The notes under the pieces are model-generated. The model saw nothing but the letters and a program-made list of their open reading frames with translations, was not told where the DNA came from and made no database searches. From assembly GCA_027026255.1 (NCBI GenBank), contig JALVOT010000006.1, positions 1-64,000 on the forward strand: DNA of 64,000 bases. Reading direction: 5' to 3'. Position 1 is the stretch's first letter, and each line of letters opens with the position of its first letter. Of the stretch, positions 1 through 64,000 are shown piece by piece. Source of the DNA: Caldifarciminota bacterium (lineage in GTDB: Bacteria > Hydrothermota > Tepidihabitantia > SM23-42). The position numbers and the translations under genes were made by a program.

Positions 1-124
1 AGATAATGCGAATTTGGAGGTTGAGTTAATTGAGCCGGTTGCGATTGAGCAGGGTTTGCGTTTTGCGATTCGTGAAGGTGGTAAGACCGTAGGCGCCGGC
101 GTGGTCACAAAAATTATAGAATAA
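1..124 (+). CDS. tuf: Elongation factor Tu, C-terminal end (partial)
   Basis: Only the last 40 codons are in the window; the reading frame starts at base 2 and stops with TAA at 122-124. The final residues, [20 protein letters not shown], are the highly conserved C-terminus of EF-Tu domain 3. EF-Tu is the GTPase that delivers aminoacyl-tRNA to the ribosome. The stop codon overlaps the rpsJ start (TAATG), so the two genes are translationally coupled, in the classical str-S10 order. Confidence 0.95.
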
Positions 125-429
125 TGAATTCTCTACGCATAAGATTAAAGTCATACGACCACCGGATCCTGGACCAGTCGGTAAAATCGATTGTTGAAAC
201 TGCCAAACGATTTGGGGTGAATATCTCAGGCCCTATTCCCCTGCCCACAGAACGTTCCTTATATACAGTACTCCGGTCACCTCATGTGGACAAGAAATCC
301 CGGGAGCAGTTTGAATTAAGAATTCATAAAAGGCTTATTGAACTCAGTGATGTTACTCCGGATATCATCGACGCCCTGAATAAGCTGGAAATTCCGGCCG
401 GTGTCTATATCGAGGTAAAATCAATTTAG
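124..429 (+). CDS. rpsJ: 30S ribosomal protein S10
   Basis: This 101-residue protein has the usual S10 length. It shows the S10 core with the conserved segments [14 protein letters not shown] and [21 protein letters not shown]10 sits in the 30S head and also takes part in transcription antitermination through NusB/NusG. Its ATG overlaps the tuf stop codon and the next gene follows after 2 bases. It is the first gene of a very compact S10/spc operon, and identification by family motif is secure. Confidence 0.97.
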
Positions 430-431
430 CG

Positions 432-1046
432 ATGATTGGTTTAATCGGCAGAAAAAAGGGAATGTCCCAGATTTTTATTAAAAATGGTGAACTGGTGCCG
501 GTCACATTGATTGAAGCAGGTCCCTGTCCAATTATTCAAGTGAAGGATGAAAAGACGGACCATTACAAGGCAATCCAGGTCGGTTTTGGAAAGAGACGGC
601 GGATAAACAAACCACTCAAAGGACACCTTAAAAAGGCAAAGGTCGATTCGGTCGCCAGGATTTTTGAATTTCGTGTTGAGGAAGTGGATGAATTTAAGGC
701 GGGTAAAAAACTCGATGTTTCAATGTTTAAGGTGGGTGAAAAGGTTGCGGTTACAGGCTGGACAAAGGGACGCGGCTTTAGTGGAGGAATGAAAAGATGG
801 GGATGGCACGGCGGCCCAGCCTCTCACGGTTCAATGGCGCACCGTCGGATTGGTTCATCCGGGCCGGGTTCATCACCAGGAAGAATATGGAAGAATAAAA
901 CAATGCCGGGCCGTTATGGTAATGAAAGGGTTATGGTGAAAAATCTTGAGATTATTCAAATTGATAAAGAAAAGAACCTGCTCTATATCAAGGGTGCGGT
1001 ACCTGGTGCCCGAAATGGTTACCTTATAATTTCCAAGGGGAAATAA
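432..1046 (+). CDS. rplC: 50S ribosomal protein L3
   Basis: This 204-residue protein starts MIGLIGRKKGMSQIF, a typical L3 N-terminus. It contains the conserved extension around residues 113-150 (GWTKGRGFSGGMKRWGWHGG and SHGSMAHRRIGSSG) that reaches toward the peptidyl-transferase centre. L3 is an early assembly protein of the large subunit. The stop shares bases with the rplD start at 1046. Length and motifs match the bacterial family. Confidence 0.97.
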   Translation: MIGLIGRKKGMSQIFIKNGELVPVTLIEAGPCPIIQVKDEKTDHYKAIQVGFGKRRRINKPLKGHLKKAKVDSVARIFEFRVEEVDEFKAGKKLDVSMFKVGEKVAVTGWTKGRGFSGGMKRWGWHGGPASHGSMAHRRIGSSGPGSSPGRIWKNKTMPGRYGNERVMVKNLEIIQIDKEKNLLYIKGAVPGARNGYLIISKGK

Positions 1047-1681
1047 TGGAAACCACTGTCTATAATAATCAGGGTCAGGAAATTGGCAAGATAAAACTGC
1101 CTGAGGAAATATTCGGTTTGCAGATGAATCAACCGTTAGTCTGGGAAGCGGTTAATGCCTTTCTCAAAAATCAACGCACCGGTCAGGCAAAGGCGAAGAC
1201 CCGGGGCGAAGTAAGGGGTGGTGGTAAAAAACCCTGGCGTCAGAAAGGTATCGGCCGGGCAAGACAGGGCAGTATTCGTTCACCAATATGGCGGGGCGGA
1301 GGTGTGGTATTCGGTCCGAGACCAAGGGATTATTCAGTGAGATTCCCCAAGAAGAAAAAATTAAAGGCATTGATGCACTGTCTCAGTGCGCTGGCAAAGG
1401 AAGGCCGTATCAAGGTTATCGAGGAACTGAAATTTGATACGCCAAAGACCAAAAACTTCATTGCCATACTCAATGGACTCCAATTAAATCAGAAAAAGAG
1501 CCTGTTTGCGGTCGAGAGAATGGATGATAATCTGAAATTAGCCGGGCGAAACATCCCATACTTAACCCTGAAACGAGCCGATGACCTGAATTGCTATGAC
1601 CTGCTCAGTAATGAGTATCTGATAATAACAAAAAATGGATTGGAGAAATTAAATAAGAGATGCGTTACGAAAAAATTATAA
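1046..1681 (+). CDS. rplD: 50S ribosomal protein L4
   Basis: This 211-residue protein has the L4 exit-tunnel loop (KTRGEVRGGGKKPWRQKGIG, then GRARQGSIRSPIWRGGGVVFGP) around residues 50-90. L4 lines the peptide exit tunnel, and in some bacteria it autoregulates the S10 operon. Its 3' end overlaps the start of rplW by 22 bases, longer than the 1-4 base overlaps elsewhere in this operon. The ATG overlaps the rplC stop. Confidence 0.97.
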   Translation: METTVYNNQGQEIGKIKLPEEIFGLQMNQPLVWEAVNAFLKNQRTGQAKAKTRGEVRGGGKKPWRQKGIGRARQGSIRSPIWRGGGVVFGPRPRDYSVRFPKKKKLKALMHCLSALAKEGRIKVIEELKFDTPKTKNFIAILNGLQLNQKKSLFAVERMDDNLKLAGRNIPYLTLKRADDLNCYDLLSNEYLIITKNGLEKLNKRCVTKKL

Positions 1682-1944
1682 AAAAGGTGCTAATAACCGA
1701 AAAGGCAACGCGACTTCGTGAGTCAAATTGTTATGTATTTATTGTGAATCCAGGGGCAAATCGACATCAGATAAGGGAGGCGGTGGAAAAGCTCTTTAAT
1801 GTTAAGGTGACCGGAGTGAGGACTTCAAATTACCAGGGTAAGTTAAGGCGTCTTGGTCGTTCTTCAGGATATACGCCAAAATTTAAAAAGGCGATGGTAA
1901 CCATAAAAGAGGGACAGACCATCGAAATAGTTGAAGGTGTATGA
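1660..1944 (+). CDS. rplW: 50S ribosomal protein L23
   Basis: This 94-residue protein begins [19 protein letters not shown], typical of L23, and carries the conserved [20 protein letters not shown] and the loop with GKLRRLGR. L23 sits at the tunnel exit and is the docking site for trigger factor and SRP. The start lies 22 bases inside rplD. The GAGA run just before it may serve as a weak ribosome-binding site, so translation probably relies on coupling. Its stop overlaps the rplB start (ATGATG). Confidence 0.95.
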
Positions 1945-2765
1945 TGGCGATAAAGAAATATAAACCCACCTCACCAGGAAGAAGATACTATACGGTGAAT
2001 AAATTGCCGATTACCAGAGGGAAACCGGAAAAACGATTGGTGATTTCGAAGAAAAAGACCGGCGGTAGAAATAATATGGGTAGAGTTACCGCCCGGCATC
2101 GAGGTGGTGGTCATCATAAGATAATCAGAATCATAGATTTCCGTCGTAATAAGGATAATATTCCGGCAAAGGTTCAGGCAATAGAATACGACCCGAATCG
2201 TAGTGCCTTAATCGCCCTGCTTTCCTATGCCGACGGTGAAAAGCGTTATATAATTGCGCCTGAGGGTCTTGAGGTCGGTGATACAGTAAACTCAGGAGAA
2301 AATGTGGCTATTAAGATCGGCAACTGTCTGCCCCTCAAAAATATCCCCCTGGGTATTGAAATCCACAATCTGGAACTTGTGCCTGATAAGGGAGCAGAAC
2401 TGGTGCGCAGTGCTGGACTTTCCTGTCAAATCCTTGCCAAGGAAGGAAAATATGCCCATATTAAACTACCATCTGGTGAGGTGAGATTGATTGATCTCCG
2501 CTGTCGAGCAACCATTGGTCAGGTCTCAAATACATTGCATTCAAGTGTCTCCCTTGGTAAGGCGGGAAGAAAAAGGCATAAAGGACGACGACCCCATGTT
2601 CGTGGTGTGGCAATGAATCCGATTGATCATCCAATGGGTGGAGGTGAAGGAAAATCACACGGTGGAAGACAACCGACATCACCCTGGGGTTGGTTGACCA
2701 AGGGGAAGAAGACAAGAAAGGCGCATAAAAGTTCAGATAAATTTATTGTTAAGAGGAGAAAATAA
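1941..2765 (+). CDS. rplB: 50S ribosomal protein L2
   Basis: This 274-residue protein has the usual L2 length, with the RNA-binding OB-like and SH3-like domains and the signature [20 protein letters not shown] near residues 220-240. That signature includes the His needed at the peptidyl-transferase centre. Two Met codons open the frame (1941 and 1944); the second gives the more usual [14 protein letters not shown] start, and both overlap the rplW stop. L2 is a primary 23S rRNA-binding protein. Confidence 0.97.
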
Positions 2766-3058
2766 TGGCACGGTCTTTGAAAAAAGGTCCTTATGTCGAT
2801 GCAAAATTAATGAAGAAAATAAGCAAGCTTATTGATAGTGGAGAGAAGAAGATTATCAAGACCTGGGCAAGGAATTCTATGATTCCACCAGAATTTGTCG
2901 GTTTCACGATTGCCGTCCATAATGGTAATCGTTTTATTCCGGTCTATATTACCGAAAGGATGGTCGGACATAAACTCGGTGAATTTGCTCCGACCCGCAC
3001 CTTCCGTGCACATTCAGGGACCAGAAAGGCAGAAAAGGAGAAAAAGGCGGTGAAATGA
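2765..3058 (+). CDS. rpsS: 30S ribosomal protein S19
   Basis: This 97-residue protein starts [19 protein letters not shown] and contains the signature [18 protein letters not shown] near residues 67-85. S19 sits in the 30S head near the A-site tRNA and the inter-subunit bridge. It overlaps the rplB stop by one base (TAATG) and the rplV start by 4 bases. All of this is typical of the family. Confidence 0.97.
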
Positions 3059-3420
3059 TTGCCCGTGCTGTGAAAAAATATGAAAGGGTCTCGCCCCGTA
3101 AGGTAAAGCGGATTCTCGATATAATTCGAGGTAAGGGGGTAATAGAAGCAAGGGCGCAGCTGCAATTCTATCACTCCCGTTCAAAGATTCCGGTTCTGAA
3201 GACCATAAACTCAGCGGTTGCTAATTTTAAGGATATGGTCGGCACCTTAAAGATTGACGACGAAGACCTTTTTATAAAAGAGGCCAGGGTCGACCCCGGT
3301 CCCCAACTGAAGCGGTGGCGTCCCGGCTTTCGTGGTTCTGCGAATATGATTCGAAGACGAACCTGCCACATTACTGTGGTTGTTGATTCTTATAAACCAA
3401 TTGAGGAGAAAGGAGCCTGA
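3055..3420 (+). CDS. rplV: 50S ribosomal protein L22
   Basis: This 121-residue protein shows [20 protein letters not shown] at the start and the L22 beta-hairpin signature [20 protein letters not shown] near residues 82-102. That hairpin lines the exit tunnel and is the usual site of macrolide-resistance changes. The start overlaps rpsS (ATGA) and the stop overlaps rpsC (TGATG). Confidence 0.96.
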
Positions 3421-4043
3421 TGGGTCAAAAGACACATCCAATCGGTTTCAGATTAGGGATTACCAAGGACTGGAAATCCCGATGGTTTGACCAGCATAAT
3501 TATGATAAATTGATTGCTGAGGACTATCATATCCGACGCTACCTTTATCAGCGCTTAATAGATGCTATGATTTCTGATATCATCATAAGGCGATTGTCAA
3601 ACCGTGTTATAATATCAATCTATACGGCCCAGCCCGGCAAGGTTATCGGTAAGGGTGGCGAGGAGATAAAAAAGTTGAGGGAGGAGATAAAAAGTTTGGT
3701 CAATAAGGATGTTTCAATCAACATTGAAGAGATCCAGATGCCGGAACTTGATGCATTTTTGGTTGCCCAGAATATCGCCCGTCAGATTAAACAACGTGTT
3801 TCACACCGCAGAGCAATGAAACGGGCAGTTATCTCGGCTATGAAGATTGGTGCCAAAGGGATAAAGGTCTCCTGCGCAGGTCGATTAGGTGGTGCTGAGA
3901 TCGCCCGTACTGAATGGTATCGTGAAGGAAGTGTTCCACTTCAGACGATTGATGCAGATATCGACTATGCCTGTGCAACATCCTTTACAATATACGGAAC
4001 AGTTGGAGTTAAGGTGTGGATATATAAAGGAAAGGTCCACTAA
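3420..4043 (+). CDS. rpsC: 30S ribosomal protein S3
   Basis: This 207-residue protein starts [20 protein letters not shown]. It has the KH domain with the [14 protein letters not shown] loop near residues 77-91 and the C-terminal signature [20 protein letters not shown] near residues 150-170. S3 helps form the mRNA entry tunnel. It overlaps rplP by one base. Length and motifs match the bacterial family. Confidence 0.97.
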
Positions 4044-4474
4044 TGCTGGAACCCAAGAAAGTAAAATACCGAAAACAGCAACGGGGAAGATTGAAGGGGA
4101 AGGCAACCCGGGGTAATACCATTGCTTTTGGTGAATATGGTTTGATCGCCCTTGAGCCAGCCTGGATTACCGCGCGTCAGATTGAGGCGGCTCGGGTGGC
4201 AATCTCCCATTCAATGAAAAAGGGCGGCAAAATGTGGATTCGTATCTTTCCGGACAAACCAGTAACAAAAAAACCTGCTGAGACAAGAATGGGAAAAGGA
4301 AAAGGAGCACCGGAATACTGGGTAAGTGTGGTGAAACCGGGTCGTATTATATTTGAAATTGAAGGTATGAACGAATCTGATGCGCGCCATCTTTTAAGGT
4401 TGGCGGCGAATAAATTACCGATCAAAACAAGATTTATAAAAAGAACTCCAGGAATAAAATATGAAGGTTTTTGA
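4043..4474 (+). CDS. rplP: 50S ribosomal protein L16
   Basis: This 143-residue protein has the L16 N-terminal [18 protein letters not shown] and the central [20 protein letters not shown]. The [20 protein letters not shown] and [19 protein letters not shown] blocks follow. L16 binds near the A-site tRNA elbow. Its end overlaps rpmC by 14 bases. Confidence 0.97.
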
Positions 4475-4715
4475 ACTTAGAGAAAAGACCAAACAGGAAC
4501 TCATTGATATGCTTAATGGACTATATCGGGAACTCTTTAATCTCAGACTCCGGCGCGGTGCCCAGAAACTGCCCAATCCTCTGAGATTAAGGACCCTGCG
4601 TCGTGATATTGCCCGAATCAAAACAGTGTTAAAGGAAGACGAACTGGGCATAAGAAAACTGCTCGAACCCAGGACATCAACATCAAAATCAAAGAAGGGA
4701 GTCAAGAATGCGTAA
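4461..4715 (+). CDS. rpmC: 50S ribosomal protein L29 with extended C-terminus
   Basis: The first ~65 residues match L29 ([20 protein letters not shown], then [14 protein letters not shown]). At 84 residues it is longer than the usual 60-70; the extra tail ([18 protein letters not shown]) is basic and probably disordered. L29 lies beside L23 at the tunnel exit. The gene starts inside rplP and ends inside rpsQ, so it is tightly coupled on both sides. Confidence 0.93.
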
Positions 4716-4941
4716 AAGAAAGATTGGTGTCGTGGTAAGTGATAAAATGAATAAAACAGTGGTCGTGAAGATAAGCAATTATACGAAGCATCCTCTCTAT
4801 AAAAAATATATCAGAAAATCTACCAGGATATATGTCCATGATGAAAAAAATGAATGCAAAACAGGTGAAAAGGTTATGGTGGAATTAACCAGGCCCCTAT
4901 CAAAACTAAAGCGCTGGCGTGTAATAAGGAGAATAGATTGA
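4708..4941 (+). CDS. rpsQ: 30S ribosomal protein S17
   Basis: This 77-residue protein opens with [20 protein letters not shown] and has the OB-fold with [20 protein letters not shown], then the C-terminal [13 protein letters not shown]17 is a primary 16S rRNA-binding assembly protein. It overlaps rpmC at its start, and its TGA stop overlaps the TTG start of rplN. Confidence 0.95.
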
Positions 4942-5306
4942 TTCAGATATACTCAAGATTAAAGGTATGTGATAATACAGGTGCCAAAATTGCAATGTGC
5001 ATTCAGGTTACTGGAAGTTCAAAGCGAAGATATGGTCACCTGGGCGATATCATCAATGTAACAATAAAGGATGCCCTTCCCAACGCTCCGGTGAAAAAAG
5101 GGGATAAGGGTAAGGCGGTTATTGTCCGAACAAAGAAGGAACATCGGAGAAAGGATGGTTCTTATATAAGATTTGACGATAATGCCTGTGTCTTAATTAC
5201 CGACCAGAAAGAACCAAAGGGAACAAGAGTCTTTGGTCCTGTAGCAAGGGAATTAAGGGAACGCGGTTTTACCAAGATTATATCCCTGGCAAGCGAGGTC
5301 GTCTAA
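4938..5306 (+). CDS. rplN: 50S ribosomal protein L14 (TTG start)
   Basis: This 122-residue protein has the full L14 length and the signature near residues 60-86 ([20 protein letters not shown], then FDDNACVL). The only start compatible with the usual MIQ N-terminus is TTG at 4938, which overlaps the rpsQ stop (TTGA). An AAGGAGAA ribosome-binding site lies at 4926-4933. L14 forms inter-subunit bridge B8 and binds L19. Confidence 0.95.
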
Positions 5307-5307
5307 A

Positions 5308-5652
5308 ATGAAGAAAAAGAAGGTGCAGAAAAAGTTACAGAAATTTCATATCAAGAAGAATGATCTGGTTGAGGTCAATTCAGGAGAAGAGAAAGGAAGA
5401 AGAGGAAGGGTACTGGAAATTATCCCGGAAAAGAATTATGCCGTGGTTGAAGGTATCAATCTGGTCAAGAAACATCAGCGCGCACGTTCCCAGACCAAAC
5501 CATCAGGTATTGTTACTGTTCCATCACCCCTGCACATATCCAATCTCGTTCTGATATGTCAAAAATGCGGGAAAAAGGTAAAGGTGAGATGGGAAAAGGT
5601 CGAACAGAAAAGGGTTAGAATTTGTAAACAGTGTGGAGAAATCATTGACTAA
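5308..5652 (+). CDS. rplX: 50S ribosomal protein L24 with C-terminal zinc ribbon
   Basis: This 114-residue protein has the KOW motif ([20 protein letters not shown]) near residues 17-36 and the L24 block [13 protein letters not shown]. The C-terminus holds two CxxC pairs (CQKC and CKQC), a probable zinc-binding ribbon found in part of the bacterial family. L24 initiates 50S assembly. It follows rplN after one base, and its 3' end overlaps the region from which rplE starts. Confidence 0.95.
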
Positions 5653-6217
5653 AAAGATGAAAAAAGAATATACACCAAGACTAAAATTATACTATGAAAG
5701 AGAATTAAGAAAATCATTGATGAAGGAATTGGGTTATAAAAATATCTATCAGGTTCCACGACTAAAGAAGATTGTTATCAATGTCGGCCTTGGTGAGGCG
5801 GTTGCCGACCCCAAGATTCTGGATATTGTTCGAGAGGACCTTGCCCGGATTACCGGGCAGGCACCGGTACCGACCCGTGCCAAAAGGCCGATCTCCAACT
5901 TCAAGATTCGGCGTGGGATGGTAATCGGGATGAAGGTTACACTGCGCGGGGCGAGGATGTATGAATTTTTTGATCGATTTGTAAATTTTGCAACACCGCG
6001 CATAAGAGATTTTCGTGGATTCTCAAGAAATTCATTTGATGGTCGAGGATGCTACAATCTGGGCATCTATGAACAGACTGTCTTTCCGGAAATTGAATAT
6101 GATAAAGTGAAAAAGGTATTCGGTATGGATATTGCCATTGTGACATCAGCAAAAAAGGATGAGGATGCTATGATACTGCTTGAAAGGCTGGGTATGCCTT
6201 TCGAAAGGAAAAAATAG
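5645..6217 (+). CDS. rplE: 50S ribosomal protein L5
   Basis: The L5 family is shown by [20 protein letters not shown] near residues 26-45, the [14 protein letters not shown] loop, and the C-terminal [21 protein letters not shown]5 binds 5S rRNA and contacts P-site tRNA. The start is uncertain. I prefer TTG at 5645 because GGAGA lies 5 bases upstream; ATG at 5657 would be 4 codons shorter but lacks a ribosome-binding site, and GTG at 5633 is also open. It overlaps the end of rplX. Confidence 0.93.
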
Positions 6218-6227
6218 AAGGAGATAT

Positions 6228-6413
6228 ATGGCAAGACTTGCCTTGATAAATAAACAGAAAAGAAAAGCAAAATTTTCTACCCGTAGATATAATCGTTGTT
6301 TCCGCTGCGGCCGGGCGCGGGGTTATTACCGCAGGTTCGGTCTCTGTAGAATCTGTCTACGGGAACTCGCCCTGAAAGGAGAAATTCCCGGGGTGAGAAA
6401 GGCCACCTGGTAA
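6228..6413 (+). CDS. rpsN: 30S ribosomal protein S14, zinc-binding (type Z)
   Basis: The start is ATG at 6228, preceded by AAGGAGAT, giving the standard 61 residues of type Z S14. Two CxxC pairs (CFRCG and CRICL, Cys 24, 27, 40 and 43) form the zinc knuckle, and the C-terminus [11 protein letters not shown] is conserved. S14 is a late assembly protein of the 30S head. It is the last ribosomal gene here; the usual followers (rpsH, rplF, rplR, rpsE, rplO, secY) are absent, and convergent recR begins 2 bases later. Confidence 0.95.
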
Positions 6414-6415
6414 TA

Positions 6416-7003
6416 TCAAATTTCCTGTCTTCCCTCTAACGCCTTAGCAATTGTTATCTTGTCAGCAAATTCAATATCACTTCCGGTGGGAAGCCCCCGG
6501 GCGATTCTTGTTATTTTAATATTTAACGGCTTAAGTAATTTTGCAATATAGACGGCTGTAATATCCCCGTCGGTGGTGGGATTTGTGGCAATAATGACTT
6601 CATCAATCTTGTTTTGACTTACCCTTTTTAATAACGAATCTATTCTGAGGTCTTTCGGTCCCATATTGTTTATTGGTGATATTACACCATGAAGAATATG
6701 ATAGAGCCCACGATATTCGCCGATTCTTTCGATAATCATCACATCGGACGGCTGTTCAACAACGCAGATTCTATCCTGCACCCGGCTTTTATCCGTGCAT
6801 ATCGGGCAGGGATTGGTTTCGGTCAGATTATGACAGATTATACATTCTTTTAAAGATGTCCGGGCACGCACAATCGTCCCGGCCAGTTCCTTTACCTTTG
6901 CCTCATCCATCTTCTGTAAATAGAAGGCAAGACGCAGGGCGGATTTTCTTCCGATGCCGGGAAGCCACTGAAGTTTTTCAATCAGCTCCTCAAGAAGACG
7001 CAT
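6416..7003 (-). CDS. recR: Recombination protein RecR
   Basis: This 195-residue protein has the family length. It contains a helix-hairpin-helix (LPGIGRKSALRLAFYL, residues 14-29), a four-Cys zinc motif (Cys 54, 57, 66, 69) and a Toprim domain (about residues 77-170, with the TNPTTDGDITAVYI motif). RecR works with RecF and RecO to load RecA at gapped DNA. It converges on the ribosomal operon. Its promoter puts the -10 box 5 bases from the ATG, implying a leaderless mRNA. Confidence 0.96.
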   Translation of the reverse strand: MRLLEELIEKLQWLPGIGRKSALRLAFYLQKMDEAKVKELAGTIVRARTSLKECIICHNLTETNPCPICTDKSRVQDRICVVEQPSDVMIIERIGEYRGLYHILHGVISPINNMGPKDLRIDSLLKRVSQNKIDEVIIATNPTTDGDITAVYIAKLLKPLNIKITRIARGLPTGSDIEFADKITIAKALEGRQEI

Positions 7004-7008
7004 AACCT

Positions 7009-7036
7009 ATTTTACTGATTAATTAAATCAAGTCAA
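7009..7036 (-). promoter_or_regulatory. Leaderless promoter of recR
   Basis: Read on the minus strand, TTGACT (7036-7031) is followed by a 16-base spacer and TAAAAT (7014-7009). Only 5 bases separate the -10 box from the recR ATG at 7003, so transcription would begin at or next to the start codon. No ribosome-binding site is needed or seen. Confidence 0.6.
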
Positions 7037-7088
7037 CATTTCTATTCGGGGAGGAGTATGTAGAATGCAAAGATTTTTTTCTGCATAC

Positions 7089-7116
7089 TTGATTTTTGAT
7101 TAAATACTGATATAAT
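7089..7116 (+). promoter_or_regulatory. Promoter of the MBL hydrolase/fumarase operon
   Basis: TTGATT (7089-7094), a 16-base spacer and TATAAT (7111-7116) precede the hydrolase gene. An inverted repeat CTGAT...ATCAG (7107-7123) spans the -10 box and could be an operator. An AAAGGAG ribosome-binding site follows before the ATG at 7136, so this transcript has a short leader. Confidence 0.55.
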
Positions 7117-7135
7117 TAATCAGAAAGGAGTCACT

Positions 7136-7783
7136 ATGAAGATAAAATTCTTGGGACACGCATCATTTTACATCGTTTCTAATCAGGGCATAAAAATTAT
7201 TACGGACCCCTATGAACCGGGTTGTTTTGATGGAGGGATTTCTTATGATCCCATAACCGAACCTGCAGATATTGTTACGATTTCCCATGAACATGAAGAC
7301 CATAACTTCACCGATATTGCGGGAAATCCTGAATTTGTGCGGGGGGCAGGGAAAAAAATAGTGAAGGGAATCGAAATTAATGGAGTCGATGTATTTCATG
7401 ATGAATCCGGGGGTAAAGAAAGGGGAACCAATACAGTATTCAATATGAAAATTGATGGTATGAATGTCGTTCACTTAGGTGATCTCGGCCATCCCCTTTC
7501 AGAAACTGACGCTCAGGATATCGGACCGGTTGATATTCTATTTATCCCGGTGGGCGGCTATTATACGATCGATGCCCAGGTCGCCGATGAGGTTATAAAT
7601 ATGTTGAACCCAAAGGTTGTTATTCCGATGCATTTTAAGACCGATAAGTGTAACTTCCCGATTGCTCCGGTGGATGATTTTATCAAGGATAAAGAGATAA
7701 CAAAATCCGATAGTGAGGTTGAAATCAATAAAGAATCACTGCCGGCAAAGACAACCTTCTATCTCTTGATGCCCAGTAAATAG
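7136..7783 (+). CDS. MBL-fold metal-dependent hydrolase (UlaG/UPF0173-like)
   Basis: This 215-residue protein has the metallo-beta-lactamase metal motif HEHEDH at residues 51-56, GDLGHP near 122 and a later conserved His in IPMHFKT near 170. N-terminal MKIKFLGHASFYI is typical of the small UlaG-like/UPF0173 branch. These are two-metal hydrolases whose substrates are mostly unknown. It is the first gene of a probable operon with the two fumarase subunits (22-base gap). The fold is sure, the substrate is not. Confidence 0.85.
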   Translation: MKIKFLGHASFYIVSNQGIKIITDPYEPGCFDGGISYDPITEPADIVTISHEHEDHNFTDIAGNPEFVRGAGKKIVKGIEINGVDVFHDESGGKERGTNTVFNMKIDGMNVVHLGDLGHPLSETDAQDIGPVDILFIPVGGYYTIDAQVADEVINMLNPKVVIPMHFKTDKCNFPIAPVDDFIKDKEITKSDSEVEINKESLPAKTTFYLLMPSK

Positions 7784-7805
7784 CAGTAAAATCAAAGGAG
7801 GTCCG

Positions 7806-8645
7806 GTGAGAAAGGTTGAATACAAAAAAATCGTTGATGAGGTTGCCCGACTGTGTATGGAGGCAAACTATTTTCTCGGCGAGGATGTTATTGATGGTTT
7901 GAAGAATAGTCTTAAAAATGAGGATTCCGCGACTGCCAGGGATATTATAAATCAAATCCTGAAGAATGCGGAGATTGCCCGAAGCGAGAAGGTTCCTTTG
8001 TGCCAGGATTGCGGTTTCACCGTAGTATTTTTAGAAATGGGCACTGATGTATATGTTGACGGCAATATTATTGATGCGATAAATGATGGGGTGAGAAAAG
8101 GTTATACTGAAGGTTATTTAAGAAAATCTATTCTTAAAGACCCTATCCGTGGGGGGAATACCAATGATAATACACCGGCGATTGTCCACAGCCAACTTGT
8201 ATCCGGTGATAAGATAAAGATTACCGTTGCACCCAAAGGTGGTGGTAGTGAAAATATGAGCGCGGTGAAGATGGGTAAACCGGCCGATGGTATTGAGGGT
8301 GTAAAGGATTTTGTCGTGAATCAGGTGATTCGAGCCCGGGCAAATCCCTGTCCACCGATTATTGTCGGTGTCGGTATTGGAGGCACATTCGAGTATGTCA
8401 CCTACCTGGCAAAAAAGGCTCTTTTGCGCAATATTGGAGAGAGAAATCCTGAACCATTCTATGCAGATGTGGAGAGGGAATTGCTCGAACGCATTAACAA
8501 AACCGGAATCGGACCAATGGGCCTGGGCGGCCGCACCACAGCCCTGGATGTCTTTGTTGAAACCCACCCCCGGCACATCGCCTCATTTCCGGCTGCAGTA
8601 AATATAAACTGCCATTCGGCACGACACAAAAGTATCATAATATAG
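7806..8645 (+). CDS. Class I fumarate hydratase, alpha (N-terminal) subunit
   Basis: This 279-residue protein matches the N-terminal half of class I [4Fe-4S] fumarases and L(+)-tartrate dehydratase alpha. The three cluster-ligand Cys are visible at 66 (in LCQDCG), 182 (in NPCPPIIVGVGIGG) and 269 (CHSARH). The extra Cys in CQDCG, where many relatives have CQDTG, is notable. The start is GTG at 7806 after AAAGGAGG. Together with the beta subunit 8 bases downstream it would interconvert fumarate and malate; tartrate as substrate cannot be excluded. Confidence 0.9.
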   Translation: MRKVEYKKIVDEVARLCMEANYFLGEDVIDGLKNSLKNEDSATARDIINQILKNAEIARSEKVPLCQDCGFTVVFLEMGTDVYVDGNIIDAINDGVRKGYTEGYLRKSILKDPIRGGNTNDNTPAIVHSQLVSGDKIKITVAPKGGGSENMSAVKMGKPADGIEGVKDFVVNQVIRARANPCPPIIVGVGIGGTFEYVTYLAKKALLRNIGERNPEPFYADVERELLERINKTGIGPMGLGGRTTALDVFVETHPRHIASFPAAVNINCHSARHKSIII

Positions 8646-8653
8646 GAGGTATA

Positions 8654-9211
8654 ATGTCACAGTTGATTAAATTAACCCCGCCGTTGTCTGATGAAGATAT
8701 AGAACATTTGAAGATTGGAGACCGTGTTCTCATTACCGGAAAAATTCTCACCGGACGGGATAGTGCACATAAAAGACTTTTTGACCTTGTCCAGGATGGC
8801 AAACCTTTGCCGATCGAAATCAAGGGTCAGATTATCTATTATGTCGGGCCGGCCCCGGCAAAACCAGGGAAGGTTATCGGGTCAGCCGGACCTACAACCT
8901 CTTATCGTATGGACCCATACACACCCCTTTTGTTAAAAGAGGGATTGAAAGCGATGATTGGTAAGGGACAGAGGAGCCCGGAGGTCAGGGAGGCGATGAA
9001 GCAATATAAGGCAGTCTATTTTGCGGCAACCGGCGGTGCAGGAGCATTAATAGCAAGATGCATAAAATCGGCGAAGATAATCGCCTATGAAGATTTAGGC
9101 CCTGAGGCAATAAGGGAACTTATCGTTGAAGATTTTCCGGTGATTGTTGCCAATGATATCTATGGCGGTGACCTTTATGATGAAGGGATAAGAAAATTCC
9201 AGCAGGTCTAA
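8654..9211 (+). CDS. Class I fumarate hydratase, beta (C-terminal) subunit
   Basis: This 185-residue protein has the beta-subunit family length and motifs: GDRVLITGKILTGRDSAHKR, YVGPAPAKPGKVIGSAGPTT with the following SYRMD, and YFAATGGAGALIARCIKS. The beta subunit provides substrate-binding residues to the alpha-subunit cluster. An AGGAGG ribosome-binding site lies in the 8-base gap after the alpha gene. The split two-gene form is common in anaerobes. Confidence 0.9.
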   Translation: MSQLIKLTPPLSDEDIEHLKIGDRVLITGKILTGRDSAHKRLFDLVQDGKPLPIEIKGQIIYYVGPAPAKPGKVIGSAGPTTSYRMDPYTPLLLKEGLKAMIGKGQRSPEVREAMKQYKAVYFAATGGAGALIARCIKSAKIIAYEDLGPEAIRELIVEDFPVIVANDIYGGDLYDEGIRKFQQV

Positions 9212-9233
9212 ATTTTTATATTTAGTGCGGTGC

Positions 9234-9326
9234 CTATCGCTTTTTAATCTTTAACAGGCACAGGGCAATACCGCCAAAGAGAATCAGGGAAGCGACTGCA
9301 AACATAATCCAGGCGGAGACCGGCAT
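9234..9326 (-). CDS. MetS-like small subunit of NSS transporter
   Basis: A 30-residue open frame (ATG 9326-9324, TAG 9236-9234) encodes MPVSAWIMFAVASLILFGGI followed by ALCLLKIKKR. It is one transmembrane helix with a basic end. This matches the MetS-type small partners found next to NSS-family transporters such as MetP. Its ATG overlaps the transporter stop (TAATG), so the two are translationally coupled. It is easily missed because of its size; gene order, length and topology support it. Confidence 0.8.
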   Translation of the reverse strand: MPVSAWIMFAVASLILFGGIALCLLKIKKR

Positions 9327-10786
9327 TATTCTCTCCTTTTTGCCTTATATAGAAAAACTGCAATTACCACAAAAATAATTATCAGAAGCCAGCCGCCGAG
9401 AAATTCGGCAAACCTTGAATAACCGCCGTATGGAGCCCTGATACTTTCAATGACATTCGTAATAAAGAGAATCCCGACAACCGCCGGAGTCAGGAATTTT
9501 ATACAAAAATCCCACCATGGGCCGATTGTAAAGTCGGACTTGCTGTTGGCATATTCCCTTAACTCTTTATGATTGTAAAAATAGCCGATGGCGATACACT
9601 CAACAATGCCTACAATAAGCAGTCCATAATTGTTCATAAAGTGGTCGACAATATCGAGCCAGAAGAGCCCGCCACGGGTGGTGTAAATTAATCCAATCAA
9701 CATTGCGACAATGCCAAATCCGATATTTACATGAATCCGTTTTAATTTAAACTTATCGATAATCGACGCCGCACCGGCTTCAACCAAGGAGAAGGCTGAG
9801 TCTATCCCTAAGGTAAGGAGCATCAAGAAAAAGAGGATGCCGAACAGACCTGCAGCAAAGGGCAGCATACTGATAATCGTGGGATAGGTGACAAAGGCAA
9901 GATGCGGACCGGACTTTACAACCTCACTCACCGGTATTCCGGTCTGCCGGGCATAGTAACCAAGAACCGAAAATACTGCAAAACCGCCGACAAAAGAAGT
10001 TGCATTATTGGCAAAACTGACTAAAAAGGCGTTGTTCACAACATCAGATTTTCGGGGGAGAAAACTTGCGTAGGTTATCTGCACTCCGAATCCTATGGTT
10101 AGGGAGAAAAAGACCTGGGAATAGGCAGCAAGCCATACCTTATAATCCAGCAATGCCGAAAATTTTGGTGTCAGATAGAATTTTAAACCCTCAAGCGCTC
10201 CGGGTAAGGTGATACCCCTGATTACCAAGAAGATCAGGATTATCCAGGGAATGATTACGGTGTAGTAAACAACCTTGCCGACTGTTTTCGGACCCTTCCA
10301 GATTGAGGCGATAATAGCGATCCAGGTGAAAACAAATCCCAATACAATCATCCACTGGATACCTCCGATATGCATTGGTGAATCAGATATCTTCAGAAAC
10401 TTATTAAAGAAAAATGTCTGGGTATCATTACCCCAGGCAAGATTGAATGAGTAGCCTAAATAATTAAAACACCAGCCCATCACGACTGCATAGTATGTAA
10501 CAATGCCAAATCCGATGAGCAGGGCAAACCAGCCCAGAATCTCGAATTCCTTTTTGATATGTCCGTAGGCAGCCGGTGCCGGTTTGGAGAATTTATGGCC
10601 CAGGGAAAATTCCAGAATCATCAGGGGGATGCCGCTGGTCAATAAGGCGATAAGATAGGGGATTAAGAATGCCCCTCCACCATTTGCATAACAGATATAA
10701 GGGAAGCGCCAGATATTACCCAGACCGATTGCTGAGCCTATGGATGCAAGGATAAATGATGTCCTGCTCTGCCAGATATCCTTCAT
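9326..10786 (-). CDS. Sodium-dependent NSS/SNF-family transporter
   Basis: The 486-residue protein starts at ATG 10786 and has about 12 hydrophobic segments. The NSS signature GLGNIWRFPYICYANGGGAF near residues 22-41 forms the sodium/substrate site. These are LeuT-fold amino-acid/sodium symporters in the inner membrane; partnership with a MetS-like peptide suggests neutral amino acids such as Met or Ala (inference). The promoter places the start codon 5 bases after the -10 box, so the mRNA is probably leaderless. Confidence 0.92.
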   Translation of the reverse strand: MKDIWQSRTSFILASIGSAIGLGNIWRFPYICYANGGGAFLIPYLIALLTSGIPLMILEFSLGHKFSKPAPAAYGHIKKEFEILGWFALLIGFGIVTYYAVVMGWCFNYLGYSFNLAWGNDTQTFFFNKFLKISDSPMHIGGIQWMIVLGFVFTWIAIIASIWKGPKTVGKVVYYTVIIPWIILIFLVIRGITLPGALEGLKFYLTPKFSALLDYKVWLAAYSQVFFSLTIGFGVQITYASFLPRKSDVVNNAFLVSFANNATSFVGGFAVFSVLGYYARQTGIPVSEVVKSGPHLAFVTYPTIISMLPFAAGLFGILFFLMLLTLGIDSAFSLVEAGAASIIDKFKLKRIHVNIGFGIVAMLIGLIYTTRGGLFWLDIVDHFMNNYGLLIVGIVECIAIGYFYNHKELREYANSKSDFTIGPWWDFCIKFLTPAVVGILFITNVIESIRAPYGGYSRFAEFLGGWLLIIIFVVIAVFLYKAKRRE

Positions 10787-10791
10787 TGTCA

Positions 10792-10819
10792 ATTATATCC
10801 ATAATATCAAATTTGTCAA
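10792..10819 (-). promoter_or_regulatory. Leaderless promoter of the NSS transporter
   Basis: On the minus strand, TTGACA (10819-10814), a 16-base spacer and TATAAT (10797-10792) sit 5 bases before the ATG at 10786. Both boxes match consensus perfectly. The position implies that transcription starts at or next to the start codon. Confidence 0.75.
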
Positions 10820-11003
10820 TTTTTATTGGAATCGAGCACATTTATATAGAGGAATAAAAATAATAAATTACCAAAAAGACTTTCTTTTGATTTCAGATAT
10901 AACCAGAATTATATATAATCATAGTGGTGTCATTAATTAAACACACTATATAAGATGTAAATGAACAACACAATTTTTTACTCTTATGGTCCTGATTATT
11001 GAA

Positions 11004-11984
11004 TCAGAATCTTTTTTTATATTGTGCCAGCTGCCTCTTTAGATACTCAATTCTCTTAACCGGCATCGGGTCAACACCGGTTATCTGGGCGAGATAATAA
11101 CTCAGAAAATCACCCAGCATAATGGTTTCAAAGGTCTGTTCTAAACTATTTCTGCCTTCGGGTTCAATCTCGATGAAATTTATCAGCGGTTTTAAAATCT
11201 TCTTTATGATTTTTAGCCTTGTCCTGTTTCGGGAATATGCCCCGGGGTCATTCAGGAAGATAATAAAAAGATGGCGGTCGAGAGATTCTGGTCTTCCCAG
11301 ACCGACAATTTCATTGTGATTCATCTCTGGAATGATATTGATATGGGCTAAGATTTTTGAATTTTCATTAAACTGACAGCACCAGCGATTTGCTACAGAG
11401 AAAAAGAGTTGAGAATTAGCATAGATAATCGGCAGTTTATCTTTCAGCACGGGCGCGAGCCGCCGGGCCTTCGTTTCTATTTTCTTTCTTCTTTTCTTTA
11501 AAAATCTCACCAGCCTTTTCAATCCCGGTATCGGAGATTTTCTCAGCAGACCGAAATTGGAAAATAGAATCGGAATCGGGGTGAAGAGATAACCTAAGGC
11601 ACCACGGGGTGGAAGCCCTCCGGGGATTTTCACCTTATATCGACATCGGCTCTTTAATAATTTACCATCCGAAGATATTATCGCCCGGGTACATTTTTTT
11701 CTTGAGGAAATTCTTAAATTGTTCAGGGTTTCTTCAGTATTGCCAGAATAACTTATCAGTATTACCAGAGTATCACTCTTTATATAACGAGGGATTAAAT
11801 AGTTTTTGTTGGAGATAATGGGAATTTCTGGATACAGACCGGCTGATATCTCACCGCTGATTCCTGAACCGCCCATTCCACAGATAAGCACCCGGCGAAA
11901 TTCCTTTTTTATGGAAAATCTGGGAACCAACTCAATAGCCGATTCAATCTGTTCAGGCAATGAATAGATAATATCCCGCATCAT
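11004..11984 (-). CDS. Bifunctional phosphoglucose/phosphomannose isomerase
   Basis: This 326-residue protein has the length and layout of the bifunctional PGI/PMI family. It shows two SIS domains, the N-terminal GMGGSGISGEISAGLYPEIP near residues 35-54 and the phosphate loop ISYSGNTEETL near residues 78-88. A catalytic Glu/His stretch, EMNHNEIVGL, lies near residue 215. It interconverts glucose-6-P, mannose-6-P and fructose-6-P, which fits its place as the last gene of a mannose-family PTS operon. It overlaps ptsI by 4 bases. Confidence 0.9.
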   Translation of the reverse strand: MMRDIIYSLPEQIESAIELVPRFSIKKEFRRVLICGMGGSGISGEISAGLYPEIPIISNKNYLIPRYIKSDTLVILISYSGNTEETLNNLRISSRKKCTRAIISSDGKLLKSRCRYKVKIPGGLPPRGALGYLFTPIPILFSNFGLLRKSPIPGLKRLVRFLKKRRKKIETKARRLAPVLKDKLPIIYANSQLFFSVANRWCCQFNENSKILAHINIIPEMNHNEIVGLGRPESLDRHLFIIFLNDPGAYSRNRTRLKIIKKILKPLINFIEIEPEGRNSLEQTFETIMLGDFLSYYLAQITGVDPMPVKRIEYLKRQLAQYKKRF

Positions 11985-13729
11985 AGGACCTCTTCAATCC
12001 CGGGAAAATTCTTGTGGATTGCCCTTCTCAAAAATTTTTTCACCTCAAGTGCGGTTCTGAATTTCAACACCTCATGGGCAATCTTCTCACACTTTGATAC
12101 GGTTAACGACCTTAACACCATCTTTATCTTCGGAATTGCCATTGGCGCCATCGACAATTCATCAATGCCTGCGCCGACAAGGAATGGAAGAATTAACGGA
12201 TCTGAGGCAAGCTCACCGCAAAGGCCTACCCAGATATGTCCTTCATGCCCGGCATGGATAACATTATTAATAAGACGAAGAACTGCCGGATGATAATGGT
12301 CAAAGAGGCGATTTACCTTTTCATTACCTCGGTCCACCGCCAGGGTATACTGGGTTAAATCATTGGAACCGATACTGAAGAAGTCAACCTGGCTTACAAG
12401 TTGAGGGCTCAATAGGGCGGCCGATGGTGTTTCAATCATAATTCCGACCTGAATCTGATGGTCAAAATCAATTTTCTGTTTGATTAAGTCCTTTCTTACC
12501 TGTTCGAAAATCAAGTTTGCCCGTTTTATCTCTTCATAGGTTGCAATCATCGGATACATAATCTTTATATTATGGTTTACCGATGCCCTGAGTATCGCCC
12601 GCAACTGGGTCTTGAAAAATTCGGGTTTATCAAGGCAGACCCTGATTGCCCGCCAGCCGAGAAAAGGGTTCGCCTCCTGATAATCAGAAAATATTTTATC
12701 ACCACCAAGGTCAAAGGTGCGAATAATCACCGGCTGGGGTTTCATACTTTTTGCCAGTGCATTATACACCCGAAACTGCTCTTCCTCAGCAGGATTGCCA
12801 CGTCGGGCGAGGTAAAGAAATTCCGTTCTAAAAAGGCCGATGCCTGCCGCTCCGTATTTCTTTGCATAGTTGTATTCAGCGTAAAATTCAATATTTGCCG
12901 AGATATCAATATATTTTCCATCCCTTGTTTGTGATGGAAGTTCACAATAGGGAGAAAGTGCCTTAGACAACTTCAATTTCTTTTTTTGCACTTCATCATA
13001 GAAACGGATCCGACCCGGACTGGGGTTTTTAATCACAATACCGCGGTCTCCGTCAATAATGATTTTCTCATCATCCTCAATGCATGATAACAGCCTCTTA
13101 ACACCTAAAACAGCCGGTATCTGTAAAGCCCGGGCGGTAATTGCGGTGTGTGTTGTTCGGCCGCCCACCTCAGTGGCAATACCCTTAATATTCTTGGGGT
13201 CAATTAATGCTGCATCCGAAGGAGAAATATCCCGGGCGATAAGTATTGAACCTTCAGGCACTTCAACAATCGATGCATGGGTGAGACCGAAGAGATTCCT
13301 CAATACCCTGATACCGACATCCCAGATATCGGCAACCCGTTCTCTGAAATACTGATTTTTACTTGCTCCCAGACGCTGGGCATATTCTTTAATTACCTGA
13401 TTATAAATATAACCGGCATTCATCTTCTGTTTTAGTATCTCTTTTTTCACCCGTTCAATAATCTCTTTATCATTAAGCATCATCACCTGGGCATCAAGAA
13501 ACTGGGCGAAGTCTTCACCAATCTCCTGATTTATCCGTTTCTTGATATTATTCAACTCTTTCTGAGTCTTCTCAATCGCCTCTTCAAATCGTGCTATCTC
13601 TTTTTCAAGATAGATGGGAAGAATAGGCGTCTGTAATATCTCGACCTCACCGGGTTCATAGATATATGCCTTTCCCCTTCCGATGCCATGGGATACCGCA
13701 ATCCCTTTTAAAATTTTCTCTCGTGCCAT
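11981..13729 (-). CDS. ptsI: PTS enzyme I (phosphoenolpyruvate-protein phosphotransferase)
   Basis: This 582-residue protein has the full EI length. Phospho-His 194 lies in GGRTTHTAITARALQIPAVL, the PEP-binding barrel follows (FRTEFLYL, IGSNDLTQY), and the catalytic Cys is in GLCGELASDP. EI takes phosphate from PEP and passes it to HPr. It shares one base with ptsH and 4 with the isomerase gene. Putting EI and HPr inside a sugar-specific operon suggests this may be the only PTS in the genome (inference). Confidence 0.95.
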   Translation of the reverse strand: MAREKILKGIAVSHGIGRGKAYIYEPGEVEILQTPILPIYLEKEIARFEEAIEKTQKELNNIKKRINQEIGEDFAQFLDAQVMMLNDKEIIERVKKEILKQKMNAGYIYNQVIKEYAQRLGASKNQYFRERVADIWDVGIRVLRNLFGLTHASIVEVPEGSILIARDISPSDAALIDPKNIKGIATEVGGRTTHTAITARALQIPAVLGVKRLLSCIEDDEKIIIDGDRGIVIKNPSPGRIRFYDEVQKKKLKLSKALSPYCELPSQTRDGKYIDISANIEFYAEYNYAKKYGAAGIGLFRTEFLYLARRGNPAEEEQFRVYNALAKSMKPQPVIIRTFDLGGDKIFSDYQEANPFLGWRAIRVCLDKPEFFKTQLRAILRASVNHNIKIMYPMIATYEEIKRANLIFEQVRKDLIKQKIDFDHQIQVGIMIETPSAALLSPQLVSQVDFFSIGSNDLTQYTLAVDRGNEKVNRLFDHYHPAVLRLINNVIHAGHEGHIWVGLCGELASDPLILPFLVGAGIDELSMAPMAIPKIKMVLRSLTVSKCEKIAHEVLKFRTALEVKKFLRRAIHKNFPGIEEVL

Positions 13730-13986
13730 CAGTCTTGCTCCTCCAGTATTTTTTTCAAGGCTTTGATTGCCTCTTTTTCATCTTCACCATCGCAGGTAAG
13801 CACCACCTCACTGCCTTTTTCGCAGGCAAGAGTCAGGATTCCCATAATACTTTTACCACTGACCCTGACCCCATCTTTCATTATTGTGACATCACTCTTA
13901 AATTTCTCCGCAAGTTTTACAAAACGCGAAGCCGGGAGTGCATGTAATCCATTTTTATTCAAGATAATAACTTTCTCGCTAATCAT
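13729..13986 (-). CDS. ptsH: Phosphocarrier protein HPr
   Basis: This 85-residue protein has the typical HPr length. His 15 sits in NKNGLHALPASRF, and Ser 46 in GKSIMGILTLAC is the site that HPr kinase would use. HPr carries phosphate from EI to the sugar-specific EIIA/EIIB. The gene lies 2 bases after the IID gene and shares one base with ptsI. No HPr kinase is present in the window. Confidence 0.95.
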   Translation of the reverse strand: MISEKVIILNKNGLHALPASRFVKLAEKFKSDVTIMKDGVRVSGKSIMGILTLACEKGSEVVLTCDGEDEKEAIKALKKILEEQD

Positions 13987-13988
13987 TT

Positions 13989-14681
13989 CTATAAAAATGC
14001 AAAGATTATGATTATTAATATAATCAGGATTGTATAGAAAACAGCCGGTAATCTGTAGATGAGTATTGAGACAAACAGTGATATTACAGGAATCAGTAAA
14101 AGACTATCAACCTTCCATTGAACCAGTAGTAGTAGAAGACCAACGGCGAATGCCCCGATTATTTCAAACGCCTGTTGGACCTTTTTGAAGCGGGCAGAAT
14201 TTAAAAGATATATAACATCAGGACCCAGACGATAACCATCAACTATTCCTCTGATTCGATGATACAGATGGAAGATGTTGTATGGAACAATAAAAGCGAT
14301 CAGCCCCCAGAGACCGAATTTAATTCCCAATATTACACCGGTAATAAGTAATACAGGCCGGATCGTCTCCCAGAATAGAAGGTCTCCGATCGATGCAAGA
14401 CTGGTTTGAGCGACCGTAATAAAATGTTTGATCTGAGCCGGGGATTTCTTTCCTTCATCATAGAGTCTGAGCACGGCCCCGACAATATATGCGGACATAT
14501 AGGGATGGGTATTAAAGTATCCCTTATGGGTGTCAAGTATCACCTTCTTCTTATCCCCGGGGGCACCAATCAATATATTTGTAAGAAAACCCATACCCTG
14601 CAGTGTAGTAAATGACCAGGATGTCTGGATAAATAGATTTTGTAAAAATATCTTTATAAGGCGAGTAAAACCAAGCCGCAT
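13989..14681 (-). CDS. PTS mannose-family IID component
   Basis: This 230-residue protein carries the IID features: FLQNLFIQTSWSFTTLQGMG at residues 12-31, FNTHPYMSAYIVGAV near 55-69, and several C-terminal membrane segments. It is shorter than the ~275 residues usual in this family, mainly in the central soluble part. With IIC it forms the membrane channel for the mannose-type PTS. It overlaps the end of the IIC gene by 28 bases. Confidence 0.85.
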   Translation of the reverse strand: MRLGFTRLIKIFLQNLFIQTSWSFTTLQGMGFLTNILIGAPGDKKKVILDTHKGYFNTHPYMSAYIVGAVLRLYDEGKKSPAQIKHFITVAQTSLASIGDLLFWETIRPVLLITGVILGIKFGLWGLIAFIVPYNIFHLYHRIRGIVDGYRLGPDVIYLLNSARFKKVQQAFEIIGAFAVGLLLLLVQWKVDSLLLIPVISLFVSILIYRLPAVFYTILIILIIIIFAFL

Positions 14682-15298
14682 ATGCCTCCTATGATAAAAA
14701 AGATATATGTCTTCTTTTTAACGAATAGATAACCACCATTTGCTATTCCGACACCGACGCCGATAATTAGTAGCATCTGTTGATTGATTTGAGGAATACC
14801 TTCAGGCACGATAAAGTAATATGCAAAGGCGGTGAATATAAGAATAAGCAAGAATCCCCTCAGGTATGCCGTCCCCAGACCAAGATAATGAAACAGATAA
14901 AGACGGCGTCTTTTTTTCAAAAATTGATGATACAATCGTCCATTCAATTGTCGGGTATATATCTCCATCGCGCCGCCCAGCAGTGCCGCGGTCAAACCCA
15001 GGATGGTTGCAAGGAAGAGACTTGCCGGGGCTGAGTTATTGTTCACCAAAAAGAAGTATGCAGCCACACCCACAATGCCTGCACCCTGACTATCGGGTGG
15101 AATATCTCGACCAATGGGTAAACCGCCGAGAAAGATAAGTTGAATAACCGCACCGAGTAATATGCCGGTTTTCATATCACCAAAGATCGCCCCGATAATT
15201 GTCCCGGTAACTATCGGCTGGGAAATCCCGAATTCCCCAAATGCATATTTGTCAAGAATAAGTAGACCGCCTAAGAGACTTATCAAAATCGGATTCAT
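14654..15298 (-). CDS. PTS mannose-family IIC component
   Basis: This 214-residue, almost wholly hydrophobic protein contains the IIC-type segment GISQPIVTGTIIGAIFGDMK followed by GAVIQLIFLGGLPIG. It is the sugar-translocating membrane subunit that works with IID. It overlaps the GH57 gene by 4 bases upstream and the IID gene by 28 bases downstream. Its length is at the short end for IIC, which usually has around 250 residues. Confidence 0.85.
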   Translation of the reverse strand: MNPILISLLGGLLILDKYAFGEFGISQPIVTGTIIGAIFGDMKTGILLGAVIQLIFLGGLPIGRDIPPDSQGAGIVGVAAYFFLVNNNSAPASLFLATILGLTAALLGGAMEIYTRQLNGRLYHQFLKKRRRLYLFHYLGLGTAYLRGFLLILIFTAFAYYFIVPEGIPQINQQMLLIIGVGVGIANGGYLFVKKKTYIFFIIGGICGLVLLAL

Positions 15299-17118
15299 AA
15301 CATCAACCTCATTTCTGGCAGACCTTTGAAAACAAGCATAATGCCCAGACCCTGGAATATTCTTTCCTGACCTTTTTCAGATAAAGAGATGGTTTCAATT
15401 GGATAACTGAGAAACAGAAATTTTTTGTTGGCGTAAAATGAAAGCTTTAATTCGGCATCTTCAATCATAAACTCCCCGGCCTGATTTATCTTCAACTTTT
15501 TTGCTTTATAGATTTTCTTATTTATATAAATCCGGGGAGAGAAAAGGCCCAGGGAAAATTCAATGCCGAGATATCTCCTTCTGCCTCGATATCTGAAATT
15601 AATCATTCTTTTATTTTCTGGATTTAATTCAATCAGTTTTTCGATTGCACCACTGAATTTCAGCTTCAGAGGTTTAATATCCAGCACTCGGAAATGTTCA
15701 TAATTAATAATTTCATTTATATTTCCCCTTATAAAATCATTCAGGGAGGGAATTTTGGACAGGTTATGTTCAATCCCGAACGCCCTGGGATATTTATCAT
15801 AGAGAACACCCTTTTTATGATAGACCTCCGGGTGCCGGCCGAGAACATTGAGCAGATTACGCTTTGTCTTTCGGTCATCAAATTCTATGAAGCTTCCCTG
15901 ATTTGAATTTAATACAAAAAAGAAATTTTTATCTTTATAAACAAGTTCATCCTGACCGTCGCGGTCAAAATCAAATTTTTCTAATTGAGGATTTTTCGGG
16001 CTGGTTTCAGCCTCAAGTAAATTTTTATAGACCGCAGCCCTCAGGTGGGGAAGGTAGATTCCACCGAATAGTCCATGCCAGTAAGCACAGGCAGATTGCG
16101 CCTTCCATAATGATGCGGTATTTTTTTTATTGTGCTTAATATTTTTTGACACATAAAGCATTCGTTTATGCATTAAATTCGCCTCAGGATATTTGCACAA
16201 AAAATTGTGAAAGTATCCACCCCGGAGAAAGGTCTGGTAGCTTGTTTTCATATTCTTTTTTAATCGTTTATAGACCCGGGCCCGGGCGGGTGGTAAAACC
16301 CATTCTTCCATTTCCGCATAGGACGAAGACGGCAAATAGATTCTACCGGCGGGCTTTAATGAAATCAGGTTATGTAGAAGAACTGTTTCTATAAAAGAAC
16401 TCTTTTCAAGATAATCCAGGAAATGGTTAAGCCAACCTTTTTGATAGACCTGTCCATAGGTATCGGGCCAGAATCCGAACTTTTCACCGTCATCAGCCGA
16501 TATCCACAATCTATTTTTTAGAGACCGGGCAAAAAAATCTTTTATCTTCTTAAGTTTCTGAAAGGGAATCATATAACGCAGATCCATGGAAATCGGAAAT
16601 ATCTTCAGTGTCTTTCCCCCGGCTTCGGTTATATAATATGAATTGAATGCACGGGAAGTAATGCCTTCTCTTATAAGAACTGTATCATCAACCAGGGTGT
16701 ATTCAATACCGGCTTCAACAAGCAGGGGAATAAGATTCGGTTCCCATACCCGCTCGGTCAGCCATAATCCACGCGGTCTAATCCCGAAAATTTCATTGAG
16801 ATAATCACTGAAAAATTTTATCTGTTTTATCAAATCCCGTTTCGGTATCATACTGAGAATGGGCTCACCATAGGCTGAGCCGAGGATCTCAATCCGTTCC
16901 TCTTTGATACCGTCTTTCAATTGTTCAAGATGTTCCGGATGATTTTTGACAATCCATTCTAAGAGCGGCCCTGAATAATGAAGGCCGAATTTTATTCTTT
17001 TATGTTTTAAAAGTTCTTTTAATAGAGGTGCGTATGCCGTCCGGTAGGCGGATTCAAAAACCTCATCAAAATTTCCAGGAGGCTGATGATTATGAATATA
17101 GAATGCAAATTTTATCAT
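15295..17118 (-). CDS. GH57 alpha-amylase / 4-alpha-glucanotransferase
   Basis: This 607-residue GH57 protein starts with the HNHQPPGNF motif at residues 9-17. The nucleophile is probably Glu 122 in GLWLTERVWEPNL and the acid/base Asp 210 in ISADDGEKFGFWPDTYG. A barrel, helical bundle and C-terminal beta domain follow, as in the Thermococcus litoralis 4-alpha-glucanotransferase. No signal peptide is seen, so it acts in the cytoplasm on glucans. It sits between IIB and IIC, overlapping both by 4 bases, and so links sugar uptake to glycogen/maltodextrin turnover. Confidence 0.88.
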   Translation of the reverse strand: MIKFAFYIHNHQPPGNFDEVFESAYRTAYAPLLKELLKHKRIKFGLHYSGPLLEWIVKNHPEHLEQLKDGIKEERIEILGSAYGEPILSMIPKRDLIKQIKFFSDYLNEIFGIRPRGLWLTERVWEPNLIPLLVEAGIEYTLVDDTVLIREGITSRAFNSYYITEAGGKTLKIFPISMDLRYMIPFQKLKKIKDFFARSLKNRLWISADDGEKFGFWPDTYGQVYQKGWLNHFLDYLEKSSFIETVLLHNLISLKPAGRIYLPSSSYAEMEEWVLPPARARVYKRLKKNMKTSYQTFLRGGYFHNFLCKYPEANLMHKRMLYVSKNIKHNKKNTASLWKAQSACAYWHGLFGGIYLPHLRAAVYKNLLEAETSPKNPQLEKFDFDRDGQDELVYKDKNFFFVLNSNQGSFIEFDDRKTKRNLLNVLGRHPEVYHKKGVLYDKYPRAFGIEHNLSKIPSLNDFIRGNINEIINYEHFRVLDIKPLKLKFSGAIEKLIELNPENKRMINFRYRGRRRYLGIEFSLGLFSPRIYINKKIYKAKKLKINQAGEFMIEDAELKLSFYANKKFLFLSYPIETISLSEKGQERIFQGLGIMLVFKGLPEMRLML

Positions 17119-17591
17119 TTTGTCATCCCGGCTAATTTTTTTACTACATAGACCGGCATTGAATTGGGCAATTGCTTACCGATTACCTTAATCCCCTTTT
17201 GATGAAGATAAACAACCGATTCGATATCCTCGGGTGAAAGATAGATATATGGTGCGATCTCTCTGCTCCCTTCTTTATACCCGATGCCGCCAATATTTAT
17301 CTCTTTAATATGAAAACCATTCTTTACAAGCTGCGATGCCTCGGTAAGTGTTTCCACGATAATCATAATTTTCTTTTTATTCGCAGCTTGGACATTCTCC
17401 ACACAATCCGATATCCCCATACACTGGAATTCAATCTCTTCAGGAATGGCGAGTCGATAGGCATTACAGGCCCATTCATCCTTACTGATAATATTCGAGG
17501 CGAGGATAATCTTTTCAATACTTAAAGGTCTTACCCAGCCCGCAATCACCTGGCCATGAATAAGTCGATCATCAACCCTTAAGAGAAGCAT
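17115..17591 (-). CDS. PTS mannose-family IIB component
   Basis: This 158-residue protein begins MLLLRVDDRLIHGQVIAGWV, the conserved IIB signature, with phospho-His 12. It receives phosphate from an EIIA domain and gives it to the incoming sugar. No EIIA (ManX-type) domain is fused to it or found elsewhere in the window. Its start lies one base after the stop of the outer-membrane barrel gene. Confidence 0.88.
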   Translation of the reverse strand: MLLLRVDDRLIHGQVIAGWVRPLSIEKIILASNIISKDEWACNAYRLAIPEEIEFQCMGISDCVENVQAANKKKIMIIVETLTEASQLVKNGFHIKEINIGGIGYKEGSREIAPYIYLSPEDIESVVYLHQKGIKVIGKQLPNSMPVYVVKKLAGMTK

Positions 17592-17592
17592 C

Positions 17593-19272
17593 TCAGTTCC
17601 AGAACTTCCATTTTAGTGTAAAACCGAAACTTCTCGGTGGCGTTTTATATCGGGGGATAACGGCATAGTCTGCATCCAGCAGATTTTCAGCACGAAGATA
17701 AAGATATAGATTGATAAAGCGAAAAACCAGGCCTCCGGAAATATTCTGGAATCCTGCATGTTCCTGTCCATTAATAGCTGCCCTTGATCCAGAGGATTCA
17801 TACCGAAATCTCAGTCCGGCACCAAAACGTTCTGTATTGTGCATAATCCAGGTCTCAACTTTAACAACATCCCGGGGGATAAAGGGAAATGGTTCGACAT
17901 TGAACAGTTTTCTTCCCGAGATTCTTATTGAGAGTCGGTTTTTTATACTGGTATCTGCATTGGTGAATTCTAATGGTAAGTCTATATATCCACTCAATCC
18001 GATTGTCGGCTGCCCCGAGAAATTTTTATAATAATAAATGTCACCGCTGTCGGTATAAGGTATTATCGCATTCTCATAGTTTATACGATAGAGATTGAAA
18101 AAGAAACGGGGAGATTGAATCTGGAAACATTGATAAAGATAATCCGCCGGTTTTAGATTTTGGTTGCCTTTGAGTTTAAAGAGCGGATAGAGTGTATCTA
18201 TCCTGTCCGCGCTCTGATTCCCGAACGGTTCCTGGAAATCCCGATATATAGAGATGTTGAGTTTTGTGGAATCAATTATATAAAAGCCGACATCAATTCC
18301 CGGATTATAATAACTGTTTATATCTGTATAGGCTGCGTATCCAAAGGGTGAAAATTCGAAACTTCCCAGGGTCCGGGTCAGGCGAAGTCCGGCATCTATA
18401 TGATAACGATTATCCGGTCTAAACCCGAAGTATTCAATCTGTGACATAAAGCCGGATATATTCCAGAAAAGGCTGCATACCCTTAGGTCATAGTCTCCCT
18501 TAACGCCGAGTCTGTATTTTCTCAAAGCGCGGTCAGGAATGCCGGCAATGTTGGAGTTGAAAAGAAATTTGTGGTTCTTCTTTTTAAGTATCAAATCAAA
18601 ATCAAAAAAATTCTCACGCATCCTATTCGAGGAATCAACAGGGGAATTATATCCATCGGTGGAATAAAAAATATCAAGCCGCATCGGTATAAAATGGTAA
18701 TCATAAATGTTTGTATATAGTGAAAAGAGCTGAAAGCCCTGATTTACAGAAAACCCATCATATTTATGATACTGGCCATCAATATAAAATCCTGTTTCAT
18801 CGGTGATCGGCCTTGACAATCCAAAATCATAAAAGTTCTCTCCAAAATAGCCGCTTCCGTATCTGATATATGAGAATGGTCGGGGAAATTGATTGACCCG
18901 GGATGAGAGATTTATACAGGGTCCAGAAACTTCTTTGCTTAATGTAGCCTTATTAATGAAATGTGCCGGTATACAGACCAGATTGAAATCACCAAATGGT
19001 CCATAATTAAGATTATAGCCGTTGAGATGGATTTTATTAAATAACGGGTCAATCGGTTGAGTATTTAAGAAAGTAAATCTTCCATATCCGCACTCTAAGA
19101 TTGTCAAATCAAAGGGAAATAAGGCATCAGAAAGCAGATAGTCATAGTCATCGAATTTTATCTCGATGATCGGCTTACGGGTGGAAGTGTAATCGATTAT
19201 GGGAGGCACTTCATAAAGGCTGGTGTCAACCGCGGTCGTGTCACTATTTAATAATAAAATCATAAATATCAC
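17593..19272 (-). CDS. Outer-membrane beta-barrel, TonB-receptor-like
   Basis: This 559-residue protein is rich in alternating aromatic/polar beta strands throughout. It ends YKTPPRSFGFTLKWKFWN, with a terminal aromatic residue, and NLYLYLRAENLLDADYAVIP is the usual last-strand motif of TonB-dependent receptors. No plug domain or clear signal peptide is recognised. The start chosen is GTG at 19272, which lies 6 bases after the -10 box (leaderless); ATG at 19263 is an alternative. As first gene of the PTS operon it could import the glycan or sugar the PTS uses (inference). Confidence 0.65.
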   Translation of the reverse strand: MIFMILLLNSDTTAVDTSLYEVPPIIDYTSTRKPIIEIKFDDYDYLLSDALFPFDLTILECGYGRFTFLNTQPIDPLFNKIHLNGYNLNYGPFGDFNLVCIPAHFINKATLSKEVSGPCINLSSRVNQFPRPFSYIRYGSGYFGENFYDFGLSRPITDETGFYIDGQYHKYDGFSVNQGFQLFSLYTNIYDYHFIPMRLDIFYSTDGYNSPVDSSNRMRENFFDFDLILKKKNHKFLFNSNIAGIPDRALRKYRLGVKGDYDLRVCSLFWNISGFMSQIEYFGFRPDNRYHIDAGLRLTRTLGSFEFSPFGYAAYTDINSYYNPGIDVGFYIIDSTKLNISIYRDFQEPFGNQSADRIDTLYPLFKLKGNQNLKPADYLYQCFQIQSPRFFFNLYRINYENAIIPYTDSGDIYYYKNFSGQPTIGLSGYIDLPLEFTNADTSIKNRLSIRISGRKLFNVEPFPFIPRDVVKVETWIMHNTERFGAGLRFRYESSGSRAAINGQEHAGFQNISGGLVFRFINLYLYLRAENLLDADYAVIPRYKTPPRSFGFTLKWKFWN

Positions 19273-19278
19273 TCATAG

Positions 19279-19306
19279 ATTATATTATAAAAAATCCTGT
19301 TGTCAA
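19279..19306 (-). promoter_or_regulatory. Promoter of the barrel-PTS operon
   Basis: On the minus strand, TTGACA (19306-19301), a 16-base spacer and TATAAT (19284-19279) lie 6 bases before the GTG at 19272. Both boxes are perfect. This is the only strong promoter I see for the whole 19.3-11.0 kb operon. Confidence 0.7.
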
Positions 19307-19353
19307 GCCACCCTTCGGATAGGATGATTTTGCTGTTTTTTTAATTAAAAAAT

Positions 19354-19382
19354 TCCGCTCTACCGGAATTTGTGCGGATTTG
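19354..19382. repeat. 29-bp direct repeat, copy 1
   Basis: This 29-base sequence starting TCCGCTCTACCGGAATTTGT is repeated exactly at 22466-22494 in the same orientation. The arms TCCGC...GCGGA inside it can pair. The two copies bracket the 811-residue propeller gene and its promoter, about 3.1 kb apart. The rest of this 272-base gap holds no gene I can support. Confidence 0.85.
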
Positions 19383-19544
19383 ATTGAGAAGACTCCGGGG
19401 AAAGCCTATCATATTGAGAATGGCGAATAATCTTTTTCCAAACAAGCCAGATAATCCTGATTCAAACTTTTTCTTCTGTGATACCTGAAAACTTATAACG
19501 ATACTGTCCCCAATCGCTTTATTTTTTTGGTTTGACGGGTTTAA

Positions 19545-21980
19545 TTATCTAATCAATACCGTTTTCTCAACCTGGGAACTCTTATCAGTTCGCATCCGCA
19601 CAAAATAGATGCCAGCAGGAACAGAATTTCCCCTTTCATCTCGGCCATCCCATATAATACGATTCCGACCAGCACGATTTACTAAATTGCATAATATCCT
19701 CACCCGACGACCAGTAACATCATAAATTTCAATATCACCGACCTCACCCTCAGATACCTGAAACTCAATTGTCAAACATTTATGGAACGGATTTGGGTAG
19801 TTCACGAGTCTTCTCTTTATATCAATTTCTGAACTTTCATTTATTCCCACATCCTTGATGACCGAAATATTTGAACCGAATAGATTTGCAGCATAGACAG
19901 TATTTTGTAGAAAATTCCAGGCTAAAGCAAAAACCCATCCCCCTGTCGTAATCACTTTTATCACCGAATCGGTTGCCTCATCAATAACAGTTACGGTGTT
20001 GCCCCTACCGCCGCAATACACCTTATTGTTAATCGAATCCCAGACTATAGGAATGGGGCCGTTATAGTTTTCCACGCGGATGGTTGTTATTACGCTGTCG
20101 CCTGCACCATCAATAATGGATACCGTTCCATCCCAGATATTACTGCAATAAACTTTATTATGCGCTGAAGTATGAATTATATAATCAGGTTGTCTGCCCA
20201 CAGGGATTTTCGTTATTATTGAATCATTTATAGCATCAATTACAGTAACAAAGGCACTGTCAAAATTGGCGCAATAAATTTTATTGTCAATAGAATTCCA
20301 CCCCAATGCTGAATGTCCCCCTCCTACCTTGATATTATCTATCACTGAATCTGTTTCACCATCGATTATATCTATATAACCGGAATAAGCAGTGCAATAA
20401 ATTTTGTTATGACGGGGTATCCAAAGAAGAGCCACCGGGTATGCATGAACCTGAAGATTTTTTATAAGTGTATCGCCAACACCGTCTATAATACTCGTAG
20501 TGCTATCTCCGTCATTTGCACAATAGACTTTATTATTCGATGAATTCCATGCCAGTGCCCATGGCTTATCGCCTACCGGGATATTTGTTATCACCGAGTC
20601 TTCATTACAATCAACAACCGTTACAGTATTATGAAAATAATTCGCACAATAAACTTTATTGCTGATGTAATTCCAGATCATACCGAAAGGTGTAATTGAA
20701 GCAAAAGGACCGTCTACTTGAAGATTTTTAATAACTGAATTTGTCGCTCCATCAATCACACTTAATATATCACTATGGCAATTGCCGCAGTAAATTTTAT
20801 TATCAGTAGAATCCCAAACCAGGGCAAATGGCTCGCCACCAACAACAATATCTGTAATTACAGTATCCCCAGCACCACCAATTACCAGTACATCATTCCC
20901 ATCGTAACGATCTAAAATTTCGTGGTCACCAACACCGCAATATATCTTATTATCATTCGGATTATAGGCTAATGTCCAGGGTTTATTCATTGTAATAATT
21001 GTTGTGATAACTGTATTGGTTACACAATCAATTATTGAGATATTCCAGCTGCTCCAATTGGTACAGTAGATTTTGTTGTTGATGAAATTCCAAACCAGTG
21101 TCCATGGTCTGCTGCCTACTGGAATAGTTGTAATCACCGAATCGCCAGCACCATCAATGACTGATATAGCATTACTATTCATATTATTACAATAGACTCG
21201 ATTATTGGTGGAATTCCAAATCATCTCACCAGGTTTACTCCCCACCCGGATAGTTGCTATTATCGTATCTGCTTGCCCGTCAATTACACTTACTGTATTT
21301 TCCGACATATTACTACAGTAAATTTTATTATTAGTAACATTCCAGGTCAGTTTATTCGGACTATTCCCGACAGGAATAGTAGTCATCACGGAATCTGTTG
21401 TTCCATCAATTACACTTACTGTGTTATTTTCAAAATTAGTACAGTAGATTTTATTATTAGCTGAGTTCCACAGTAAATCCCAGTGGGTACTCGCTAAAGG
21501 AATAGTTGTGATTACTGAATCTCCGGCACCATCAATAACTGTAATCATACTGTCAAAATCACTGCTACAATAAATTTTATTATTGATCGAATCATAAACT
21601 AAAACCGCAGGTCTTATAATATCATATATGGTGGTTATTACCCTATCGGTTGCACCATCAACAATAACAATGAAATTTCCGAGATCACCGGCGCCATAGA
21701 TTTTATTGTCAGTAGAATTCCAGCAGAGATCTACAATGTTATGGCTTCCACTATGGATATGACTAATCTTAGAATTTGTTGTTCCATCAATGGTTACTAT
21801 CATGTTCCCTAACGCTCCGGCAACATATATTTTATTGTTTGTTTTGTTGTAAGTTAATGCTCGTGGATGAATAACACCACAAAGGGAATCCGGAACATAA
21901 ATGTTCTGCTCTACCCATTGACCATTTACTAATTCGATGGCGGAGAATGTGACTATTAATATTATGATAATTTTATTCAT
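19545..21980 (-). CDS. Secreted 16-repeat YVTN-like propeller protein with FlgD/type 9-like C-terminal domain
   Basis: This 811-residue protein has a signal peptide (MNKIIIILIVTFSAIELVNG), then 16 consecutive ~42-residue repeats. Each repeat has the form NNKIYCxNxxxNTVSVIDG followed by a DSVITTIPVG-like strand, as in YVTN beta-propellers. The C-terminal ~80 residues (NYPNPF, then IEIYDVTGRRVR and PAGIYFVRM) are a FlgD Ig-like/type 9-style sorting module. Nearly every repeat keeps the Cys in KIYC, which is unusual for a secreted protein. It is probably a surface-exposed binding or adhesion protein; the ligand is unknown. Its promoter gives a leader with AAGGAGG. Confidence 0.8.
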   Translation of the reverse strand: MNKIIIILIVTFSAIELVNGQWVEQNIYVPDSLCGVIHPRALTYNKTNNKIYVAGALGNMIVTIDGTTNSKISHIHSGSHNIVDLCWNSTDNKIYGAGDLGNFIVIVDGATDRVITTIYDIIRPAVLVYDSINNKIYCSSDFDSMITVIDGAGDSVITTIPLASTHWDLLWNSANNKIYCTNFENNTVSVIDGTTDSVMTTIPVGNSPNKLTWNVTNNKIYCSNMSENTVSVIDGQADTIIATIRVGSKPGEMIWNSTNNRVYCNNMNSNAISVIDGAGDSVITTIPVGSRPWTLVWNFINNKIYCTNWSSWNISIIDCVTNTVITTIITMNKPWTLAYNPNDNKIYCGVGDHEILDRYDGNDVLVIGGAGDTVITDIVVGGEPFALVWDSTDNKIYCGNCHSDILSVIDGATNSVIKNLQVDGPFASITPFGMIWNYISNKVYCANYFHNTVTVVDCNEDSVITNIPVGDKPWALAWNSSNNKVYCANDGDSTTSIIDGVGDTLIKNLQVHAYPVALLWIPRHNKIYCTAYSGYIDIIDGETDSVIDNIKVGGGHSALGWNSIDNKIYCANFDSAFVTVIDAINDSIITKIPVGRQPDYIIHTSAHNKVYCSNIWDGTVSIIDGAGDSVITTIRVENYNGPIPIVWDSINNKVYCGGRGNTVTVIDEATDSVIKVITTGGWVFALAWNFLQNTVYAANLFGSNISVIKDVGINESSEIDIKRRLVNYPNPFHKCLTIEFQVSEGEVGDIEIYDVTGRRVRILCNLVNRAGRNRIIWDGRDERGNSVPAGIYFVRMRTDKSSQVEKTVLIR

Positions 21981-21999
21981 TTTACCTCCTTATCAGGTA

Positions 22000-22027
22000 A
22001 TTATAATAAATTCTCTCTTTATGTCAA
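22000..22027 (-). promoter_or_regulatory. Promoter of the propeller gene
   Basis: On the minus strand, TTGACA (22027-22022), a 16-base spacer and TATAAT (22005-22000). The ATG at 21980 follows an AAGGAGG site, so this transcript has a normal short leader, unlike recR or the NSS transporter. Confidence 0.75.
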
Positions 22028-22465
22028 GTAAATAACGGAAGGTTTGGTTCAAAGGTAAGGCTGCCTGCCATTAATCAGTGTTTTTATGGATTGATACTAT
22101 TAGAATTTTGTCCTGTATCGTAAAGATAAATGTCCTTCCGCGTATAAGCATAAAGCGTATTATCAATATAACCCATCCACGACCTCGCCACCTGTTTTAT
22201 ATGCAAAAACCATGCCACACCGATTTGTTTGAAATTTCAGAATACTTTAGCTCATTTTGTTTATGTAGTTTATTTTGTGCTTTTAATCTGAAATTCCATT
22301 CGCAACCCCGAATGATTTTCAGACAAAGTCTTACTTCCAAAACACAGTTCTCATTTCTTTATAGTTCGACTTTTTCTGAAAATAACGAAACCATACAACA
22401 AGACGAGCCGCGGTGCCTTATAACATAAAATGATCTATAGAGTTTGGTTTATCTGCTTGAGATTC
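22028..22465. other. Intergenic stretch without a supported gene
   Basis: This 440-base region between the propeller gene and the next secreted protein has no convincing gene. A plus-strand frame of 116 codons (22078-22428) has no ribosome-binding site and no protein-like composition. A minus-strand frame around 22075-22215 reads like the tail of a decayed protein (SWMGYIDNTLYAYTRKDIYL), but has no start. It may be a remnant of an older gene. Confidence 0.4.
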
Positions 22466-22494
22466 TCCGCTCTACCGGAATTTGTGCGGATTTG
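22466..22494. repeat. 29-bp direct repeat, copy 2
   Basis: This is an exact copy of the repeat at 19354-19382, same strand, followed by one mismatch and three more matching bases. With copy 1 it brackets the propeller gene. Confidence 0.85.
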
Positions 22495-22557
22495 GTTGGG
22501 GTGTAGATTTCCGCCCTTATATCCCCGCCTGGATGAAGAGAACGGAATTTAATCTAC

Positions 22558-22585
22558 TTGACTGATTTGGTTTTGTGGTTATCAT
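22558..22585 (+). promoter_or_regulatory. Leaderless promoter of the 688-residue secreted protein
   Basis: TTGACT (22558-22563), a 16-base spacer and TATCAT (22580-22585) end 6 bases before the ATG at 22592. The arrangement implies a leaderless mRNA. Confidence 0.55.
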
Positions 22586-22591
22586 TAAATA

Positions 22592-24658
22592 ATGTTTAGA
22601 ATATTGCCGATTTTCCATATATCACTCGCAGTCTTGTTCTCCGGCTCCATTCCCGGTTCCTGTAAGGTGCTCGAATTAAGTTCCATCGGCATCGTCGGAC
22701 CAAAAAAGAGCCTTGTTCAAAGACGAATAAACGAGCTGTTTTGCTGTGATAATCGATTATATATCGGACAGGGTGATGCAGTGCTCAATACCGGGCCCAC
22801 CGATGTTGTCTATTATGACTTTACCCAAAAGAAATTTTTTAGCGAATTCACGGTTGATGAAGAGGCAATTTATAGATATCAAGAAATTGATGGCCGATTG
22901 ACAATCCCCGGGGTGAAGTCAGCTGATAATAATAGATTCGGAAGGTTCTATATCCGAACCGATACGGGCTGGATTAAAATACAAACCATTCCTAACAGTA
23001 TACATATCAATTCCCTTGTCAGGTTTCAGAATAGGCTGTTTGCGGGGGTTGATGCATTCAGTGAAGTCGGTAATGACCAGAGGTTCTTTTTCGGTGCGAT
23101 ATATGTATCATCAGATAGCGGTAAAACCTGGTTGATTTCAAATACTACACCGAGCAGTGACAAAATCATCTATCGCATCGGGGCGATTGTTAAATATAAA
23201 GATAAACTCTATGCATTCCCGTATGCATATTCTCCCCTTAAGTTGAATCAGATTCCGGTTCAATATCATCAGGACCTATCCCGGTGTCCATATAACGACC
23301 ATTATCTTATCCTGATTCCGGATATTCTGGGTAAAAATGATGTCCTTGTCTATGACGGTAAATTATGGCGTATGGACGACATCGTAGAACAGGATGGTTT
23401 ATGCTGCATTATAAGACCATTTGTCTTTAGTGAAAAACTTATCCTGCCCGCTGTCTCCGGTGAATTTGTTGACTATCTGAATCTTTCGAATAAGATGCCT
23501 GCCCGGGCACAACTGAAGTTCTTTGTCTATGATGGCAACCGATCCCATCCGCTTAAATTCAATTGCGACCGATTATATGATGTTGTTATCCGGGAAGATA
23601 ATCTGTATCTTTTGATTGAAAAGGCTAAGCAGAAGTACATCGTTCAGACCGGCGACTTAAAAAATTGGAATTATTTTCTCCTTCCACCGATTATTAAAAA
23701 TCCCGGGGCGATAGAATTTTATAATAATCATTTCTATATCGGAACGGCAGATGGAAATATCTTTGAATCGACCGGTTGTAAAAAGATTACAAATCTTAAA
23801 CAGGCTGAAGATGTAATGCCTGTGAAGATTTATGGTTCGGCCCAACTGCCCAGAGAGGGATTATTTTACTGGGTGGCGATATCCGGCTGGGCGAGCTGGA
23901 CCGCCCCGGCCTGGTTCTCAGCCGAGATAAAATATGGAAACCTGCTTGAATTCTATACCAGGAATTTGATCCAGTTGAATATCTTCTTACCCCGGGCATA
24001 TCTTGATACCGATCGTAATCTAATCGTTATTATTGACAGTCAACTTGTATATGAGGGTGGGATAAATCAGACAAAAGAGATTATCTGTTCAAAGATTGAG
24101 GAAAACGGCGAGATTTTCTGGATGACTGATAAAGGGAATGGCACCCGGGAGGAATACAAATATCAAAAAATTTACATCGGCAGGGCAGAGATTGCACTGC
24201 AAGGTGATATGTTGAGTAACTGGAAGGCTTCGGTGATAAAAGAAGAAACCGATGCCGACCTTGTGATAATCAGCCCGTCCGGGTGTAAAACGGAGTTGAA
24301 AAAAGGTAATATCTATCTTGAAGATGTCTATGATATAAGTTATCGCGATACAGTTTATCTGTTCAAAGCCCGCGGAAAAATCCTGAAAAAGATACTACAA
24401 TACATTCTAAATCTTGACAATTCAGAAAAGTTAGGTATATCAGGGGGTGGATTAAAAATTGATAAAATTAAAGATAAGAATAAGGTTGTTGAATCTGCGA
24501 TTGTTCCGGAAAAAGAATATCGTGCGGCGATTGAAAACCGGCTTGCAAAGAGGATAAGAGAATATTTTGATAAGGAGATAGAAATCCAGGATGATAATTA
24601 CGCGGTCTATGAACTACTGCTGCAGTGGCTTACGAGAAACAAGATAATAAAGGAATAG
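22592..24658 (+). CDS. Secreted protein with Asp-box-like repeats, unknown function
   Basis: This 688-residue protein has an N-terminal signal-like segment (ISLAVLFSGSIPGSC). The central part is beta-rich and holds an Asp-box type motif (YVSSDSGKTW near residues 170-180) plus repeated aromatic strands (NRLFAGVDAF, DKLYAFPYAY, NHFYIGTADG), so a beta-propeller is likely. The last ~100 residues are charged and helical. I do not recognise the family. It ends 2 bases before the convergent cyclase gene. Confidence 0.6.
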   Translation: MFRILPIFHISLAVLFSGSIPGSCKVLELSSIGIVGPKKSLVQRRINELFCCDNRLYIGQGDAVLNTGPTDVVYYDFTQKKFFSEFTVDEEAIYRYQEIDGRLTIPGVKSADNNRFGRFYIRTDTGWIKIQTIPNSIHINSLVRFQNRLFAGVDAFSEVGNDQRFFFGAIYVSSDSGKTWLISNTTPSSDKIIYRIGAIVKYKDKLYAFPYAYSPLKLNQIPVQYHQDLSRCPYNDHYLILIPDILGKNDVLVYDGKLWRMDDIVEQDGLCCIIRPFVFSEKLILPAVSGEFVDYLNLSNKMPARAQLKFFVYDGNRSHPLKFNCDRLYDVVIREDNLYLLIEKAKQKYIVQTGDLKNWNYFLLPPIIKNPGAIEFYNNHFYIGTADGNIFESTGCKKITNLKQAEDVMPVKIYGSAQLPREGLFYWVAISGWASWTAPAWFSAEIKYGNLLEFYTRNLIQLNIFLPRAYLDTDRNLIVIIDSQLVYEGGINQTKEIICSKIEENGEIFWMTDKGNGTREEYKYQKIYIGRAEIALQGDMLSNWKASVIKEETDADLVIISPSGCKTELKKGNIYLEDVYDISYRDTVYLFKARGKILKKILQYILNLDNSEKLGISGGGLKIDKIKDKNKVVESAIVPEKEYRAAIENRLAKRIREYFDKEIEIQDDNYAVYELLLQWLTRNKIIKE

Positions 24659-24660
24659 TA

Positions 24661-27600
24661 TTAGTTGTTTGAAGCATCTTCACCGTTTTTGTCCAATGTC
24701 GAGATTTGACCCTCGAGTTCTTTGACCCGGGATTTGAGTTTTAGTGATTTATAAATCTTTAAGGCATTTGAAAGATTTTTTTTAATCAACCGTTTATCCT
24801 TAATTCTATTCGATTTTAGGCTATGCCCGTATTCAAAATAGACATCGGCAAGAAGTCTCTGATCCTTCAATTTCTGGGCGACAAGAAGCGCCTTTTTAAA
24901 ACTATCACGGGACTTTTCAATCATCCCCTGTGCCGTATAGATACGGCACAGATTAAGCCAGGCGTTTACCTCGACCTCTTTCGCCTTTATCGCCCGGCTC
25001 AATTTTAACACCTTTTTTGTCTCTACGATTGCCTGGTTGAATAAACCCTGTCTGAATCTTAAATATCCAATCGCATTATAGACATTTCCGATCGCAATTT
25101 TGTTGCCGACCGCCTCGTATATCTTCCGGGCGGCACTTAAATATTTTTCAGCATCCTTCAATCGACCAATCTCGGTATAGATATATCCAATTCCAAATGA
25201 GGCATTTGCCACACCTATCTTATCACCCAGTTTCCGGCTCATCTTATGATATTTATGCAACAACTCAAGTGCCTTCTTATGCTCAAACTTACTTTCATAT
25301 ACCTCAGCCAGATTACCCAGAGCAACCGCAATACCCCTTTTGTCTCCAAGCTGTTCACTGATCTTGAGATATTTCTCAAATGAGTTTATAGAACGCTGAT
25401 ATTCACCTTTCGCCCAATAAACAATACCCAGGTTGACATTCGCCTGGCCGATACCGTGCTTATCGCCCAGTTCTTCAGCAATATTGAGATAGGTCTCCAG
25501 AAGTTTAACCGCCTTATCATAATCTCCCATTATGCGATATGCATTGCCGAGATTACAACTTGCAATACCGATGCCGCTCTTATCACCAAGCTCTTCACTA
25601 ATCTTTAATTTTTTGTTGTAGGCGTCAATCGCCTGTTTGAATCTTCCCTGGGCACGATAGATCGTTCCCAGATTATTATAGGCATGGCCCAGTGCCCGGC
25701 GGTCCCCGAGTTCTTCAGCAATGAGCAGGGTATTTTCCAGTAATTTGATTGCCCTTTCGTATTCACCCTTCATTGAATAGACAATAGCCAGAGGGATATA
25801 TGCCATCTCCAACGCCTGTTTCAGTTCGGTGTAATTTTGCCAGCCCTTGATATGCTTAATAAGGGAAATCGCCTCTCTACCTTTCTGTTCAGCACGTTCG
25901 GTCATACCTTTGATACGATATATCCAGCACTCAAGCCTCAAGATATTGGTTAAGATAATTCTCACCTCTCGCCGGGCTAAATCCTTTCTTCTGCTCAATA
26001 TCTTTTGTGCCTTATTTAATAGTTCAAGGGCCTGGTCGAAAATTCCCTGATTAATCAAGACATTTGCAATTGCAATTAGAGAACGGGCTTTAAGCACCGG
26101 CGATTTCTCCCCCCATTCACCCATCTTTGTATAGGCCTGCTTTGCCTTCTGATATTGACCGACCAATTCAAAAAGATGTCCAAGTTTTTCATAAATACGG
26201 GCTATCCTATCGCCGGCGGGCTTTCGGGTTAATAAATCAATGGCGCGTTCATACAATTCAATCGCCTCAAGATTCAGATACAGTTCTTTTTTACGGTCTC
26301 CGGCTTTTTCCAGATACTCAATCGCCTTTTCATCTTCACCGCCAATAAAAAAATGATTCGCTAAGGTATCGTAGTATTCGAAAAGATTATCGGCATATAC
26401 AGCCTCTATCGCATATCCAGCCTTTTTATGATAATCAATTTTTACACGATTCAAAAGAGAACTATATATCGCCTCGCGGGTAAGGGAATGGCTGAATGTA
26501 TATTTATCTTCTTCAGATTTTGTTCTTCTTATCGGCCGGATCAGGCCTGATTGGCAAAGTATGGTAAGATATTTTTTCAGCCGGCGATTTTTATCGAACA
26601 GTCTTTTCATAATACGAACGGAAAATTCATCACCGATGACCGAGGCAAGCTCCACGACCTCTCTGGGGTCTTCATCAAGTTTGTCCACCCTGGTCATAAT
26701 CAATTCATTAAGGGTGCGGGGCAGAACTGCGTTTGTCCCTTTATTGAGTGTTGCTACATTATGGTCAATCTGAATAAATCCATTATGAAGAAGGTTTGTC
26801 GCCAGTTCATGGATATAGAAGGGAATACGGCCGGATTTTTTGAGCAGGAGTTTAATGAGCCCGTCGTCAATCTTCTTGCACTTGAAAATGTCATAAAGGA
26901 GCAGGGTTGAATTTGCCGGAGAGAGTGGTTTCAGATGTATTGAATGGAAATATTTAAGACGCTTCAGCGTGCCGATGGAAAACTCCGGCCGATAGAGAAA
27001 CACCAGCATTATGGGCTGTTCCTTAATATCCCGGGCAAATTCCACCATAAAATTCACTGATTCGGTGTCAATCCAGTGACAGTCTTCCAGGATAATCACT
27101 AAGGGTTTTCGGGCCGCAGATGCAAGAAGGAATGAGTGTATCGCCTCATTAAGTAGTCTCATCCGGTCATCAGGTTTCATCGATTCAAGACGATTACGGT
27201 CATCCTGGCCGAGCTGCAGTGAGAGAAAATATCGAATGAATGAAATCTCTTTTGAGAGCGAAGCTTTAACCGATTTCCGAATAAATGTAGTAAATTTTTT
27301 GTCGGCTGAACTTTTTGTATCATTTTCATTTAAGCCGATAAGTGTCTTTAACAGTTGTTTCAAAACTATGTAAGAAGATACCTTTTGATATTCAATACCC
27401 CGGCCTTCAATTAGCAAGATATCCTTTGGTAATAACTTTCTGAATTCATAAACCAGCTTCGATTTTCCAATGCCTGCCGAACCAACAACCGCTGCAACCT
27501 GCCCCTGTTTTTTCCTGACAAAAGAGAATGTCTCAAGAAGATAGCGCAATTCTTCCTGCCGGCCGATGAGTGGTAAATCTTCAATCCTTCTTAGAGAGTA

Positions 27601-28248
27601 GGTGCGGCGCGCCTTCAGCGGCGAATAGACCAGAACCTTCTCCCTTTTTCCCTTGACCTTTATCAATCCTAAACGCTGATAGACAATCTCATTCTTTGTC
27701 TGTTCATATACTGATGCACTGACATATATTTTACCCCGAGGTGCTTTATACTGAAGGCGCTGGGCGAGATTAACCGTATCCCCCATCACGGTGTATTCAC
27801 CGGGCCTGCCCAGATCACCTGTGGCAACAAGGCCGTAGTTGATTCCGATGGAAAGGGCGAGATTAAGACCCTGTTCCTGATTGAATTTTTTTATCACCTC
27901 TTTAAGTTCAAGGCCGGCCAGGGCGGCCCTCAGCGGGTCATCTTCATGGGCGACCGGCGCTCCGAATAATGCCATTACACAATCGCCGATGAATTTATCA
28001 ATGTATCCTTCATATTTGTATATTACATCCGCCATCCTCCGTAGACAGCGGTCAATGATATCCTTGACCTCTTCAGGGTCGAGTTTTTCGGACAGCGGAG
28101 TAAAACCGGATATATCGGCAAAGAGAACTGCGATCCGGCGCCGCCGGCCCTTTGCTTTATCTTTATAGCCGTCTTTCAGCCGGGTTCCACATTGATTACA
28201 GAAACGCGCGCCCGCAGGATTTACAAAACCACACCCTGGACAGCGCAT
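24661..28248 (-). CDS. Class III nucleotidyl cyclase - AAA/NACHT-like ATPase - TPR regulator
   Basis: The start is ATG 28248, behind AGGTGG, giving about 1195 residues. The order is an N-terminal zinc ribbon (CPGC, CNQC), then a class III cyclase domain (about 40-210). The cyclase has metal Asp residues in LFADISGFTPLS and IGDCVMALFG and the transition-state Asn/Arg in GDTVNLAQRL. Next come an ATPase with Walker A GSAGIGKSK near 258 and Walker B LVIILEDCHWID, a helical region, and more than ten TPR repeats (about 650-1150). Conserved catalytic residues predict active cyclase. It probably senses a ligand through the TPRs and signals by cAMP or cGMP. Confidence 0.85.
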   Translation of the reverse strand: MRCPGCGFVNPAGARFCNQCGTRLKDGYKDKAKGRRRRIAVLFADISGFTPLSEKLDPEEVKDIIDRCLRRMADVIYKYEGYIDKFIGDCVMALFGAPVAHEDDPLRAALAGLELKEVIKKFNQEQGLNLALSIGINYGLVATGDLGRPGEYTVMGDTVNLAQRLQYKAPRGKIYVSASVYEQTKNEIVYQRLGLIKVKGKREKVLVYSPLKARRTYSLRRIEDLPLIGRQEELRYLLETFSFVRKKQGQVAAVVGSAGIGKSKLVYEFRKLLPKDILLIEGRGIEYQKVSSYIVLKQLLKTLIGLNENDTKSSADKKFTTFIRKSVKASLSKEISFIRYFLSLQLGQDDRNRLESMKPDDRMRLLNEAIHSFLLASAARKPLVIILEDCHWIDTESVNFMVEFARDIKEQPIMLVFLYRPEFSIGTLKRLKYFHSIHLKPLSPANSTLLLYDIFKCKKIDDGLIKLLLKKSGRIPFYIHELATNLLHNGFIQIDHNVATLNKGTNAVLPRTLNELIMTRVDKLDEDPREVVELASVIGDEFSVRIMKRLFDKNRRLKKYLTILCQSGLIRPIRRTKSEEDKYTFSHSLTREAIYSSLLNRVKIDYHKKAGYAIEAVYADNLFEYYDTLANHFFIGGEDEKAIEYLEKAGDRKKELYLNLEAIELYERAIDLLTRKPAGDRIARIYEKLGHLFELVGQYQKAKQAYTKMGEWGEKSPVLKARSLIAIANVLINQGIFDQALELLNKAQKILSRRKDLARREVRIILTNILRLECWIYRIKGMTERAEQKGREAISLIKHIKGWQNYTELKQALEMAYIPLAIVYSMKGEYERAIKLLENTLLIAEELGDRRALGHAYNNLGTIYRAQGRFKQAIDAYNKKLKISEELGDKSGIGIASCNLGNAYRIMGDYDKAVKLLETYLNIAEELGDKHGIGQANVNLGIVYWAKGEYQRSINSFEKYLKISEQLGDKRGIAVALGNLAEVYESKFEHKKALELLHKYHKMSRKLGDKIGVANASFGIGYIYTEIGRLKDAEKYLSAARKIYEAVGNKIAIGNVYNAIGYLRFRQGLFNQAIVETKKVLKLSRAIKAKEVEVNAWLNLCRIYTAQGMIEKSRDSFKKALLVAQKLKDQRLLADVYFEYGHSLKSNRIKDKRLIKKNLSNALKIYKSLKLKSRVKELEGQISTLDKNGEDASNN

Positions 28249-28252
28249 TGAG

Positions 28253-28771
28253 CTATCCACCTATTATCTGCTGAAGTTTTTCAATCTTTGTTTCAAGCAT
28301 CCTTTTCTTTAAATCACTTTCAGAATTTTTTATCACCGGCATAAACTTAAGTACCCGGGAGATATATTCGAGCAGGGTAATCCCTTCATCTTTATATTGG
28401 CCGGATATTATCTTGTTTCTCGCCTGACCAATCATTCTTTCCAGGTCCGCGGCTGAAAAGGGCAAAATCATCTTCGGAAAAAGCCTTATTTCGTAGTAGT
28501 ATAGTTCCCCCTGATTGTCATCGATTATGCTGTCACACCTGACATAGAGCCCTAAAATATTCAGGGTATCCCTGGGTACTATTATCGCATCATAGAATTT
28601 CCCCTTCTTTTCAACCTGAGTGGAATCCCAGGTTGTATCATTAAAACTGTAATAGAGCACAACCTGCCGGGATTCTGCCTGAGGCAAAATCCTTACCAGG
28701 AGATTGGGTGAATCCTTCAAAAAATATACATCCACCCCACAGAAAACGGTAATTATTAACAAAAGATTCAT
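28253..28771 (-). CDS. Small exported protein, unknown
   Basis: This 172-residue protein has an N-terminal hydrophobic signal (MNLLLIITVFCGVDVYFL), a beta-rich middle with many Asp/Val strands, and a helical C-terminus. The middle resembles an Ig-like or carbohydrate-binding fold with YSFNDTTWDSTQVEKKGKFY. I do not recognise a family. It overlaps rimI by 4 bases and lies 4 bases before the ATG chosen for the cyclase gene, so it may be linked to cyclase signalling. Confidence 0.55.
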   Translation of the reverse strand: MNLLLIITVFCGVDVYFLKDSPNLLVRILPQAESRQVVLYYSFNDTTWDSTQVEKKGKFYDAIIVPRDTLNILGLYVRCDSIIDDNQGELYYYEIRLFPKMILPFSAADLERMIGQARNKIISGQYKDEGITLLEYISRVLKFMPVIKNSESDLKKRMLETKIEKLQQIIGG

Positions 28772-29214
28772 AATAACTCCTTTTTCATTATATAGGCGTC
28801 ATCGCCGTTAATATAATAATAGCGGCATATTGAATCTATCTGGTACCCTAATTTCCGATAGAAATTGATTGCCTGAAGATTATTCTTTCGCACCTCAAGA
28901 TAGAGAAATCTGCATAAGTTCCTGCGTCCGGCGTCTTCAAATCTTTTCATCAATGCTCTGCCCAGACCCCGGGATTGATATGCCCGGTCAACCGCAATGT
29001 TTGTAATATGGAACTTATTATCTTCATACTTTCCTAAGGCGTAACCGATAATCTTTTTCTTATATTCAACCACCAGGGCGACAGTATTCTTCTCACGCAG
29101 GTCCCCCTCAAAGAAGTATCGAGGCCAGGGATTGGGAAATGACCTCTTTTCCAGTTCATAGACCTGGTCAAGGTCATTCAATTCCATCTCTCTTATCAAA
29201 ATTTCTTTCTGCAT
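28768..29214 (-). CDS. rimI: Ribosomal-protein-S18-alanine N-acetyltransferase-like GNAT
   Basis: This 148-residue GNAT protein has the acetyl-CoA pyrophosphate loop YQSRGLGRALMKRF near residues 79-92 and the C-terminal LEVRKNNLQAINFYRKLGY motif characteristic of RimI. RimI acetylates the N-terminus of S18. It overlaps tsaB by 41 bases, and the tsaE-tsaB-rimI order is widespread. Confidence 0.88.
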   Translation of the reverse strand: MQKEILIREMELNDLDQVYELEKRSFPNPWPRYFFEGDLREKNTVALVVEYKKKIIGYALGKYEDNKFHITNIAVDRAYQSRGLGRALMKRFEDAGRRNLCRFLYLEVRKNNLQAINFYRKLGYQIDSICRYYYINGDDAYIMKKELL

Positions 29215-29851
29215 CGGTCCTCTTCATATAAAAGGGTTCAAGAAAATCAGGCTCGTCAAATTTTTGATTTTTGATTCGCGAAAGGGCGAGCATAATCAAT
29301 TGCGACGATGACGGAAAGGCCCAATTGCCGGGCAAAATCTTCACCCCTTTGATATTTTTTATATAATCTTCTATCCCGGCATTGGTTACAACCCAGCCCG
29401 GCTTCTTTTTTAACTGCTGAAAAAGATTATCCTGATTCATCAGTAAATATCGTCCCTTTATGCTGCCCTGATAATATCGTGCCGTATAGAACTCACCCCT
29501 ATAGGCATTGAGCACAACAAAAATCGGTTTCTCTAAATATGAAAAAGCAGCACCAATGATATCAAGGGAATTGACCCCGACCAGCGGAATATTCCTGGTC
29601 AGTGCCAGTCCCTTGGCAAGACTCAGACCAACCCGCAGTGATGTAAACTGGCCCGGCCCGATATCCACCGCAATCGCATCGATACCATCCTCTGCAAACT
29701 GCTGAAGAATCTTTTTCGCTTCAATAAATAGATAACCATCCTGACTCGATGCGATCAATCGATTCACCTTCACCTCGTATAAAATCTGTGCATCATCAGA
29801 GATAGACAGTGAAAATAGCGGTGATGATGTTTCAATGCCCAGAATCTTCAA
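29174..29851 (-). CDS. tsaB: tRNA t6A biosynthesis protein TsaB
   Basis: The start chosen is TTG 29851, giving MKILGIETSSPLFSLSISDD, because GGGAG lies 7 bases upstream; an in-frame start at 29878 is possible. The 225-residue protein has the ASKHA-fold motifs AIDAIAVDIGPGQFTSLRVG-like near 55-80, with GPGQFTSLRVGLSLAKGLAL as the TsaB signature. TsaB partners TsaD and TsaE in t6A modification at position 37 of ANN-decoding tRNAs. tsaD and tsaC are not in the window. Confidence 0.9.
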   Translation of the reverse strand: MKILGIETSSPLFSLSISDDAQILYEVKVNRLIASSQDGYLFIEAKKILQQFAEDGIDAIAVDIGPGQFTSLRVGLSLAKGLALTRNIPLVGVNSLDIIGAAFSYLEKPIFVVLNAYRGEFYTARYYQGSIKGRYLLMNQDNLFQQLKKKPGWVVTNAGIEDYIKNIKGVKILPGNWAFPSSSQLIMLALSRIKNQKFDEPDFLEPFYMKRTDAERNFDKRDGIE

Positions 29852-30269
29852 TCCTGATCTCCCGTTTATTCTTATCAACTATTCTGAACATTATACGCAG
29901 TCCAGGCGGGAAATGTCTTAACCGGTCGGCCCATTCAATTGCAGTGATTCCATCATTTGATATATACTCTTCAACGGGTAAGGTGCCCGCATCATACCCG
30001 GATAGCCGATATAGGTCAATATGGGTAAGTGGTAATCTTCCCTGATACTGCCGCACAATCACAAAACTGGGACTGACGATAGGTTCTTTCACCCCCAGTT
30101 CCTTGCCCAGACCCTTTACAAAAACCGTTTTGCCGCTGCCGAGTTCACCGTAGAGATAGATGATGTCACCCGGTTTTAATTTCTGAGCAATCTTCTTTGC
30201 CAAATCCAGTGTCTGCTTCGGAGAATCGGTTCTGTAGACCTTTATCTTCTTATTTTTTAACATTTTCAA
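29832..30269 (-). CDS. tsaE: tRNA t6A biosynthesis ATPase TsaE
   Basis: This 145-residue protein has Walker A LYGELGSGKTVFVKGLGKEL near residues 39-58, the switch-like SPSFVIVRQYQG, and HIDLYRL, all typical of TsaE. It hydrolyses ATP to drive turnover of the TsaBD complex. It overlaps coaX by 20 bases and tsaB by about 20 bases. Confidence 0.92.
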   Translation of the reverse strand: MKMLKNKKIKVYRTDSPKQTLDLAKKIAQKLKPGDIIYLYGELGSGKTVFVKGLGKELGVKEPIVSPSFVIVRQYQGRLPLTHIDLYRLSGYDAGTLPVEEYISNDGITAIEWADRLRHFPPGLRIMFRIVDKNKREIRIEDSGH

Positions 30270-30999
30270 AATAAATCTTTAAGATTCCGCGGAGGGATAG
30301 CCCGGGTTCAAACAGTTCTATCTCGTCGATCCAGCGGTGAATCAGCCTTCCCCAGCCGCCGGTGGCAATACAAAAAAACTGTTTATTCAGTTCTCTTTTT
30401 ATCCTGTGCACAATGCCCCTTATTGATTCCGTGATACTGTAGTAGATACCGGCCTGAATTCCTGAGATTGTGCTGCGGCCGATAATATGTCCTGGTTTTT
30501 TTAATTCCACACGCGGCAGAAGCGCGGTTTTTTGATGAAGGTAATCTACGGAGGAAGAAATTCCCGGCAGGATCAGACCACCAAGATAGGTTCGGTTCTT
30601 TAAGGCGACATCAACGGTTGTTGCGGTCCCGGCATCGATGACAATGATATTCCTTTTGTAAAGGCTCAGACCACCTTTTACATTGGCAATCCGGTCAATG
30701 CCCAGGTTTGCGGGTCTGTAATATTTAATGGTCAGATTCTTCACCATCCTGAAGTTGATAATAAACGGCTTTATCCCGATCTTTTTAAGGCCTGAAGAGA
30801 ATTTTTCGGTCATACCGGGAACCACCGAGGCGATTACCCCGGCTATTATTGTTTTTCCTTTTAGTATCCTGTTCAGTTTTTTTACTGGATTATCCCGGTG
30901 TAGGGGAATCACCCAGGTCTTTTTGAGATTCTTTTCATCAGCCAATCCGATATGCACATTGGTATTTCCAATATCCAGTGCAACTACCAGGTCAGACAT
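30250..30999 (-). CDS. coaX: Type III pantothenate kinase
   Basis: This 249-residue protein has the CoaX family start LVVALDIGNTNVHIGLAD, the central LGIDRIANVKGG (about 97-108), VIDAGTATTVDVA (about 119-131) and GGLILPGI. It performs the first step of CoA synthesis from pantothenate. It overlaps birA by 16 bases, a gene pairing seen in many bacteria. Confidence 0.93.
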   Translation of the reverse strand: MSDLVVALDIGNTNVHIGLADEKNLKKTWVIPLHRDNPVKKLNRILKGKTIIAGVIASVVPGMTEKFSSGLKKIGIKPFIINFRMVKNLTIKYYRPANLGIDRIANVKGGLSLYKRNIIVIDAGTATTVDVALKNRTYLGGLILPGISSSVDYLHQKTALLPRVELKKPGHIIGRSTISGIQAGIYYSITESIRGIVHRIKRELNKQFFCIATGGWGRLIHRWIDEIELFEPGLSLRGILKIYFENVKK

Positions 31000-31679
31000 C
31001 GAACATCCCCATAATAAAATTTTCTGCTGACCCCGTTTTCATCCCTGATAATCAAGGACCAATCATCATCAAGCCCGGAAACCGTGCCGTATATATTTCC
31101 CTGGTTTGTTGTAAGCGATACTGCCTCACCAATCCCTGACATATAATGCATAAAATTTTCGATCTTAAGACCATTTTTCCTCAGTTGATTATAGAGGGGA
31201 TTAAATCGTCCGATAAGCAGGTTAAGAACCTGTTCAAGTTCAAAAATCCTGCCCGATTCGATTCTTAACGATGTGGCATGATTGGAGGAAAAATTAAATT
31301 TTGTAATATTGACATTCAGGCCGATCCCGCAAATAATTGCTTTCTTATATGATTCGCTGATAATACCACAAACCTTTTTCTTGTTCAATAGAATATCATT
31401 GGGCCACATTATTGAAAGGTTATGAAAACCGAGGTCTTCAAGCGTCTTGATAACACTCAAGGCGGCGACCAGAGGGATTGAAGACATCCGCTCTTCAGGA
31501 AAGAGTAGTAACGAAACATACAACCCTCCCATCGGAGAATACCAGACTCTTCCCATCCTGCCCCGGCCCTTGGTCTGCATAAGCGCAGTTATCGCGATCT
31601 CCTGATGCTGCTCAAAATAGTGTTTTGCGGTGTCCTGGGTTGAACCTACCTGTTTGAAGCGGACTATTTTTTTTATCAT
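30984..31679 (-). CDS. birA: Biotin--[acetyl-CoA carboxylase] ligase
   Basis: This 231-residue protein contains the biotinyl-AMP loop QTKGRGRMGRVWYSPMGGLY (about 35-54), MWPNDILLNKKKVCGIISES (about 92-111) and GIGLNVN. It has no N-terminal DNA-binding domain, so it is the single-function ligase class. It overlaps the lipoprotein gene by 4 bases upstream. Confidence 0.93.
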   Translation of the reverse strand: MIKKIVRFKQVGSTQDTAKHYFEQHQEIAITALMQTKGRGRMGRVWYSPMGGLYVSLLLFPEERMSSIPLVAALSVIKTLEDLGFHNLSIMWPNDILLNKKKVCGIISESYKKAIICGIGLNVNITKFNFSSNHATSLRIESGRIFELEQVLNLLIGRFNPLYNQLRKNGLKIENFMHYMSGIGEAVSLTTNQGNIYGTVSGLDDDWSLIIRDENGVSRKFYYGDVRCLTW

Positions 31680-32188
31680 CGGTATTCGTAATAGACCTTC
31701 AGCCCCGCCCCCTCAAACGGCTTATGATTTGGTTTCAACTCTCCGGTGCCGGAGTCAAACCAGTTTGAGCTTGCAACATAAATTACCAGTTTCATTTCAT
31801 CGCCGTTTTCTATAACTATTGGTGAAAACGGTTGGGCGGTGAATTGAAAGGTTTTGTCAATCAATGTCTTACGGCTGGTATTCTGGACAAACCGCAGTGA
31901 ATCTGCAGTAATACGGACTTCATCATAGGTGCCGGGATTAATATCAATATAGGTGTCGGTGATACTGATAAAATCAGAACTGTGAATGGGGATTTCCACA
32001 TACTTAACCCCCTCCCAGATTACTGTATAGACATCCTCCTCCGGCACCTCAATCCTCAAAACCCGCATTGCAAGGTTACCCGATGTTCCCATTATCTGGG
32101 CTTCATCATTGATGCCAAATTCCACCTGAGCATTCTGGGCACAGCCGATGATAATAAGGGGGACAATCAGTATTAAGAGTTTTTTCAT
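31676..32188 (-). CDS. Lipoprotein, DUF4382-like
   Basis: This 170-residue protein has a lipoprotein signal with lipobox IIIGCAQ (Cys 16). The remainder is beta-rich: ISITDTYIDINPGTYDEVRI resembles DUF4382-type Ig-like proteins, which carry the pattern of aspartate and a PGtY turn. It is probably anchored in a membrane facing the periplasm. It is first in the birA-coaX-tsaEB-rimI operon, with AAGGAGGTT as its ribosome-binding site. The function is unknown. Confidence 0.65.
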   Translation of the reverse strand: MKKLLILIVPLIIIGCAQNAQVEFGINDEAQIMGTSGNLAMRVLRIEVPEEDVYTVIWEGVKYVEIPIHSSDFISITDTYIDINPGTYDEVRITADSLRFVQNTSRKTLIDKTFQFTAQPFSPIVIENGDEMKLVIYVASSNWFDSGTGELKPNHKPFEGAGLKVYYEYR

Positions 32189-32203
32189 ATAACCTCCTTA
32201 TTA

Positions 32204-32231
32204 AGTTTATTCTAAATTTTTAATAAGTCAA
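32204..32231 (-). promoter_or_regulatory. Probable promoter of the lipoprotein-birA-coaX operon
   Basis: On the minus strand, TTGACT (32231-32226), a 16-base spacer and TAAACT (32209-32204) lie upstream of the AAGGAGG site. The -10 box is weak, but the spacing agrees with the other promoters in the window. Confidence 0.4.
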
Positions 32232-32246
32232 GGAGAAAGCAGAGGA

Positions 32247-35200
32247 CTATTCCTTTTCCACAATCGTGTAGAGCACGGGAATAAATACTAAGGTCAAGAA
32301 TGTCGAGACAAGTAGACCGCCGATAACGGAACGTGCCATCGGCGCCCGCAATTCATTACCGGCACCAAGGGCCAATGCCATGGGAATCAACCCGAAAATG
32401 GTGGTGAATGCGGTCATCAGAATTGGCCTGAGCCTCACCCGACCGGCTTCAACCACTGCCTCAATCAAGGGCATCTTTCTGAACCGCCGCAGCTGATTTG
32501 TATAGTCCACATAGACGATTGCATTATTTACAACAATGCCTCCCAGCAGAAGGATTCCAAGAAGACTTTCTAAGTTTATTGTTGTATTACTGAAGAAGAG
32601 CATCCACAGGACACCGATTATTGCTAAGGGAATTGTGAAGATAATGACAAAGGGCTCTTTAAAGGATTCAAACTGGCCCACCATAATGATATAGACAAGG
32701 AATACCGCAAGCAGAATAATAAACCCAAAATCCTGAAATGATGTCTGCATCTGCTCGAATCCTCCACCCAGCTGAACCGTCAATTTTGGGGGTATTTCAA
32801 TATTTTTAAGAACTTTCTGGACATCCCGGGCGACCGAATTTAAATCCCTGCCCTCAACATTGGCACTTATTTTGATAATCCTTTCGTTGTTTTCATGGTC
32901 TATAGTTGCGGGACCGACGGTGATTGTATCCATTAGAAAATTACGCAGTGGGATTTCACCTGCCGGTGTGGTGACGGTCATCGCTTTTATTTTATCAAGA
33001 TTATCACAATATTTTTTTGCCCATCTTAGTCTGATATCATATTCATCACCTTCAGAACGAAATTGACTGGCAACCACCCCGGCAATCCTTGCCCTGATTA
33101 TACCGCCGATTTGATACGGGGTAAGGCCGAACCGGGCGGCTTTCTGTCGGTCAACCCTTAATTGAAATTCAGGTTTGCCCGGCTGAAAACTGGATTCAAT
33201 ATCAACCAGTCCCTTTACCTTTTTTAACCTTTTAATCAACTTTACGGAAAATTGGTGTGATTCATTCAGGTCATATCCGGAAATCTTTATCTCAATCGGC
33301 TTTCCACCCAGGAACATCTCCTGAAACTGCTGGGTAGCGAAAGAAACCTTTAACCCCGCTATTGAATCAAGATGGGGACGCAGGCTGTGCTGGATCTGGG
33401 CGATAGACCTTTTACGATTTTCCCGATGAACCAATGTCATCATTATGGTGGCTGAATTAGGGCCACTTCCGCCAGAAAACAGCGAAGTAAATCCCGAACC
33501 GGTTCCTATCGTGGTGCTGAGGGCTTTTATTTCGGGAACCTCGCGCAGGAGGATTTTTTCCAGTTTTGTTACTGCGGAATCGGTGAAACTGAGATTTGTG
33601 CCCAGGGGCATTTCGGCTTTGATATACATCTGGGCGCGATCAATATCCGGCATAAAATCTTTACCGATAAACTTTGTTAAAAAAAGACTCACAATTAGAA
33701 GTGCGATTGAACCGCTGATTACAAGCAATCTATGATGCAGTGCCCAGCGGATGATTTTTTTATAGAGTTCTTCTATCTTTTTATAAGCACTGCGGAATTT
33801 CCGGCTCGAATCACCTTCCTTTTCAAATTTCAGAAAACGAGATGAGAGCATCGGGATGATTGTCAGGGCAACAACCAATGAAGAAATCAGGGCGAATGTT
33901 ACGGTCAGGGCGAGTTGATTAAAGAATATTGATGCAAAACCCCGAATCAGAAGCAGCGGTAAGAAGACCGCAATGGTGGTCAGGGTGGAGGCGGTGATTG
34001 CGGCGCGCACCTCTTTTGTCCCAAGACTCGCCGCCTCTTCCTTTTCCCGTTTATCTTCCCGGTGTCGATATATCGCCTCGAATACCACAATCGCTGAATC
34101 CACCACCATCCCGATCGCCACGGTAAGTCCGCCCAGAGAAATAATATTGAGTGTCATTCTGAAGCTGAACATTAAAAACAGGGTGAAGAATACGGTGATC
34201 GGAATACCGATTGCGACAAAGAATGTCGCCCGAAGATTACCCAGGAATATAAATAGAACGATAACCGCCAGGATGGCGCCGACAACCAATGTATTGGCGG
34301 TGCTCTTTATCGAGCGATTGATAAAATCCGCCTGGTTATATACTACATTAAGTTTGACCCCGGGGGGTAACCCTTTCTGTATTTTTCCCAACGCCTTGAT
34401 TGTCTTATTGCAAACATTTACGGTGTTGGCATCAGTCCGTTTCTGAACCAGCCCCCAGATTGATGCTACACCGTTGGTCCTTGATATCGCCTCTTTATCG
34501 GCGGGTCGAAATTTAACCTCGGCAATCTGCGACAAAAGTATCGGCAGCCCTTTTTTATTCCCGATTACTGTATTGCGAATTTCATCAAGATTTTTATACT
34601 GACCGACCAGTCGAATAATATAGACATCTCTTGCCTGTTCCACCTTGCCCAGTGGATAATTAAGGTTCTGGGCGGTAAGGATTTGAGTGAGTTGTGCAGC
34701 ATTTATTCCGATCCCCGCCGCCTTTACCGGGTCGATAATAATCTGGACTTCCTTTTCTGCTCCCCCTTCAGTGTAGGAAGCGGCAACCCCATCCACCCTC
34801 TGTAGTTTATCCGAAACATCATCGGCAATGTCCTGCAATTCCAGGGGGTCGATATCTCCGGCGATTGTATACATTACCACCGGTTCCATCGAAGGGTCAA
34901 GTTTGAATATCAGCGGTTTGGATGCATCTTTTGGTAAATACGGCGTAACCAATCCCAGCCGGTCGCGCACATCATTCGCCGCGGCGTCAAGGTCGGTGCC
35001 CCAGGCAAACTGGAGGGTCATATGGACGGTATTTTCTAATGTCTGGGAGGTGATCTTATCGAGATTATTTACTGTCGACAGGGTCTTTTCTAAGGGGTCG
35101 GTCAATGTGGTTTCAATCTCTTCAGGCCCGGCACCAGGATAGTTTGCCATAACAATCATTACGGGAAAAGTAATATTAGGGAAGAGGTCAATTGCAAGTT

Positions 35201-35291
35201 TGCTCAGGGATACAAGTCCAAAAATTATGACCGCAAGAAAAACCATTGATACGGCGAGTGGTCTTTTTATGGAAAGGTCGGTTATGTTCAT
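32247..35291 (-). CDS. RND multidrug efflux pump, HAE1/AcrB-like
   Basis: This 1014-residue protein has the usual RND length, with 12 membrane segments and two large periplasmic loops. It starts MNITDLSIKRPLAVSMVFLA, has MVVDSAIVVFEAIYRHRED in TM4 with proton-relay acidic residues, and GGIVVNNAIVYVDYTNQLRR in TM10. It uses the proton gradient to export drugs or lipids through TolC. It overlaps the membrane-fusion gene by 4 bases and ends the TetR-led operon. Confidence 0.95.
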   Translation of the reverse strand: MNITDLSIKRPLAVSMVFLAVIIFGLVSLSKLAIDLFPNITFPVMIVMANYPGAGPEEIETTLTDPLEKTLSTVNNLDKITSQTLENTVHMTLQFAWGTDLDAAANDVRDRLGLVTPYLPKDASKPLIFKLDPSMEPVVMYTIAGDIDPLELQDIADDVSDKLQRVDGVAASYTEGGAEKEVQIIIDPVKAAGIGINAAQLTQILTAQNLNYPLGKVEQARDVYIIRLVGQYKNLDEIRNTVIGNKKGLPILLSQIAEVKFRPADKEAISRTNGVASIWGLVQKRTDANTVNVCNKTIKALGKIQKGLPPGVKLNVVYNQADFINRSIKSTANTLVVGAILAVIVLFIFLGNLRATFFVAIGIPITVFFTLFLMFSFRMTLNIISLGGLTVAIGMVVDSAIVVFEAIYRHREDKREKEEAASLGTKEVRAAITASTLTTIAVFLPLLLIRGFASIFFNQLALTVTFALISSLVVALTIIPMLSSRFLKFEKEGDSSRKFRSAYKKIEELYKKIIRWALHHRLLVISGSIALLIVSLFLTKFIGKDFMPDIDRAQMYIKAEMPLGTNLSFTDSAVTKLEKILLREVPEIKALSTTIGTGSGFTSLFSGGSGPNSATIMMTLVHRENRKRSIAQIQHSLRPHLDSIAGLKVSFATQQFQEMFLGGKPIEIKISGYDLNESHQFSVKLIKRLKKVKGLVDIESSFQPGKPEFQLRVDRQKAARFGLTPYQIGGIIRARIAGVVASQFRSEGDEYDIRLRWAKKYCDNLDKIKAMTVTTPAGEIPLRNFLMDTITVGPATIDHENNERIIKISANVEGRDLNSVARDVQKVLKNIEIPPKLTVQLGGGFEQMQTSFQDFGFIILLAVFLVYIIMVGQFESFKEPFVIIFTIPLAIIGVLWMLFFSNTTINLESLLGILLLGGIVVNNAIVYVDYTNQLRRFRKMPLIEAVVEAGRVRLRPILMTAFTTIFGLIPMALALGAGNELRAPMARSVIGGLLVSTFLTLVFIPVLYTIVEKE

Positions 35292-36172
35292 TCTGAACCC
35301 CTTTTGATTACATTTACCTTTTCACCTCCGGCAAGTCTCTGCTGTCCCACCACAACGACCATCTCATGCTCATTCAGCCCTTTAAGAATTTCGATATAGT
35401 TGTCTCCGATAAGGCCCGGCACAACATCACGACGTCGGGCGACACTGTCTTTGACTACAAAGAGATGGTGGTCAAGCAGGGCGTCAGCAGGAACCCGAAT
35501 GACATTTTTCCGCTCACCCAGTTTGAGTCTGACCCGAACCGTCATTCCCGGTTTGAGCAATTTTTTTGTATTATCAACCACTGCCTTTATGGCAACCGTT
35601 CTTGTTAATGGATCAACCACCGGACTGATTTCGGTGATTTTTGCCGAAAACGGGTGCTCCGGCTGGAAACTCGTTATTATCATAACCGGTGTTCTTTTGT
35701 TTATGGAACCGATATCATTCTCTGAGACATTAAATGCTATCTTGACCCTTGAAAAATCGACAATCAATGCCACCGGTGTTTTGGGAGAGACCATCGAACC
35801 CGGTTCAACCAAGATTTTCGCCACATAGCCGCTGATCGGAGATTTAATAAACCCTGGTTTGTATTCAAAACCCACCGTCTCATTCTTTAAAGAGATTATC
35901 TTTCTGTTCTTGGTAACATATGCACCTTCAGATACCAGTATCTTTGTAATACGACCCACTGTCTCGGGAAATACCTGCGCGGTCTTTTGTGCGCTTACCG
36001 TGCCGAGCAGTTCATAGGTTTTCACCACATCACCCCGGATTACCGGTGCCGCCTCAACTGTATAAACCGGGATAGTCATTTCTTTTCTGTTTTTCTGATT
36101 CGTTCTCAACCTGAGATAAATCCCTCCGGTCAGAATGAGAACGACAATGATGATTATTAATATTCGGCGCAT
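35288..36172 (-). CDS. RND membrane-fusion (periplasmic adaptor) protein
   Basis: This 294-residue protein has an N-terminal membrane anchor (ILIIIIVVLILTGGIYLRLR) and the HlyD/AcrA layout. A lipoyl half (VFPETVGRITKILVSEGAYV, about 65-84) is followed by IKSPISGYVAKILVEPGSMV and a beta-barrel domain with MTVRVRLKLG. The coiled-coil hairpin is nearly absent, as in short adaptors. It links the RND pump and TolC. Confidence 0.9.
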   Translation of the reverse strand: MRRILIIIIVVLILTGGIYLRLRTNQKNRKEMTIPVYTVEAAPVIRGDVVKTYELLGTVSAQKTAQVFPETVGRITKILVSEGAYVTKNRKIISLKNETVGFEYKPGFIKSPISGYVAKILVEPGSMVSPKTPVALIVDFSRVKIAFNVSENDIGSINKRTPVMIITSFQPEHPFSAKITEISPVVDPLTRTVAIKAVVDNTKKLLKPGMTVRVRLKLGERKNVIRVPADALLDHHLFVVKDSVARRRDVVPGLIGDNYIEILKGLNEHEMVVVVGQQRLAGGEKVNVIKRGSE

Positions 36173-37440
36173 TATTCCTCCCTGCCGATTGCCTTATATA
36201 TTTCGGCGTGTGCAGTATAATAATCCTTAACTGCCAGAAGATAATTTGTCTTTGTCCGGGTAAGTGCAAGCTGGGTATCAAGATATTCAAGATTGGTTGC
36301 CAATCCATTATTATACCGGGTTTCAATAATCTGAAACGCCTTTTTTGCCTGCTTGAGATTTTCCCGGGCTGATGCAACCTTCTCCTTTGCTGCAAGAAAA
36401 TTTAGATATGCCCGCTTAACCTCAAACACTATTGCCCGGGTCAGATTGTCCAGGCCGAGCTCAGCCTGTTTCAGGTCTAACCCTGCTTCCCGGTATTTTG
36501 CAAGGTTCTTAAAGCCGGTGAAGAGCGGGAATTGAAATCCGATATTGAATGTTAAATTTGAGCCCCACTCATTCCCGGTAAAACCAAAAGGCTTTTTTCT
36601 TTCATATACCGCCCCGGCTACCAGAACCGGCAGGTTCGCCCGGGCACTCAGTCCCCTTGCCAGTTCGGCAATAGATTTTGTGTCCTCAAGCTCCTTTATT
36701 TCGATACGCTCCTTCAGCGCAGTCTGAATCAGGGTATCAAGTTCAAAATCCTGCTCAACAATCTTCAATTCACCTTCAGGTATGACCACCCGGTCTAAAG
36801 GAAGACCCAGAAGGAGTTTAAACCCTTCCCGGGCAATCCTTAAACCGTTTTTCGCCTCGATAACCCCTGGCTTCAGATTTGCCAGCTGGACCTGCGCCCG
36901 AATCAATTCAAACCTCGGGGCAAGGCCTGCATCAAATCGTTTCTTTACTGCATCGGTATGAAGTTCTAATTGCTCAAGACTCTGTTCGGTCAGCTTAACC
37001 ATTTCATCAAGAACCAATAGGTTATAGAAATTATTGGTAACATCATACCTCAGTTTCTGTTCCTTTCTCTTCAACTTCAGCCGGGCGATATGCGCACCCA
37101 GGTCAGATATCTTATATGCCTTATAAATCTTGCCCCAGGAAAATAGAACCTGCTGCAGGGAGAGCCGGAAACCATAATTTTCGTGCTGGCCCATCGGTAC
37201 CGGCATTGAATCGATTGTAAAGACCGGTAAATCACTCAGATAGGCGTAATATCCTGAGGCATTAATCCGTGGATACCAGGCAGAAATCGCCTCGTCGGTC
37301 TTCAACTTCGCACCCTCATATTCAATCCTCAACTGTTTGACTTCTGCATTATGCTTCAGGGCGATATCTATTGCCTGGTCAAGATTCAAATGCAGGGTAT
37401 CTAAACTCGATATTATGAGAAATAGCACCGCGGTTATCAT
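36172..37440 (-). CDS. TolC-family outer-membrane efflux protein
   Basis: The start ATG 37440 follows AGGAGG and gives a 422-residue protein with a signal peptide (MITAVLFLIISSLDT). Two OEP repeats are visible: LNLDQAIDIALKHNAEVKQL near 20 and the second-half REAGLDLKQAELGLDNLTRA. The C-terminal YNNGLATNLEYLDTQLALTR is typical. It forms the trimeric exit duct. A longer in-frame start would overlap the preceding barrel gene and lacks a ribosome-binding site. Confidence 0.9.
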   Translation of the reverse strand: MITAVLFLIISSLDTLHLNLDQAIDIALKHNAEVKQLRIEYEGAKLKTDEAISAWYPRINASGYYAYLSDLPVFTIDSMPVPMGQHENYGFRLSLQQVLFSWGKIYKAYKISDLGAHIARLKLKRKEQKLRYDVTNNFYNLLVLDEMVKLTEQSLEQLELHTDAVKKRFDAGLAPRFELIRAQVQLANLKPGVIEAKNGLRIAREGFKLLLGLPLDRVVIPEGELKIVEQDFELDTLIQTALKERIEIKELEDTKSIAELARGLSARANLPVLVAGAVYERKKPFGFTGNEWGSNLTFNIGFQFPLFTGFKNLAKYREAGLDLKQAELGLDNLTRAIVFEVKRAYLNFLAAKEKVASARENLKQAKKAFQIIETRYNNGLATNLEYLDTQLALTRTKTNYLLAVKDYYTAHAEIYKAIGREE

Positions 37441-38030
37441 CTTTGCCTCCTGCATAAAGGAAGGATAAAGTTCAGGCCAAGTCCGTTCTCCCATATCTTC
37501 TCATCCTTATCCTGAAATCCATACTTATAGATATCGGCACTTGCAATATAATTATAGCGGGTCAATACCTCAATTCCTATATATCGACATATCCTGAATT
37601 GAAGGGTGAGACCACCTACAAATCCGATATCCTTTTCCTTCATCTCCTCACCGCTCGGCAGAATGACCGTTTGATTATCATAAAATCCCTTCCATAAGAA
37701 AAGGCCGATCCCGGTCTCCAGGGAAAGCCTTAACCGTGTGGTATTTAGGAACGGCAAAAGGTCAAAACTTGTGCACAGGGTTATCGGGATGAACTCAAGG
37801 TCATAGGGATTCCCGGTGAGGGTGCTGTTATATATCAATCTTGTTCCCCTTATTTTCAGACCGATATGGGGAACTATCCCTTCAATCTCAATCCCGGCTC
37901 CGGGGTTATATTTTGAATGTCCTGGATTTTCATCCTGATATAGTATATATGAAGAATAGTCAGGCCCGAACGAAAGCTCAGTCGTTACCGGGGAAGAAGT
38001 GTATAATAAAAGGCTCAATAAAATTTTCAT
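37437..38030 (-). CDS. Outer-membrane beta-barrel protein of the efflux operon
   Basis: This 197-residue protein has a short signal (MKILLSLLLYTSSPVTTELS) and alternating strands (PHIGLKIRGTRLIYNSTLTG, RLRLSLETGIGLFLWKGFY, CRYIGIEVLTRYNYIASAD), consistent with an 8-stranded barrel. It lies between tetR and tolC in the efflux operon (2-base gap, 4-base overlap). An accessory envelope role is inferred; the family is not specific. Confidence 0.65.
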   Translation of the reverse strand: MKILLSLLLYTSSPVTTELSFGPDYSSYILYQDENPGHSKYNPGAGIEIEGIVPHIGLKIRGTRLIYNSTLTGNPYDLEFIPITLCTSFDLLPFLNTTRLRLSLETGIGLFLWKGFYDNQTVILPSGEEMKEKDIGFVGGLTLQFRICRYIGIEVLTRYNYIASADIYKYGFQDKDEKIWENGLGLNFILPLCRRQR

Positions 38031-38031
38031 A

Positions 38032-38607
38032 TTACCTCCTGATCAGACCTTCAAGAAAGATCTTTTCAATATCCTGCTCATAATTTTTTAAATCAGGGTT
38101 GATCTGAGGGAGCAGGATTGCGGTGCGGATGATATTGATAATATAGACCGCAGCAACCGCGGGGTTTACATTTTTGAACTCACCGGTCCTGATGCCTGCT
38201 TTAACAATTTCTGCAATCCTTTCAATGATTTCAGCATGATATTTCATAAAAAGTGGTTTTATTCCACGCATCAATTTTTTTGCAAAATTGATATTTTCTA
38301 TGGAAAACATCGGGTGGGCATTCTTGAACTTCAGCCATATCTTTATCCCCCTCTTTATAATTTCAACGACCTTTTCCCGATGTGAAATCTTTTGCATCTC
38401 AATCTCACGCAGGGATTGAATTGATTCCTGCAGATGGCGTTCAATAATTGTCGTATAGATACTTGGTTTATCCTTGAAATATAAATAGATTGTGCCCTTG
38501 GCAACCCTCGCCCCACGGGCGATATCCTCCACCGTGGTTTCAAAAAATCCCTTTCTGGCAAAGAGTTTTATTGCCGAACGGATAATCCTCTCTCGAACTT
38601 CCAGCAT
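38032..38607 (-). CDS. TetR-family transcriptional regulator
   Basis: This 191-residue protein has the N-terminal helix-turn-helix IIRSAIKLFARKGFFETTVE, then DIARGARVAKGTIYLYFKDK (residues 8-47). The C-terminal ligand domain is all helical. It is the first gene of the efflux operon, directly downstream of a palindromic operator at 38645-38664, so it probably represses itself and the pump until an effector binds. Confidence 0.93.
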   Translation of the reverse strand: MLEVRERIIRSAIKLFARKGFFETTVEDIARGARVAKGTIYLYFKDKPSIYTTIIERHLQESIQSLREIEMQKISHREKVVEIIKRGIKIWLKFKNAHPMFSIENINFAKKLMRGIKPLFMKYHAEIIERIAEIVKAGIRTGEFKNVNPAVAAVYIINIIRTAILLPQINPDLKNYEQDIEKIFLEGLIRR

Positions 38608-38644
38608 ATCTGATTAGACCTCCTTTCTCTGAAAAAGGTTTATT

Positions 38645-38664
38645 ATGACTGACCAGTCAGTCAT
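38645..38664. promoter_or_regulatory. TetR operator
   Basis: ATGACTGAC-CA-GTCAGTCAT is a 9-bp inverted repeat with a 2-bp centre. It matches the TGACTGAC/GTCAGTCA type site known for many TetR regulators. It starts 15 bases downstream of the -10 box and 38 bases before the tetR start, a position where bound protein would block transcription. Confidence 0.85.
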
Positions 38665-38678
38665 TTCAGTCATTATAA

Positions 38679-38706
38679 ATTATAACCGGAATATAATATT
38701 TGTCAA
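38679..38706 (-). promoter_or_regulatory. Promoter of the tetR-efflux operon
   Basis: On the minus strand, TTGACA (38706-38701), a 16-base spacer and TATAAT (38684-38679), both perfect. The operator lies just downstream, and a TCCTTT-type complement of an AGGAGG site precedes tetR. Confidence 0.85.
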
Positions 38707-38760
38707 TAATAAAAACAGACTCAGCGTTTTTACCATTCCCGAATGCAGTCTTTGGATGTC

Positions 38761-38788
38761 TTGACAATTAAAGCATAATGAATATAAT
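38761..38788 (+). promoter_or_regulatory. Promoter of the type I restriction-Gabija operon
   Basis: TTGACA (38761-38766), a 16-base spacer and TATAAT (38783-38788), both perfect. It points toward hsdR, whose start at 39017 is about 220 bases downstream, so the mRNA has a long leader with two hairpins. Confidence 0.75.
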
Positions 38789-38800
38789 TACACTAAGAAA

Positions 38801-38839
38801 AAGGTATAACGCGCCATAAGGATTGGGCGATTATACCTT
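38801..38839 (+). terminator. Leader hairpin followed by U-rich tract (possible attenuator)
   Basis: AAGGTATAA (38801-38809) pairs perfectly with TTATACCTT (38831-38839), and GCC/GGGC bases inside can extend the stem. It is followed by TTTGTCTT. Lying just after the hsdR promoter, it could act as an attenuator. Alternatively it may be an mRNA-stabilising 5' hairpin. Confidence 0.5.
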
Positions 38840-38849
38840 TTGTCTTAAG

Positions 38850-38868
38850 GAAGCGTCAAAGACGCTTC
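38850..38868 (+). other. Second perfect hairpin in the hsdR leader
   Basis: GAAGCGTC (38850-38857) and GACGCTTC (38861-38868) form an 8-bp perfect stem with loop AAA. The rest of the 409-base gap up to 39016 contains a frame reading RYLRKKGYEKHVII that is broken by stops, perhaps a decayed small gene. Confidence 0.6.
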
Positions 38869-39016
38869 AGGATAATGGGAAAGGTATGAAGGTTAAAATT
38901 TACAGTGGATAAAGTTGAAATGAAGTTAAATTGCGCAGGTATTTAAGAAAAAAGGCTATGAAAAACATGTGATTATATAGAATGATGGGAATTAGGTGTA
39001 TGCAAAAGGAAGATAG

Positions 39017-41350
39017 ATGCTGTTGAGCGAAGCAGACACTAAGGCAAAGCTTATTGACCCTGGCCTCCACCGACGTGGCTGGACAGAAGACCTTATACGC
39101 CGCGAAGAGACCGAACGCGGAATTGATATTATCGATGGTAGGCCGAGACGGAGAGAGCGAGGAAGGATAGACTATCTCTTACGGGTGAGGGTCAACATCA
39201 ATGCTCAGCCTGTCGCTGTTGCCTTAATTGAAGCAAAGAAAAATATTGATCCGCCTGATAAGGGTCTTGAGCAGGCAAAGAAGTATGCCCGGCTGAATCA
39301 TGTTCCTTTTGTTTACTCCTCTAATGGTCATCTTTTTGTAGAATATGACGCAATTACAGGCAAAACTTCTGAACCCTCTCCTTTTGAAGAATTCCCCACC
39401 CCTCTTGAACTTCGCAAACGTTATGAAATGGAAATGGGCATTTCATTAGCACGCAAGAGCGCTAAACCGCTACTAATTCCTTACTCGGGAGGTGAAGCAA
39501 TACGAAGGTACTACCAAGATGCTGCTATTCGTGCTGCGTTGGAAAAGATCGCCACAGGCAAAAAGCGACTCCTTCTCTTTTTGGCTACCGGCTCAGGCAA
39601 AACTTTTATCGCGGTTCACCTTTTGAAAAAGATTGCAGATGCCGGCCAACTTCGCCGTGCCCTGTTTGTATGCGATAGGGATGAATTACGCACTCAAGCA
39701 CTTGGTGCGTTTCAAAATGTTTTCGGTTCCGATGCAGCAAAGGTAACAACATCTAATCCTCAAAAGAATGCCCGTATTTTGATTGCGACATATCAGACAC
39801 TCGATGTGGCTGGCGAAACTGAAGACGCCAGTTTTTTCCTCGAAAACTATCCTGAAAATTATTTCAGCCATATTATTATTGATGAGTGTCACCGATCTGC
39901 GTGGGGGAAGTGGAGTATCGTGCTTCGCAAAAATCCGGAAGCTATTCAGATTGGGCTCACAGCAACCCCGCGCAGTTTTGAAGGCGGAACAGAAGAGGAA
40001 CGTAAAGAAGACGAAGAAATTACAGCAAATAACCTTAAGTATTTCGGCGAGCCCATCTACGAATACGATATGGTTCAGGGTATAGAGGATGGCTATCTCC
40101 CTGCTTGCGAGATCATCAGGCGAGATGTCAATCTTGACGAAAGGGGTGTAAAACGGCAGGACATTGAGGTTTTAGGGGCAAGGAACGCCACTACCGGAGA
40201 GCCTATTCCTCCTGATGAGACCCGAGCGAAGTATGAGGCACCATCCTTCGAAGATATTATTCAACTGCCAGATAGGGTAAGGACGATGTGTCAAGACCTC
40301 TTTGATATGTTCCTCCAAACTGGTGGACCTCATCAAAAAACGGTTATCTTCTGCGCCCGGGATACCCATGCAGACAGAGTTGCAGCGCAGATGAACAACC
40401 TCTATGCAGACTGGTGTGCTAAAAATAGCTATAAGCGCCTTGAACCGTATGCTTTCAAATGCACAGCTTCAGTAGGTGGAAGCAAATACATTGCTGACCT
40501 GCGGGGTTCACAGCGAAGCCATTTCATCGCCACAACTGTTGATTTAATCACCACAGGAGTCGATGTACCACCACTCAAAAATGTTGTCTTTTTTAAATAT
40601 GTCCACTCCCCCATCGCCTTTCAACAGATGATGGGACGTGGTTCAAGGATCCATTTGCCCAGCAACAAATTGATGTTCCGTGTTTACGACTACACAAATG
40701 CAACCCGCCTTCTGGGGAAGGGATTTGAAAGCCGTTCTACACCAACCCGTGAACCTAAGGAACCTACTAAGGAAAGAAAAGAGAAGATAATTCGTGTTGA
40801 GGGTTTTGATGTCCATATCAATCCAGCCGGGACATATATCGTTACAAGAAAAGAGGGTCAATTGGGAATGGTCACGGTTGAGGAATACCGTCAGATGATA
40901 GCGTCTCGGCTAACGGAAGAAATTAAGACTGTTGATGCTTTTAGAAAATTCTGGATAGATCCCAGGAAACGAAGGGAGCTAATGGAGATTCTACCTGATG
41001 ATGGGCAGGGAATAAGATTGCTCCGGGAACTTACAAACCGCACGGATTATGACCTATACGATATTCTGGCGGAGATTGGATATGGGATAGCACCTAAGAA
41101 TCGGAAGGAACGTGCTTCAGCATTATTATATAAGCACCGCGAGTGGCTAAACGAATTTTCAGCAAAGGCCCGTGATACCTTGCTTGCCCTTGCAAGACAA
41201 TTTGAAAAAGGCGGAACAGAAGAATTGGAGAATCCCCACATCTTCGAGGCACCTGATGTGCTCAAAGCGGGTGGACTTTCTGCATTGAAGGACTTGGGTA
41301 AACCAGAAGATATTATAACCGAGGCCAAGAAAAGGTTATTTGCAGCATGA
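39017..41350 (+). CDS. hsdR: Type I restriction enzyme R subunit
   Basis: This 777-residue protein has an N-terminal PD-(D/E)xK nuclease: Asp 52 in GRIDYLLRV and Glu 72/Lys 74 in ALIEAKKN. A superfamily 2 helicase follows with Walker A LFLATGSGKTF (about 187-197), DECH (about 290) and the later motif QQMMGRGSR. It is the EcoEI-like short HsdR class. It cuts and translocates DNA together with HsdS and HsdM, which lie downstream but are separated by four other genes. Its stop overlaps the next start (ATGA). Confidence 0.92.
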   Translation: MLLSEADTKAKLIDPGLHRRGWTEDLIRREETERGIDIIDGRPRRRERGRIDYLLRVRVNINAQPVAVALIEAKKNIDPPDKGLEQAKKYARLNHVPFVYSSNGHLFVEYDAITGKTSEPSPFEEFPTPLELRKRYEMEMGISLARKSAKPLLIPYSGGEAIRRYYQDAAIRAALEKIATGKKRLLLFLATGSGKTFIAVHLLKKIADAGQLRRALFVCDRDELRTQALGAFQNVFGSDAAKVTTSNPQKNARILIATYQTLDVAGETEDASFFLENYPENYFSHIIIDECHRSAWGKWSIVLRKNPEAIQIGLTATPRSFEGGTEEERKEDEEITANNLKYFGEPIYEYDMVQGIEDGYLPACEIIRRDVNLDERGVKRQDIEVLGARNATTGEPIPPDETRAKYEAPSFEDIIQLPDRVRTMCQDLFDMFLQTGGPHQKTVIFCARDTHADRVAAQMNNLYADWCAKNSYKRLEPYAFKCTASVGGSKYIADLRGSQRSHFIATTVDLITTGVDVPPLKNVVFFKYVHSPIAFQQMMGRGSRIHLPSNKLMFRVYDYTNATRLLGKGFESRSTPTREPKEPTKERKEKIIRVEGFDVHINPAGTYIVTRKEGQLGMVTVEEYRQMIASRLTEEIKTVDAFRKFWIDPRKRRELMEILPDDGQGIRLLRELTNRTDYDLYDILAEIGYGIAPKNRKERASALLYKHREWLNEFSAKARDTLLALARQFEKGGTEELENPHIFEAPDVLKAGGLSALKDLGKPEDIITEAKKRLFAA

Positions 41351-42261
41351 ATTCAAAAAGTGAAATATTCAACTTCCTTGTAAAAAATGCGATCTATCCG
41401 ATGTGTAGCAAAAAGGGAAAGATTTTTCTCAGAAATACAAGAAAAATTCTGATAAATCAAGAAACAGAACGAGAGATAATTAAAAAACTGAATATCAAAA
41501 CGCCTCAGGACTGTGAACAAATAAGAAAAGAAATTAGGAAGCGTGCTGCTGAAAACCGGACAAATCGCCCTATAAAGGAATGGATAAAAGAAGAAAGACC
41601 AAGGGAGATGCTGGTAAAATACGGAGCCGATGCACTCTCCCTGTCTAAACTTCTGGCAATAATTTTAAGAACAGGAAAAGAGGGAGTCAGTGCTGAGGAG
41701 TTGGCAAGGAGACTGCTGAATAAATTCAAAACATTGAGAGAGATTGATTCAAGCAGTGTTTCTGAAATTTGTGAAACCGAAGGCATAGGAATTGCCAAAG
41801 CAGTCCAGATAAAGGCTGCAATGGAACTTGGCAAGAGGTTATTAAAAGAAAGGGCAGAGAAGACAAGAGGGATAAAAAAGGCTGATGATGTGGTTGAGTA
41901 TGTGGCTGAATACTATGGTCCTTACCTAAGGGATGCCAAGAAAGAATTCTTTAGCATTATTCTTTTAGATATAAAGAATAAACCGCTTCATAATATCGAG
42001 TTGAGCAAAGGTAGCATCAATCTAAGTGTTGTTGACCCAAAAGAAATTATAAAAGAGGCGACATTAAAGTCCGCTTCTTCAATTATACTTGTTCATAATC
42101 ATCCCTCAGGAGATACCGATCCATCAGATGAGGATATTAAATTAACCAATCGCATTATTGATGCCTGTGACCTTGTAGGGATAAGAGTATTGGACCACAT
42201 CATTATCGGCAAAAATGAGAGTGACTATTATAGCTTTGCAAGGGAAGGATTGATAGAATGA
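41347..42261 (+). CDS. RadC-like JAB-domain protein
   Basis: This 304-residue protein has an unusual ~70-residue N-terminal extension, then UPF0758/RadC features: RPREMLVKYGADALSLSKLL, a helix-hairpin-helix (ETEGIGIAKAVQIKAAMELG) and a JAB/MPN metal site HNHPSGDTDPSDED near residues 239-252. RadC-family proteins are common in mobile and restriction loci; the activity is unsettled despite the old DNA-repair name. It overlaps hsdR by 4 bases, so it belongs to the restriction operon. Confidence 0.88.
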   Translation: MNSKSEIFNFLVKNAIYPMCSKKGKIFLRNTRKILINQETEREIIKKLNIKTPQDCEQIRKEIRKRAAENRTNRPIKEWIKEERPREMLVKYGADALSLSKLLAIILRTGKEGVSAEELARRLLNKFKTLREIDSSSVSEICETEGIGIAKAVQIKAAMELGKRLLKERAEKTRGIKKADDVVEYVAEYYGPYLRDAKKEFFSIILLDIKNKPLHNIELSKGSINLSVVDPKEIIKEATLKSASSIILVHNHPSGDTDPSDEDIKLTNRIIDACDLVGIRVLDHIIIGKNESDYYSFAREGLIE

Positions 42262-42286
42262 AAATAGCATTTTATAGAGGTTGTTT

Positions 42287-43759
42287 ATGATTGTGAAAAA
42301 ATATAAAATATTTGTCAGTGGTGTCCAGGAAGAGCTTAAAGAAGAACGCTTTGCAATAAAGGAAATCGGAACCCAGAATATTCTATTAAAGAAATACTTT
42401 TCTGCCTTTCTTTTTGAAAACCTTCCAGCTAAAAGCAAATCTGCTGAAAAAGTTTATCTTAAAAAAGTCGCCGAGAGCGACATTCTGTTGCTGATTTTAG
42501 GAATGGAATATGGACAAATAGGTTCTGATGGCATTTCAGCCACTGAAAGAGAGTTTAGAAAAGCAATTGAGAAAAATTTAAAAATCCTGGTGTTTATTAA
42601 AAGTAATAATAATTCTAAAAGAGACAGAAGAGTTGTAAAACTCATAAAGGAAATAAAAAGTAAATACATTTATAAAAAATTCAAAAATGTTCCTCATTTA
42701 AAGGATTGTGTTTATAACAGTCTTGTAGAATTTTTGGAAGAGGAAGGTGTCCTTGCTAAATTTCCCTTTGATTCGAGTATATGTGAAGAAGCAGTGTATA
42801 GAGACCTGAATGAAAAACTTGTAAGGGATTTTTTAAATACCAGAGCAGTGAAACTCAAGGTAGAGGTTCCCAGGATATCTATGAAAGAGTTTCTGCAAAA
42901 AACCATCAGGGTAGTAAGGGAAAAAGATGGGTTTCTTAAGCCCACAAATACGGCAATATTGTTTTTTTGTGACCATCCATATGACTTCATACCACAGAGT
43001 ATAGTAAAAATTGCCCGCTTTAAAGGAAAAACTCGCATTGAATTTATTGATTCTCAGGAATTAAAAGGACCGATCTATAAAATTCTTGACGATGTAGAAA
43101 AATTTTTCAAACGGAATACTCGTTTAGCTAATAAAATTGTAGAGTTTAAAAGAGTGGAGATTCCAGAGTATCCCTTTAAAGCTATAAGAGAAGCAGTAGT
43201 CAATGCCATAGCACACAGGGATTATAACCGAATAGGTTCTAATATTCAGATAGACATCTTTGACGATAGAGTAGAAGTTACAAGTCCTGGTGGTCTTCTT
43301 GCTGGGTTAGACATAAAGCATCTGGAAGGAATACATGAAACAAGAAATAGAAGAATCTGTAAAATCTTTCATGAAACAAAGGATATGGAAACATATGGGA
43401 CTGGAATTGCAAAGATGAAGCATTGGATGCAGGAACATAGCTTAAAACCACCTGTTTTAACTCAGAAAGGTAATTTCTTTAAGGTAACCTTCTATGGTCC
43501 AGGTGATAAAATTTTGGATTTAGTTTCCGATATACCTAAAGAAAGACAAACGGATTTAAAAAAATTAGGATTGAATAAAAGACAGATAGAAGCCTTAAGG
43601 TTAATGGTTAATGAAGGAAAATCTTTGACAAATAGAGAGTACAGAAAGTTATTTGAAGTAAGCAATCAGACCTTCGTCCGAGATATGAGGTTATTGTTAA
43701 AGCTGGGTTTTGTCACTATTGAAGGTAAGGGACGAGCTTTAAGCTATAAGGCTGTTTGA
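42287..43759 (+). CDS. DUF4062 / GHKL-type ATP-binding protein with winged helix
   Basis: ATG 42287 is preferred (AGAGG 6 bases upstream), giving 490 residues. The N-terminal ~100 residues (YKIFVSGVQEELKEERFAIK, SDILLLILGMEYGQIG) match DUF4062, a TIR/Toll-like-fold sensor. The middle (REAVVNAIAHRDY, DIFDDRVEVTSPGGL, YGTGI) is the RecG-C-like/Schlafen-associated HATPase_c_4 domain. The C-terminal ~70 residues form a winged helix. Such proteins recur in type I restriction loci. It may be a sensor or regulator (inference). Confidence 0.75.
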   Translation: MIVKKYKIFVSGVQEELKEERFAIKEIGTQNILLKKYFSAFLFENLPAKSKSAEKVYLKKVAESDILLLILGMEYGQIGSDGISATEREFRKAIEKNLKILVFIKSNNNSKRDRRVVKLIKEIKSKYIYKKFKNVPHLKDCVYNSLVEFLEEEGVLAKFPFDSSICEEAVYRDLNEKLVRDFLNTRAVKLKVEVPRISMKEFLQKTIRVVREKDGFLKPTNTAILFFCDHPYDFIPQSIVKIARFKGKTRIEFIDSQELKGPIYKILDDVEKFFKRNTRLANKIVEFKRVEIPEYPFKAIREAVVNAIAHRDYNRIGSNIQIDIFDDRVEVTSPGGLLAGLDIKHLEGIHETRNRRICKIFHETKDMETYGTGIAKMKHWMQEHSLKPPVLTQKGNFFKVTFYGPGDKILDLVSDIPKERQTDLKKLGLNKRQIEALRLMVNEGKSLTNREYRKLFEVSNQTFVRDMRLLLKLGFVTIEGKGRALSYKAV

Positions 43760-43761
43760 TG

Positions 43762-43848
43762 ATGTCACGAAATGCACTGAAATGTCATGAAAAATGTCAC
43801 AGAAAAAATGTCATGAAAAGGGATAAAATGTCATGAAAAATGTCACGA
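43762..43848 (+). repeat. Imperfect tandem repeats before and inside the hsdS start
   Basis: ATGTCATGA/ATGTCACGA-type units occur at about 43762, 43782, 43794, 43808, 43828 and 43840. They are separated by A-rich runs, and related ATGTCCCT units follow at about 43875 and 43887. The unit contains two overlapping start codons in different frames. Gain or loss of units could shift the hsdS reading frame or start. Confidence 0.7.
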
Positions 43849-45146
43849 AAAAGTTGCCCCCTAAAAACCCTAATATGTCCCTAAAAATGTCCCTAAAAAA
43901 TGCCAAAAATCTTAATCCCCAACTCCCACCTGACTGGAGATGGGTGAGGCTGGGGGAGGTATGCAAGATAAACCCTCGGCGTCCGGAAGGCTTCAATCGT
44001 TCTCCAGATGCACCAACTACATTTGTTCCAATGGCTACGGTAGATGAAAAATTGGGGACTATTACCAACCCAGAAATTGTTCCTTACTCGAAAGTTTCAA
44101 AAGGGTATACTTATTTTGAAGAGAACGATGTCCTTTTTGCCAAAATTACCCCATGCATGCAGAATGGAAAGCATGTGATAGCGAAAAATCTAATTGACAG
44201 GATAGGTTTTGGGACAACAGAGTTTCATGTTTTAAGGCCCAATAAAGAAATATTGTCAGAATGGATTCACTTTTTTATTAGACAACCTCTCTTTTTACAG
44301 GAAGCAACGGCATATTTTACAGGTGCTGTTGGTCAACAAAGAGTACCTCAAGAATTTTTAGAAAATTATATAATTCCTCTCCCTCCTCTACCTGTCCAGC
44401 GTCGTATTGTTGCTAAGATTCAAGAATTAATGCAAGAGGTGGAGCGTGCCCGAAAGTCTTGCGAAAAACAACTTGAGACAGCCAAAGCCCTTACCGCCGC
44501 ATACCTCCGCCAAGTCTTCGAAAGCGAAGAGGCAAAGAAGTGGGAGAGGAAGAGACTGGAGGAGATGTTAGATATTATTGAAAGCGGTAGCCGTCCAAAA
44601 GGGGGAGTGTTTGAAATAAAAGAAGGTATCCCATCAATCGGAGCTGAACATTTAAATCCTTTCGGGGGTTTCCTTTTTAATAATATGAGATTTATACCCA
44701 AAGAATTTTACGAGAAAATGAAAAAAGGCAAAGTTCAAAAAGGTGATGTGCTGGTCGTTAAAGACGGTGCAACAACCGGTAAAGTTTCCTATGTAGATGA
44801 TGATTTTCCTTACGGAATTGCTGCTATAAACGAACATATCTTTAGGCTAAGAGGCAAAGAATTTCTAACCCAGGAGTTTCTATTTTGGTTTTTATATTCT
44901 CCTTTAGGACAAATCCAAATTCAGCAAGAATTCCATGGAGCTGCTCAAGGTGGTATAAACCAGCGGTTTGTAAATGGAGTATATATTCCTCTCCCCCCTC
45001 TTCCTACTCAGCGTCGCATCGCCTCTGAACTTAAAGAGAAAATGGCTTATGTTGAAAAACTCCGTATTTCTATTGAAAAGCAGTTAGAAGCGATAAACGC
45101 CCTACCGCAGGCAATTTTAAGGAAGGCATTTAGGGGGGAATTATGA
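43833..45146 (+). CDS. hsdS: Type I restriction enzyme specificity subunit
   Basis: This 437-residue protein has two target-recognition domains, each followed by a helical conserved region. TRD1 starts at DWRWVRLGEVCKINPRRPEG and ends with PLPPLPVQRRIVAKIQELMQ. TRD2 ends with PLPPLPTQRRIASELKEKMA and KQLEAINALPQAILRKAFRG. The subunit selects a bipartite DNA target. The first ~30 residues (rich in Lys, Asn and Met) are encoded by repeats and are not part of the family fold. It overlaps the OLD nuclease gene by 4 bases. Confidence 0.92.
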   Translation: MKNVTKKLPPKNPNMSLKMSLKNAKNLNPQLPPDWRWVRLGEVCKINPRRPEGFNRSPDAPTTFVPMATVDEKLGTITNPEIVPYSKVSKGYTYFEENDVLFAKITPCMQNGKHVIAKNLIDRIGFGTTEFHVLRPNKEILSEWIHFFIRQPLFLQEATAYFTGAVGQQRVPQEFLENYIIPLPPLPVQRRIVAKIQELMQEVERARKSCEKQLETAKALTAAYLRQVFESEEAKKWERKRLEEMLDIIESGSRPKGGVFEIKEGIPSIGAEHLNPFGGFLFNNMRFIPKEFYEKMKKGKVQKGDVLVVKDGATTGKVSYVDDDFPYGIAAINEHIFRLRGKEFLTQEFLFWFLYSPLGQIQIQQEFHGAAQGGINQRFVNGVYIPLPPLPTQRRIASELKEKMAYVEKLRISIEKQLEAINALPQAILRKAFRGEL

Positions 45147-47209
45147 GAATGTCTCGTGCCTATATTGATAATTTCAGGAATCTTAGAAATTTCACAATGG
45201 AACTTTCCGAACTTGAAATATTAGTAGGTGAAAATAATATTGGAAAAACCAATATACTGCTTGCAATTAGTAAAATTTTATCTTTTGATCGAAGAAGAGT
45301 TTATTTTGATAATGATGACTTTGCTAACCCTGAAAAGCCCATAATAATTGAGTTAGTATTCACTGATTTCTCTACGCCCGAAGAGGAGGCAATTTTCTTT
45401 GATCATGAAGGGTTCAAGAACCCTGAAATGAATGAAGTAGTAATAAGGTTAAAGGCTGAATGGGATGAAAAGGAAAGGGACATCAATGTTTCCCTAACAT
45501 TTGTAAGAGAAGATTTGCCTGAAGATGAACAAGAAATAAAAGAGTTCTCCTGGCATTTTAGGAGATATATCCCCTATTACTATATTCCTGCACATAGAGA
45601 TATTGAAAAGGAGATATCCTCCAGAAGAGGAGATCTATTTGAGATATTACAATCATTTACTCCCTATCAACTCATGCCGATTCAGGCTTTAAAGAAAAGG
45701 ACTTTGGCAAAGATAGATGACTTTTTAAAAGAAGCAGAAAAAAGTGATTATAATGACCTCGTATCAGAGTTAACTGTAGTTAAAACTACAGTAGAAAAAG
45801 TGGAAGAGGTTACAAAAGAGAAAATTGAGGAGATTATAACTAAAATCGAGGCTATTAAAGGCAATATTGAAAGCAATGAAAAAATCGATGAATCATCACT
45901 TTTTACCAAGATTTTAAGCCAGCTCAAAGATCTTATTATAGTCCTTCAGAATAGGCTCTCTATTCAAAGTAGTCTAAGTTCTCTTAAAGAAGAATTTAAG
46001 AACCTGTATGGATTAGAAAATATTCAAAATAGCTTAAATGAATTATTAGCTGAGTTTTTAGATAGTGAAGAACTAACTTTAGATACTATTTCTGCAAAAG
46101 ATGAAGATTTTCTGAGGCAATTAAGCATCGGGATAGGCAACTATTCTATATTAAGACATGGAAGTGGATATCAAAGCCTCCTAAGCCTTATTCTAAAATT
46201 GTTCAAAACCATCTACCAAATAATTAAAAGAGAGGAAGTCGAATTTAAAAGCTTTATAGTAGCAATAGAAGAACCCGAAACGCACCTACACCCTCACCTA
46301 CAAAGACATCTTATTAAAACCCTAAAAAATATTCAGCTTAAATTTTCAGACGAAGGTATATCCCTTCAATTTGTAATATCTACTCATTCCCCTTTTATAA
46401 TAACACCACTTTCTTTTGATTCTTTAACATTTCTCCGTCCTGGTAGAGATACCTCACCAAACGCAATAAAGATAAATAAAAAAGAATTCGCTCAAGAAAT
46501 TGTTGATAAACTTAATCTGACTAATGAAAAGGCTAAACAAAAGAAAATGAATCAAATAAGTCGGTGGTTAGATCATTTGTTTTATCATTCTCCAGAAATG
46601 TTTTTCAGTAAATGTGTCATAGTAGGAGAGGGAGAGACTGAACAAGGAGCTATCCCGATATTTGCTGAGAAAATTAGAAAAAATTTAGATCAATCTGGAA
46701 TTTCTTTCTTGAATGGTGAAGGGGATAGTCTAATTTATCCTGTAAGACTACTATCAGCATTAAAAACTTCATGGGTGTTAGTTGTTGATAAAGATAAAGC
46801 TGAAATTCTCAAATCTTTGGAATCAGTTTCTGAGGAAAATATTTTTGTTACAAACACAAAAGCATTTGAAACAGAAATTCTTTCAACTGCGCCTTTAGAA
46901 AAAATACTTCTAGCTTTGGATGAGAAATCTATTCCTGAAAAGAATAGAGATAGAATAGCTGATTTAATAGGAGATTTTCAAAATCTCAAAGGAAAGGAAA
47001 TTGAATCTTTACAAGATGTATTGGCTTATTTGGAAGAAAAAGAGATTGATAAATTTAAAAAGGATTTTATCTTAAAATGGATGAAAGCTGAAAAAGGATT
47101 ATCTTTTGGCAGGATTTTAGCTGAACATCTTGAACCTAATGAGATACCAACAGTTTTTGTGGAAGCTATTATAAAGGCTGGAGAGATGTCAAGGGAGTAT
47201 AGAGAGTGA
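45143..47209 (+). CDS. Gabija-like GajA: OLD-family ATPase-TOPRIM nuclease
   Basis: This 688-residue protein has an N-terminal ABC-type ATPase (Walker A VGENNIGKTNILLA at about 29-42, EEPETHLHPHLQRHLIKTL signature about 375, switch ISTHSPF). A C-terminal TOPRIM nuclease follows (VGEGETEQGAIPIF about 495, VVDKDKA about 550). A long coiled-coil insert lies between. OLD plus a UvrD helicase next to it defines Gabija, a phage-defence nuclease controlled by nucleotides. It is longer than the best-known GajA (~580). It overlaps hsdS and the helicase gene by 4 bases each. Confidence 0.8.
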   Translation: MRMSRAYIDNFRNLRNFTMELSELEILVGENNIGKTNILLAISKILSFDRRRVYFDNDDFANPEKPIIIELVFTDFSTPEEEAIFFDHEGFKNPEMNEVVIRLKAEWDEKERDINVSLTFVREDLPEDEQEIKEFSWHFRRYIPYYYIPAHRDIEKEISSRRGDLFEILQSFTPYQLMPIQALKKRTLAKIDDFLKEAEKSDYNDLVSELTVVKTTVEKVEEVTKEKIEEIITKIEAIKGNIESNEKIDESSLFTKILSQLKDLIIVLQNRLSIQSSLSSLKEEFKNLYGLENIQNSLNELLAEFLDSEELTLDTISAKDEDFLRQLSIGIGNYSILRHGSGYQSLLSLILKLFKTIYQIIKREEVEFKSFIVAIEEPETHLHPHLQRHLIKTLKNIQLKFSDEGISLQFVISTHSPFIITPLSFDSLTFLRPGRDTSPNAIKINKKEFAQEIVDKLNLTNEKAKQKKMNQISRWLDHLFYHSPEMFFSKCVIVGEGETEQGAIPIFAEKIRKNLDQSGISFLNGEGDSLIYPVRLLSALKTSWVLVVDKDKAEILKSLESVSEENIFVTNTKAFETEILSTAPLEKILLALDEKSIPEKNRDRIADLIGDFQNLKGKEIESLQDVLAYLEEKEIDKFKKDFILKWMKAEKGLSFGRILAEHLEPNEIPTVFVEAIIKAGEMSREYRE

Positions 47210-49041
47210 AACAGAACAGAATTGTGCTTGATAAAGAGCAGAAGAAAGCTGTCTATGCACCTATAGATCAGTCTTTAATTGTTCTTGCACCTCCAGGATG
47301 TGGAAAGACCTTAATTATGGCAAAACGAATAGAATGCCTAATTAAAATAGGTGCCATTACGCCCCCATTTAAAATTTTAGGATTAACCTTCACTAATGCT
47401 GCTGCAAATGAGATGAAAGATAGGGTAACAAGTGAAGTTCCTGAAGCAGAAGGCATTGTTTATATTACAAACTTTCATTCTTTCTCTTATTCTGTGTTAA
47501 GGGCATATGGTAATGTTGTTGATATATCAAGAAAATTTACTGTGATAGGTGAAATTGAGAAAGAGGATTTCCTATTAAGGATTTTCAGTAAATATGAAAA
47601 AAGCATTAAAGAGATTACTGAGCTTCCTCCAGAAGATAGATGGAAACAACTTCAAAATAACGAAATTTGGAATAGGTATAAGGATTGGAATATAGAAAGA
47701 CTTTTAAAAAGTAATAAGGTATATATGGATGGTGAATATGATGAATTATTTGAAAAGATAAAGAAAGAATATCAAATTGAGTTAGGCAAAAACGATTATT
47801 TGGATTTTGACCATATTCTTTGGTACACTTATAACCTTTTAAAGAATAATTCCTCAATCCTTGAATACTATCGCGCTACTTTTAGATACGTTTTAGTAGA
47901 TGAATTTCAGGATACTAATTCATTACAATTTAGAATACTTTCTCTACTAACCTCTAATTATCAGGATTCTACAAGATACCCACCTGCAAAAGTATTTATT
48001 TTAGCTGACCCAGATCAAGCTATATATGAATTTCAAGGAGCAACACCTGAGAACATTAAGGTAGCTAAGAAAATTTTCCGCTGTGAAGTGATAGAACTAT
48101 ATAAAGACTATAGATTTTCTTCAGAGGGAATAAAATTGCTAAAAAATGCTATTTCGTCTTATATACGAAATGGATATATTAGTGATATTACAATAAGCTC
48201 AACGAATGATAAACCCAGTTTTGTTGCCTTAAATAGTATCGCCGAAGAAGCAAATTATATTTTGAATAAGGTTAAAAGATTCCAGAGTGATAATATCTCA
48301 CTCCATGAGATAGCCATTATTGCATTTCCTCAATATAGGTTAAACGAAGTAAAAAGATTACTCGATCAAGAGAACATTAATAATATTTTTGTTCCTGATT
48401 TTAGATCCGGGAATATTGAGAGAAATTATAGAAAGTTATTTAAAGGCATTAGTAATATTGCAAAGAAAAAATCCAGTGGTTATCTATACTCTGCTTTTGA
48501 AGGAGTATGTGAAAAAGAGAATTTTGATATAGAAAATGATGAGGTACTTAAGATACTATGGAAAGTGGCTAAAAGCTATGACGGAGACCAGTTCAAGGCA
48601 AAATCCCTTTGGGAAAAGAATCAAATGTTTGTAAATGAGGTACTTTTAGAGATTAACTGGGGTGAAGTGCTAAGAGAAAGAGTCAAAAATAAAGTATTTC
48701 TTTCAACAATTCATGGTGTAAAAGGTTTGCAATTCGAAGTCATTATAATCTGTGGACTTGAACAGTATTCTTTCCCTAATTGGCGTATTTGCAATCCGTG
48801 CTATAGGAATTCTATAAAACCTGACTACCTTAAAAAAGAATTGGTTAAGAATTTAAAAATATTTTACGTTGGTATCTCACGAGCAAAAAAATATCTATAT
48901 ATGACAAGTTCTTTAAGCAGCAATTATGGGAGTTATAGACCTGTGACATGCATATTGGAGCCCTTTGCAGAAATGCTCGATTTAAATTTAAACAATGGTA
49001 GATTCTGTCCCAATTCGCGTGTCTTATATGGAGGAAAGTAA
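47206..49041 (+). CDS. Gabija-like GajB: UvrD/Rep-family helicase
   Basis: This 611-residue superfamily 1A helicase starts with GTG, overlapping the OLD gene (GTGA). Motifs in order are Walker A LAPPGCGKTLIMAKRI (about 27), VLVDEFQDTNSLQF (about 228), ADPDQAIYEFQGA, STIHGVKGLQFEVIII and YVGISRAKKYLYM. It pairs with the upstream OLD nuclease to form a Gabija-like module. Codon use is strongly AT-rich compared with the neighbouring hsdM, so the pair may have been inserted separately. Confidence 0.82.
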   Translation: MKQNRIVLDKEQKKAVYAPIDQSLIVLAPPGCGKTLIMAKRIECLIKIGAITPPFKILGLTFTNAAANEMKDRVTSEVPEAEGIVYITNFHSFSYSVLRAYGNVVDISRKFTVIGEIEKEDFLLRIFSKYEKSIKEITELPPEDRWKQLQNNEIWNRYKDWNIERLLKSNKVYMDGEYDELFEKIKKEYQIELGKNDYLDFDHILWYTYNLLKNNSSILEYYRATFRYVLVDEFQDTNSLQFRILSLLTSNYQDSTRYPPAKVFILADPDQAIYEFQGATPENIKVAKKIFRCEVIELYKDYRFSSEGIKLLKNAISSYIRNGYISDITISSTNDKPSFVALNSIAEEANYILNKVKRFQSDNISLHEIAIIAFPQYRLNEVKRLLDQENINNIFVPDFRSGNIERNYRKLFKGISNIAKKKSSGYLYSAFEGVCEKENFDIENDEVLKILWKVAKSYDGDQFKAKSLWEKNQMFVNEVLLEINWGEVLRERVKNKVFLSTIHGVKGLQFEVIIICGLEQYSFPNWRICNPCYRNSIKPDYLKKELVKNLKIFYVGISRAKKYLYMTSSLSSNYGSYRPVTCILEPFAEMLDLNLNNGRFCPNSRVLYGGK

Positions 49042-49043
49042 TT

Positions 49044-50552
49044 ATGTCTAAACAGAATCCTCATAAAATCACTACTCCACAGTCGCTGAATACCTATATT
49101 AAAGGTATCTGCGATATTATGCGACGCTCGGGTAGGGCTGGTGCCCTTCAGTATGTTCCTGAACTTACTTGGATGCTCTTCCTCCGCATCCTTGATGAAC
49201 GAGAGGAGAAGGAGGCTGAACAAGCAAAGGCAGTTGGGGTTGAGTCCAGATTTTCGTTGAGTTATCCCTATCGTTGGCGGGACTGGGCTGCGCCAGATGG
49301 AAAAAAACGAAAAGAACTTCAGGAAGGAACTTTGGGCGGATTTATGAGTTTTGTTAATGGTGAACTCATACCTTACCTCAGAAGCCTTAAAGATAGACCA
49401 GGTGTTTCCCCTCGTCAGAAGGTTATTAGCCAAGTCTTCTCAGCCATTGAGAGAACAGGTATAGATACTGAACGCAATCTTCTGGATATTCTGGATAAGA
49501 TTCACAACCTTTCCCTCGAAGAGGTTGATGAAACTCACATGTTCCCTATTTCTCAGGTTTATGAAGGGCTACTTCAGGAGATGGGCGAGAAGAACAATGA
49601 CGGTGGACAGTTCTTCACGCCAAGAGAAGTAATCAGGGTGATGGTAAAGGTGATTGACCCCGAAATCGGTGAAACAGTCTATGACCCCTGCTGTGGAACC
49701 GGAGGATTTCTGGCTCAGGCATATCAACATATGAAACAGAAGGTGAAAACAGCGGATGATATTACGGTCCTCAAAACTAGAACCTTTTATGGAAGGGAGA
49801 AAGAAAATCTGATTTATCCAATTGTCCTGGCAAATCTTGTCCTCCAAGAGATAGATGAGCCACATATCTGGCATGGGAATACGCTGACAGAGATGGAGGT
49901 TTATGGAGGGCTCTTCTCAGGTGCACCAGCACTTTTTGATGTCGTACTTACAAATCCTCCCTTCGGCGGTAAAGAGAGAAAGGATGCCCAGACCCGTTTT
50001 GCCTATAAGACCAGGGCTACCCAGGTTCTGTTCCTCCAGCATGTGATAGATAGCCTAAAAGAAGGTGGAAGATGTGGTATTGTGATGGATGAGGGTGTTC
50101 TCTTTCGAACAAATGAGAAGGCTTTTGTCCAGACCAAGCGTAAACTTCTAAATGAGTGTAACCTGTGGTGTATCGTCAGCCTTCCACCGAAGGTCTTTGT
50201 GAATGCCGGGGCGGCAAGCAAGACCAACCTTCTATTTTTCACCAAAGGAAAGACAACAAAAGAGATCTGGTATTATGACCTATCTGATCTACATATAACC
50301 AAAAAGCAACCTCTAACCCTAAAACACTTTGAGGAATTCTTCAAGTTGTTTCCCAAAAGGACAATAAGCAAGCGTTCCTGGAAGGTATCAATAGAAGAGA
50401 TTGAGGCCAAAAATTTCGATCTCAAAGCTGTCAATCCTAATCGAAAGGAACAAGAAGATAAAAGGACACCCAAAGACCTGATCCAGATTATCGAAAAAGA
50501 ATCAGCAGAAATCGCGAAGGTTTTGAAAACCTTGAAAGATAAGGGGCTATAA
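49044..50552 (+). CDS. hsdM: Type I restriction-modification DNA methyltransferase
   Basis: This 502-residue protein has the N-terminal helical HsdM domain (about 10-130), SAM motif I YDPCCGTGGFLAQAYQHM (about 213-230) and motif IV LTNPPFGGKER (about 307-317). It is an N6-adenine methyltransferase. HsdM together with HsdS protects host DNA. It begins 2 bases after the helicase gene, so the Gabija-like pair lies inside the hsd operon. Confidence 0.95.
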   Translation: MSKQNPHKITTPQSLNTYIKGICDIMRRSGRAGALQYVPELTWMLFLRILDEREEKEAEQAKAVGVESRFSLSYPYRWRDWAAPDGKKRKELQEGTLGGFMSFVNGELIPYLRSLKDRPGVSPRQKVISQVFSAIERTGIDTERNLLDILDKIHNLSLEEVDETHMFPISQVYEGLLQEMGEKNNDGGQFFTPREVIRVMVKVIDPEIGETVYDPCCGTGGFLAQAYQHMKQKVKTADDITVLKTRTFYGREKENLIYPIVLANLVLQEIDEPHIWHGNTLTEMEVYGGLFSGAPALFDVVLTNPPFGGKERKDAQTRFAYKTRATQVLFLQHVIDSLKEGGRCGIVMDEGVLFRTNEKAFVQTKRKLLNECNLWCIVSLPPKVFVNAGAASKTNLLFFTKGKTTKEIWYYDLSDLHITKKQPLTLKHFEEFFKLFPKRTISKRSWKVSIEEIEAKNFDLKAVNPNRKEQEDKRTPKDLIQIIEKESAEIAKVLKTLKDKGL

Positions 50553-50619
50553 ATGTGACACAGGAGGTAAATGATGGCAGTGTGGTTAGTAAAAGAAAAA
50601 ACATTAAAAAGGAGGAATA

Positions 50620-50964
50620 ATGGAAGAAGATAGATTACGAAGGCATAAAGAGGATTTCATTCGTGCCATACATACAAAGAAAAAAATTCGTATAAAGTTT
50701 TATTCTAAGGAGGATTCTGGTTCGTTGGAGCGTAAATGTGCTCCTATGGACTACGGTCCGAGCCGCCGTGCCAGAGAGCAAAAAGATAAGTTTCATCTAT
50801 GGGATTACGAAAGTGATACTGGTGCACATACATTGAGCTTGAATCCCGAACAGATTCAAGAACTCGAAGTATTGGATGAGTCGTTTGATCCAGGCGAATT
50901 CGTAACTTGGAACACCAAAGAGAAACCGTGGTTTATTTCTAGAAATTGGGGGATCTATTCATAG
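50620..50964 (+). CDS. Small WYL-like protein, unknown
   Basis: This 114-residue protein is preceded by AAGGAGGAAT. The sequence (KKKIRIKFYSKEDSGSLERK, then a proline-rich loop and HLWDYESDTGAHTLSLNPEQ, then IQELEVLDESFDPGEF) follows the strand pattern of a WYL domain without its DNA-binding domain. It could bind a ligand to control the neighbouring restriction genes; this is inference. A 20-codon frame just upstream (MMAVWLVKEKTLKRRNNGRR) may be the stub of a lost nuclease gene. Confidence 0.5.
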   Translation: MEEDRLRRHKEDFIRAIHTKKKIRIKFYSKEDSGSLERKCAPMDYGPSRRAREQKDKFHLWDYESDTGAHTLSLNPEQIQELEVLDESFDPGEFVTWNTKEKPWFISRNWGIYS

Positions 50965-50987
50965 TAAACCATGGAAGTGTACGATAA

Positions 50988-51004
50988 TCAAATCTCGACA
51001 TTGG
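50988..51004 (+). repeat. 17-bp repeat, copy 1
   Basis: TCAAATCTCGACATTGG occurs here and again at 51943-51959 on the same strand. It resembles the TCAAATCTTCGCAT start of the boundary repeats further downstream. It lies between the small WYL-like gene and a nuclease-like gene. Confidence 0.7.
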
Positions 51005-51059
51005 GCGAAATGGATGGTGGAGGCGTTCACCGTTTTATTGAAAAAAAAGGAGGTTTAAT

Positions 51060-51779
51060 ATGTTATCAATATGTGATAACCCTATAGTACAAAATATATT
51101 TAAAAATTCACCAGAACTTAAGATTCAGATACCGTGTCCTCGATTAAATTGGGGAAAAAGAAAAGAGTGCAGTGTAGGTAAAAATCAATGTGCTTTCCCA
51201 AATTACTATTTATCTCTACAACCTGACGATGATGATAGCAAAAATATAATACAAAAAAAATCAAAATTATTAGACGATATAAAAGAAATATATAAAAACC
51301 TTAGCGGTCGTAGAAACCCACATACTAACAAAGTTGAAAACTGGATATCTGAAGTGATAGATGAAGAGATAAAAAATTTGAAGAAAGCGGATACCAGAAG
51401 TATAACAATAAATTTAGGCGATACTAAGCTGAAAGTTGGCGTTGACTGTTTATTTTATACAGAAAAATCACAAAAATTGGTAATGATAGAATTTAAAGGC
51501 GCTTTTGCAGATTCTAATAGCGTTCGTAGTGCGATACTTAATGCGGTATTAGTGGCAGAATGTAGTGAGATAAGTCAGCCATTTGCAGGTTACACAGTGC
51601 ATTATTACTATGTGGGTAATTTCTGGGGAGATATAGATATTCTTATGCAACAGTACAAGAATAGCAATGTTGTTAAACCATTAATGCAATGGGCAAAAGA
51701 AAAGGGATATTTTGCTGATGTCTATGGTTTAAAGAGTATTCAGGGATTAATAAAAGATATCGAGAGTAAACTAAAATAA
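51060..51779 (+). CDS. Nuclease-like protein with D...ExK motif, paralogue 1
   Basis: This 239-residue protein belongs to no family I recognise. It shares an ordered set of motifs with the gene at 57246-57992: a Cys-rich N-terminus (CPR...C...C), YYLSLQP, NPHTNKVENWI, then GVDCLFYTEKSQKLVMIEFK with the following GAFADSNSVRSAILNA. Asp 129, Glu 144 and Lys 146 give a D-x14-ExK spacing typical of PD-(D/E)xK nucleases. AAGGAGG precedes the ATG. No partner gene overlaps it. Confidence 0.6.
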   Translation: MLSICDNPIVQNIFKNSPELKIQIPCPRLNWGKRKECSVGKNQCAFPNYYLSLQPDDDDSKNIIQKKSKLLDDIKEIYKNLSGRRNPHTNKVENWISEVIDEEIKNLKKADTRSITINLGDTKLKVGVDCLFYTEKSQKLVMIEFKGAFADSNSVRSAILNAVLVAECSEISQPFAGYTVHYYYVGNFWGDIDILMQQYKNSNVVKPLMQWAKEKGYFADVYGLKSIQGLIKDIESKLK

Positions 51780-51853
51780 GATCGATGTTTGCGGAAGAGG
51801 TTGGTTAACTATGAAAAATTATTTTCAATGATTGCTGATAAAGAGGAGATATA

Positions 51854-52006
51854 ATGAAAATACGGTCAAGCTCATTGATTCATTGGCTTGATGAACATTC
51901 AGGCGGTGTTATTGCAATTTTTACTGTGTACAAGGTATGGGGTCAAATCTCGACATTGGACAGAACGAGATGCGGGAGTGTCTATGTAAAAATTACAGTC
52001 AGTTAG
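51854..52006 (+). pseudogene. Probable remnant of a small membrane protein
   Basis: A 50-codon frame behind AGAGGAG starts MKIRSSSLIHWLDEHSGGVI and continues AIFTVYKV, the typical beginning of a short single-span membrane protein. The hydrophobic helix is cut after about 8 residues. From there the frame continues in the 17-bp repeat (51943-51959) and loses protein character. It appears to have been disrupted by the repeat. A short expressed peptide remains possible. Confidence 0.4.
51943..51959 (+). repeat. 17-bp repeat, copy 2
   Basis: This is an exact copy of the sequence at 50988-51004, here preceded by GGGG and followed by ACAGAAC. GGGGTCAAATCTCGACATT-type strings are often seen beside REP-associated transposase genes, but no transposase is present here. 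Confidence 0.65.
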
Positions 52007-52050
52007 GGGAAAACATAGATTTAACATCCGGTTAATCAAAGAGGTGATTT

Positions 52051-52587
52051 ATGAGTAATATTTTGAAAATATTATGTTTGATAATTTGTTTTCAAATATA
52101 CGGGTGGAGTAAGAATTTGTTAATCGGTATAAAAGGTGGTATCAATAGTGTACTTATACCACCTGCTTTACACGGCTGGGGTTTAACTTTCTCTGGTAAA
52201 CAGATGGGATTTGAAATTGATTACTGCATTAACTTTCTCCACTTAGGTACGGGTTTTACTTACCAATCAAATAGATTAGAAAAAACAGAATGGCAATTTA
52301 AAAGACTTCAATTAGACTACATACAGGTAGATTTAGTAATCATAGGAATTTCTTATTCTATATTATCTTTAAAAACTGGCTTAATTTTTCAAAAAGGACT
52401 TTTTGATTTTGAATCGCCACTCAAAACTGCCGTGATGACATTTATTGAATCAGAAATTCGACCAAGAATTATAAGGAGTTTTGGAATACTATTTGCATAC
52501 AGGCCTGTTTTTCATTTTAATTCTGAAGAGCGGTTTATAGATTACTATGGGGGATATTTATCATTTGGTTTAAATTATACATTTTAG
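52051..52587 (+). CDS. Outer-membrane beta-barrel protein
   Basis: This 178-residue protein has a signal peptide (MSNILKILCLIICFQIYGWS), then alternating strands (NLLIGIKGGINSVLIPP, GFEIDYCINFLHLGTGFTYQ, LSLKTGLIFQKGLF). It ends GGYLSFGLNYTF with the C-terminal Phe expected by the BAM complex. It is a porin-like or OmpA-barrel type protein of unknown role. It is odd to find it alone among defence genes. The ribosome-binding site is AGAGGTGAT. Confidence 0.6.
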   Translation: MSNILKILCLIICFQIYGWSKNLLIGIKGGINSVLIPPALHGWGLTFSGKQMGFEIDYCINFLHLGTGFTYQSNRLEKTEWQFKRLQLDYIQVDLVIIGISYSILSLKTGLIFQKGLFDFESPLKTAVMTFIESEIRPRIIRSFGILFAYRPVFHFNSEERFIDYYGGYLSFGLNYTF

Positions 52588-52599
52588 GCCGCCCTGGGC

Positions 52600-52845
52600 T
52601 CAAATAAATTTTTGCATGTAAGTTAATATTTTGGAATACAGAGAATAAGGCTTGATCCTAAAATTCGATATCTTGACAATTTATAGATTGAGATTATAAT
52701 GGATTAATAATATTAAAACTTATTAATGCCTAATGGCCACCAAATAGGCCAGTAAAGTTACTGATAGGAGATGAATATGATGAGATTTAATGGTAATCTG
52801 ATTTACAAACTCTACGGCTTGTCAGATGAGGAGATAAAAATTGTA
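52600..52845 (+). repeat. Promoter/small-ORF module, copy 1
   Basis: This ~246-base segment is similar along its whole length to 58015-58259. Shared in order are TCAAAT...CATGTAAGTTAAT, AGAGAATAAG, CTTGACAATTTATAGATT with a -10 box, TTAAAACTTATTAAT and ATGGCCACCAAATAGGCCAG plus TAAAGT (perfect, with a TGGCC/GGCCA hairpin at 52734-52751). A small ORF with matching residues follows. It occupies the gap between the barrel gene and the AIPR gene. Confidence 0.85.
52673..52700 (+). promoter_or_regulatory. Promoter of the small ORF-AIPR operon
   Basis: TTGACA (52673-52678), a 16-base spacer and TATAAT (52695-52700). Both boxes are perfect and conserved in the second module copy (TATACT there). A conserved hairpin follows about 35 bases downstream. 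Confidence 0.8.
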
Positions 52846-52869
52846 GGGTGGTATTTAAAATTAAAATAA
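52777..52869 (+). CDS. Small ORF with IYKLYGLSDEEIKIV motif
   Basis: This 30-residue frame starts at ATG 52777, 6 bases after GGAG, and ends 10 bases before the AIPR gene. The peptide core NLIYKLYGLSDEEIKIVGW is related to the small ORF at 58191-58307 (FYNKVYDLTKEEMKIVKE) and to a fragment at 54973-55056. Similar motifs (I-D-x-L-V-Y-E-L-Y-G-L-T-E-E-E-I) end many type IIG/Eco57I-like restriction-methylases. It could be a real leader peptide or control peptide, or a fragment that kept a promoter. Confidence 0.45.
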   Translation: MMRFNGNLIYKLYGLSDEEIKIVGWYLKLK

Positions 52870-52879
52870 GGAGGAAAAT

Positions 52880-54949
52880 ATGGCAAATATAGGATTTCAA
52901 AAAAGATTAAAATCTGAAATTGAAAAGATATCACAAGAGTTTGGTTGTCAATTAAATATTGCTTTCATTCGTTCAATATTAGAAGCAATCTTTAATATGC
53001 ATGAGTTCGAAATCGATGAGGCTATTACTGACGGAGGGATGGATAAGGGGATAGATGCGATATTTGAACAAGAGAATGAAGAGGGTGAAAATATTTTATA
53101 TGTAGTTCAATCAAAATATTTTAATCAAAATTACGATAAGACAATAGATGAAAACTCAAAAAATTTAATAATTCATGCTGTTGAGAACTATATTTTAGGA
53201 GATTATCCATTAAATAATTTGAATAAAATATTGAGAAAAAAAGTAGAAAATTATAGAAATAGATTAGTTGAAGGAGAAATTGATAGCATAAGTATTGTTT
53301 TTACTACTAATGGACAAAGGCCAGGTGATAATATTATCTCAGAATTGGAAAAATTTAAAGAAGATAATCCTCAAATTGTCTATGAAATATATGCTGAGGA
53401 TGATTTATCTGCATTATTTATACCGCCGTCAGCCAGAATGGTGAAAAAAATCGAACTCAAAATTATAAAAGAAATTGGTAGCGGTGATAAAACTTTTCTA
53501 AATATGCCAGATATAGATGTAATGAGCGGTAAAATGATCCGAGTTGATGTATATGAATTAGCAAAAGTAATAGAAAAAAATCCGAACATTTTTAATGCCA
53601 ATGTTCGGGCCTATCAGTCGATAAGGCATAAGGTCAATAAACAAATTGCTGAAACTTTAAGAGATCCTGAGCAGTTGAAACAGTTTATTTATCTGAATAA
53701 TGGAATTACTCTATTATGTGACGATTTTGAAGTTAAGCCTGGCAACGTAATTATTAAGTTAAAAAATCCTTCAATAATTAATGGATGTCAAACAGGAAAT
53801 ACTATTTTTGAAGTATACAAAGAAGGGAAAATACAACCCAACTGCGGATTTGTTTTGGTGAGAATAATAAAGTCGAAGGACGTAGAAATTAAAAAAAGGA
53901 TAATTCTAGCTACCAATACTCAGATAGCCGTTAAAAGTAGAGATTTGATTAGTGAAGATAAAATCCAGAAGGAGTTAGAACAGCAATTTTTAAATTTGGG
54001 TTATTACTATGATCGTAAAAAAAATATGCATAGAGATAAACCAAAAAATAAAGTTATTGACTTAGAGAAAGCCGCACAAGCATATTTAGCTTTATATTTG
54101 GAAAAACCGGCAGAAGCCAAGAATAAAAAAAGTGAAATTTATAAAAGTTATTATGAACAAATTTTTAACAAAGATCTTACTGCTGAGCAATTATTGATCG
54201 CTTATAAATTATATTTGGATATTAATTCACGCGTTCGTGAATTAAGAAAAAATGTGTCTCCAAAAAGAAAAAGTGTCTTAGGTAATAGCATAATGCATTT
54301 ATTACCGCTATATAGAGAATGGATACTCAAGCCGGATAATATGGATTTGCCTGTGATAGAAAAGGATCTATCTCAAGTAATGTTTCCAAATAGTAAGATT
54401 GATAAGGTTATACGAAAAATGGAAAAGATAATAGGTATTTTATCCGAAAGAAGAGATTTCAATCCTCAATACTTCTTCAAAAGTGCCAATTCTTTAAATA
54501 AGATTAAAAATGACAGAACCGCAAAAGTAGATTATCAAATTCTTCTCACTAAAGAAAATAGGCGAAGATACAGGGATTTAAGATATTATAAGCCAGAAAA
54601 ATTTTCTGTTGATGGTAATACCTTTTTAAAAATAAAACATTGGAACGATCTTTTTGTATGGATGATGGATAAATATTCTGAACAATTTGATGTAACAGAA
54701 GGTAATATAAATTTCGTTGATTCGGGCTCTAGGGTGCTTCTGCTAAAAAATCCTGACACGGAGGAAAAAAAGATAAGGAAGCAAATTAAAAATGGATTAT
54801 GGCTGTTGACCAATTTTAGTTCTAAAAAAATAAGTGGATTTTGTTTTGAATTTGCTGAGAAATTAAATTTTGATTTATGCATAAGATTACGACCGACAAG
54901 ATTTAGGCTCCAAAAAAAATATAAAAAACAAAGAAGACACAAACATTGA
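52880..54949 (+). CDS. AIPR-family abortive-infection protein with N-terminal nuclease domain
   Basis: This 689-residue protein has a PD-(D/E)xK-like domain (GGMDKGIDAIFEQE at about 52-65 with Asp 59, then ILYVVQSKYF with Gln 77/Lys 79). The AIPR domain follows: LKQFIYLNNGITLLCDDFEV at about 270-290 and NPSIINGCQTGNTIFEVYKE at about 297-316. AIPR proteins are phage-defence factors, probably DNases. AAGGAGG lies upstream. Codon use is very AT-rich. Confidence 0.85.
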   Translation: MANIGFQKRLKSEIEKISQEFGCQLNIAFIRSILEAIFNMHEFEIDEAITDGGMDKGIDAIFEQENEEGENILYVVQSKYFNQNYDKTIDENSKNLIIHAVENYILGDYPLNNLNKILRKKVENYRNRLVEGEIDSISIVFTTNGQRPGDNIISELEKFKEDNPQIVYEIYAEDDLSALFIPPSARMVKKIELKIIKEIGSGDKTFLNMPDIDVMSGKMIRVDVYELAKVIEKNPNIFNANVRAYQSIRHKVNKQIAETLRDPEQLKQFIYLNNGITLLCDDFEVKPGNVIIKLKNPSIINGCQTGNTIFEVYKEGKIQPNCGFVLVRIIKSKDVEIKKRIILATNTQIAVKSRDLISEDKIQKELEQQFLNLGYYYDRKKNMHRDKPKNKVIDLEKAAQAYLALYLEKPAEAKNKKSEIYKSYYEQIFNKDLTAEQLLIAYKLYLDINSRVRELRKNVSPKRKSVLGNSIMHLLPLYREWILKPDNMDLPVIEKDLSQVMFPNSKIDKVIRKMEKIIGILSERRDFNPQYFFKSANSLNKIKNDRTAKVDYQILLTKENRRRYRDLRYYKPEKFSVDGNTFLKIKHWNDLFVWMMDKYSEQFDVTEGNINFVDSGSRVLLLKNPDTEEKKIRKQIKNGLWLLTNFSSKKISGFCFEFAEKLNFDLCIRLRPTRFRLQKKYKKQRRHKH

Positions 54950-54972
54950 TGTCAAAGAATACGAACACTAGA

Positions 54973-55056
54973 TTGATCAATTAATTTATGAACTTTATGG
55001 TTTGGTAGATGAAGAAATAAAAGTTGTGGAAGATGCTACTAGACAAAGTTATTAAA
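54973..55056 (+). pseudogene. Fragment of a type IIG-like restriction-methylase C-terminus
   Basis: After an in-frame TAG the sequence reads IDQLIYELYGLVDEEIKVVE, then DATRQSY and a stop. This is a near-match to the C-terminal end of Eco57I-like restriction-methylases, but the body of the gene is absent. It occupies most of the 162-base gap between the AIPR and reverse transcriptase genes and resembles the two small ORFs at 52777 and 58191. Confidence 0.55.
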
Positions 55057-55111
55057 ATGCATAAAAAACTCATCAATATAGGACGTATTACTATTTAACA
55101 AGAGAATAATT

Positions 55112-56983
55112 GTGATTGATTCATTATATAAAAAATTATATGATATTAACCTTTTAAAACGAGCGTGGCATTTAGCTAGAAGTGATACCCGAACTGATTT
55201 CATCCAAGATTCTTTTAGATATGAGGATTTTGCTTTTAATTTAGATAAAAATCTACAGGCTATTTCAACGGCTCTGAAAGCGGAACGATATCACCCAAAC
55301 TCCCTTCTTTATATTGATGTACCTAAATCTACATTATCAGTGAGACCCGGTAGTATAACTTCTATTGAAGATAGAATTGTTCTTTTTGCGATTACTATGT
55401 TAATTGCTCCCAAGTTAGATAGAAAATTACCAGAAACAGTTTATTCATATCGCCTAAAAGAAGGATTTGATAACGAGTCGCTTTTCAAGGATTTAGAGAT
55501 TCTTAAATTCCCTTTTCTAAAGAGGACGACAATACACCGGCAAATAGATATTTTAGAACCTTGGTATGGACAATGGCCCAAGTTCATTGAAAAAGCTGTC
55601 TATGCATTTGAAAGAAAAGGATATAAATTCTTAACTTTGTCTGACATCTCTGCCTATTTTGAAAATATTAATTTGCGCATACTACGAGATAATTTGTTAA
55701 AGTATTTACCTAAGGAGCAAAAAATAATAAATCTGTTATATCTCCTTCTAGAATATTGGACATGGCCAACTATACATGGTCTTTCAATAGAAAGAGGTAT
55801 TCCTCAAGGTAATGATGTAAGTAGTTTTATAGGTAACATTTATTTATTACCTCTTGATGAAGAATTTATAAAATTTAGCAGAAAGAAAGATATTCAATAT
55901 TTTCGGTATATGGATGATGTTAAAATATTTTCAAAAGAAGAAAATATTGCAAGGGAAGTTATATTTGTAATGAATAATATTCTCAGAAGGTTACATCTTA
56001 ATATTCAAGGTACTAAAACAATAATTTTAGAAGGAGATGAGATACGCGATGAGCTAATAGATAATAGATTGGATGAAGTAAACAAGGTAATAAAAGATAT
56101 TCAAAAAAAATCAAAATTGCTTACAAACAATAAGAGACAAGATTATCTTAGTAAACTTAAAAAAGAATATAAGAAAATTAAGAAAAAGAATAAAATTATC
56201 CAAGGTAAAGATTTACGACTTTATCAGAGGCTTATCACGGGTTTTACACTTTTGGATTCTTCTTACATGGTTAATAATTTATTAAAACAACTGCCTAAAA
56301 ATCCAGATGCAAGGCTCCTTAGGAAATCAGTTTTATATCTTAAAAAATTCCCAAGGAGCAGCGAGAAAATAGAAAATAGTTTGCTGCAATTCCTGGAGTC
56401 CTCTGTTAACCTTTTCCCTTATCAAGAGGCTCGTATGATCGAATTATTGCGATATTTAAAAAATATATCTCCAAGAAGCAGTTCCTATGCAAACAAGTGT
56501 TTGAGATTAAAAAAGAAACATTGGTATGTCAAAGTCCAATCTGCATTGCTTTTATCTAGTTTAACCTTGTCAAAAAAGCCGTTAAAAACTTTGAAAAGAA
56601 TGTATGAGAATGAGAATAATATTGAAGTGAAGAGAGCCCTTGTTGTATGTTTATGTCAGTTACAAAAGGATGAATTAGATGAGTTTTTAAAAACTCTCGT
56701 ATTTGAGAATGATAAAAAGTTATCTTCCTTGGGTAAGATGTTATTCTATATCTACACTAATAGAAATAATACCGCCGTCAAAGAGATATCGAATATATTC
56801 CGCCATTTCAGTGAAGAATTTATATTGGACAGATATTACAAGATTGAAGTTATGAAATATTGTAATAACGGTGAAGTAAGAAAAAAATTATTAAAAAGAC
56901 TAAAAGCAGTCAGAAAAATAATTAAGAGAGAACATCTTAAAAGAAAAGTTAATAAAACTATTAAGTTTCTGGATGAACCGTAG
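55112..56983 (+). CDS. Defence-type reverse transcriptase with HEAT-like helical tail
   Basis: This 623-residue protein starts with GTG. RT motifs are TLSDISAYFENI (catalytic Asp 178), ERGIPQGNDVSSFIGNIYLL (about 227-246) and FRYMDDVKIF (YMDD 266-269). The N-terminal part (SVRPGSITSIEDRIVLFAIT, then ETVYSYRL) fits the abortive-infection/unknown-group RTs. Residues ~340-623 are helical and HEAT-like, as in the alpha-Rep tails of those RTs. No maturase, HNH, or retron NAxxH/VTG motif is seen. It probably acts in phage defence by DNA synthesis; the subgroup is unassigned. Confidence 0.8.
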   Translation: MIDSLYKKLYDINLLKRAWHLARSDTRTDFIQDSFRYEDFAFNLDKNLQAISTALKAERYHPNSLLYIDVPKSTLSVRPGSITSIEDRIVLFAITMLIAPKLDRKLPETVYSYRLKEGFDNESLFKDLEILKFPFLKRTTIHRQIDILEPWYGQWPKFIEKAVYAFERKGYKFLTLSDISAYFENINLRILRDNLLKYLPKEQKIINLLYLLLEYWTWPTIHGLSIERGIPQGNDVSSFIGNIYLLPLDEEFIKFSRKKDIQYFRYMDDVKIFSKEENIAREVIFVMNNILRRLHLNIQGTKTIILEGDEIRDELIDNRLDEVNKVIKDIQKKSKLLTNNKRQDYLSKLKKEYKKIKKKNKIIQGKDLRLYQRLITGFTLLDSSYMVNNLLKQLPKNPDARLLRKSVLYLKKFPRSSEKIENSLLQFLESSVNLFPYQEARMIELLRYLKNISPRSSSYANKCLRLKKKHWYVKVQSALLLSSLTLSKKPLKTLKRMYENENNIEVKRALVVCLCQLQKDELDEFLKTLVFENDKKLSSLGKMLFYIYTNRNNTAVKEISNIFRHFSEEFILDRYYKIEVMKYCNNGEVRKKLLKRLKAVRKIIKREHLKRKVNKTIKFLDEP

Positions 56984-57004
56984 TGAAATACCATTTGGGA
57001 GAAA

Positions 57005-57110
57005 TGGTGTCAGTTCTATCTGCCAAACCAAATCTGCAATATCTTCAGCCCCTCAGGACTTGATTACTTGAAGGGTGTTTATGAGGAATTTAATGAAAGG
57101 TGGTAAGATG
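57005..57110 (+). repeat. Structured repeat B, copy 1
   Basis: This begins 21 bases after the RT stop. It shares with copies at 58479-58555 and 59367-59468 the strings CCAAATCTGCAA, CTCAGG...GATTAC and GTTTATGAGGAATTT, and ends GATGAAAGGTGGTAAGATG-like, where the last ATG starts the next frame. The hairpin arms are partly decayed (CCCTCAGG...TTGAAGGG). Confidence 0.75.
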
Positions 57111-57239
57111 AAAAGATTAACTAATGCATTTGGAATTCGAGGTCTAAAAGCTTCTATGTCTGATAAAAATATTTTGGAAGAGCTGAATGAACGAACTGCT
57201 CACTTTCAGTTTGTTAATGGCATTAGCTTTAGTAGGTGA
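57108..57239 (+). CDS. Small ORF downstream of the reverse transcriptase
   Basis: This 43-codon frame uses the GGTGG site supplied by repeat B and starts MKRLTNAFGIRGLKASMSDK, continuing NILEELNERTAHFQF. It ends 6 bases before the ATG of nuclease-like paralogue 2. The composition is protein-like and mostly helical. I find no family match. It could be a small partner of the RT or of the nuclease, or a truncated remnant. Confidence 0.4.
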   Translation: MKRLTNAFGIRGLKASMSDKNILEELNERTAHFQFVNGISFSR

Positions 57240-57245
57240 TTGTCA

Positions 57246-57992
57246 ATGTCTATTTTACTAAAATGTTATAATAGACAGGCACAAAGAGATGTAGGGAAAA
57301 GTGGAATAGATTTCAATAAAGTTTATTGTCCACGTCCTGAAGAACTAAGATGTGATCTAATCAGTGCGCCATGTTCCTATCCGTATTATTATGCATCACT
57401 GCAGCCGCTTCGGAATGATAACAATCGTTTTAAACAATACAAAAAGGAAATTTATAATGAAATTCATAAATTATACCTAGAGGGTAAAAATAATGGTGTT
57501 TGGGGTCGACATAATCCCCATATTAAAAAAATTGAAGACTGGATAGCAGATGTGGCAAAAAAAGAAATTCGCAAATTAGAAAGATACCCTTCAGAAAATT
57601 CTCCTTCAAGACATATTAAACTTTTTCTGGATAATATAGAATTTCAGATCGGTGCTGATACGTTACTCTATCATTCTGATACATATACACTAATTTTAGT
57701 TGAATTTAAGGGCTATTTTAGAGATACTAATAGCATACGCAGTGCAATACTAAATGGGTTAATCTTAAAGCATGCAAGATTAAAAGATGCTCCTAAAAAA
57801 GTGAAGCGCAAATTATACTATTATTTGGGAAACGGTTGGGAATCTACTGATAGTTTAATTAGAAATAAATTACCGGTTATCGCGCCATTAGTACAGTTTG
57901 CACTGAAAAAATGTTATGTACGGGGATTTTATACTTTAAGATATTTGAAAGAATTCGTGAATGATCTGAATGATGCTCTTGCAGATTTATAG
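57246..57992 (+). CDS. Nuclease-like protein with D...ExK motif, paralogue 2
   Basis: This 248-residue protein starts at ATG 57246 (TAGGTGA upstream). It aligns in order with the gene at 51060-51779: VYCPRPEE...C...C, YPYYYASLQP, HNPHIKKIEDWIADVAKKEI, QIGADTLLYHSDTYTLILVE and FKGYFRDTNSIRSAILNGLI. Asp 138, Glu 153 and Lys 155 repeat the D-x14-ExK spacing exactly. Cys residues in the N-terminal third are shared and may bind metal. The family is unrecognised; a DNA-cutting effector is inferred. Confidence 0.6.
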   Translation: MSILLKCYNRQAQRDVGKSGIDFNKVYCPRPEELRCDLISAPCSYPYYYASLQPLRNDNNRFKQYKKEIYNEIHKLYLEGKNNGVWGRHNPHIKKIEDWIADVAKKEIRKLERYPSENSPSRHIKLFLDNIEFQIGADTLLYHSDTYTLILVEFKGYFRDTNSIRSAILNGLILKHARLKDAPKKVKRKLYYYLGNGWESTDSLIRNKLPVIAPLVQFALKKCYVRGFYTLRYLKEFVNDLNDALADL

Positions 57993-58014
57993 GAAGCAAA
58001 TGAACAATCGAGAA

Positions 58015-58259
58015 TCAAATCTTCCCATGTAAGTTAATCTTTTGTAGTGTAGAGAATAAGATTTAAGTCTAAATTAGACATCTTGACAATTTATAGATTA
58101 AGATTATACTAAATTAGTAAAATTAAAACTTATTAATAACTGATGGCCACCAAATAGGCCAGTAAAGTGAAAAATTGGGGATGAATGAATATGATAAAAT
58201 TTAAAGATGATTTTTATAACAAAGTCTACGATTTAACTAAAGAAGAGATGAAAATTGTG
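58015..58259 (+). repeat. Promoter/small-ORF module, copy 2
   Basis: This is the second copy of the 52600-52845 module and fills the gap between the nuclease-like gene and the 89-residue ORF. It keeps the boundary repeat (TCAAATCTTCCCATGTAAGT), the promoter, the perfect ATGGCCACCAAATAGGCCAG hairpin block (58143-58162) and a related small ORF. Confidence 0.85.
58083..58110 (+). promoter_or_regulatory. Promoter in module copy 2
   Basis: TTGACA (58083-58088), a 16-base spacer that differs by one base from copy 1, and TATACT (58105-58110). It would drive the small ORF, the 89-residue ORF and the DUF5677-like gene. Confidence 0.75.
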
Positions 58260-58307
58260 AAAGAGCCAGTCATTATAATGTGCTTTAAGAGCGGCAAAAA
58301 TGAATAA
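58191..58307 (+). CDS. Small ORF related to the one at 52777
   Basis: This 38-residue frame encodes MIKFKDDFYNKVYDLTKEEM, then KIVKEPVIIM. It aligns with the 52777 small ORF (MMRFNGNLIYKLYGLSDEEI, then KIVGW). Both start with an ATG-AAT-ATG string and sit at the same place in the repeat module. Its stop overlaps the next start by 8 bases, so it could couple translation of the 89-residue ORF. Confidence 0.4.
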   Translation: MIKFKDDFYNKVYDLTKEEMKIVKEPVIIMCFKSGKNE

Positions 58308-58569
58308 TACGAGAGAAGCAATAAAATGTATTGTCCAAAAGATTGATGGAACTCCTTTTTTATTCTTTTCCGGAAAAGATATTCAGTCTTTAATTTTTAA
58401 GGATATACTGAAGGAATATGATAATTCCTATCCGACAAATTTAAAAAAATCCAAAGGGGAACTTTATTGGGCTGAAAAGGTGTCAGGTCTTGCAGACCAA
58501 ATCTGCAACATCCTCAGCACCTCAGGAGTTTATTATCTGAGGGAAGTTTATAATGAAAATAATTTCTGA
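58300..58569 (+). CDS. Unrecognised 89-residue ORF ending in repeat B
   Basis: The frame starts MNNTREAIKCIVQKIDGTPF and continues LFFSGKDIQSLIFK; its last ~30 residues (GLADQICNILSTSGVYYLRE) are encoded by repeat B. The start REAIK...INGTP-LF recalls the first strand of SIR2-like defence domains, but the glycine-rich NAD motif is missing. It may be a truncated SIR2-like gene. It overlaps the DUF5677-like gene by 17 bases. Confidence 0.4.
   Translation: MNNTREAIKCIVQKIDGTPFLFFSGKDIQSLIFKDILKEYDNSYPTNLKKSKGELYWAEKVSGLADQICNILSTSGVYYLREVYNENNF
58479..58555 (+). repeat. Structured repeat B, copy 2
   Basis: This has the GCAGA-CCAAA-TCTGC hairpin (58492-58506) and a second inverted repeat CCTCAG (58520-58525)/CTGAGG (58537-58542). 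The middle (CCAAATCTGCAACATCCTC) is almost identical to copy 3. It ends at the ATG of the DUF5677-like gene and supplies its GAGGGA ribosome-binding site. Confidence 0.8.
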
Positions 58570-59365
58570 ACCAAATATAAAAAATAATGCAAGGAAAGCT
58601 CTTAATAAATTAAAGCCGCAATTTCTAAGGATTATAAAGTCTGCTGAATATGACCTACAAAAACATATTGAGATTAAATCTAATGACGTAGAAAGATTAT
58701 ACAAATTACTTATTGTTCTTTTTTTAAGGAAAGCAATTGACATCTGTCGAGCGATTTTGAGTATTCTGTCGACGGATATAACTTTATGGCGCGAAGCTAC
58801 AGCGTTAGCTCGTACTTTAACCGAAGTTTATACAAATTCACGTTTAATGAAAACAAACCCACAGTATTGGTGCGAAAGATTCATAAGATTTGATTGGGTA
58901 CGTCGATACAAATTTATGGAACAAATAAGCAACCTAAGCGAAGAAATGAAAAAAACCTTAAATGCTGATGTTGAAAAAAAATCCGAATTAAAGAAGGAAT
59001 ATGATAAATTTAAAAATGACTATGGTAAACATCAGCTGAATACATGGCACGGTTTGCGGAGTGGTGAATTTTTGCAAATAATTAAGGAAGAAGGCGAAGA
59101 TTCATACATTTATCAAGTTATTTATAGATTTCAATCAGATCAAGTACATGCCGAAAGTAAAATCTTGGATGAATATCTGCACCAGACAGATGAAGGTATT
59201 GAAATTGTAAAAAAGGTGACACCTGATGATATAGATAGGCTTCTGGTCACGGTAATAACGCTCTTCACAGGGCTATATGCATTGTGTAATGATGTCTTAG
59301 GCTTTAATAAAGGCGAACTAATTAATGATTTCATTAGAAAACTCAAAAAAATGGCGAAAAAATGA
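58553..59365 (+). CDS. DUF5677-like helical protein
   Basis: This 270-residue, all-helical protein contains WREATALARTLTEVYTNSRL (about 82-101) and, later, YRFQSDQVHAESKILDEYLH (about 195-214). The R-x3-E and S-x2-H-type residues match the layout of DUF5677/HEPN-like proteins found in defence loci. An RNase role like other HEPN proteins is possible but not shown. It lies between two copies of repeat B. The family call is moderate. Confidence 0.5.
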   Translation: MKIISEPNIKNNARKALNKLKPQFLRIIKSAEYDLQKHIEIKSNDVERLYKLLIVLFLRKAIDICRAILSILSTDITLWREATALARTLTEVYTNSRLMKTNPQYWCERFIRFDWVRRYKFMEQISNLSEEMKKTLNADVEKKSELKKEYDKFKNDYGKHQLNTWHGLRSGEFLQIIKEEGEDSYIYQVIYRFQSDQVHAESKILDEYLHQTDEGIEIVKKVTPDDIDRLLVTVITLFTGLYALCNDVLGFNKGELINDFIRKLKKMAKK

Positions 59366-59366
59366 T

Positions 59367-59468
59367 GTTATCTCTATCTGCCAGACCAAATCTGCAACAT
59401 CCTCGGCACCTCAGGCATCGATTACCTGAGGAAGATTTATAAGGAATTTGATGAAAGGAGGTAAGATG
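59367..59468 (+). repeat. Structured repeat B, copy 3
   Basis: This begins right after the DUF5677-like stop. It has a perfect 7-bp inverted repeat CCTCAGG (59409-59415)/CCTGAGG (59425-59431) and CAGA-CCAAA-TCTG before it. It ends GATGAAAGGAGGTAAGATG, so the repeat provides both AGGAGG and the start codon of the next gene, exactly as in copy 1. Confidence 0.8.
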
Positions 59469-60626
59469 TTGAACAATCCTTACTTAAACCATTTAAATCA
59501 GTTAATTGAGAATTATTCTTCAATTCTTATAGATAATACGCTTAATATTGATACGGTATGGAATATTATAAAGAAATTGGATCATTCTCAAATCATGGAT
59601 GGACTAATAGGGTGTCTTAATGCTGAAAATACCAATAATAACATAATAGATAGTATTATAGGCTTACATAATGTGGATACACCTATACCCCCTCAAATAT
59701 TGTCTCATTTCATCTTTCACCAGCCTCCACCTTACATTACGCTTCGATTATTATTATTGTATTTAATTATTGGGTACTGTATCCCATTAGCAGCTGGTAT
59801 CACCAAAGATCTGTTAGCTTATCCACATTTTCGCTCAATGTTAGAGGAACTGTGGGAAATTGCGATCTTTGAAATACATCCTTATCAAATTGGTCCAACC
59901 AATCAAGGTACTTTACATTCTATCTCTGTTTTACGTATGTTAAATAGAGTTAACAATCTACACACATTGGATTTAACAGGTATCGGACACAATTCGAGAA
60001 CTGTTAATATAGCAGAAGGCGTGATACTATCATCAGCGTGTGCACTTCACGACATCTGGAAAGCCTCAATTAATTCAGGGAATCATAATGTTAATGGTTC
60101 TAATTTTATTCGCAATTCAGCCGAACTTGTTAACCAATTTTCTGCAAATAATCAAAATGAATTTAATAATTTTAAAGAGGCAATAGCTAAAGTTACCTTG
60201 GTCCACAGTGGGTCTTACAATTTTAATTTAATCGGGAATCTATCAATAAATAATATTAACTGCCGCGTGAAGGAAATCAGCGCTATTTTTCGGCTTAGTG
60301 ATGTTCTTGATATAACCTGTAAAAGAGTATCAACAATTTACAAAGAAATAAATCTAAATAGTTTGCCACCAGAAAAACAAGCCGCTCTTCTTGCCCGAGA
60401 AAAAATTAATAAAGTATGTTTCGATTTGAATAATAATCTCATTATACTTCGGTGTAGTGCAGTTGATCAGAATGTTCACGACACTGTAAATTATGAAAAT
60501 GCTTTATTGGATAATTCTAATAAAGTCACCTTATCCACTGGTGCAGTAAATATAAGCAACAAGAGTTGTAATGCTGGTGTGGTACTCGATAATATAAACA
60601 TTCCGAGAGTTTTACGAGCTATTTAA
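59466..60626 (+). CDS. HD-domain phosphohydrolase-like protein
   Basis: ATG 59466 directly follows AGGAGG and gives 386 residues. The order of likely metal ligands is His in GTLHSISVLRML, HD in SSACALHDIWKA (about 195-206), His in KVTLVHSGS and Asp in FRLSDVLDIT, which is the H...HD...H...D pattern of HD enzymes. The N-terminal ~100 residues are helical and the C-terminus is beta-rich. A nucleotide or RNA phosphohydrolase in defence is inferred. AT-rich codon use matches its neighbours. Confidence 0.55.
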   Translation: MLNNPYLNHLNQLIENYSSILIDNTLNIDTVWNIIKKLDHSQIMDGLIGCLNAENTNNNIIDSIIGLHNVDTPIPPQILSHFIFHQPPPYITLRLLLLYLIIGYCIPLAAGITKDLLAYPHFRSMLEELWEIAIFEIHPYQIGPTNQGTLHSISVLRMLNRVNNLHTLDLTGIGHNSRTVNIAEGVILSSACALHDIWKASINSGNHNVNGSNFIRNSAELVNQFSANNQNEFNNFKEAIAKVTLVHSGSYNFNLIGNLSINNINCRVKEISAIFRLSDVLDITCKRVSTIYKEINLNSLPPEKQAALLAREKINKVCFDLNNNLIILRCSAVDQNVHDTVNYENALLDNSNKVTLSTGAVNISNKSCNAGVVLDNINIPRVLRAI

Positions 60627-60651
60627 ACATAAAAGATAGTCAATGCAGGCG

Positions 60652-60695
60652 TCAAATCTTCGCATGTAAGTTGATTTCCACTTCGTAAGTGGAAG
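60652..60695 (+). repeat. Boundary repeat with hairpin, left of DUF4143 gene
   Basis: TCAAATCTTCGCATGTAAGT, then TGAT and the hairpin TTCCACTT-CGT-AAGTGGAA (60676-60694). Its last 30 bases are identical to 62075-62104, and 39 of 42 positions match in total. The first part matches the start of the modules at 52600 and 58015. Confidence 0.85.
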
Positions 60696-60714
60696 ATTAT
60701 TGGAATGATTGTCC

Positions 60715-60742
60715 TTGACATAGAACAAAAAATGTATAAAAT
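60715..60742 (+). promoter_or_regulatory. Leaderless promoter of the DUF4143 ATPase
   Basis: TTGACA (60715-60720), a 16-base spacer and TAAAAT (60737-60742) end 6 bases before the ATG at 60749, implying a leaderless mRNA. Confidence 0.7.
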
Positions 60743-60743
60743 T

Positions 60744-60759
60744 GTCCTATGGATAGGAC
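60744..60759. promoter_or_regulatory. Palindrome over the start codon of the DUF4143 gene
   Basis: GTCCTAT-GG-ATAGGAC is a perfect 7-bp inverted repeat that contains the ATG (60749-60751) and the predicted transcription start. A protein bound here would block both, suggesting autoregulation. Confidence 0.5.
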
Positions 60760-62083
60760 GATAAGAACAATTCTCCTTGAATGGGGCAGCCGGAAACTGC
60801 CCGGGGTAATCGACCGTGAGATCGACCTGAGCAGTTATGCCCGGGTGAAGCCGGCCAAAATAATCGTGCTCACCGGCTTCAGAAGGGTGGGCAAGACCTA
60901 TCTCACATTCCATTTAATACAGAAGCTCTTAGAGCGGTGGTCCCGGGAGGAGATTCTCTATATTAATTTTGAGGATGAACGGATTCCGTTAAGAACGGAA
61001 TTCTTAACTCTTCTTCTGCCTACAATAAGACGATTATTCCAGAAGAAGGTAAAGTTCTTATTTCTTGACGAGGTCCATAATATCCCGAATTGGAGTAAAT
61101 GGTTGAGAAGGGTTTACGATAAAGAAGATATTCGGTTCTTTGTCTCCGGGTCTTCCTCAAAGATGTCGAGACAGGAGATCCCTACTGAGTTGAGGGGCAG
61201 ATTTTTGGAAGTCAGGGTATTACCTCTTTCCTTTAAGGAATTTCTCCGCTTTAAGGATTTGAAATTTGACCTGGAAAGAGTAGAATATGTTGTGGACGAG
61301 AAGGCAGAACTCTCTAAGGCGCTTGATGAGTATCTGTCATACGGTGCCCTGCCTGAGATTGTTCTGGCCGATGAGGAGAAAAAAATCGAAATCGCCCATT
61401 CATATTTTCAAACCGTGATCAGGAGGGATATCATTGAGCGCCATCGGGTGAACAATGAAGAGGCATTAAAGGCTCTTTTACGATTACTGCTCAATTCCAC
61501 AAGTTATACAATCAGCAAACTCTATAACACCCTGAAGAGTTTGAATTATGAAATCGGCAAGAGCACCCTGATGAACTACATCAGTTATATTGAAAATTCT
61601 TATTTTATGATCAGTACCCCGATTCTTTCCTTCAAGATAAAAAATCAATTACAGTATCCGCGCAAGGTCTATTTCATAGATAATATCTTCATTAACTCAA
61701 TCTCTACAAAATTCTCGAAGGACTACGGAAGGCTCTATGAGAATCTGGTTGCGGTTGAACTCTTAAGGCTAAGGGCAAAAAATCCATTAATGGATTTCTA
61801 TTATTGGAGGAATCCACAACATGAAGAGGTTGATTTTGTGATCAAAATCGGCGAAAAGGTCAAACAGAGCATTCAGGTCTGTTATGACCTCTCAGACCCC
61901 GACACCAGGAAGCGGGAATTGAGGGCTCTGGTCAAGGCTGGCAAAGAGTTGCAATGCGATAACATGTTGGTCATTACCGAAGATTATGAAGGCCACGAGA
62001 TATTCAAGAATAAAGAGATAAAATTTATTCCTTTATGGAAATGGCTATGCCGATCCAGGTTTAAATCTTTCCAGGTAAGTTGA
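60749..62083 (+). CDS. AAA_14 ATPase with DUF4143 domain
   Basis: This 444-residue protein has Walker A VLTGFRRVGKTYLTFHL (about 35-51), Walker B KFLFLDEVHNIPNWSKWL (about 102-119), sensor FFVSGSSSKM, and a C-terminal DUF4143 domain. The latter has a PD-(D/E)xK-like stretch, ENLVAVELLRL...YYWRNPQHEEVDFVI (about 330-370). These stand-alone proteins are abundant in candidate phyla and often mobile; their function is unknown. Its last residues and stop are encoded inside the right boundary repeat. Base composition is less AT-rich than its neighbours. Confidence 0.85.
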   Translation: MDRTIRTILLEWGSRKLPGVIDREIDLSSYARVKPAKIIVLTGFRRVGKTYLTFHLIQKLLERWSREEILYINFEDERIPLRTEFLTLLLPTIRRLFQKKVKFLFLDEVHNIPNWSKWLRRVYDKEDIRFFVSGSSSKMSRQEIPTELRGRFLEVRVLPLSFKEFLRFKDLKFDLERVEYVVDEKAELSKALDEYLSYGALPEIVLADEEKKIEIAHSYFQTVIRRDIIERHRVNNEEALKALLRLLLNSTSYTISKLYNTLKSLNYEIGKSTLMNYISYIENSYFMISTPILSFKIKNQLQYPRKVYFIDNIFINSISTKFSKDYGRLYENLVAVELLRLRAKNPLMDFYYWRNPQHEEVDFVIKIGEKVKQSIQVCYDLSDPDTRKRELRALVKAGKELQCDNMLVITEDYEGHEIFKNKEIKFIPLWKWLCRSRFKSFQVS

Positions 62084-62104
62084 TTTCCACTTCGTAAGTG
62101 GAAG
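62061..62104 (+). repeat. Boundary repeat with hairpin, right of DUF4143 gene
   Basis: This is the direct copy of 60652-60695 with the same TTCCACTT-CGT-AAGTGGAA hairpin (62085-62103). It supplies the final codons and the TGA stop of the ATPase gene. The hairpin may also serve as a transcription end between this gene and the convergent maturase gene. Confidence 0.85.
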
Positions 62105-62126
62105 GTGATAATTAGTATCGCAGAAT

Positions 62127-63584
62127 TTAATTAGTGCCTGGTTTATTAAGGTGATCAAAGGCGTTAGGATTTATTTCACATATTGAAACATAAAGTTGTA
62201 GCATTTCCTCATAAAAATATTTTGCAAATTGGCAATTAAATCGTTTTTTAGCTATATCTACACGGTGGTTATGTACTACATGCATGTGGCACATATCACA
62301 AAGTCTTATTAACCAACAATCGTAACAATCAATATATTGCGCTTTCCTGAATTGGTTCATCACATCAAGCACTTTTTTTACATCTACCCCATTTTCTATT
62401 GTTCCAATTTGCATATTCTCATTTCCATCTGTTTTTTCGCAAACAAATAATCTGCCCGCTGTATCTACAAAAAGCTTCCTTGCGCTTGGAATACATATCA
62501 GTCTTCTTATAATATTTGATCTATTAAGAGGACTCGTGTCTCGATAATGAATTCTTTTCATGAAAGTTTCAAAAAGGTTATAAACGAATGGGTTACTATC
62601 TTTCTTAACTACCTCCCGACTACACTTTTCATAGTAAATTTTTTTCATTTCTTCCCAACCATTGACTTCTGCAGATTTAATATTCTGTATCAAAGTTGAA
62701 CCAAAGGATTCAACCCACCGGCACATACATGTTAGTTTGGTCTCCGAAAAAAATGATTTTAATATACAGTAATCAACAGGAGGAGATAGAACGGCATTGC
62801 ATATTAATGAATTTCTATAATATTCTTCCGAAAGTTCTCGAATCATTTGTATGTTTCTCCAAACTATATCAAATGTACCCTTGCCACTTTCTTTCAAAAC
62901 GCGATTACGATCGTGTATTTCTTTAGGGCCATCAAGACTTATAATTAATGTAATATTATTGTCTATCAGGAGTTCAATAATTTTCTTATTTAAAAGACTC
63001 CCGTTTGTTGTAATAGAATATTGTAGTGTATTATTCTGGCTACCATATTTTTGAATAATGGAGCGTATCAGGCCCCAGCGAAGTAGAGGTTCACCGCCGT
63101 AGAAACTTACCACTCTTGGACGCGTTTGTTTCTGGGAATGATTAAGCAGGTATTCGACCGCTTTTCTTGCAATAGATAAAGACATATTTTTCAAGGAATG
63201 TTTTCTATAATGTTCAAATGACTCTGAATAAATGCAATATTTACATCTAAAATTACACTGCTCTGTTATCCCAAGGGTAATCGAATTCATTTTTGAAGAT
63301 ATCAGTTCATTTACTTCATCTTCATTCCATAAGTAATCATATTCATACCGAGAAATACTCTGAAAGAATCCTAAATTATTAAGTTTATCAATAGTACTTA
63401 AACAGTTTTCGAGTAAATGACTTTCAAATTGCGTAGAGTATTTGCTAAGAAATTCAGTTTTGGAAAGAGAAGACACAGAATCTATAACTTCAAAAAGTGG
63501 TTCACTTACTCGGACAAATTTATTCATTGAAGGTGAATATAGATATTTTTTACCGCTATACGATATTATTTTCTTATAAAACAT
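62127..63584 (-). CDS. Radical SAM/SPASM-type RiPP peptide maturase
   Basis: The start ATG 63584 lies 8 bases after GGAGG, giving 485 residues. The N-terminal ~95 residues are helical/winged and may be the peptide-recognition (RRE/PqqD-like) part. The radical SAM cluster is CNFRCKYC (Cys 110, 114, 117), followed by SFYGGEPLLRWG. The C-terminal part has many Cys (CMCRW, LICIPSARKLFVDTAGRLFV, CYDCWLIRLCDMC, NCQF), typical of SPASM auxiliary clusters. It would crosslink the precursor peptide encoded just upstream. No transporter or protease is in view. Confidence 0.85.
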   Translation of the reverse strand: MFYKKIISYSGKKYLYSPSMNKFVRVSEPLFEVIDSVSSLSKTEFLSKYSTQFESHLLENCLSTIDKLNNLGFFQSISRYEYDYLWNEDEVNELISSKMNSITLGITEQCNFRCKYCIYSESFEHYRKHSLKNMSLSIARKAVEYLLNHSQKQTRPRVVSFYGGEPLLRWGLIRSIIQKYGSQNNTLQYSITTNGSLLNKKIIELLIDNNITLIISLDGPKEIHDRNRVLKESGKGTFDIVWRNIQMIRELSEEYYRNSLICNAVLSPPVDYCILKSFFSETKLTCMCRWVESFGSTLIQNIKSAEVNGWEEMKKIYYEKCSREVVKKDSNPFVYNLFETFMKRIHYRDTSPLNRSNIIRRLICIPSARKLFVDTAGRLFVCEKTDGNENMQIGTIENGVDVKKVLDVMNQFRKAQYIDCYDCWLIRLCDMCHMHVVHNHRVDIAKKRFNCQFAKYFYEEMLQLYVSICEINPNAFDHLNKPGTN

Positions 63585-63599
63585 ATATGTTACCTCCAA

Positions 63600-63639
63600 A
63601 AATCAAGTGGGGAGACAAAAATGCCTCCCCACTTGATTT
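63600..63639 (-). other. Perfect 15-bp hairpin between precursor and maturase
   Basis: AAATCAAGTGGGGAG and CTCCCCACTTGATTT (arms 63600-63614 and 63625-63639) pair perfectly around a 10-base loop. On the minus strand the second arm ends in ATTTTT just before the maturase ribosome-binding site. It is probably a partial terminator or processing site that makes precursor mRNA more abundant than maturase mRNA. Confidence 0.8.
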
Positions 63640-63641
63640 AT

Positions 63642-63857
63642 TTATCCAATTAAGCCACCAGCAGCTCCACCGCCCCAACCAGCAACATCGGCAAGAGAGA
63701 CTGGACACTTGCAATCTAAACAAATATCCAAACAATCCAGTGTGCCTCTGGTAGATATCCTTTTGTCTTCTATTTGAGCTTGGAAATTTACAAGCCAAGC
63801 CTGCTCAAGGATGCCGATACCTGGTTCTTGTGGTAGTTTCTTTTTCTTCTCATCCAT
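63642..63857 (-). CDS. RiPP precursor peptide with Cys-rich and Gly-rich core
   Basis: This 71-residue peptide starts at ATG 63857, after a strong AGGAGG. The leader (about 1-38) is basic then amphipathic (GIGILEQAWLVNFQAQIEDK). The core has four Cys at 42, 46, 49 and 51 (DCLDICLDCKC), then PVSLADVAGWGGGAAGGLIG. A short gene directly before a radical SAM/SPASM enzyme, with Cys close to acceptor residues, fits thioether-crosslinked (sactipeptide/ranthipeptide-like) products. No known RiPP family is recognised from the sequence. Confidence 0.7.
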   Translation of the reverse strand: MDEKKKKLPQEPGIGILEQAWLVNFQAQIEDKRISTRGTLDCLDICLDCKCPVSLADVAGWGGGAAGGLIG

Positions 63858-63908
63858 TTTTTACCTCCTTTTTTTTCTTTTTTTATCTTTTTTATTAGAA
63901 GACCCCCG

Positions 63909-63963
63909 GCGGGTATGCGAAGTTTGGCGTAAGCCAAATTGGGTGAGCAAACCGCATCCCCGC
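63909..63963 (-). other. Structured leader upstream of the RiPP precursor
   Basis: Nested inverted repeats: outer GCGGG/CCCGC and ATGCG/CGCAT (63909-63919 with 63953-63963, one mismatch) enclose TTTGGC-GTAA-GCCAAA (63923-63938). It lies 52 bases before the precursor start, in a G+C-rich patch that contrasts with its AT-rich surroundings, and ends near a T/A-rich tract. It could be a structured 5' leader, a regulatory RNA, or the terminator of a gene beyond the window. Confidence 0.55.
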
Positions 63964-64000
63964 TACCCCGATATGGGCAAGACGCGAAGCACCGCAGAGT

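Follow-up and report, generated by a model that had tools for sequence, protein, structure and literature searches.

The window (the whole stretch of DNA that was analyzed, 64,000 nucleotides long) contains seven genes arranged head to tail on the + strand: hsdR, radC, a DUF4062 gene, hsdS, an OLD nuclease gene, uvrD, and hsdM. All are present and open, in the order given in an earlier note on this DNA, and each has the domains described below with its catalytic motifs intact. Three of them specify a type I restriction-modification (R-M) system, with HsdR (nuclease and helicase), HsdS, and HsdM (N6-adenine methylase) encoded together. HsdR (39017..41350, 777 aa) is an EcoAI/FtnUII-like restriction subunit with ResIII, SWI2_SNF2, and EcoEI_R_C domains. 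It scores 310 bits with the PADLOC family REase_I, and 469 bits with the NCBIfam EcoAI/FtnUII R model, under that model's cut-off of 550; residues E72-A73-K74 are invariant in eight of eight sequences. The specificity subunit HsdS (43833..45146, 437 aa) has two target-recognition halves (two Methylase_S stretches; PADLOC Specificity_I, 298 bits). The modification subunit HsdM (49044..50552, 502 aa) matches N6_Mtase (223 bits), HsdM_N, and PADLOC MTase_I (586 bits), and its NPPF motif is invariant in all four sequences compared.

The genes are tightly packed. The hsdR/radC, hsdS/OLD (ATGA), and OLD/uvrD junctions are 4-bp overlaps, and gaps of 2 bp and 73 bp separate uvrD from hsdM and the DUF4062 gene from hsdS. 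The radC/DUF4062 gap is 19 bp from the listed TTG start and larger from a likelier ATG or GTG further in. Thus the upper limit of about 90 bases that had been claimed for the gaps holds, but the overlaps are uniformly of 4 bp and not of 2–4. A promoter-like site, TTGACA-16-TATAAT (38761..38788, + strand), matches the consensus at 12 of 12 positions and lies 228 bp upstream of the hsdR ATG. Because promoter-like sites in the region occur at chance level (43 found, 41.3 expected), this candidate rests on its perfect match and its place; it is likely to be where transcription of the operon starts. A sequence scan gave no convincing terminator inside the operon. Since matches to a promoter consensus are no proof, that hsdR through hsdM share one transcript is something we infer. 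Short tandem repeats run across the hsdS start (43762..43899, + strand; Tandem Repeats Finder scores 72 and 50), one 12-bp unit being present in about six copies and another in about two. The region marked out in the earlier note, which ends at 50964, includes a 114-aa ORF (orf114; 50620..50964, + strand) that follows hsdM after 67 bp and has no Pfam, PADLOC, or NCBIfam match.

The OLD/UvrD pair

The OLD-family nuclease (45143..47209, 688 aa) has AAA_15 and OLD-like TOPRIM domains, and the UvrD-like helicase (47206..49041, 611 aa, GTG start) matches UvrD-helicase with 208 bits. Their best PADLOC families are GajA (171 bits, with Old at 124) and GajB (260 bits), respectively. In the OLD protein G29, N31, G34, K35, E377-P-E379, H415, E496, and D549 are invariant in 26 of 26 sequences, and D551 nearly so; in the helicase the Walker A and VDEFQD residues are invariant in four of four. 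The pair has the make-up of Gabija, i.e. an OLD-type ABC ATPase with a TOPRIM nuclease domain, directly followed by a UvrD-like helicase. It differs in its scores, which are far below the 864 and 658 bits (GajA and GajB) of a pair from a Carboxydocella plasmid. Judged by sequence, the pair is Gabija-like but divergent, which upholds the earlier claim of a Gabija-like pair inside a type I operon. An alternative identity of the OLD cargo, the anticodon nuclease PrrC, was discarded: in Pfam the C-terminal part matches TOPRIM, and neither HEPN nor an anticodon nuclease.

GajA structures were the top Foldseek matches of the AF2 model of the OLD protein, and over its full length the model is closest to GajA and OLD structures. 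Structural matching fails to separate the two, since GajA 8x5i (Z 22.4, rmsd 3.9, 437 residues aligned) and OLD 6p74 (Z 22.7, rmsd 3.9, 386 aligned) are equally close. The window protein also has a helical insert that is modeled with low confidence. For the OLD tree, full-length proteins came from 70 of the 80 viral loci; dropping identical rows left 67, and seven others brought the total to 74, of which a more careful tree used 43. In both trees the window protein falls outside the main UvrD-linked (GajA) clade, although not significantly (a placement inside has an AU p of 0.151). The helicase groups with other OLD-linked helicases (support 98/98).

A search for close relatives of this OLD protein gave none in the genome contigs (44 pattern stretches, none of them related), and plasmid proteins share 25–28% identity with it among the matches listed. 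At E<=1e-15 it was found in four of 150 genomes, the window's own included, and a search of 371 genomes with PADLOC PDLC00085 at E<=1e-30 returned only the window's genome and one other. In this other genome (G073, locus L027) a lone OLD gene lies between hsdM and hsdS genes that belong to an unrelated Hsd family.

RadC and the DUF4062 protein

Two further genes lie between hsdR and hsdS. One encodes a RadC-like protein with a JAB domain (41347..42261, + strand, 304 aa; RadC, 138 bits; UPF0758_N); RadC proteins 66–74% identical to it are encoded at the same place in six related loci (L032 to L036 and L069). The other encodes a DUF4062-GHKL-wHTH protein (42281..43759, + strand, 492 aa from a TTG start; DUF4062, HATPase_c_4). 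DUF4062 domains have been described as TIR-like NADases acting in phage defense (PMC13174449). The window protein matches the TIR/DUF4062 structure of KpSwz, a Swarozyc protein (10wc; E 2.4e-9). Its E89, invariant in 18 of 18 sequences, aligns with the T-E of KpSwz and is probably equivalent to the E97 of that paper, chain and paper numbering being different. In the AF2 model residues 5–155 match TIR/DNPH1 folds and residues 148–492 match DIP2311 (3lmm). It thus resembles Swarozyc in having a DUF4062 domain with a glutamate at the TIR catalytic place (PMC13174449) and differs in carrying a fused DIP2311-like module (GHKL ATPase plus winged helix) and in lying inside a type I operon. KpSwz, for its part, is marked by an auxiliary domain of its own and by activation through the phage portal.

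The earlier note had suggested that the DUF4062 protein is a sensor linking the restriction system to the OLD/UvrD pair. Both the TIR-like reading and the gene's distribution speak against this. None of the three DUF4062 relatives whose hsdS-hsdM slot is fully visible (L032, L033, and L035) holds an OLD/UvrD pair, whereas L069 carries such a pair without a full DUF4062 gene. Going by sequence comparison and the structural model, the protein is better read as a putative NADase of the TIR-like type with a GHKL/winged-helix module attached.

The hsdS-hsdM slot

The same hsdR-radC-DUF4062-hsdS-hsdM frame is found in other phyla, where HsdR and HsdM are 72–80% identical. In L035 the slot is empty: hsdS leads straight into hsdM with a 4-bp overlap. 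The window shares the hsdS C-terminus of L035 and the ATGA overlap, but there the overlap runs into the OLD gene. A complete second system thus lies between genes of the first, in the same direction, and is absent from this relative, in support of the proposal that the pair was inserted between hsdS and hsdM. AT-richness, which had also been offered as an argument for insertion, is of less help. The OLD and uvrD genes (32.1% and 31.9% GC) are indeed more AT-rich than hsdM (44.0%) and hsdR (46.1%), but the argument was set aside because the DUF4062 gene, which belongs to the conserved frame, is about as AT-rich (33.5% GC); the genes downstream are similar (31.5% and 29.3%). A direct-repeat search of 44900–49300 found no terminal repeats at both borders of the pair among the 20 largest of 21 families.

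A cargo-blind census was made by searching 390 genomes for HsdM at E<=1e-140 and inspecting all 12 loci found, each in a different genome. In ten of these, window included, an ORF of at least 199 aa lies between hsdS and hsdM. Seven of the ten cargoes have recognizable domains: OLD plus UvrD (the window and L069), OLD alone, Fic, DUF3644, DUF4268, and a STAND-like set. Those of L032, L033, and L063 have no known domain, so that for these three 'defense cargo' is unproven. L032 and L033 are close sisters and yet differ in cargo (ORFs of 355 and 223 aa). Several of the relatives' cargoes match PADLOC PDC models (PDC-S11, S19, and S35). In the phyla around G233, G175, and G273, of which 2, 3, and 5 genomes were searched, only those three genomes gave HsdM matches.

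Among the loci placed in the HsdM tree nine of 19 slots are empty, so use of the slot is not universal in the family. This tree omits L036, in which hsdS and a PDC-S35 gene are the last on the contig; L034 and L040, which end in hsdS; L043 and L038, which end before it; the other DUF4062 loci without a visible hsdM; L074, which is the same as L072; and L076, L078, L079, and L080, in which hsdS is fragmentary or outside view.

The earlier note had proposed looking for the same nested order in other genomes. It was found in one of the 11 other HsdM-family genomes, L069, which belongs to another phylum and has OLD plus UvrD in the same slot, with a spacer of about 480 bp before OLD. The recurrence of the frame at this level of identity in other phyla, together with the pair at the same place in L069, is more than chance. 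Did the pair enter once, before the window and L069 lineages split, and then diverge very fast, or were there two acquisitions or a replacement? In favor of one insertion, the HsdM tree pairs the two loci as sisters (95/94), the helicase tree unites them with L083 and L084 in a supported clade (98/98), and the AU test does not reject a single OLD clade for window and L069 (p 0.503). Against one insertion, the pairs are only 24–25% identical, compared with 73–77% for HsdM, RadC, and HsdR (HsdR 77%), and the path lengths are 4.11 for OLD and 4.31 for UvrD as against 0.30 for HsdM, some 14-fold. We regard the single early insertion as a serious possibility, to which we give slightly less than even credence. 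The 24% identity had been considered as proof of independent insertions, an argument that was dropped since the trees and the AU test allow a common origin. A single origin is compatible with a cargo slot, the two not being exclusive.

Embedded systems and the relation between the layers

The arrangement is a fresh instance of something familiar and not a new kind of system, as defense genes inside type I operons are already known. The RptR island of enteropathogenic E. coli has a complete system, DarTG2, within a type I operon; the cargo is a different one, the slot is hsdS-hsdR, which its authors call a potential recombination hotspot, and the island is headed by the repressor RptR (PMC12255303). 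TgvAB of Vibrio pathogenicity island 2 is likewise a two-gene system within a type I operon, but of type IV GmrSD-like kind. The Vibrio cholerae TgvAB cluster protects equally with HsdR inactivated (PMC11411939), so that this embedded system acts independently of restriction by its host operon. PrrC is an accessory gene within the EcoprrI hsd operon, but encodes an anticodon nuclease held by the Hsd complex (PMC3874165), whereas the window OLD protein has a TOPRIM nuclease domain. RloA and RloB are accessory genes in hsd loci of Campylobacter jejuni, for which the available part of the report infers no function (PMC2928727). The PADLOC PDC/HEC sets ('guilt by embedding', Payne et al. 2024 preprint) also concern defense genes inside other defense operons. 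In Streptococcus thermophilus, Gabija and R-M genes share one island, with no nesting seen in the available part of the source (PMC11514479). In the part of the literature covered, which includes the Payne et al. preprint only by way of papers citing it, we found no report of a Gabija pair between hsd genes. What the window adds is a concrete type I operon family, spread over several little-studied phyla, whose hsdS-hsdM slot is reloaded with different anti-phage genes, and a restriction operon that unites a putative TIR-like DUF4062 protein with a Gabija-like pair. With three cargoes lacking any known domain, the slot is a place to seek new defense genes. It is also a natural test: do embedded systems merely share expression, or do they cooperate as well?

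We think it probable that the R-S-M operon is a carrier with hsdS-hsdM as its cargo slot, here holding a divergent Gabija-like pair, and that its layers work independently of one another while sharing expression. Independence is the likeliest relation because the cargo is exchangeable and because the R-S-M frame also exists without cargo. The hsdR-hsdS interval holds radC and the TIR-like DUF4062-GHKL gene, and transcription presumably begins upstream of hsdR and continues through hsdM. The Hsd enzyme would methylate host DNA and cut unmodified DNA. By analogy with Gabija, which is reported to block circularization of linear DNA that is free of RecBCD (PMC12407980), OLD/UvrD may form a parallel second layer against linear phage DNA. 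The TIR-like protein would act separately, as a last resort, by destroying NAD+.

The 4-bp overlaps would equally fit tight functional coupling of OLD/UvrD to the restriction enzyme. HsdR might cut or translocate on unmodified DNA, after which UvrD loads on the ends, OLD acts, and rejoining is prevented; or the pair might fire once a phage blocks the Hsd complex. Ocr, an anti-restriction protein, has been described as an activator of Gabija (PMC12255303). Neighborhoods on viral contigs (54 OLD/UvrD pairs, 44 of them distinct) point the same way. The four nearest pairs all have restriction-type genes upstream in the same direction: a type III mod-res operon (L084), hsdS-hsdR (L168 and L193), and Mrr-helicase (L083). 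Of the 40 others only four have restriction genes even when both flanks are counted (Fisher p 0.0005; p 0.017 with L083 and L084 left out). This association is only a lead, because some of the reference proteins behind the count were taken from L083 and L084, L168 is closely related to L193, and the flanks were of unequal length (5 or 8 kb). Moreover, L069 retains the pair despite its spacer, and the relatives' cargoes are of unrelated kinds, showing that the slot does not require an OLD/UvrD pair. Coupling seems unlikely to us. We consider it very unlikely that the genes are neighbors simply through repeated chance insertion in a defense island, with no special slot. The window is a defense island, given that it continues with AIPR/AbiU and a UG21 reverse transcriptase; but in ten of the 12 cargo-blind loci the insertion lies at the same junction, between hsdS and hsdM, and keeps the reading direction, and none of the 44 distinct viral-contig pairs lies between restriction genes (within the 5- or 8-kb flank).

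A wider conjecture, in our judgment quite unlikely, is that this divergent OLD/UvrD lineage has specialized in accompanying ATP-dependent restriction enzymes (types I and III), the enzyme making or exposing ends and the pair preventing repair or circularization of that DNA. Were this true, the window would encode a single coupled machine, backed by a TIR-like NADase as its fail-safe, and not two neighbors.

The seven-gene operon and its surroundings

Seven genes lie head to tail on the + strand of the window: hsdR (39017-41350), radC (41347-42261), a DUF4062 gene (42281-43759), hsdS (43833-45146), OLD (45143-47209), uvrD (47206-49041) and hsdM (49044-50552). Pfam and PADLOC (Pfam alone for radC) bear out the label of every gene, and the order is the one given in the earlier note. 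The hsdR/radC, hsdS/OLD and OLD/uvrD junctions are 4-bp overlaps, and the gaps are 19 bp (radC/DUF4062), 73 bp (DUF4062/hsdS) and 2 bp (uvrD/hsdM). Catalytic motifs are retained in HsdR (E-A-K) and HsdM (NPPF), as are the Walker and TOPRIM residues of OLD and the Walker A and VDEFQD motifs of UvrD. Ahead of hsdR is a promoter-like TTGACA-16-TATAAT site (38761-38788) with 12/12 consensus matches; a second promoter-like site, on the - strand, is directed at a TetR-like gene on its opposite side. Given that perfect first site, and with the region's terminator-like sites being weak and near chance level (14 found vs 10.4 expected, sd 3.0), the seven genes are likely to be read as one transcript. 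Short tandem repeats (43762-43899) cross the hsdS start, and a change in their copy number could shift its start or frame.

Next downstream lie an AIPR/AbiU-like gene (52880-54949; 220 bits to PADLOC AbiU) and a UG21-group reverse transcriptase (55112-56983; 460 bits), which makes the operon the start of a larger defence island. At 52673-52700 there is a further promoter-like site with a perfect consensus. The genome is 2.1 Mb in 18 contigs.

A slot with differing cargo

The hsdS-hsdM interval (the slot) is empty in L035, a Cloacimonadota locus in which, behind hsdR-radC-DUF4062, hsdS (11673-12983) overlaps hsdM (12980-14479) by 4 bp. The hsdS 3' ends of L035, the window and L069 (a locus in genome G233) are alike, with ATGA at the stop; the ATG within it begins hsdM in L035 and OLD in the window.

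The same frame recurs in the window's phylum. The DUF4062 protein is 74% identical to relatives in genomes G103 and G095, whose loci (L032 and L033) have the order hsdR-radC-DUF4062-hsdS-ORF-hsdM (HsdR 75%, RadC 66%, HsdM 80% identity), with a 355-aa or 223-aa ORF where the window has OLD/uvrD. L032 has an additional 227-aa ORF between DUF4062 and hsdS. Scanning genome contigs for DUF4062 relatives gave 19 loci, and in nine (L032-L036, L038, L040, L043 and L050, the last with hsdS fragments) the gene lies beside hsdR or hsdS of the window's frame, at least partly; no adjoining Hsd protein of that frame was seen in the other 10. In two Nitrospirota contigs (L040, L043) DUF4062 follows hsdR without radC, and in a Caldisericum contig (L036), which stops short of hsdM, the gene behind hsdS matches PDC-S35, a PADLOC model of embedded defence genes. 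ORF6N-domain genes occur shortly upstream of hsdR of the frame in L033 (5604-6056) and adjoining its DUF4062 gene in L038 (4153-4695; = L022 reversed).

For a census blind to cargo, an HsdM alignment was searched against 390 genomes (E<=1e-140). Twelve genomes matched, the window's included, and all 12 loci were inspected. In ten the slot holds an ORF of 199 aa or longer, with recognisable domains in seven of these: OLD and UvrD in the window; OLD, UvrD, a nucleotidyltransferase and HEPN in L069; OLD alone in L061; DUF3644/PDC-S19 in L064; Fic in L066, whose hsdR looks broken; DUF4268/PDC-S11 in L067; and in L062 (5161-10780) an HTH/Panacea gene and a 1283-aa AAA/STAND-like protein together with a weak DUF4062-like ORF, a set that may be a defence system not yet named. 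The slot ORFs of L032, L033 and L063 have no clear domain, and the slots of L065 and L068 are empty. Adding L035 and loci from plasmids and viral contigs brings the number of slots to 19, of which 10 are filled; the filled ones group together in the HsdM tree of these loci. A relative on a Carboxydocella plasmid (L070, CP028515.1) has an empty slot; a typical GajA/GajB pair, adjoining an integrase gene, lies about 7 kb onward.

The DUF4062 protein as a putative effector

A 2026 preprint (PMC13174449) demonstrates DUF4062 domains to be TIR-like NADases and gives the name Swarozyc to a bacterial defence system. The window protein matches the sequence of the Swarozyc structure 10wc (E 2.4e-9), and its Glu89, aligned at the S-x-T-E place, is invariant in 18/18 relatives; from the alignment we infer that it is E97 of that preprint under different numbering. 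AF2 modelling from 17 sequences gave a mean pLDDT of 81.6, and residues 5-155 of the model match the SARM1 TIR domain (Z 13.4, rmsd 3.1, 131 aligned). DNPH1 matches there as well (Z 13.9, rmsd 2.7, 133 aligned), so the protein may instead be a nucleotide N-hydrolase. Residues 148-492 match DIP2311 (Z 20.9, 288 aligned) with a high rmsd (19.2), which suggests a different domain orientation. In the HATPase part E304, N308, D329, G337, G373 and G375 are invariant; we take these to have GHKL roles. The earlier note suggested that this protein may be a sensor joining the two defence systems; a TIR-like effector under an ATP-binding module is a better reading, given the 10wc match, the invariant Glu89 and the modelled TIR fold.

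Origin and working of the OLD/UvrD pair

The pair is Gabija in kind by its architecture and its top PADLOC models (GajA 171 bits, GajB 260 bits), but divergent, a typical pair scoring 864/658 bits. The name Gabija-like used earlier stands. The window OLD may or may not belong to the GajA clade: two trees, of 74 and of 43 OLD proteins, put it beyond the main UvrD-linked clade, and an AU test does not reject a place within that clade (p 0.151). Its AF2 model (26 sequences, mean pLDDT 76.6) matched GajA and OLD full length, about equally. Accessory genes in type I operons are already known (PrrC, DarTG2, TgvAB, RloA/RloB), and a Gabija-like pair in the slot is apparently a new variation on such embedding. 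No Gabija pair between hsd genes came up in the portions of the literature covered, which leave out the survey likeliest to report one (Payne et al. 2024 preprint).

The same nesting in another genome, proposed earlier as a check, is present in L069, from a different phylum: hsdR, radC, three small ORFs, hsdS, OLD, UvrD, nucleotidyltransferase, HEPN and hsdM. A full DUF4062 gene is absent there, one small ORF resembling only its end. The L069 HsdM is sister to that of the window (support 95/94), and identities are 77% for hsdR, 74% for radC, 56% for hsdS and 73% for hsdM, vs 24% for OLD and 25% for UvrD. Tree distances for OLD and UvrD are about 14-fold that of HsdM, which favours separate acquisition or replacement of the pair. 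One common ancestor followed by fast change could also be the answer: the AU test does not reject a common origin of the two OLD proteins (p 0.503), and a single clade (98/98) unites the helicases of the window and L069 with those of the viral-contig loci L083 and L084.

Hsd enzymes mark self DNA and cut unmarked DNA, and that of the window would do likewise. OLD/UvrD would add a second layer acting on linear DNA, and the DUF4062 protein a further one of abortive NAD+ loss; Gabija is reported to block circularisation of DNA free of RecBCD (PMC12407980). From the cargo exchange and the case of TgvAB, whose cluster is reported to protect equally with HsdR inactivated (PMC11411939), we infer that the layers probably act independently. 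The main rival is functional coupling of OLD/UvrD to the restriction enzyme; restriction genes accompany 4/4 of the viral-contig pairs nearest the window's vs 4/40 others, a count that is a lead only, since its references were drawn partly from the same loci.

Other arrangements were also seen. In L027 (genome G073), whose Hsd family is unrelated, hsdM and hsdS flank a lone OLD without helicase, with overlapping ends. In two viral contigs (L116, L283) an OLD/UvrD pair immediately follows an hsd operon (R-S-M in one, M-S-R in the other), at the tail and not in the interior. In viral contig 3300029823_000290 (L084/L244) about 30 bp separate a type III mod-res operon from the OLD and UvrD genes behind it, which are of the window's helicase clade; IS21 genes come next.

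Follow-up and report, generated by a model that had tools for sequence, protein, structure and literature searches.

The reverse transcriptase (RT) gene at 55112-56983 of the window, by which we mean the whole 64,000-nucleotide stretch of Caldifarciminota DNA that was analyzed, is by profile comparison a member of the already named DRT group UG21, by a wide margin, and the neighborhood that recurs around UG21 RTs appears to be methylase-based restriction operons. We think it fairly likely that the gene encodes a stand-alone RT with an alpha-Rep tail, which would synthesize DNA without a cis-encoded noncoding RNA (ncRNA) and serve as a second-layer, probably abortive, cargo of restriction-modification (R-M) loci. 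UG21 was already known, having been named within the RT-classification literature (PMC8934634), and no published account of its activity or mechanism was found in the literature searched; what is new is the restriction-operon context. The presence of UG21 in two unrelated restriction operons and beside a third provides a testable hypothesis about its function and its cloning partners.

The RT and its assignment to UG21

The gene and its main parts are as follows.

55112..56983, + strand: UG21 RT, 623 aa, GTG start, free of frameshifts; RT domain at about residues 1-310, helical tail at about 310-621
55643..55645, + strand: catalytic Asp178 of motif A, invariant in a four-sequence alignment
55907..55918, + strand: YMDD of motif C, residues 266-269, read from the sequence; Asp268 and Asp269 both invariant
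56039..56980, + strand: alpha-Rep-like helical tail, all-helical in a low-confidence AF2 model, with a weak HEAT_2 match; the UG21 profile reaches residue 532

The PADLOC profile RT_UG21 (PDLC03759) matches residues 12-532 of 623 with 460 bits (2.1e-138), and UG19 comes next at 214 bits. The same is seen with the two full-length homologues. The RT of locus L003, from Candidatus Cloacimonadota, is 54% identical to the window RT over its full length and scores 438 bits for UG21 versus 208 for the next profile, and that of L056, from genome G451 of a Bacillota-type, Clostridia-containing phylum, is 49% identical and scores 528 versus 202, a lead of about two-fold in bits for all three. The preliminary description, made from the letters alone, had called the RT unassigned, and this is now superseded; its broader view, of a defense-type enzyme of the UG/Abi family, is upheld by the profile placement, and the gene sits in a defense island. 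The window RT and its homologues do extend about 90 C-terminal residues past the end of the UG21 profile. Matches to the group II, retron, and DRT equivalogs of NCBIfam all fall far under cut-off, in agreement with the earlier view that maturase and retron identities are lacking. A retron was rejected on 40.8 bits for the St85 model versus a cut-off of 235 and the lack of an Rfam match (msr/msd not sought directly), and a group II intron maturase on 107 bits for TIGR04416 versus a cut-off of 300 and the lack of an Rfam intron match.

Two further loci were considered as UG21 and set aside, both being UG9 plus PolA by profile: L004 (5944-9175, Phenylobacterium) and L005 (5803-8839, Bacteriovoracaceae), in each of which a UG9 RT is immediately followed by the PolA-like RTasPolA. 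These UG9 RTs resemble the window RT in having a helical tail, a second-tier profile match, and 23-24% identity, but they pair with RTasPolA, whereas the UG21 loci are without a PolA partner.

The gene is intact and of the antiviral (UG/Abi) type, presumably with a function in defense. The ORF has an RVT_1 match (Pfam, E = 4.5e-16) and a motif B reading RGIPQGNDVSS, and the catalytic Asp178 and YMDD reported earlier are present, with the Asp residues invariant among homologues and the catalytic motifs intact across three phyla; in L056, Ile replaces Met267 of the YMDD and the catalytic Asp residues are unchanged. Y6 and other Tyr residues are invariant across the three homologues too, which has no diagnostic value for priming. 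Identity in the RT domain is 66% to L003 and 59% to L056, and in the tail, below these values, 41% and 39%. Versus L003, divergence by codon position is 0.39/0.25/0.51, a pattern that argues for constraint at the protein level; position 2 is changed least and position 3 most versus L056 as well. These data bear on whether the gene is a decaying, functionless passenger of a mobile island, as the methylase-tail remnants left at 52795 and 54972 and the duplicated promoter DNA of the island could suggest. Considering that the ORF is full-length, that every catalytic residue is kept, and that the codon-position pattern holds versus both homologues, we regard this as very improbable.

The C-terminal region had been described as a HEAT-like tail of about 280 residues. 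Its helical character agrees with the AF2 model, which has only helix after about residue 310 at low confidence (mean pLDDT 61) and would make the tail alpha-Rep-like. The length is closer to 310 residues, and the HEAT_2 match is weak (Pfam, E = 0.039). The structure predictions, which left out the L056 RT, gave TM values of 0.22-0.34 versus AbiK, Abi-P2, and DRT structures, a weak match from a model that is poor in the tail.

Restriction operons as the recurring neighborhood

In L003 the RT is inserted gene-to-gene in a type I R-M operon, in the order hsdS stop, 1 nt, RT, 28 nt, hsdM. In L056 the first 8 nt of the RT gene are shared with a DrmMI-like methylase gene, and at the far end its stop codon and the start of the next gene, for a DruE/DrmA-like helicase, share ATGA; a DrmD-like helicase gene is found upstream. 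Each of these helicase genes appears as two overlapping frames, and thus this DISARM-like operon may carry frameshifts. A further locus, L042, belongs to the phylum of the window. There, hsdS is followed by the first 30 or so RT codons (81% nucleotide identity to L003 over 95 bp), which are joined to an unrelated gene, then by about 14 of the last RT codons (KRINRVIQYLETLK), and then by hsdM. Both ends of an RT are kept in this slot, so an RT once filled it; the genome is the second in the phylum with UG21 sequence. The UG21 sample therefore comprises three intact loci (window, L003, and L056) and one remnant (L042). The RT is rare (1 of 147 genomes in the window's phylum, 1 of 398 in that of G151, and 0 of 398 in that of G148), and searches of phages, plasmids, and viral contigs returned distant RTs only, or none.

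The same type I operon is present in the window, arranged R-radC-ATPase-S-[cargo]-M at 39017-50552; the RT follows 4.6 kb downstream of hsdM. Three of its features concern us here.

43833..45146, + strand: HsdS, an ORF with BLAST homology to hsdS of L003 and L040-L047; its stop is the start of the cargo slot
45143..49041, + strand: GajA (45143-47209) and GajB (47206-49041), a Gabija system in the hsdS/hsdM slot, which in L003 holds the RT
49044..50552, + strand: HsdM, PADLOC MTase_I 2.8e-176, 78.5% identical by BLAST to the hsdM after the RT in L003

GajB is a PADLOC match at 1e-77, and GajA was assigned from its position beside GajB and a BLAST match to the Old/GajA protein of L040; the start and stop codons of the pair overlap. 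The window's hsdM family occurs in 10 of the 147 genomes of its phylum, and 9 of these have an insert between hsdS and hsdM. The cargo is Gabija in the window, an Old/GajA-type gene in L040, a 199-aa protein weakly matching an IS200 transposase in L041, the RT remnant in L042, a 355-aa protein in L043, an HTH/STAND-like set in L044, PDC-S19 in L045, a gene that is Fic-like by eye in L046, and PDC-S11 in L047. With a different, mostly defense-type gene in nearly every genome, the slot is a compact hunting ground for new defense genes. Both UG21-bearing genomes of the phylum belong to the ten that carry this hsdM family, which has a chance of 0.004 before the clustering of defense islands is considered. 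Between hsdR and hsdS (39017-43833) the operon is variable once more: this gap holds a RadC-like gene and a DUF4062-type ATPase in the window, L042, and L043 and other genes in L044 and L045.

There is precedent for a defense gene inside a type I R-M operon. PrrC is embedded in the EcoPrrI locus (PMC12707154), and DarTG within a type I R-M locus of EPEC (PMC12255303). The UG21 locus is like both in this respect and differs from them in its cargo, which is a predicted DNA-synthesizing RT, and in its slot, which is that between hsdS and hsdM.

The PrrC case raises the question of whether the association goes beyond carriage. If the restriction enzyme or the methylase silenced the RT, or were sensed by it, the RT would fire when a phage disables restriction, following the logic of PrrC and PARIS. 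Insertion into the operons of two methylase systems that are unrelated to each other (L003 and L056), together with the remnant in a third locus (L042), speaks for such a role, and besides PrrC in its type I locus there is DRT3, which is set off by the block that phage Gam puts on RecBCD (PMC13174585). However, unrelated cargo occupies the same slot, which may simply give shared expression and would explain the embedding equally well; moreover, the window RT, if it works, does so outside the operon, and an interaction with the R-M enzyme is hypothetical. Hence a guardian role like that of PrrC is plausible, if rather unlikely in our estimate. We hold it unlikely that UG21 RTs in general are guardians, that is, abortive DNA-synthesizing effectors in type I and DISARM-like operons that are activated when a phage neutralizes restriction. 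If this were true, PrrC would have an RT counterpart in UG21.

Template, priming, and expected outcome

Nothing outside the RT aligns between the window and L003, so there is no alignable flank, and no Rfam match was found at the RT locus; hence there is no conserved cis ncRNA. At L003 and L056, moreover, the genes are packed too tightly to accommodate one. These comparisons argue that the UG21 RT would work without a cis ncRNA, though an RNA might be supplied in trans or from inside coding sequence. Class 2 enzymes require a cis ncRNA. A DRT of this ncRNA-templated class was rejected, as there is no space for the RNA at L003 or L056, and repeat B (see below) is absent from both and without a fold signal.

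The UG RTs with a HEAT-like alpha-Rep tail that have been studied to date need no nucleic-acid template to make DNA (PMC13174585, PMC9508834), and some of them prime on residues of their own. AbiK self-primes on Tyr44 (PMC9508834; class 1 is summarized in PMC13174585), and the class 3 enzyme DRT1 on Ser402 (PMC13275509). From these precedents, the lack of space for a cis ncRNA, and the lack of an alignable flank, template-free or protein-templated synthesis is to be expected for the UG21 RT, with abortive infection as the expected result. AbiK and Abi-P2, which are protein-primed, template-independent class 1 UG/Abi enzymes, are likewise encoded by a single gene with an RT domain and a helical tail, and two UG21 loci too tight for a cis ncRNA add to the likeness. 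The UG21 RT differs from them in its profile group, and the structural match is weak (TM 0.22-0.31).

On the reading that we favor, the RT, inserted gene-to-gene in a type I R-M or DISARM-like operon in the relatives and, in the window, probably part of a transcription unit led by AbiU just downstream of the same type I R-M operon, would oligomerize through its helical tail. Phage infection would be the trigger, perhaps upon failure of first-layer restriction. DNA synthesis by the enzyme would then need no RNA template encoded in cis and would probably start, as in AbiK and DRT1, from a Tyr or Ser of the protein itself; either the DNA product or the activated enzyme would arrest the cell. Counted against this reading of the RT as cargo are the position of the window RT outside the R-M operon and the small sample of three intact loci plus a remnant.

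Genes adjoining the RT in the window

Downstream of the RT, three features had been proposed as its partners, and all three are found there in the order described.

57002-57110: repeat B, starting 19 nt past the RT stop; further window copies at 58471-58579 and 59360-59468
57108-57239: 43-codon ORF
57240-57992: D...ExK nuclease-like protein; a paralogue shares its D140 and E155-F-K157

The proposal was that these could form one new system with the RT; in such a model, repeat B would be a template ncRNA that is reverse-transcribed and the nuclease the effector. The adjacency and order in the window speak for it, as do the start of repeat B only 19 nt after the RT stop and the conservation of the D and ExK residues between the two paralogues. 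However, the small ORF, repeat B, and the nuclease-like gene are all absent from beside the RT at L003 and L056, and thus the linkage expected of partners does not extend to the relatives. Repeat B occurs at five genomic places, three in the window and two on contig C18 (L049 9127-9234 and 6765-6839), each adjoining other genes. It had been called structured, and a palindrome is present, but the fold z-scores, +0.1 to -1.5, give no signal of RNA structure. The paralogue of the nuclease-like protein lies at 51060-51779, 3.3 kb before the RT (33% identity in a two-sequence alignment, E = 6.7e-35), and the protein has relatives in G136, a genome without a UG21 RT. We therefore consider the four-part system most improbable, and with the RT in a known group and its neighbors not conserved, the new-system part of the preliminary description falls. 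What the loci suggest is that the UG21 RT is a second defense layer carried by restriction systems and stands outside any such four-part arrangement.

Repeat B is about 100 bp long, with a palindrome (CCTCAGG-N9-CCTGAGG) and a ribosome site at its end, just before the next gene. A leader that belongs to the genes downstream is the better reading, and several genes may share it as an operator or leader. Two other readings were rejected: a conserved coding 3' end, as differences by codon position are without third-position bias, and a template ncRNA, on the absence of both a fold signal and of the repeat itself from homologous loci. A DUF5677 gene (58553-59365) and an HD-CE (HD-domain) gene (59448-60626) each have a copy before them. 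The proteins of 51060-51779 and 57240-57992 are Cys-rich D...ExK paralogues that Pfam, NCBIfam, and PADLOC place in no family; a PDB sequence search with the nuclease-like protein gave no match, and an AF2 model built from the two paralogues was uninformative (pLDDT 35).

Upstream of the RT there are two features on the same strand.

52880..54949, + strand: AbiU/AIPR-type gene (PADLOC AbiU 1.9e-65; Pfam AIPR 8.5e-47)
54972..55052, + strand: remnant just upstream of the RT, seen by translation and tblastn and resembling an adenine-methylase C-terminal tail (IDQLIYELYGLVDEEIKVVEDATRQSY)

The AbiU/AIPR gene and the RT are probably in one transcription unit: a perfect TTGACA-16-TATAAT promoter lies at 52673, and the two genes are on one strand, with no terminator called in the 162-nt gap. 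It does not follow that they are a two-gene unit built on this shared promoter. AbiU/AIPR proteins are known to form systems of their own, and no AIPR gene adjoins the RT of L003 or L056, so we find such a unit very improbable.

The DNA around that promoter is duplicated. The segments 52606-52844 and 58017-58258 each comprise a leader with a consensus promoter, a GGCC hairpin, and a short ORF like a methylase C-terminal tail; the second promoter, at 58083, reads TATACT where the first has TATAAT. Near-identical 47-nt repeats (AAATCTTCGCATGTAAGTTGATTTCCACTTCGTAAGTGGAAG...) lie at 60654-60700 and 62063-62109, on either side of an ATPase gene, and their first half is similar to the start of the 52606 and 58017 leaders.
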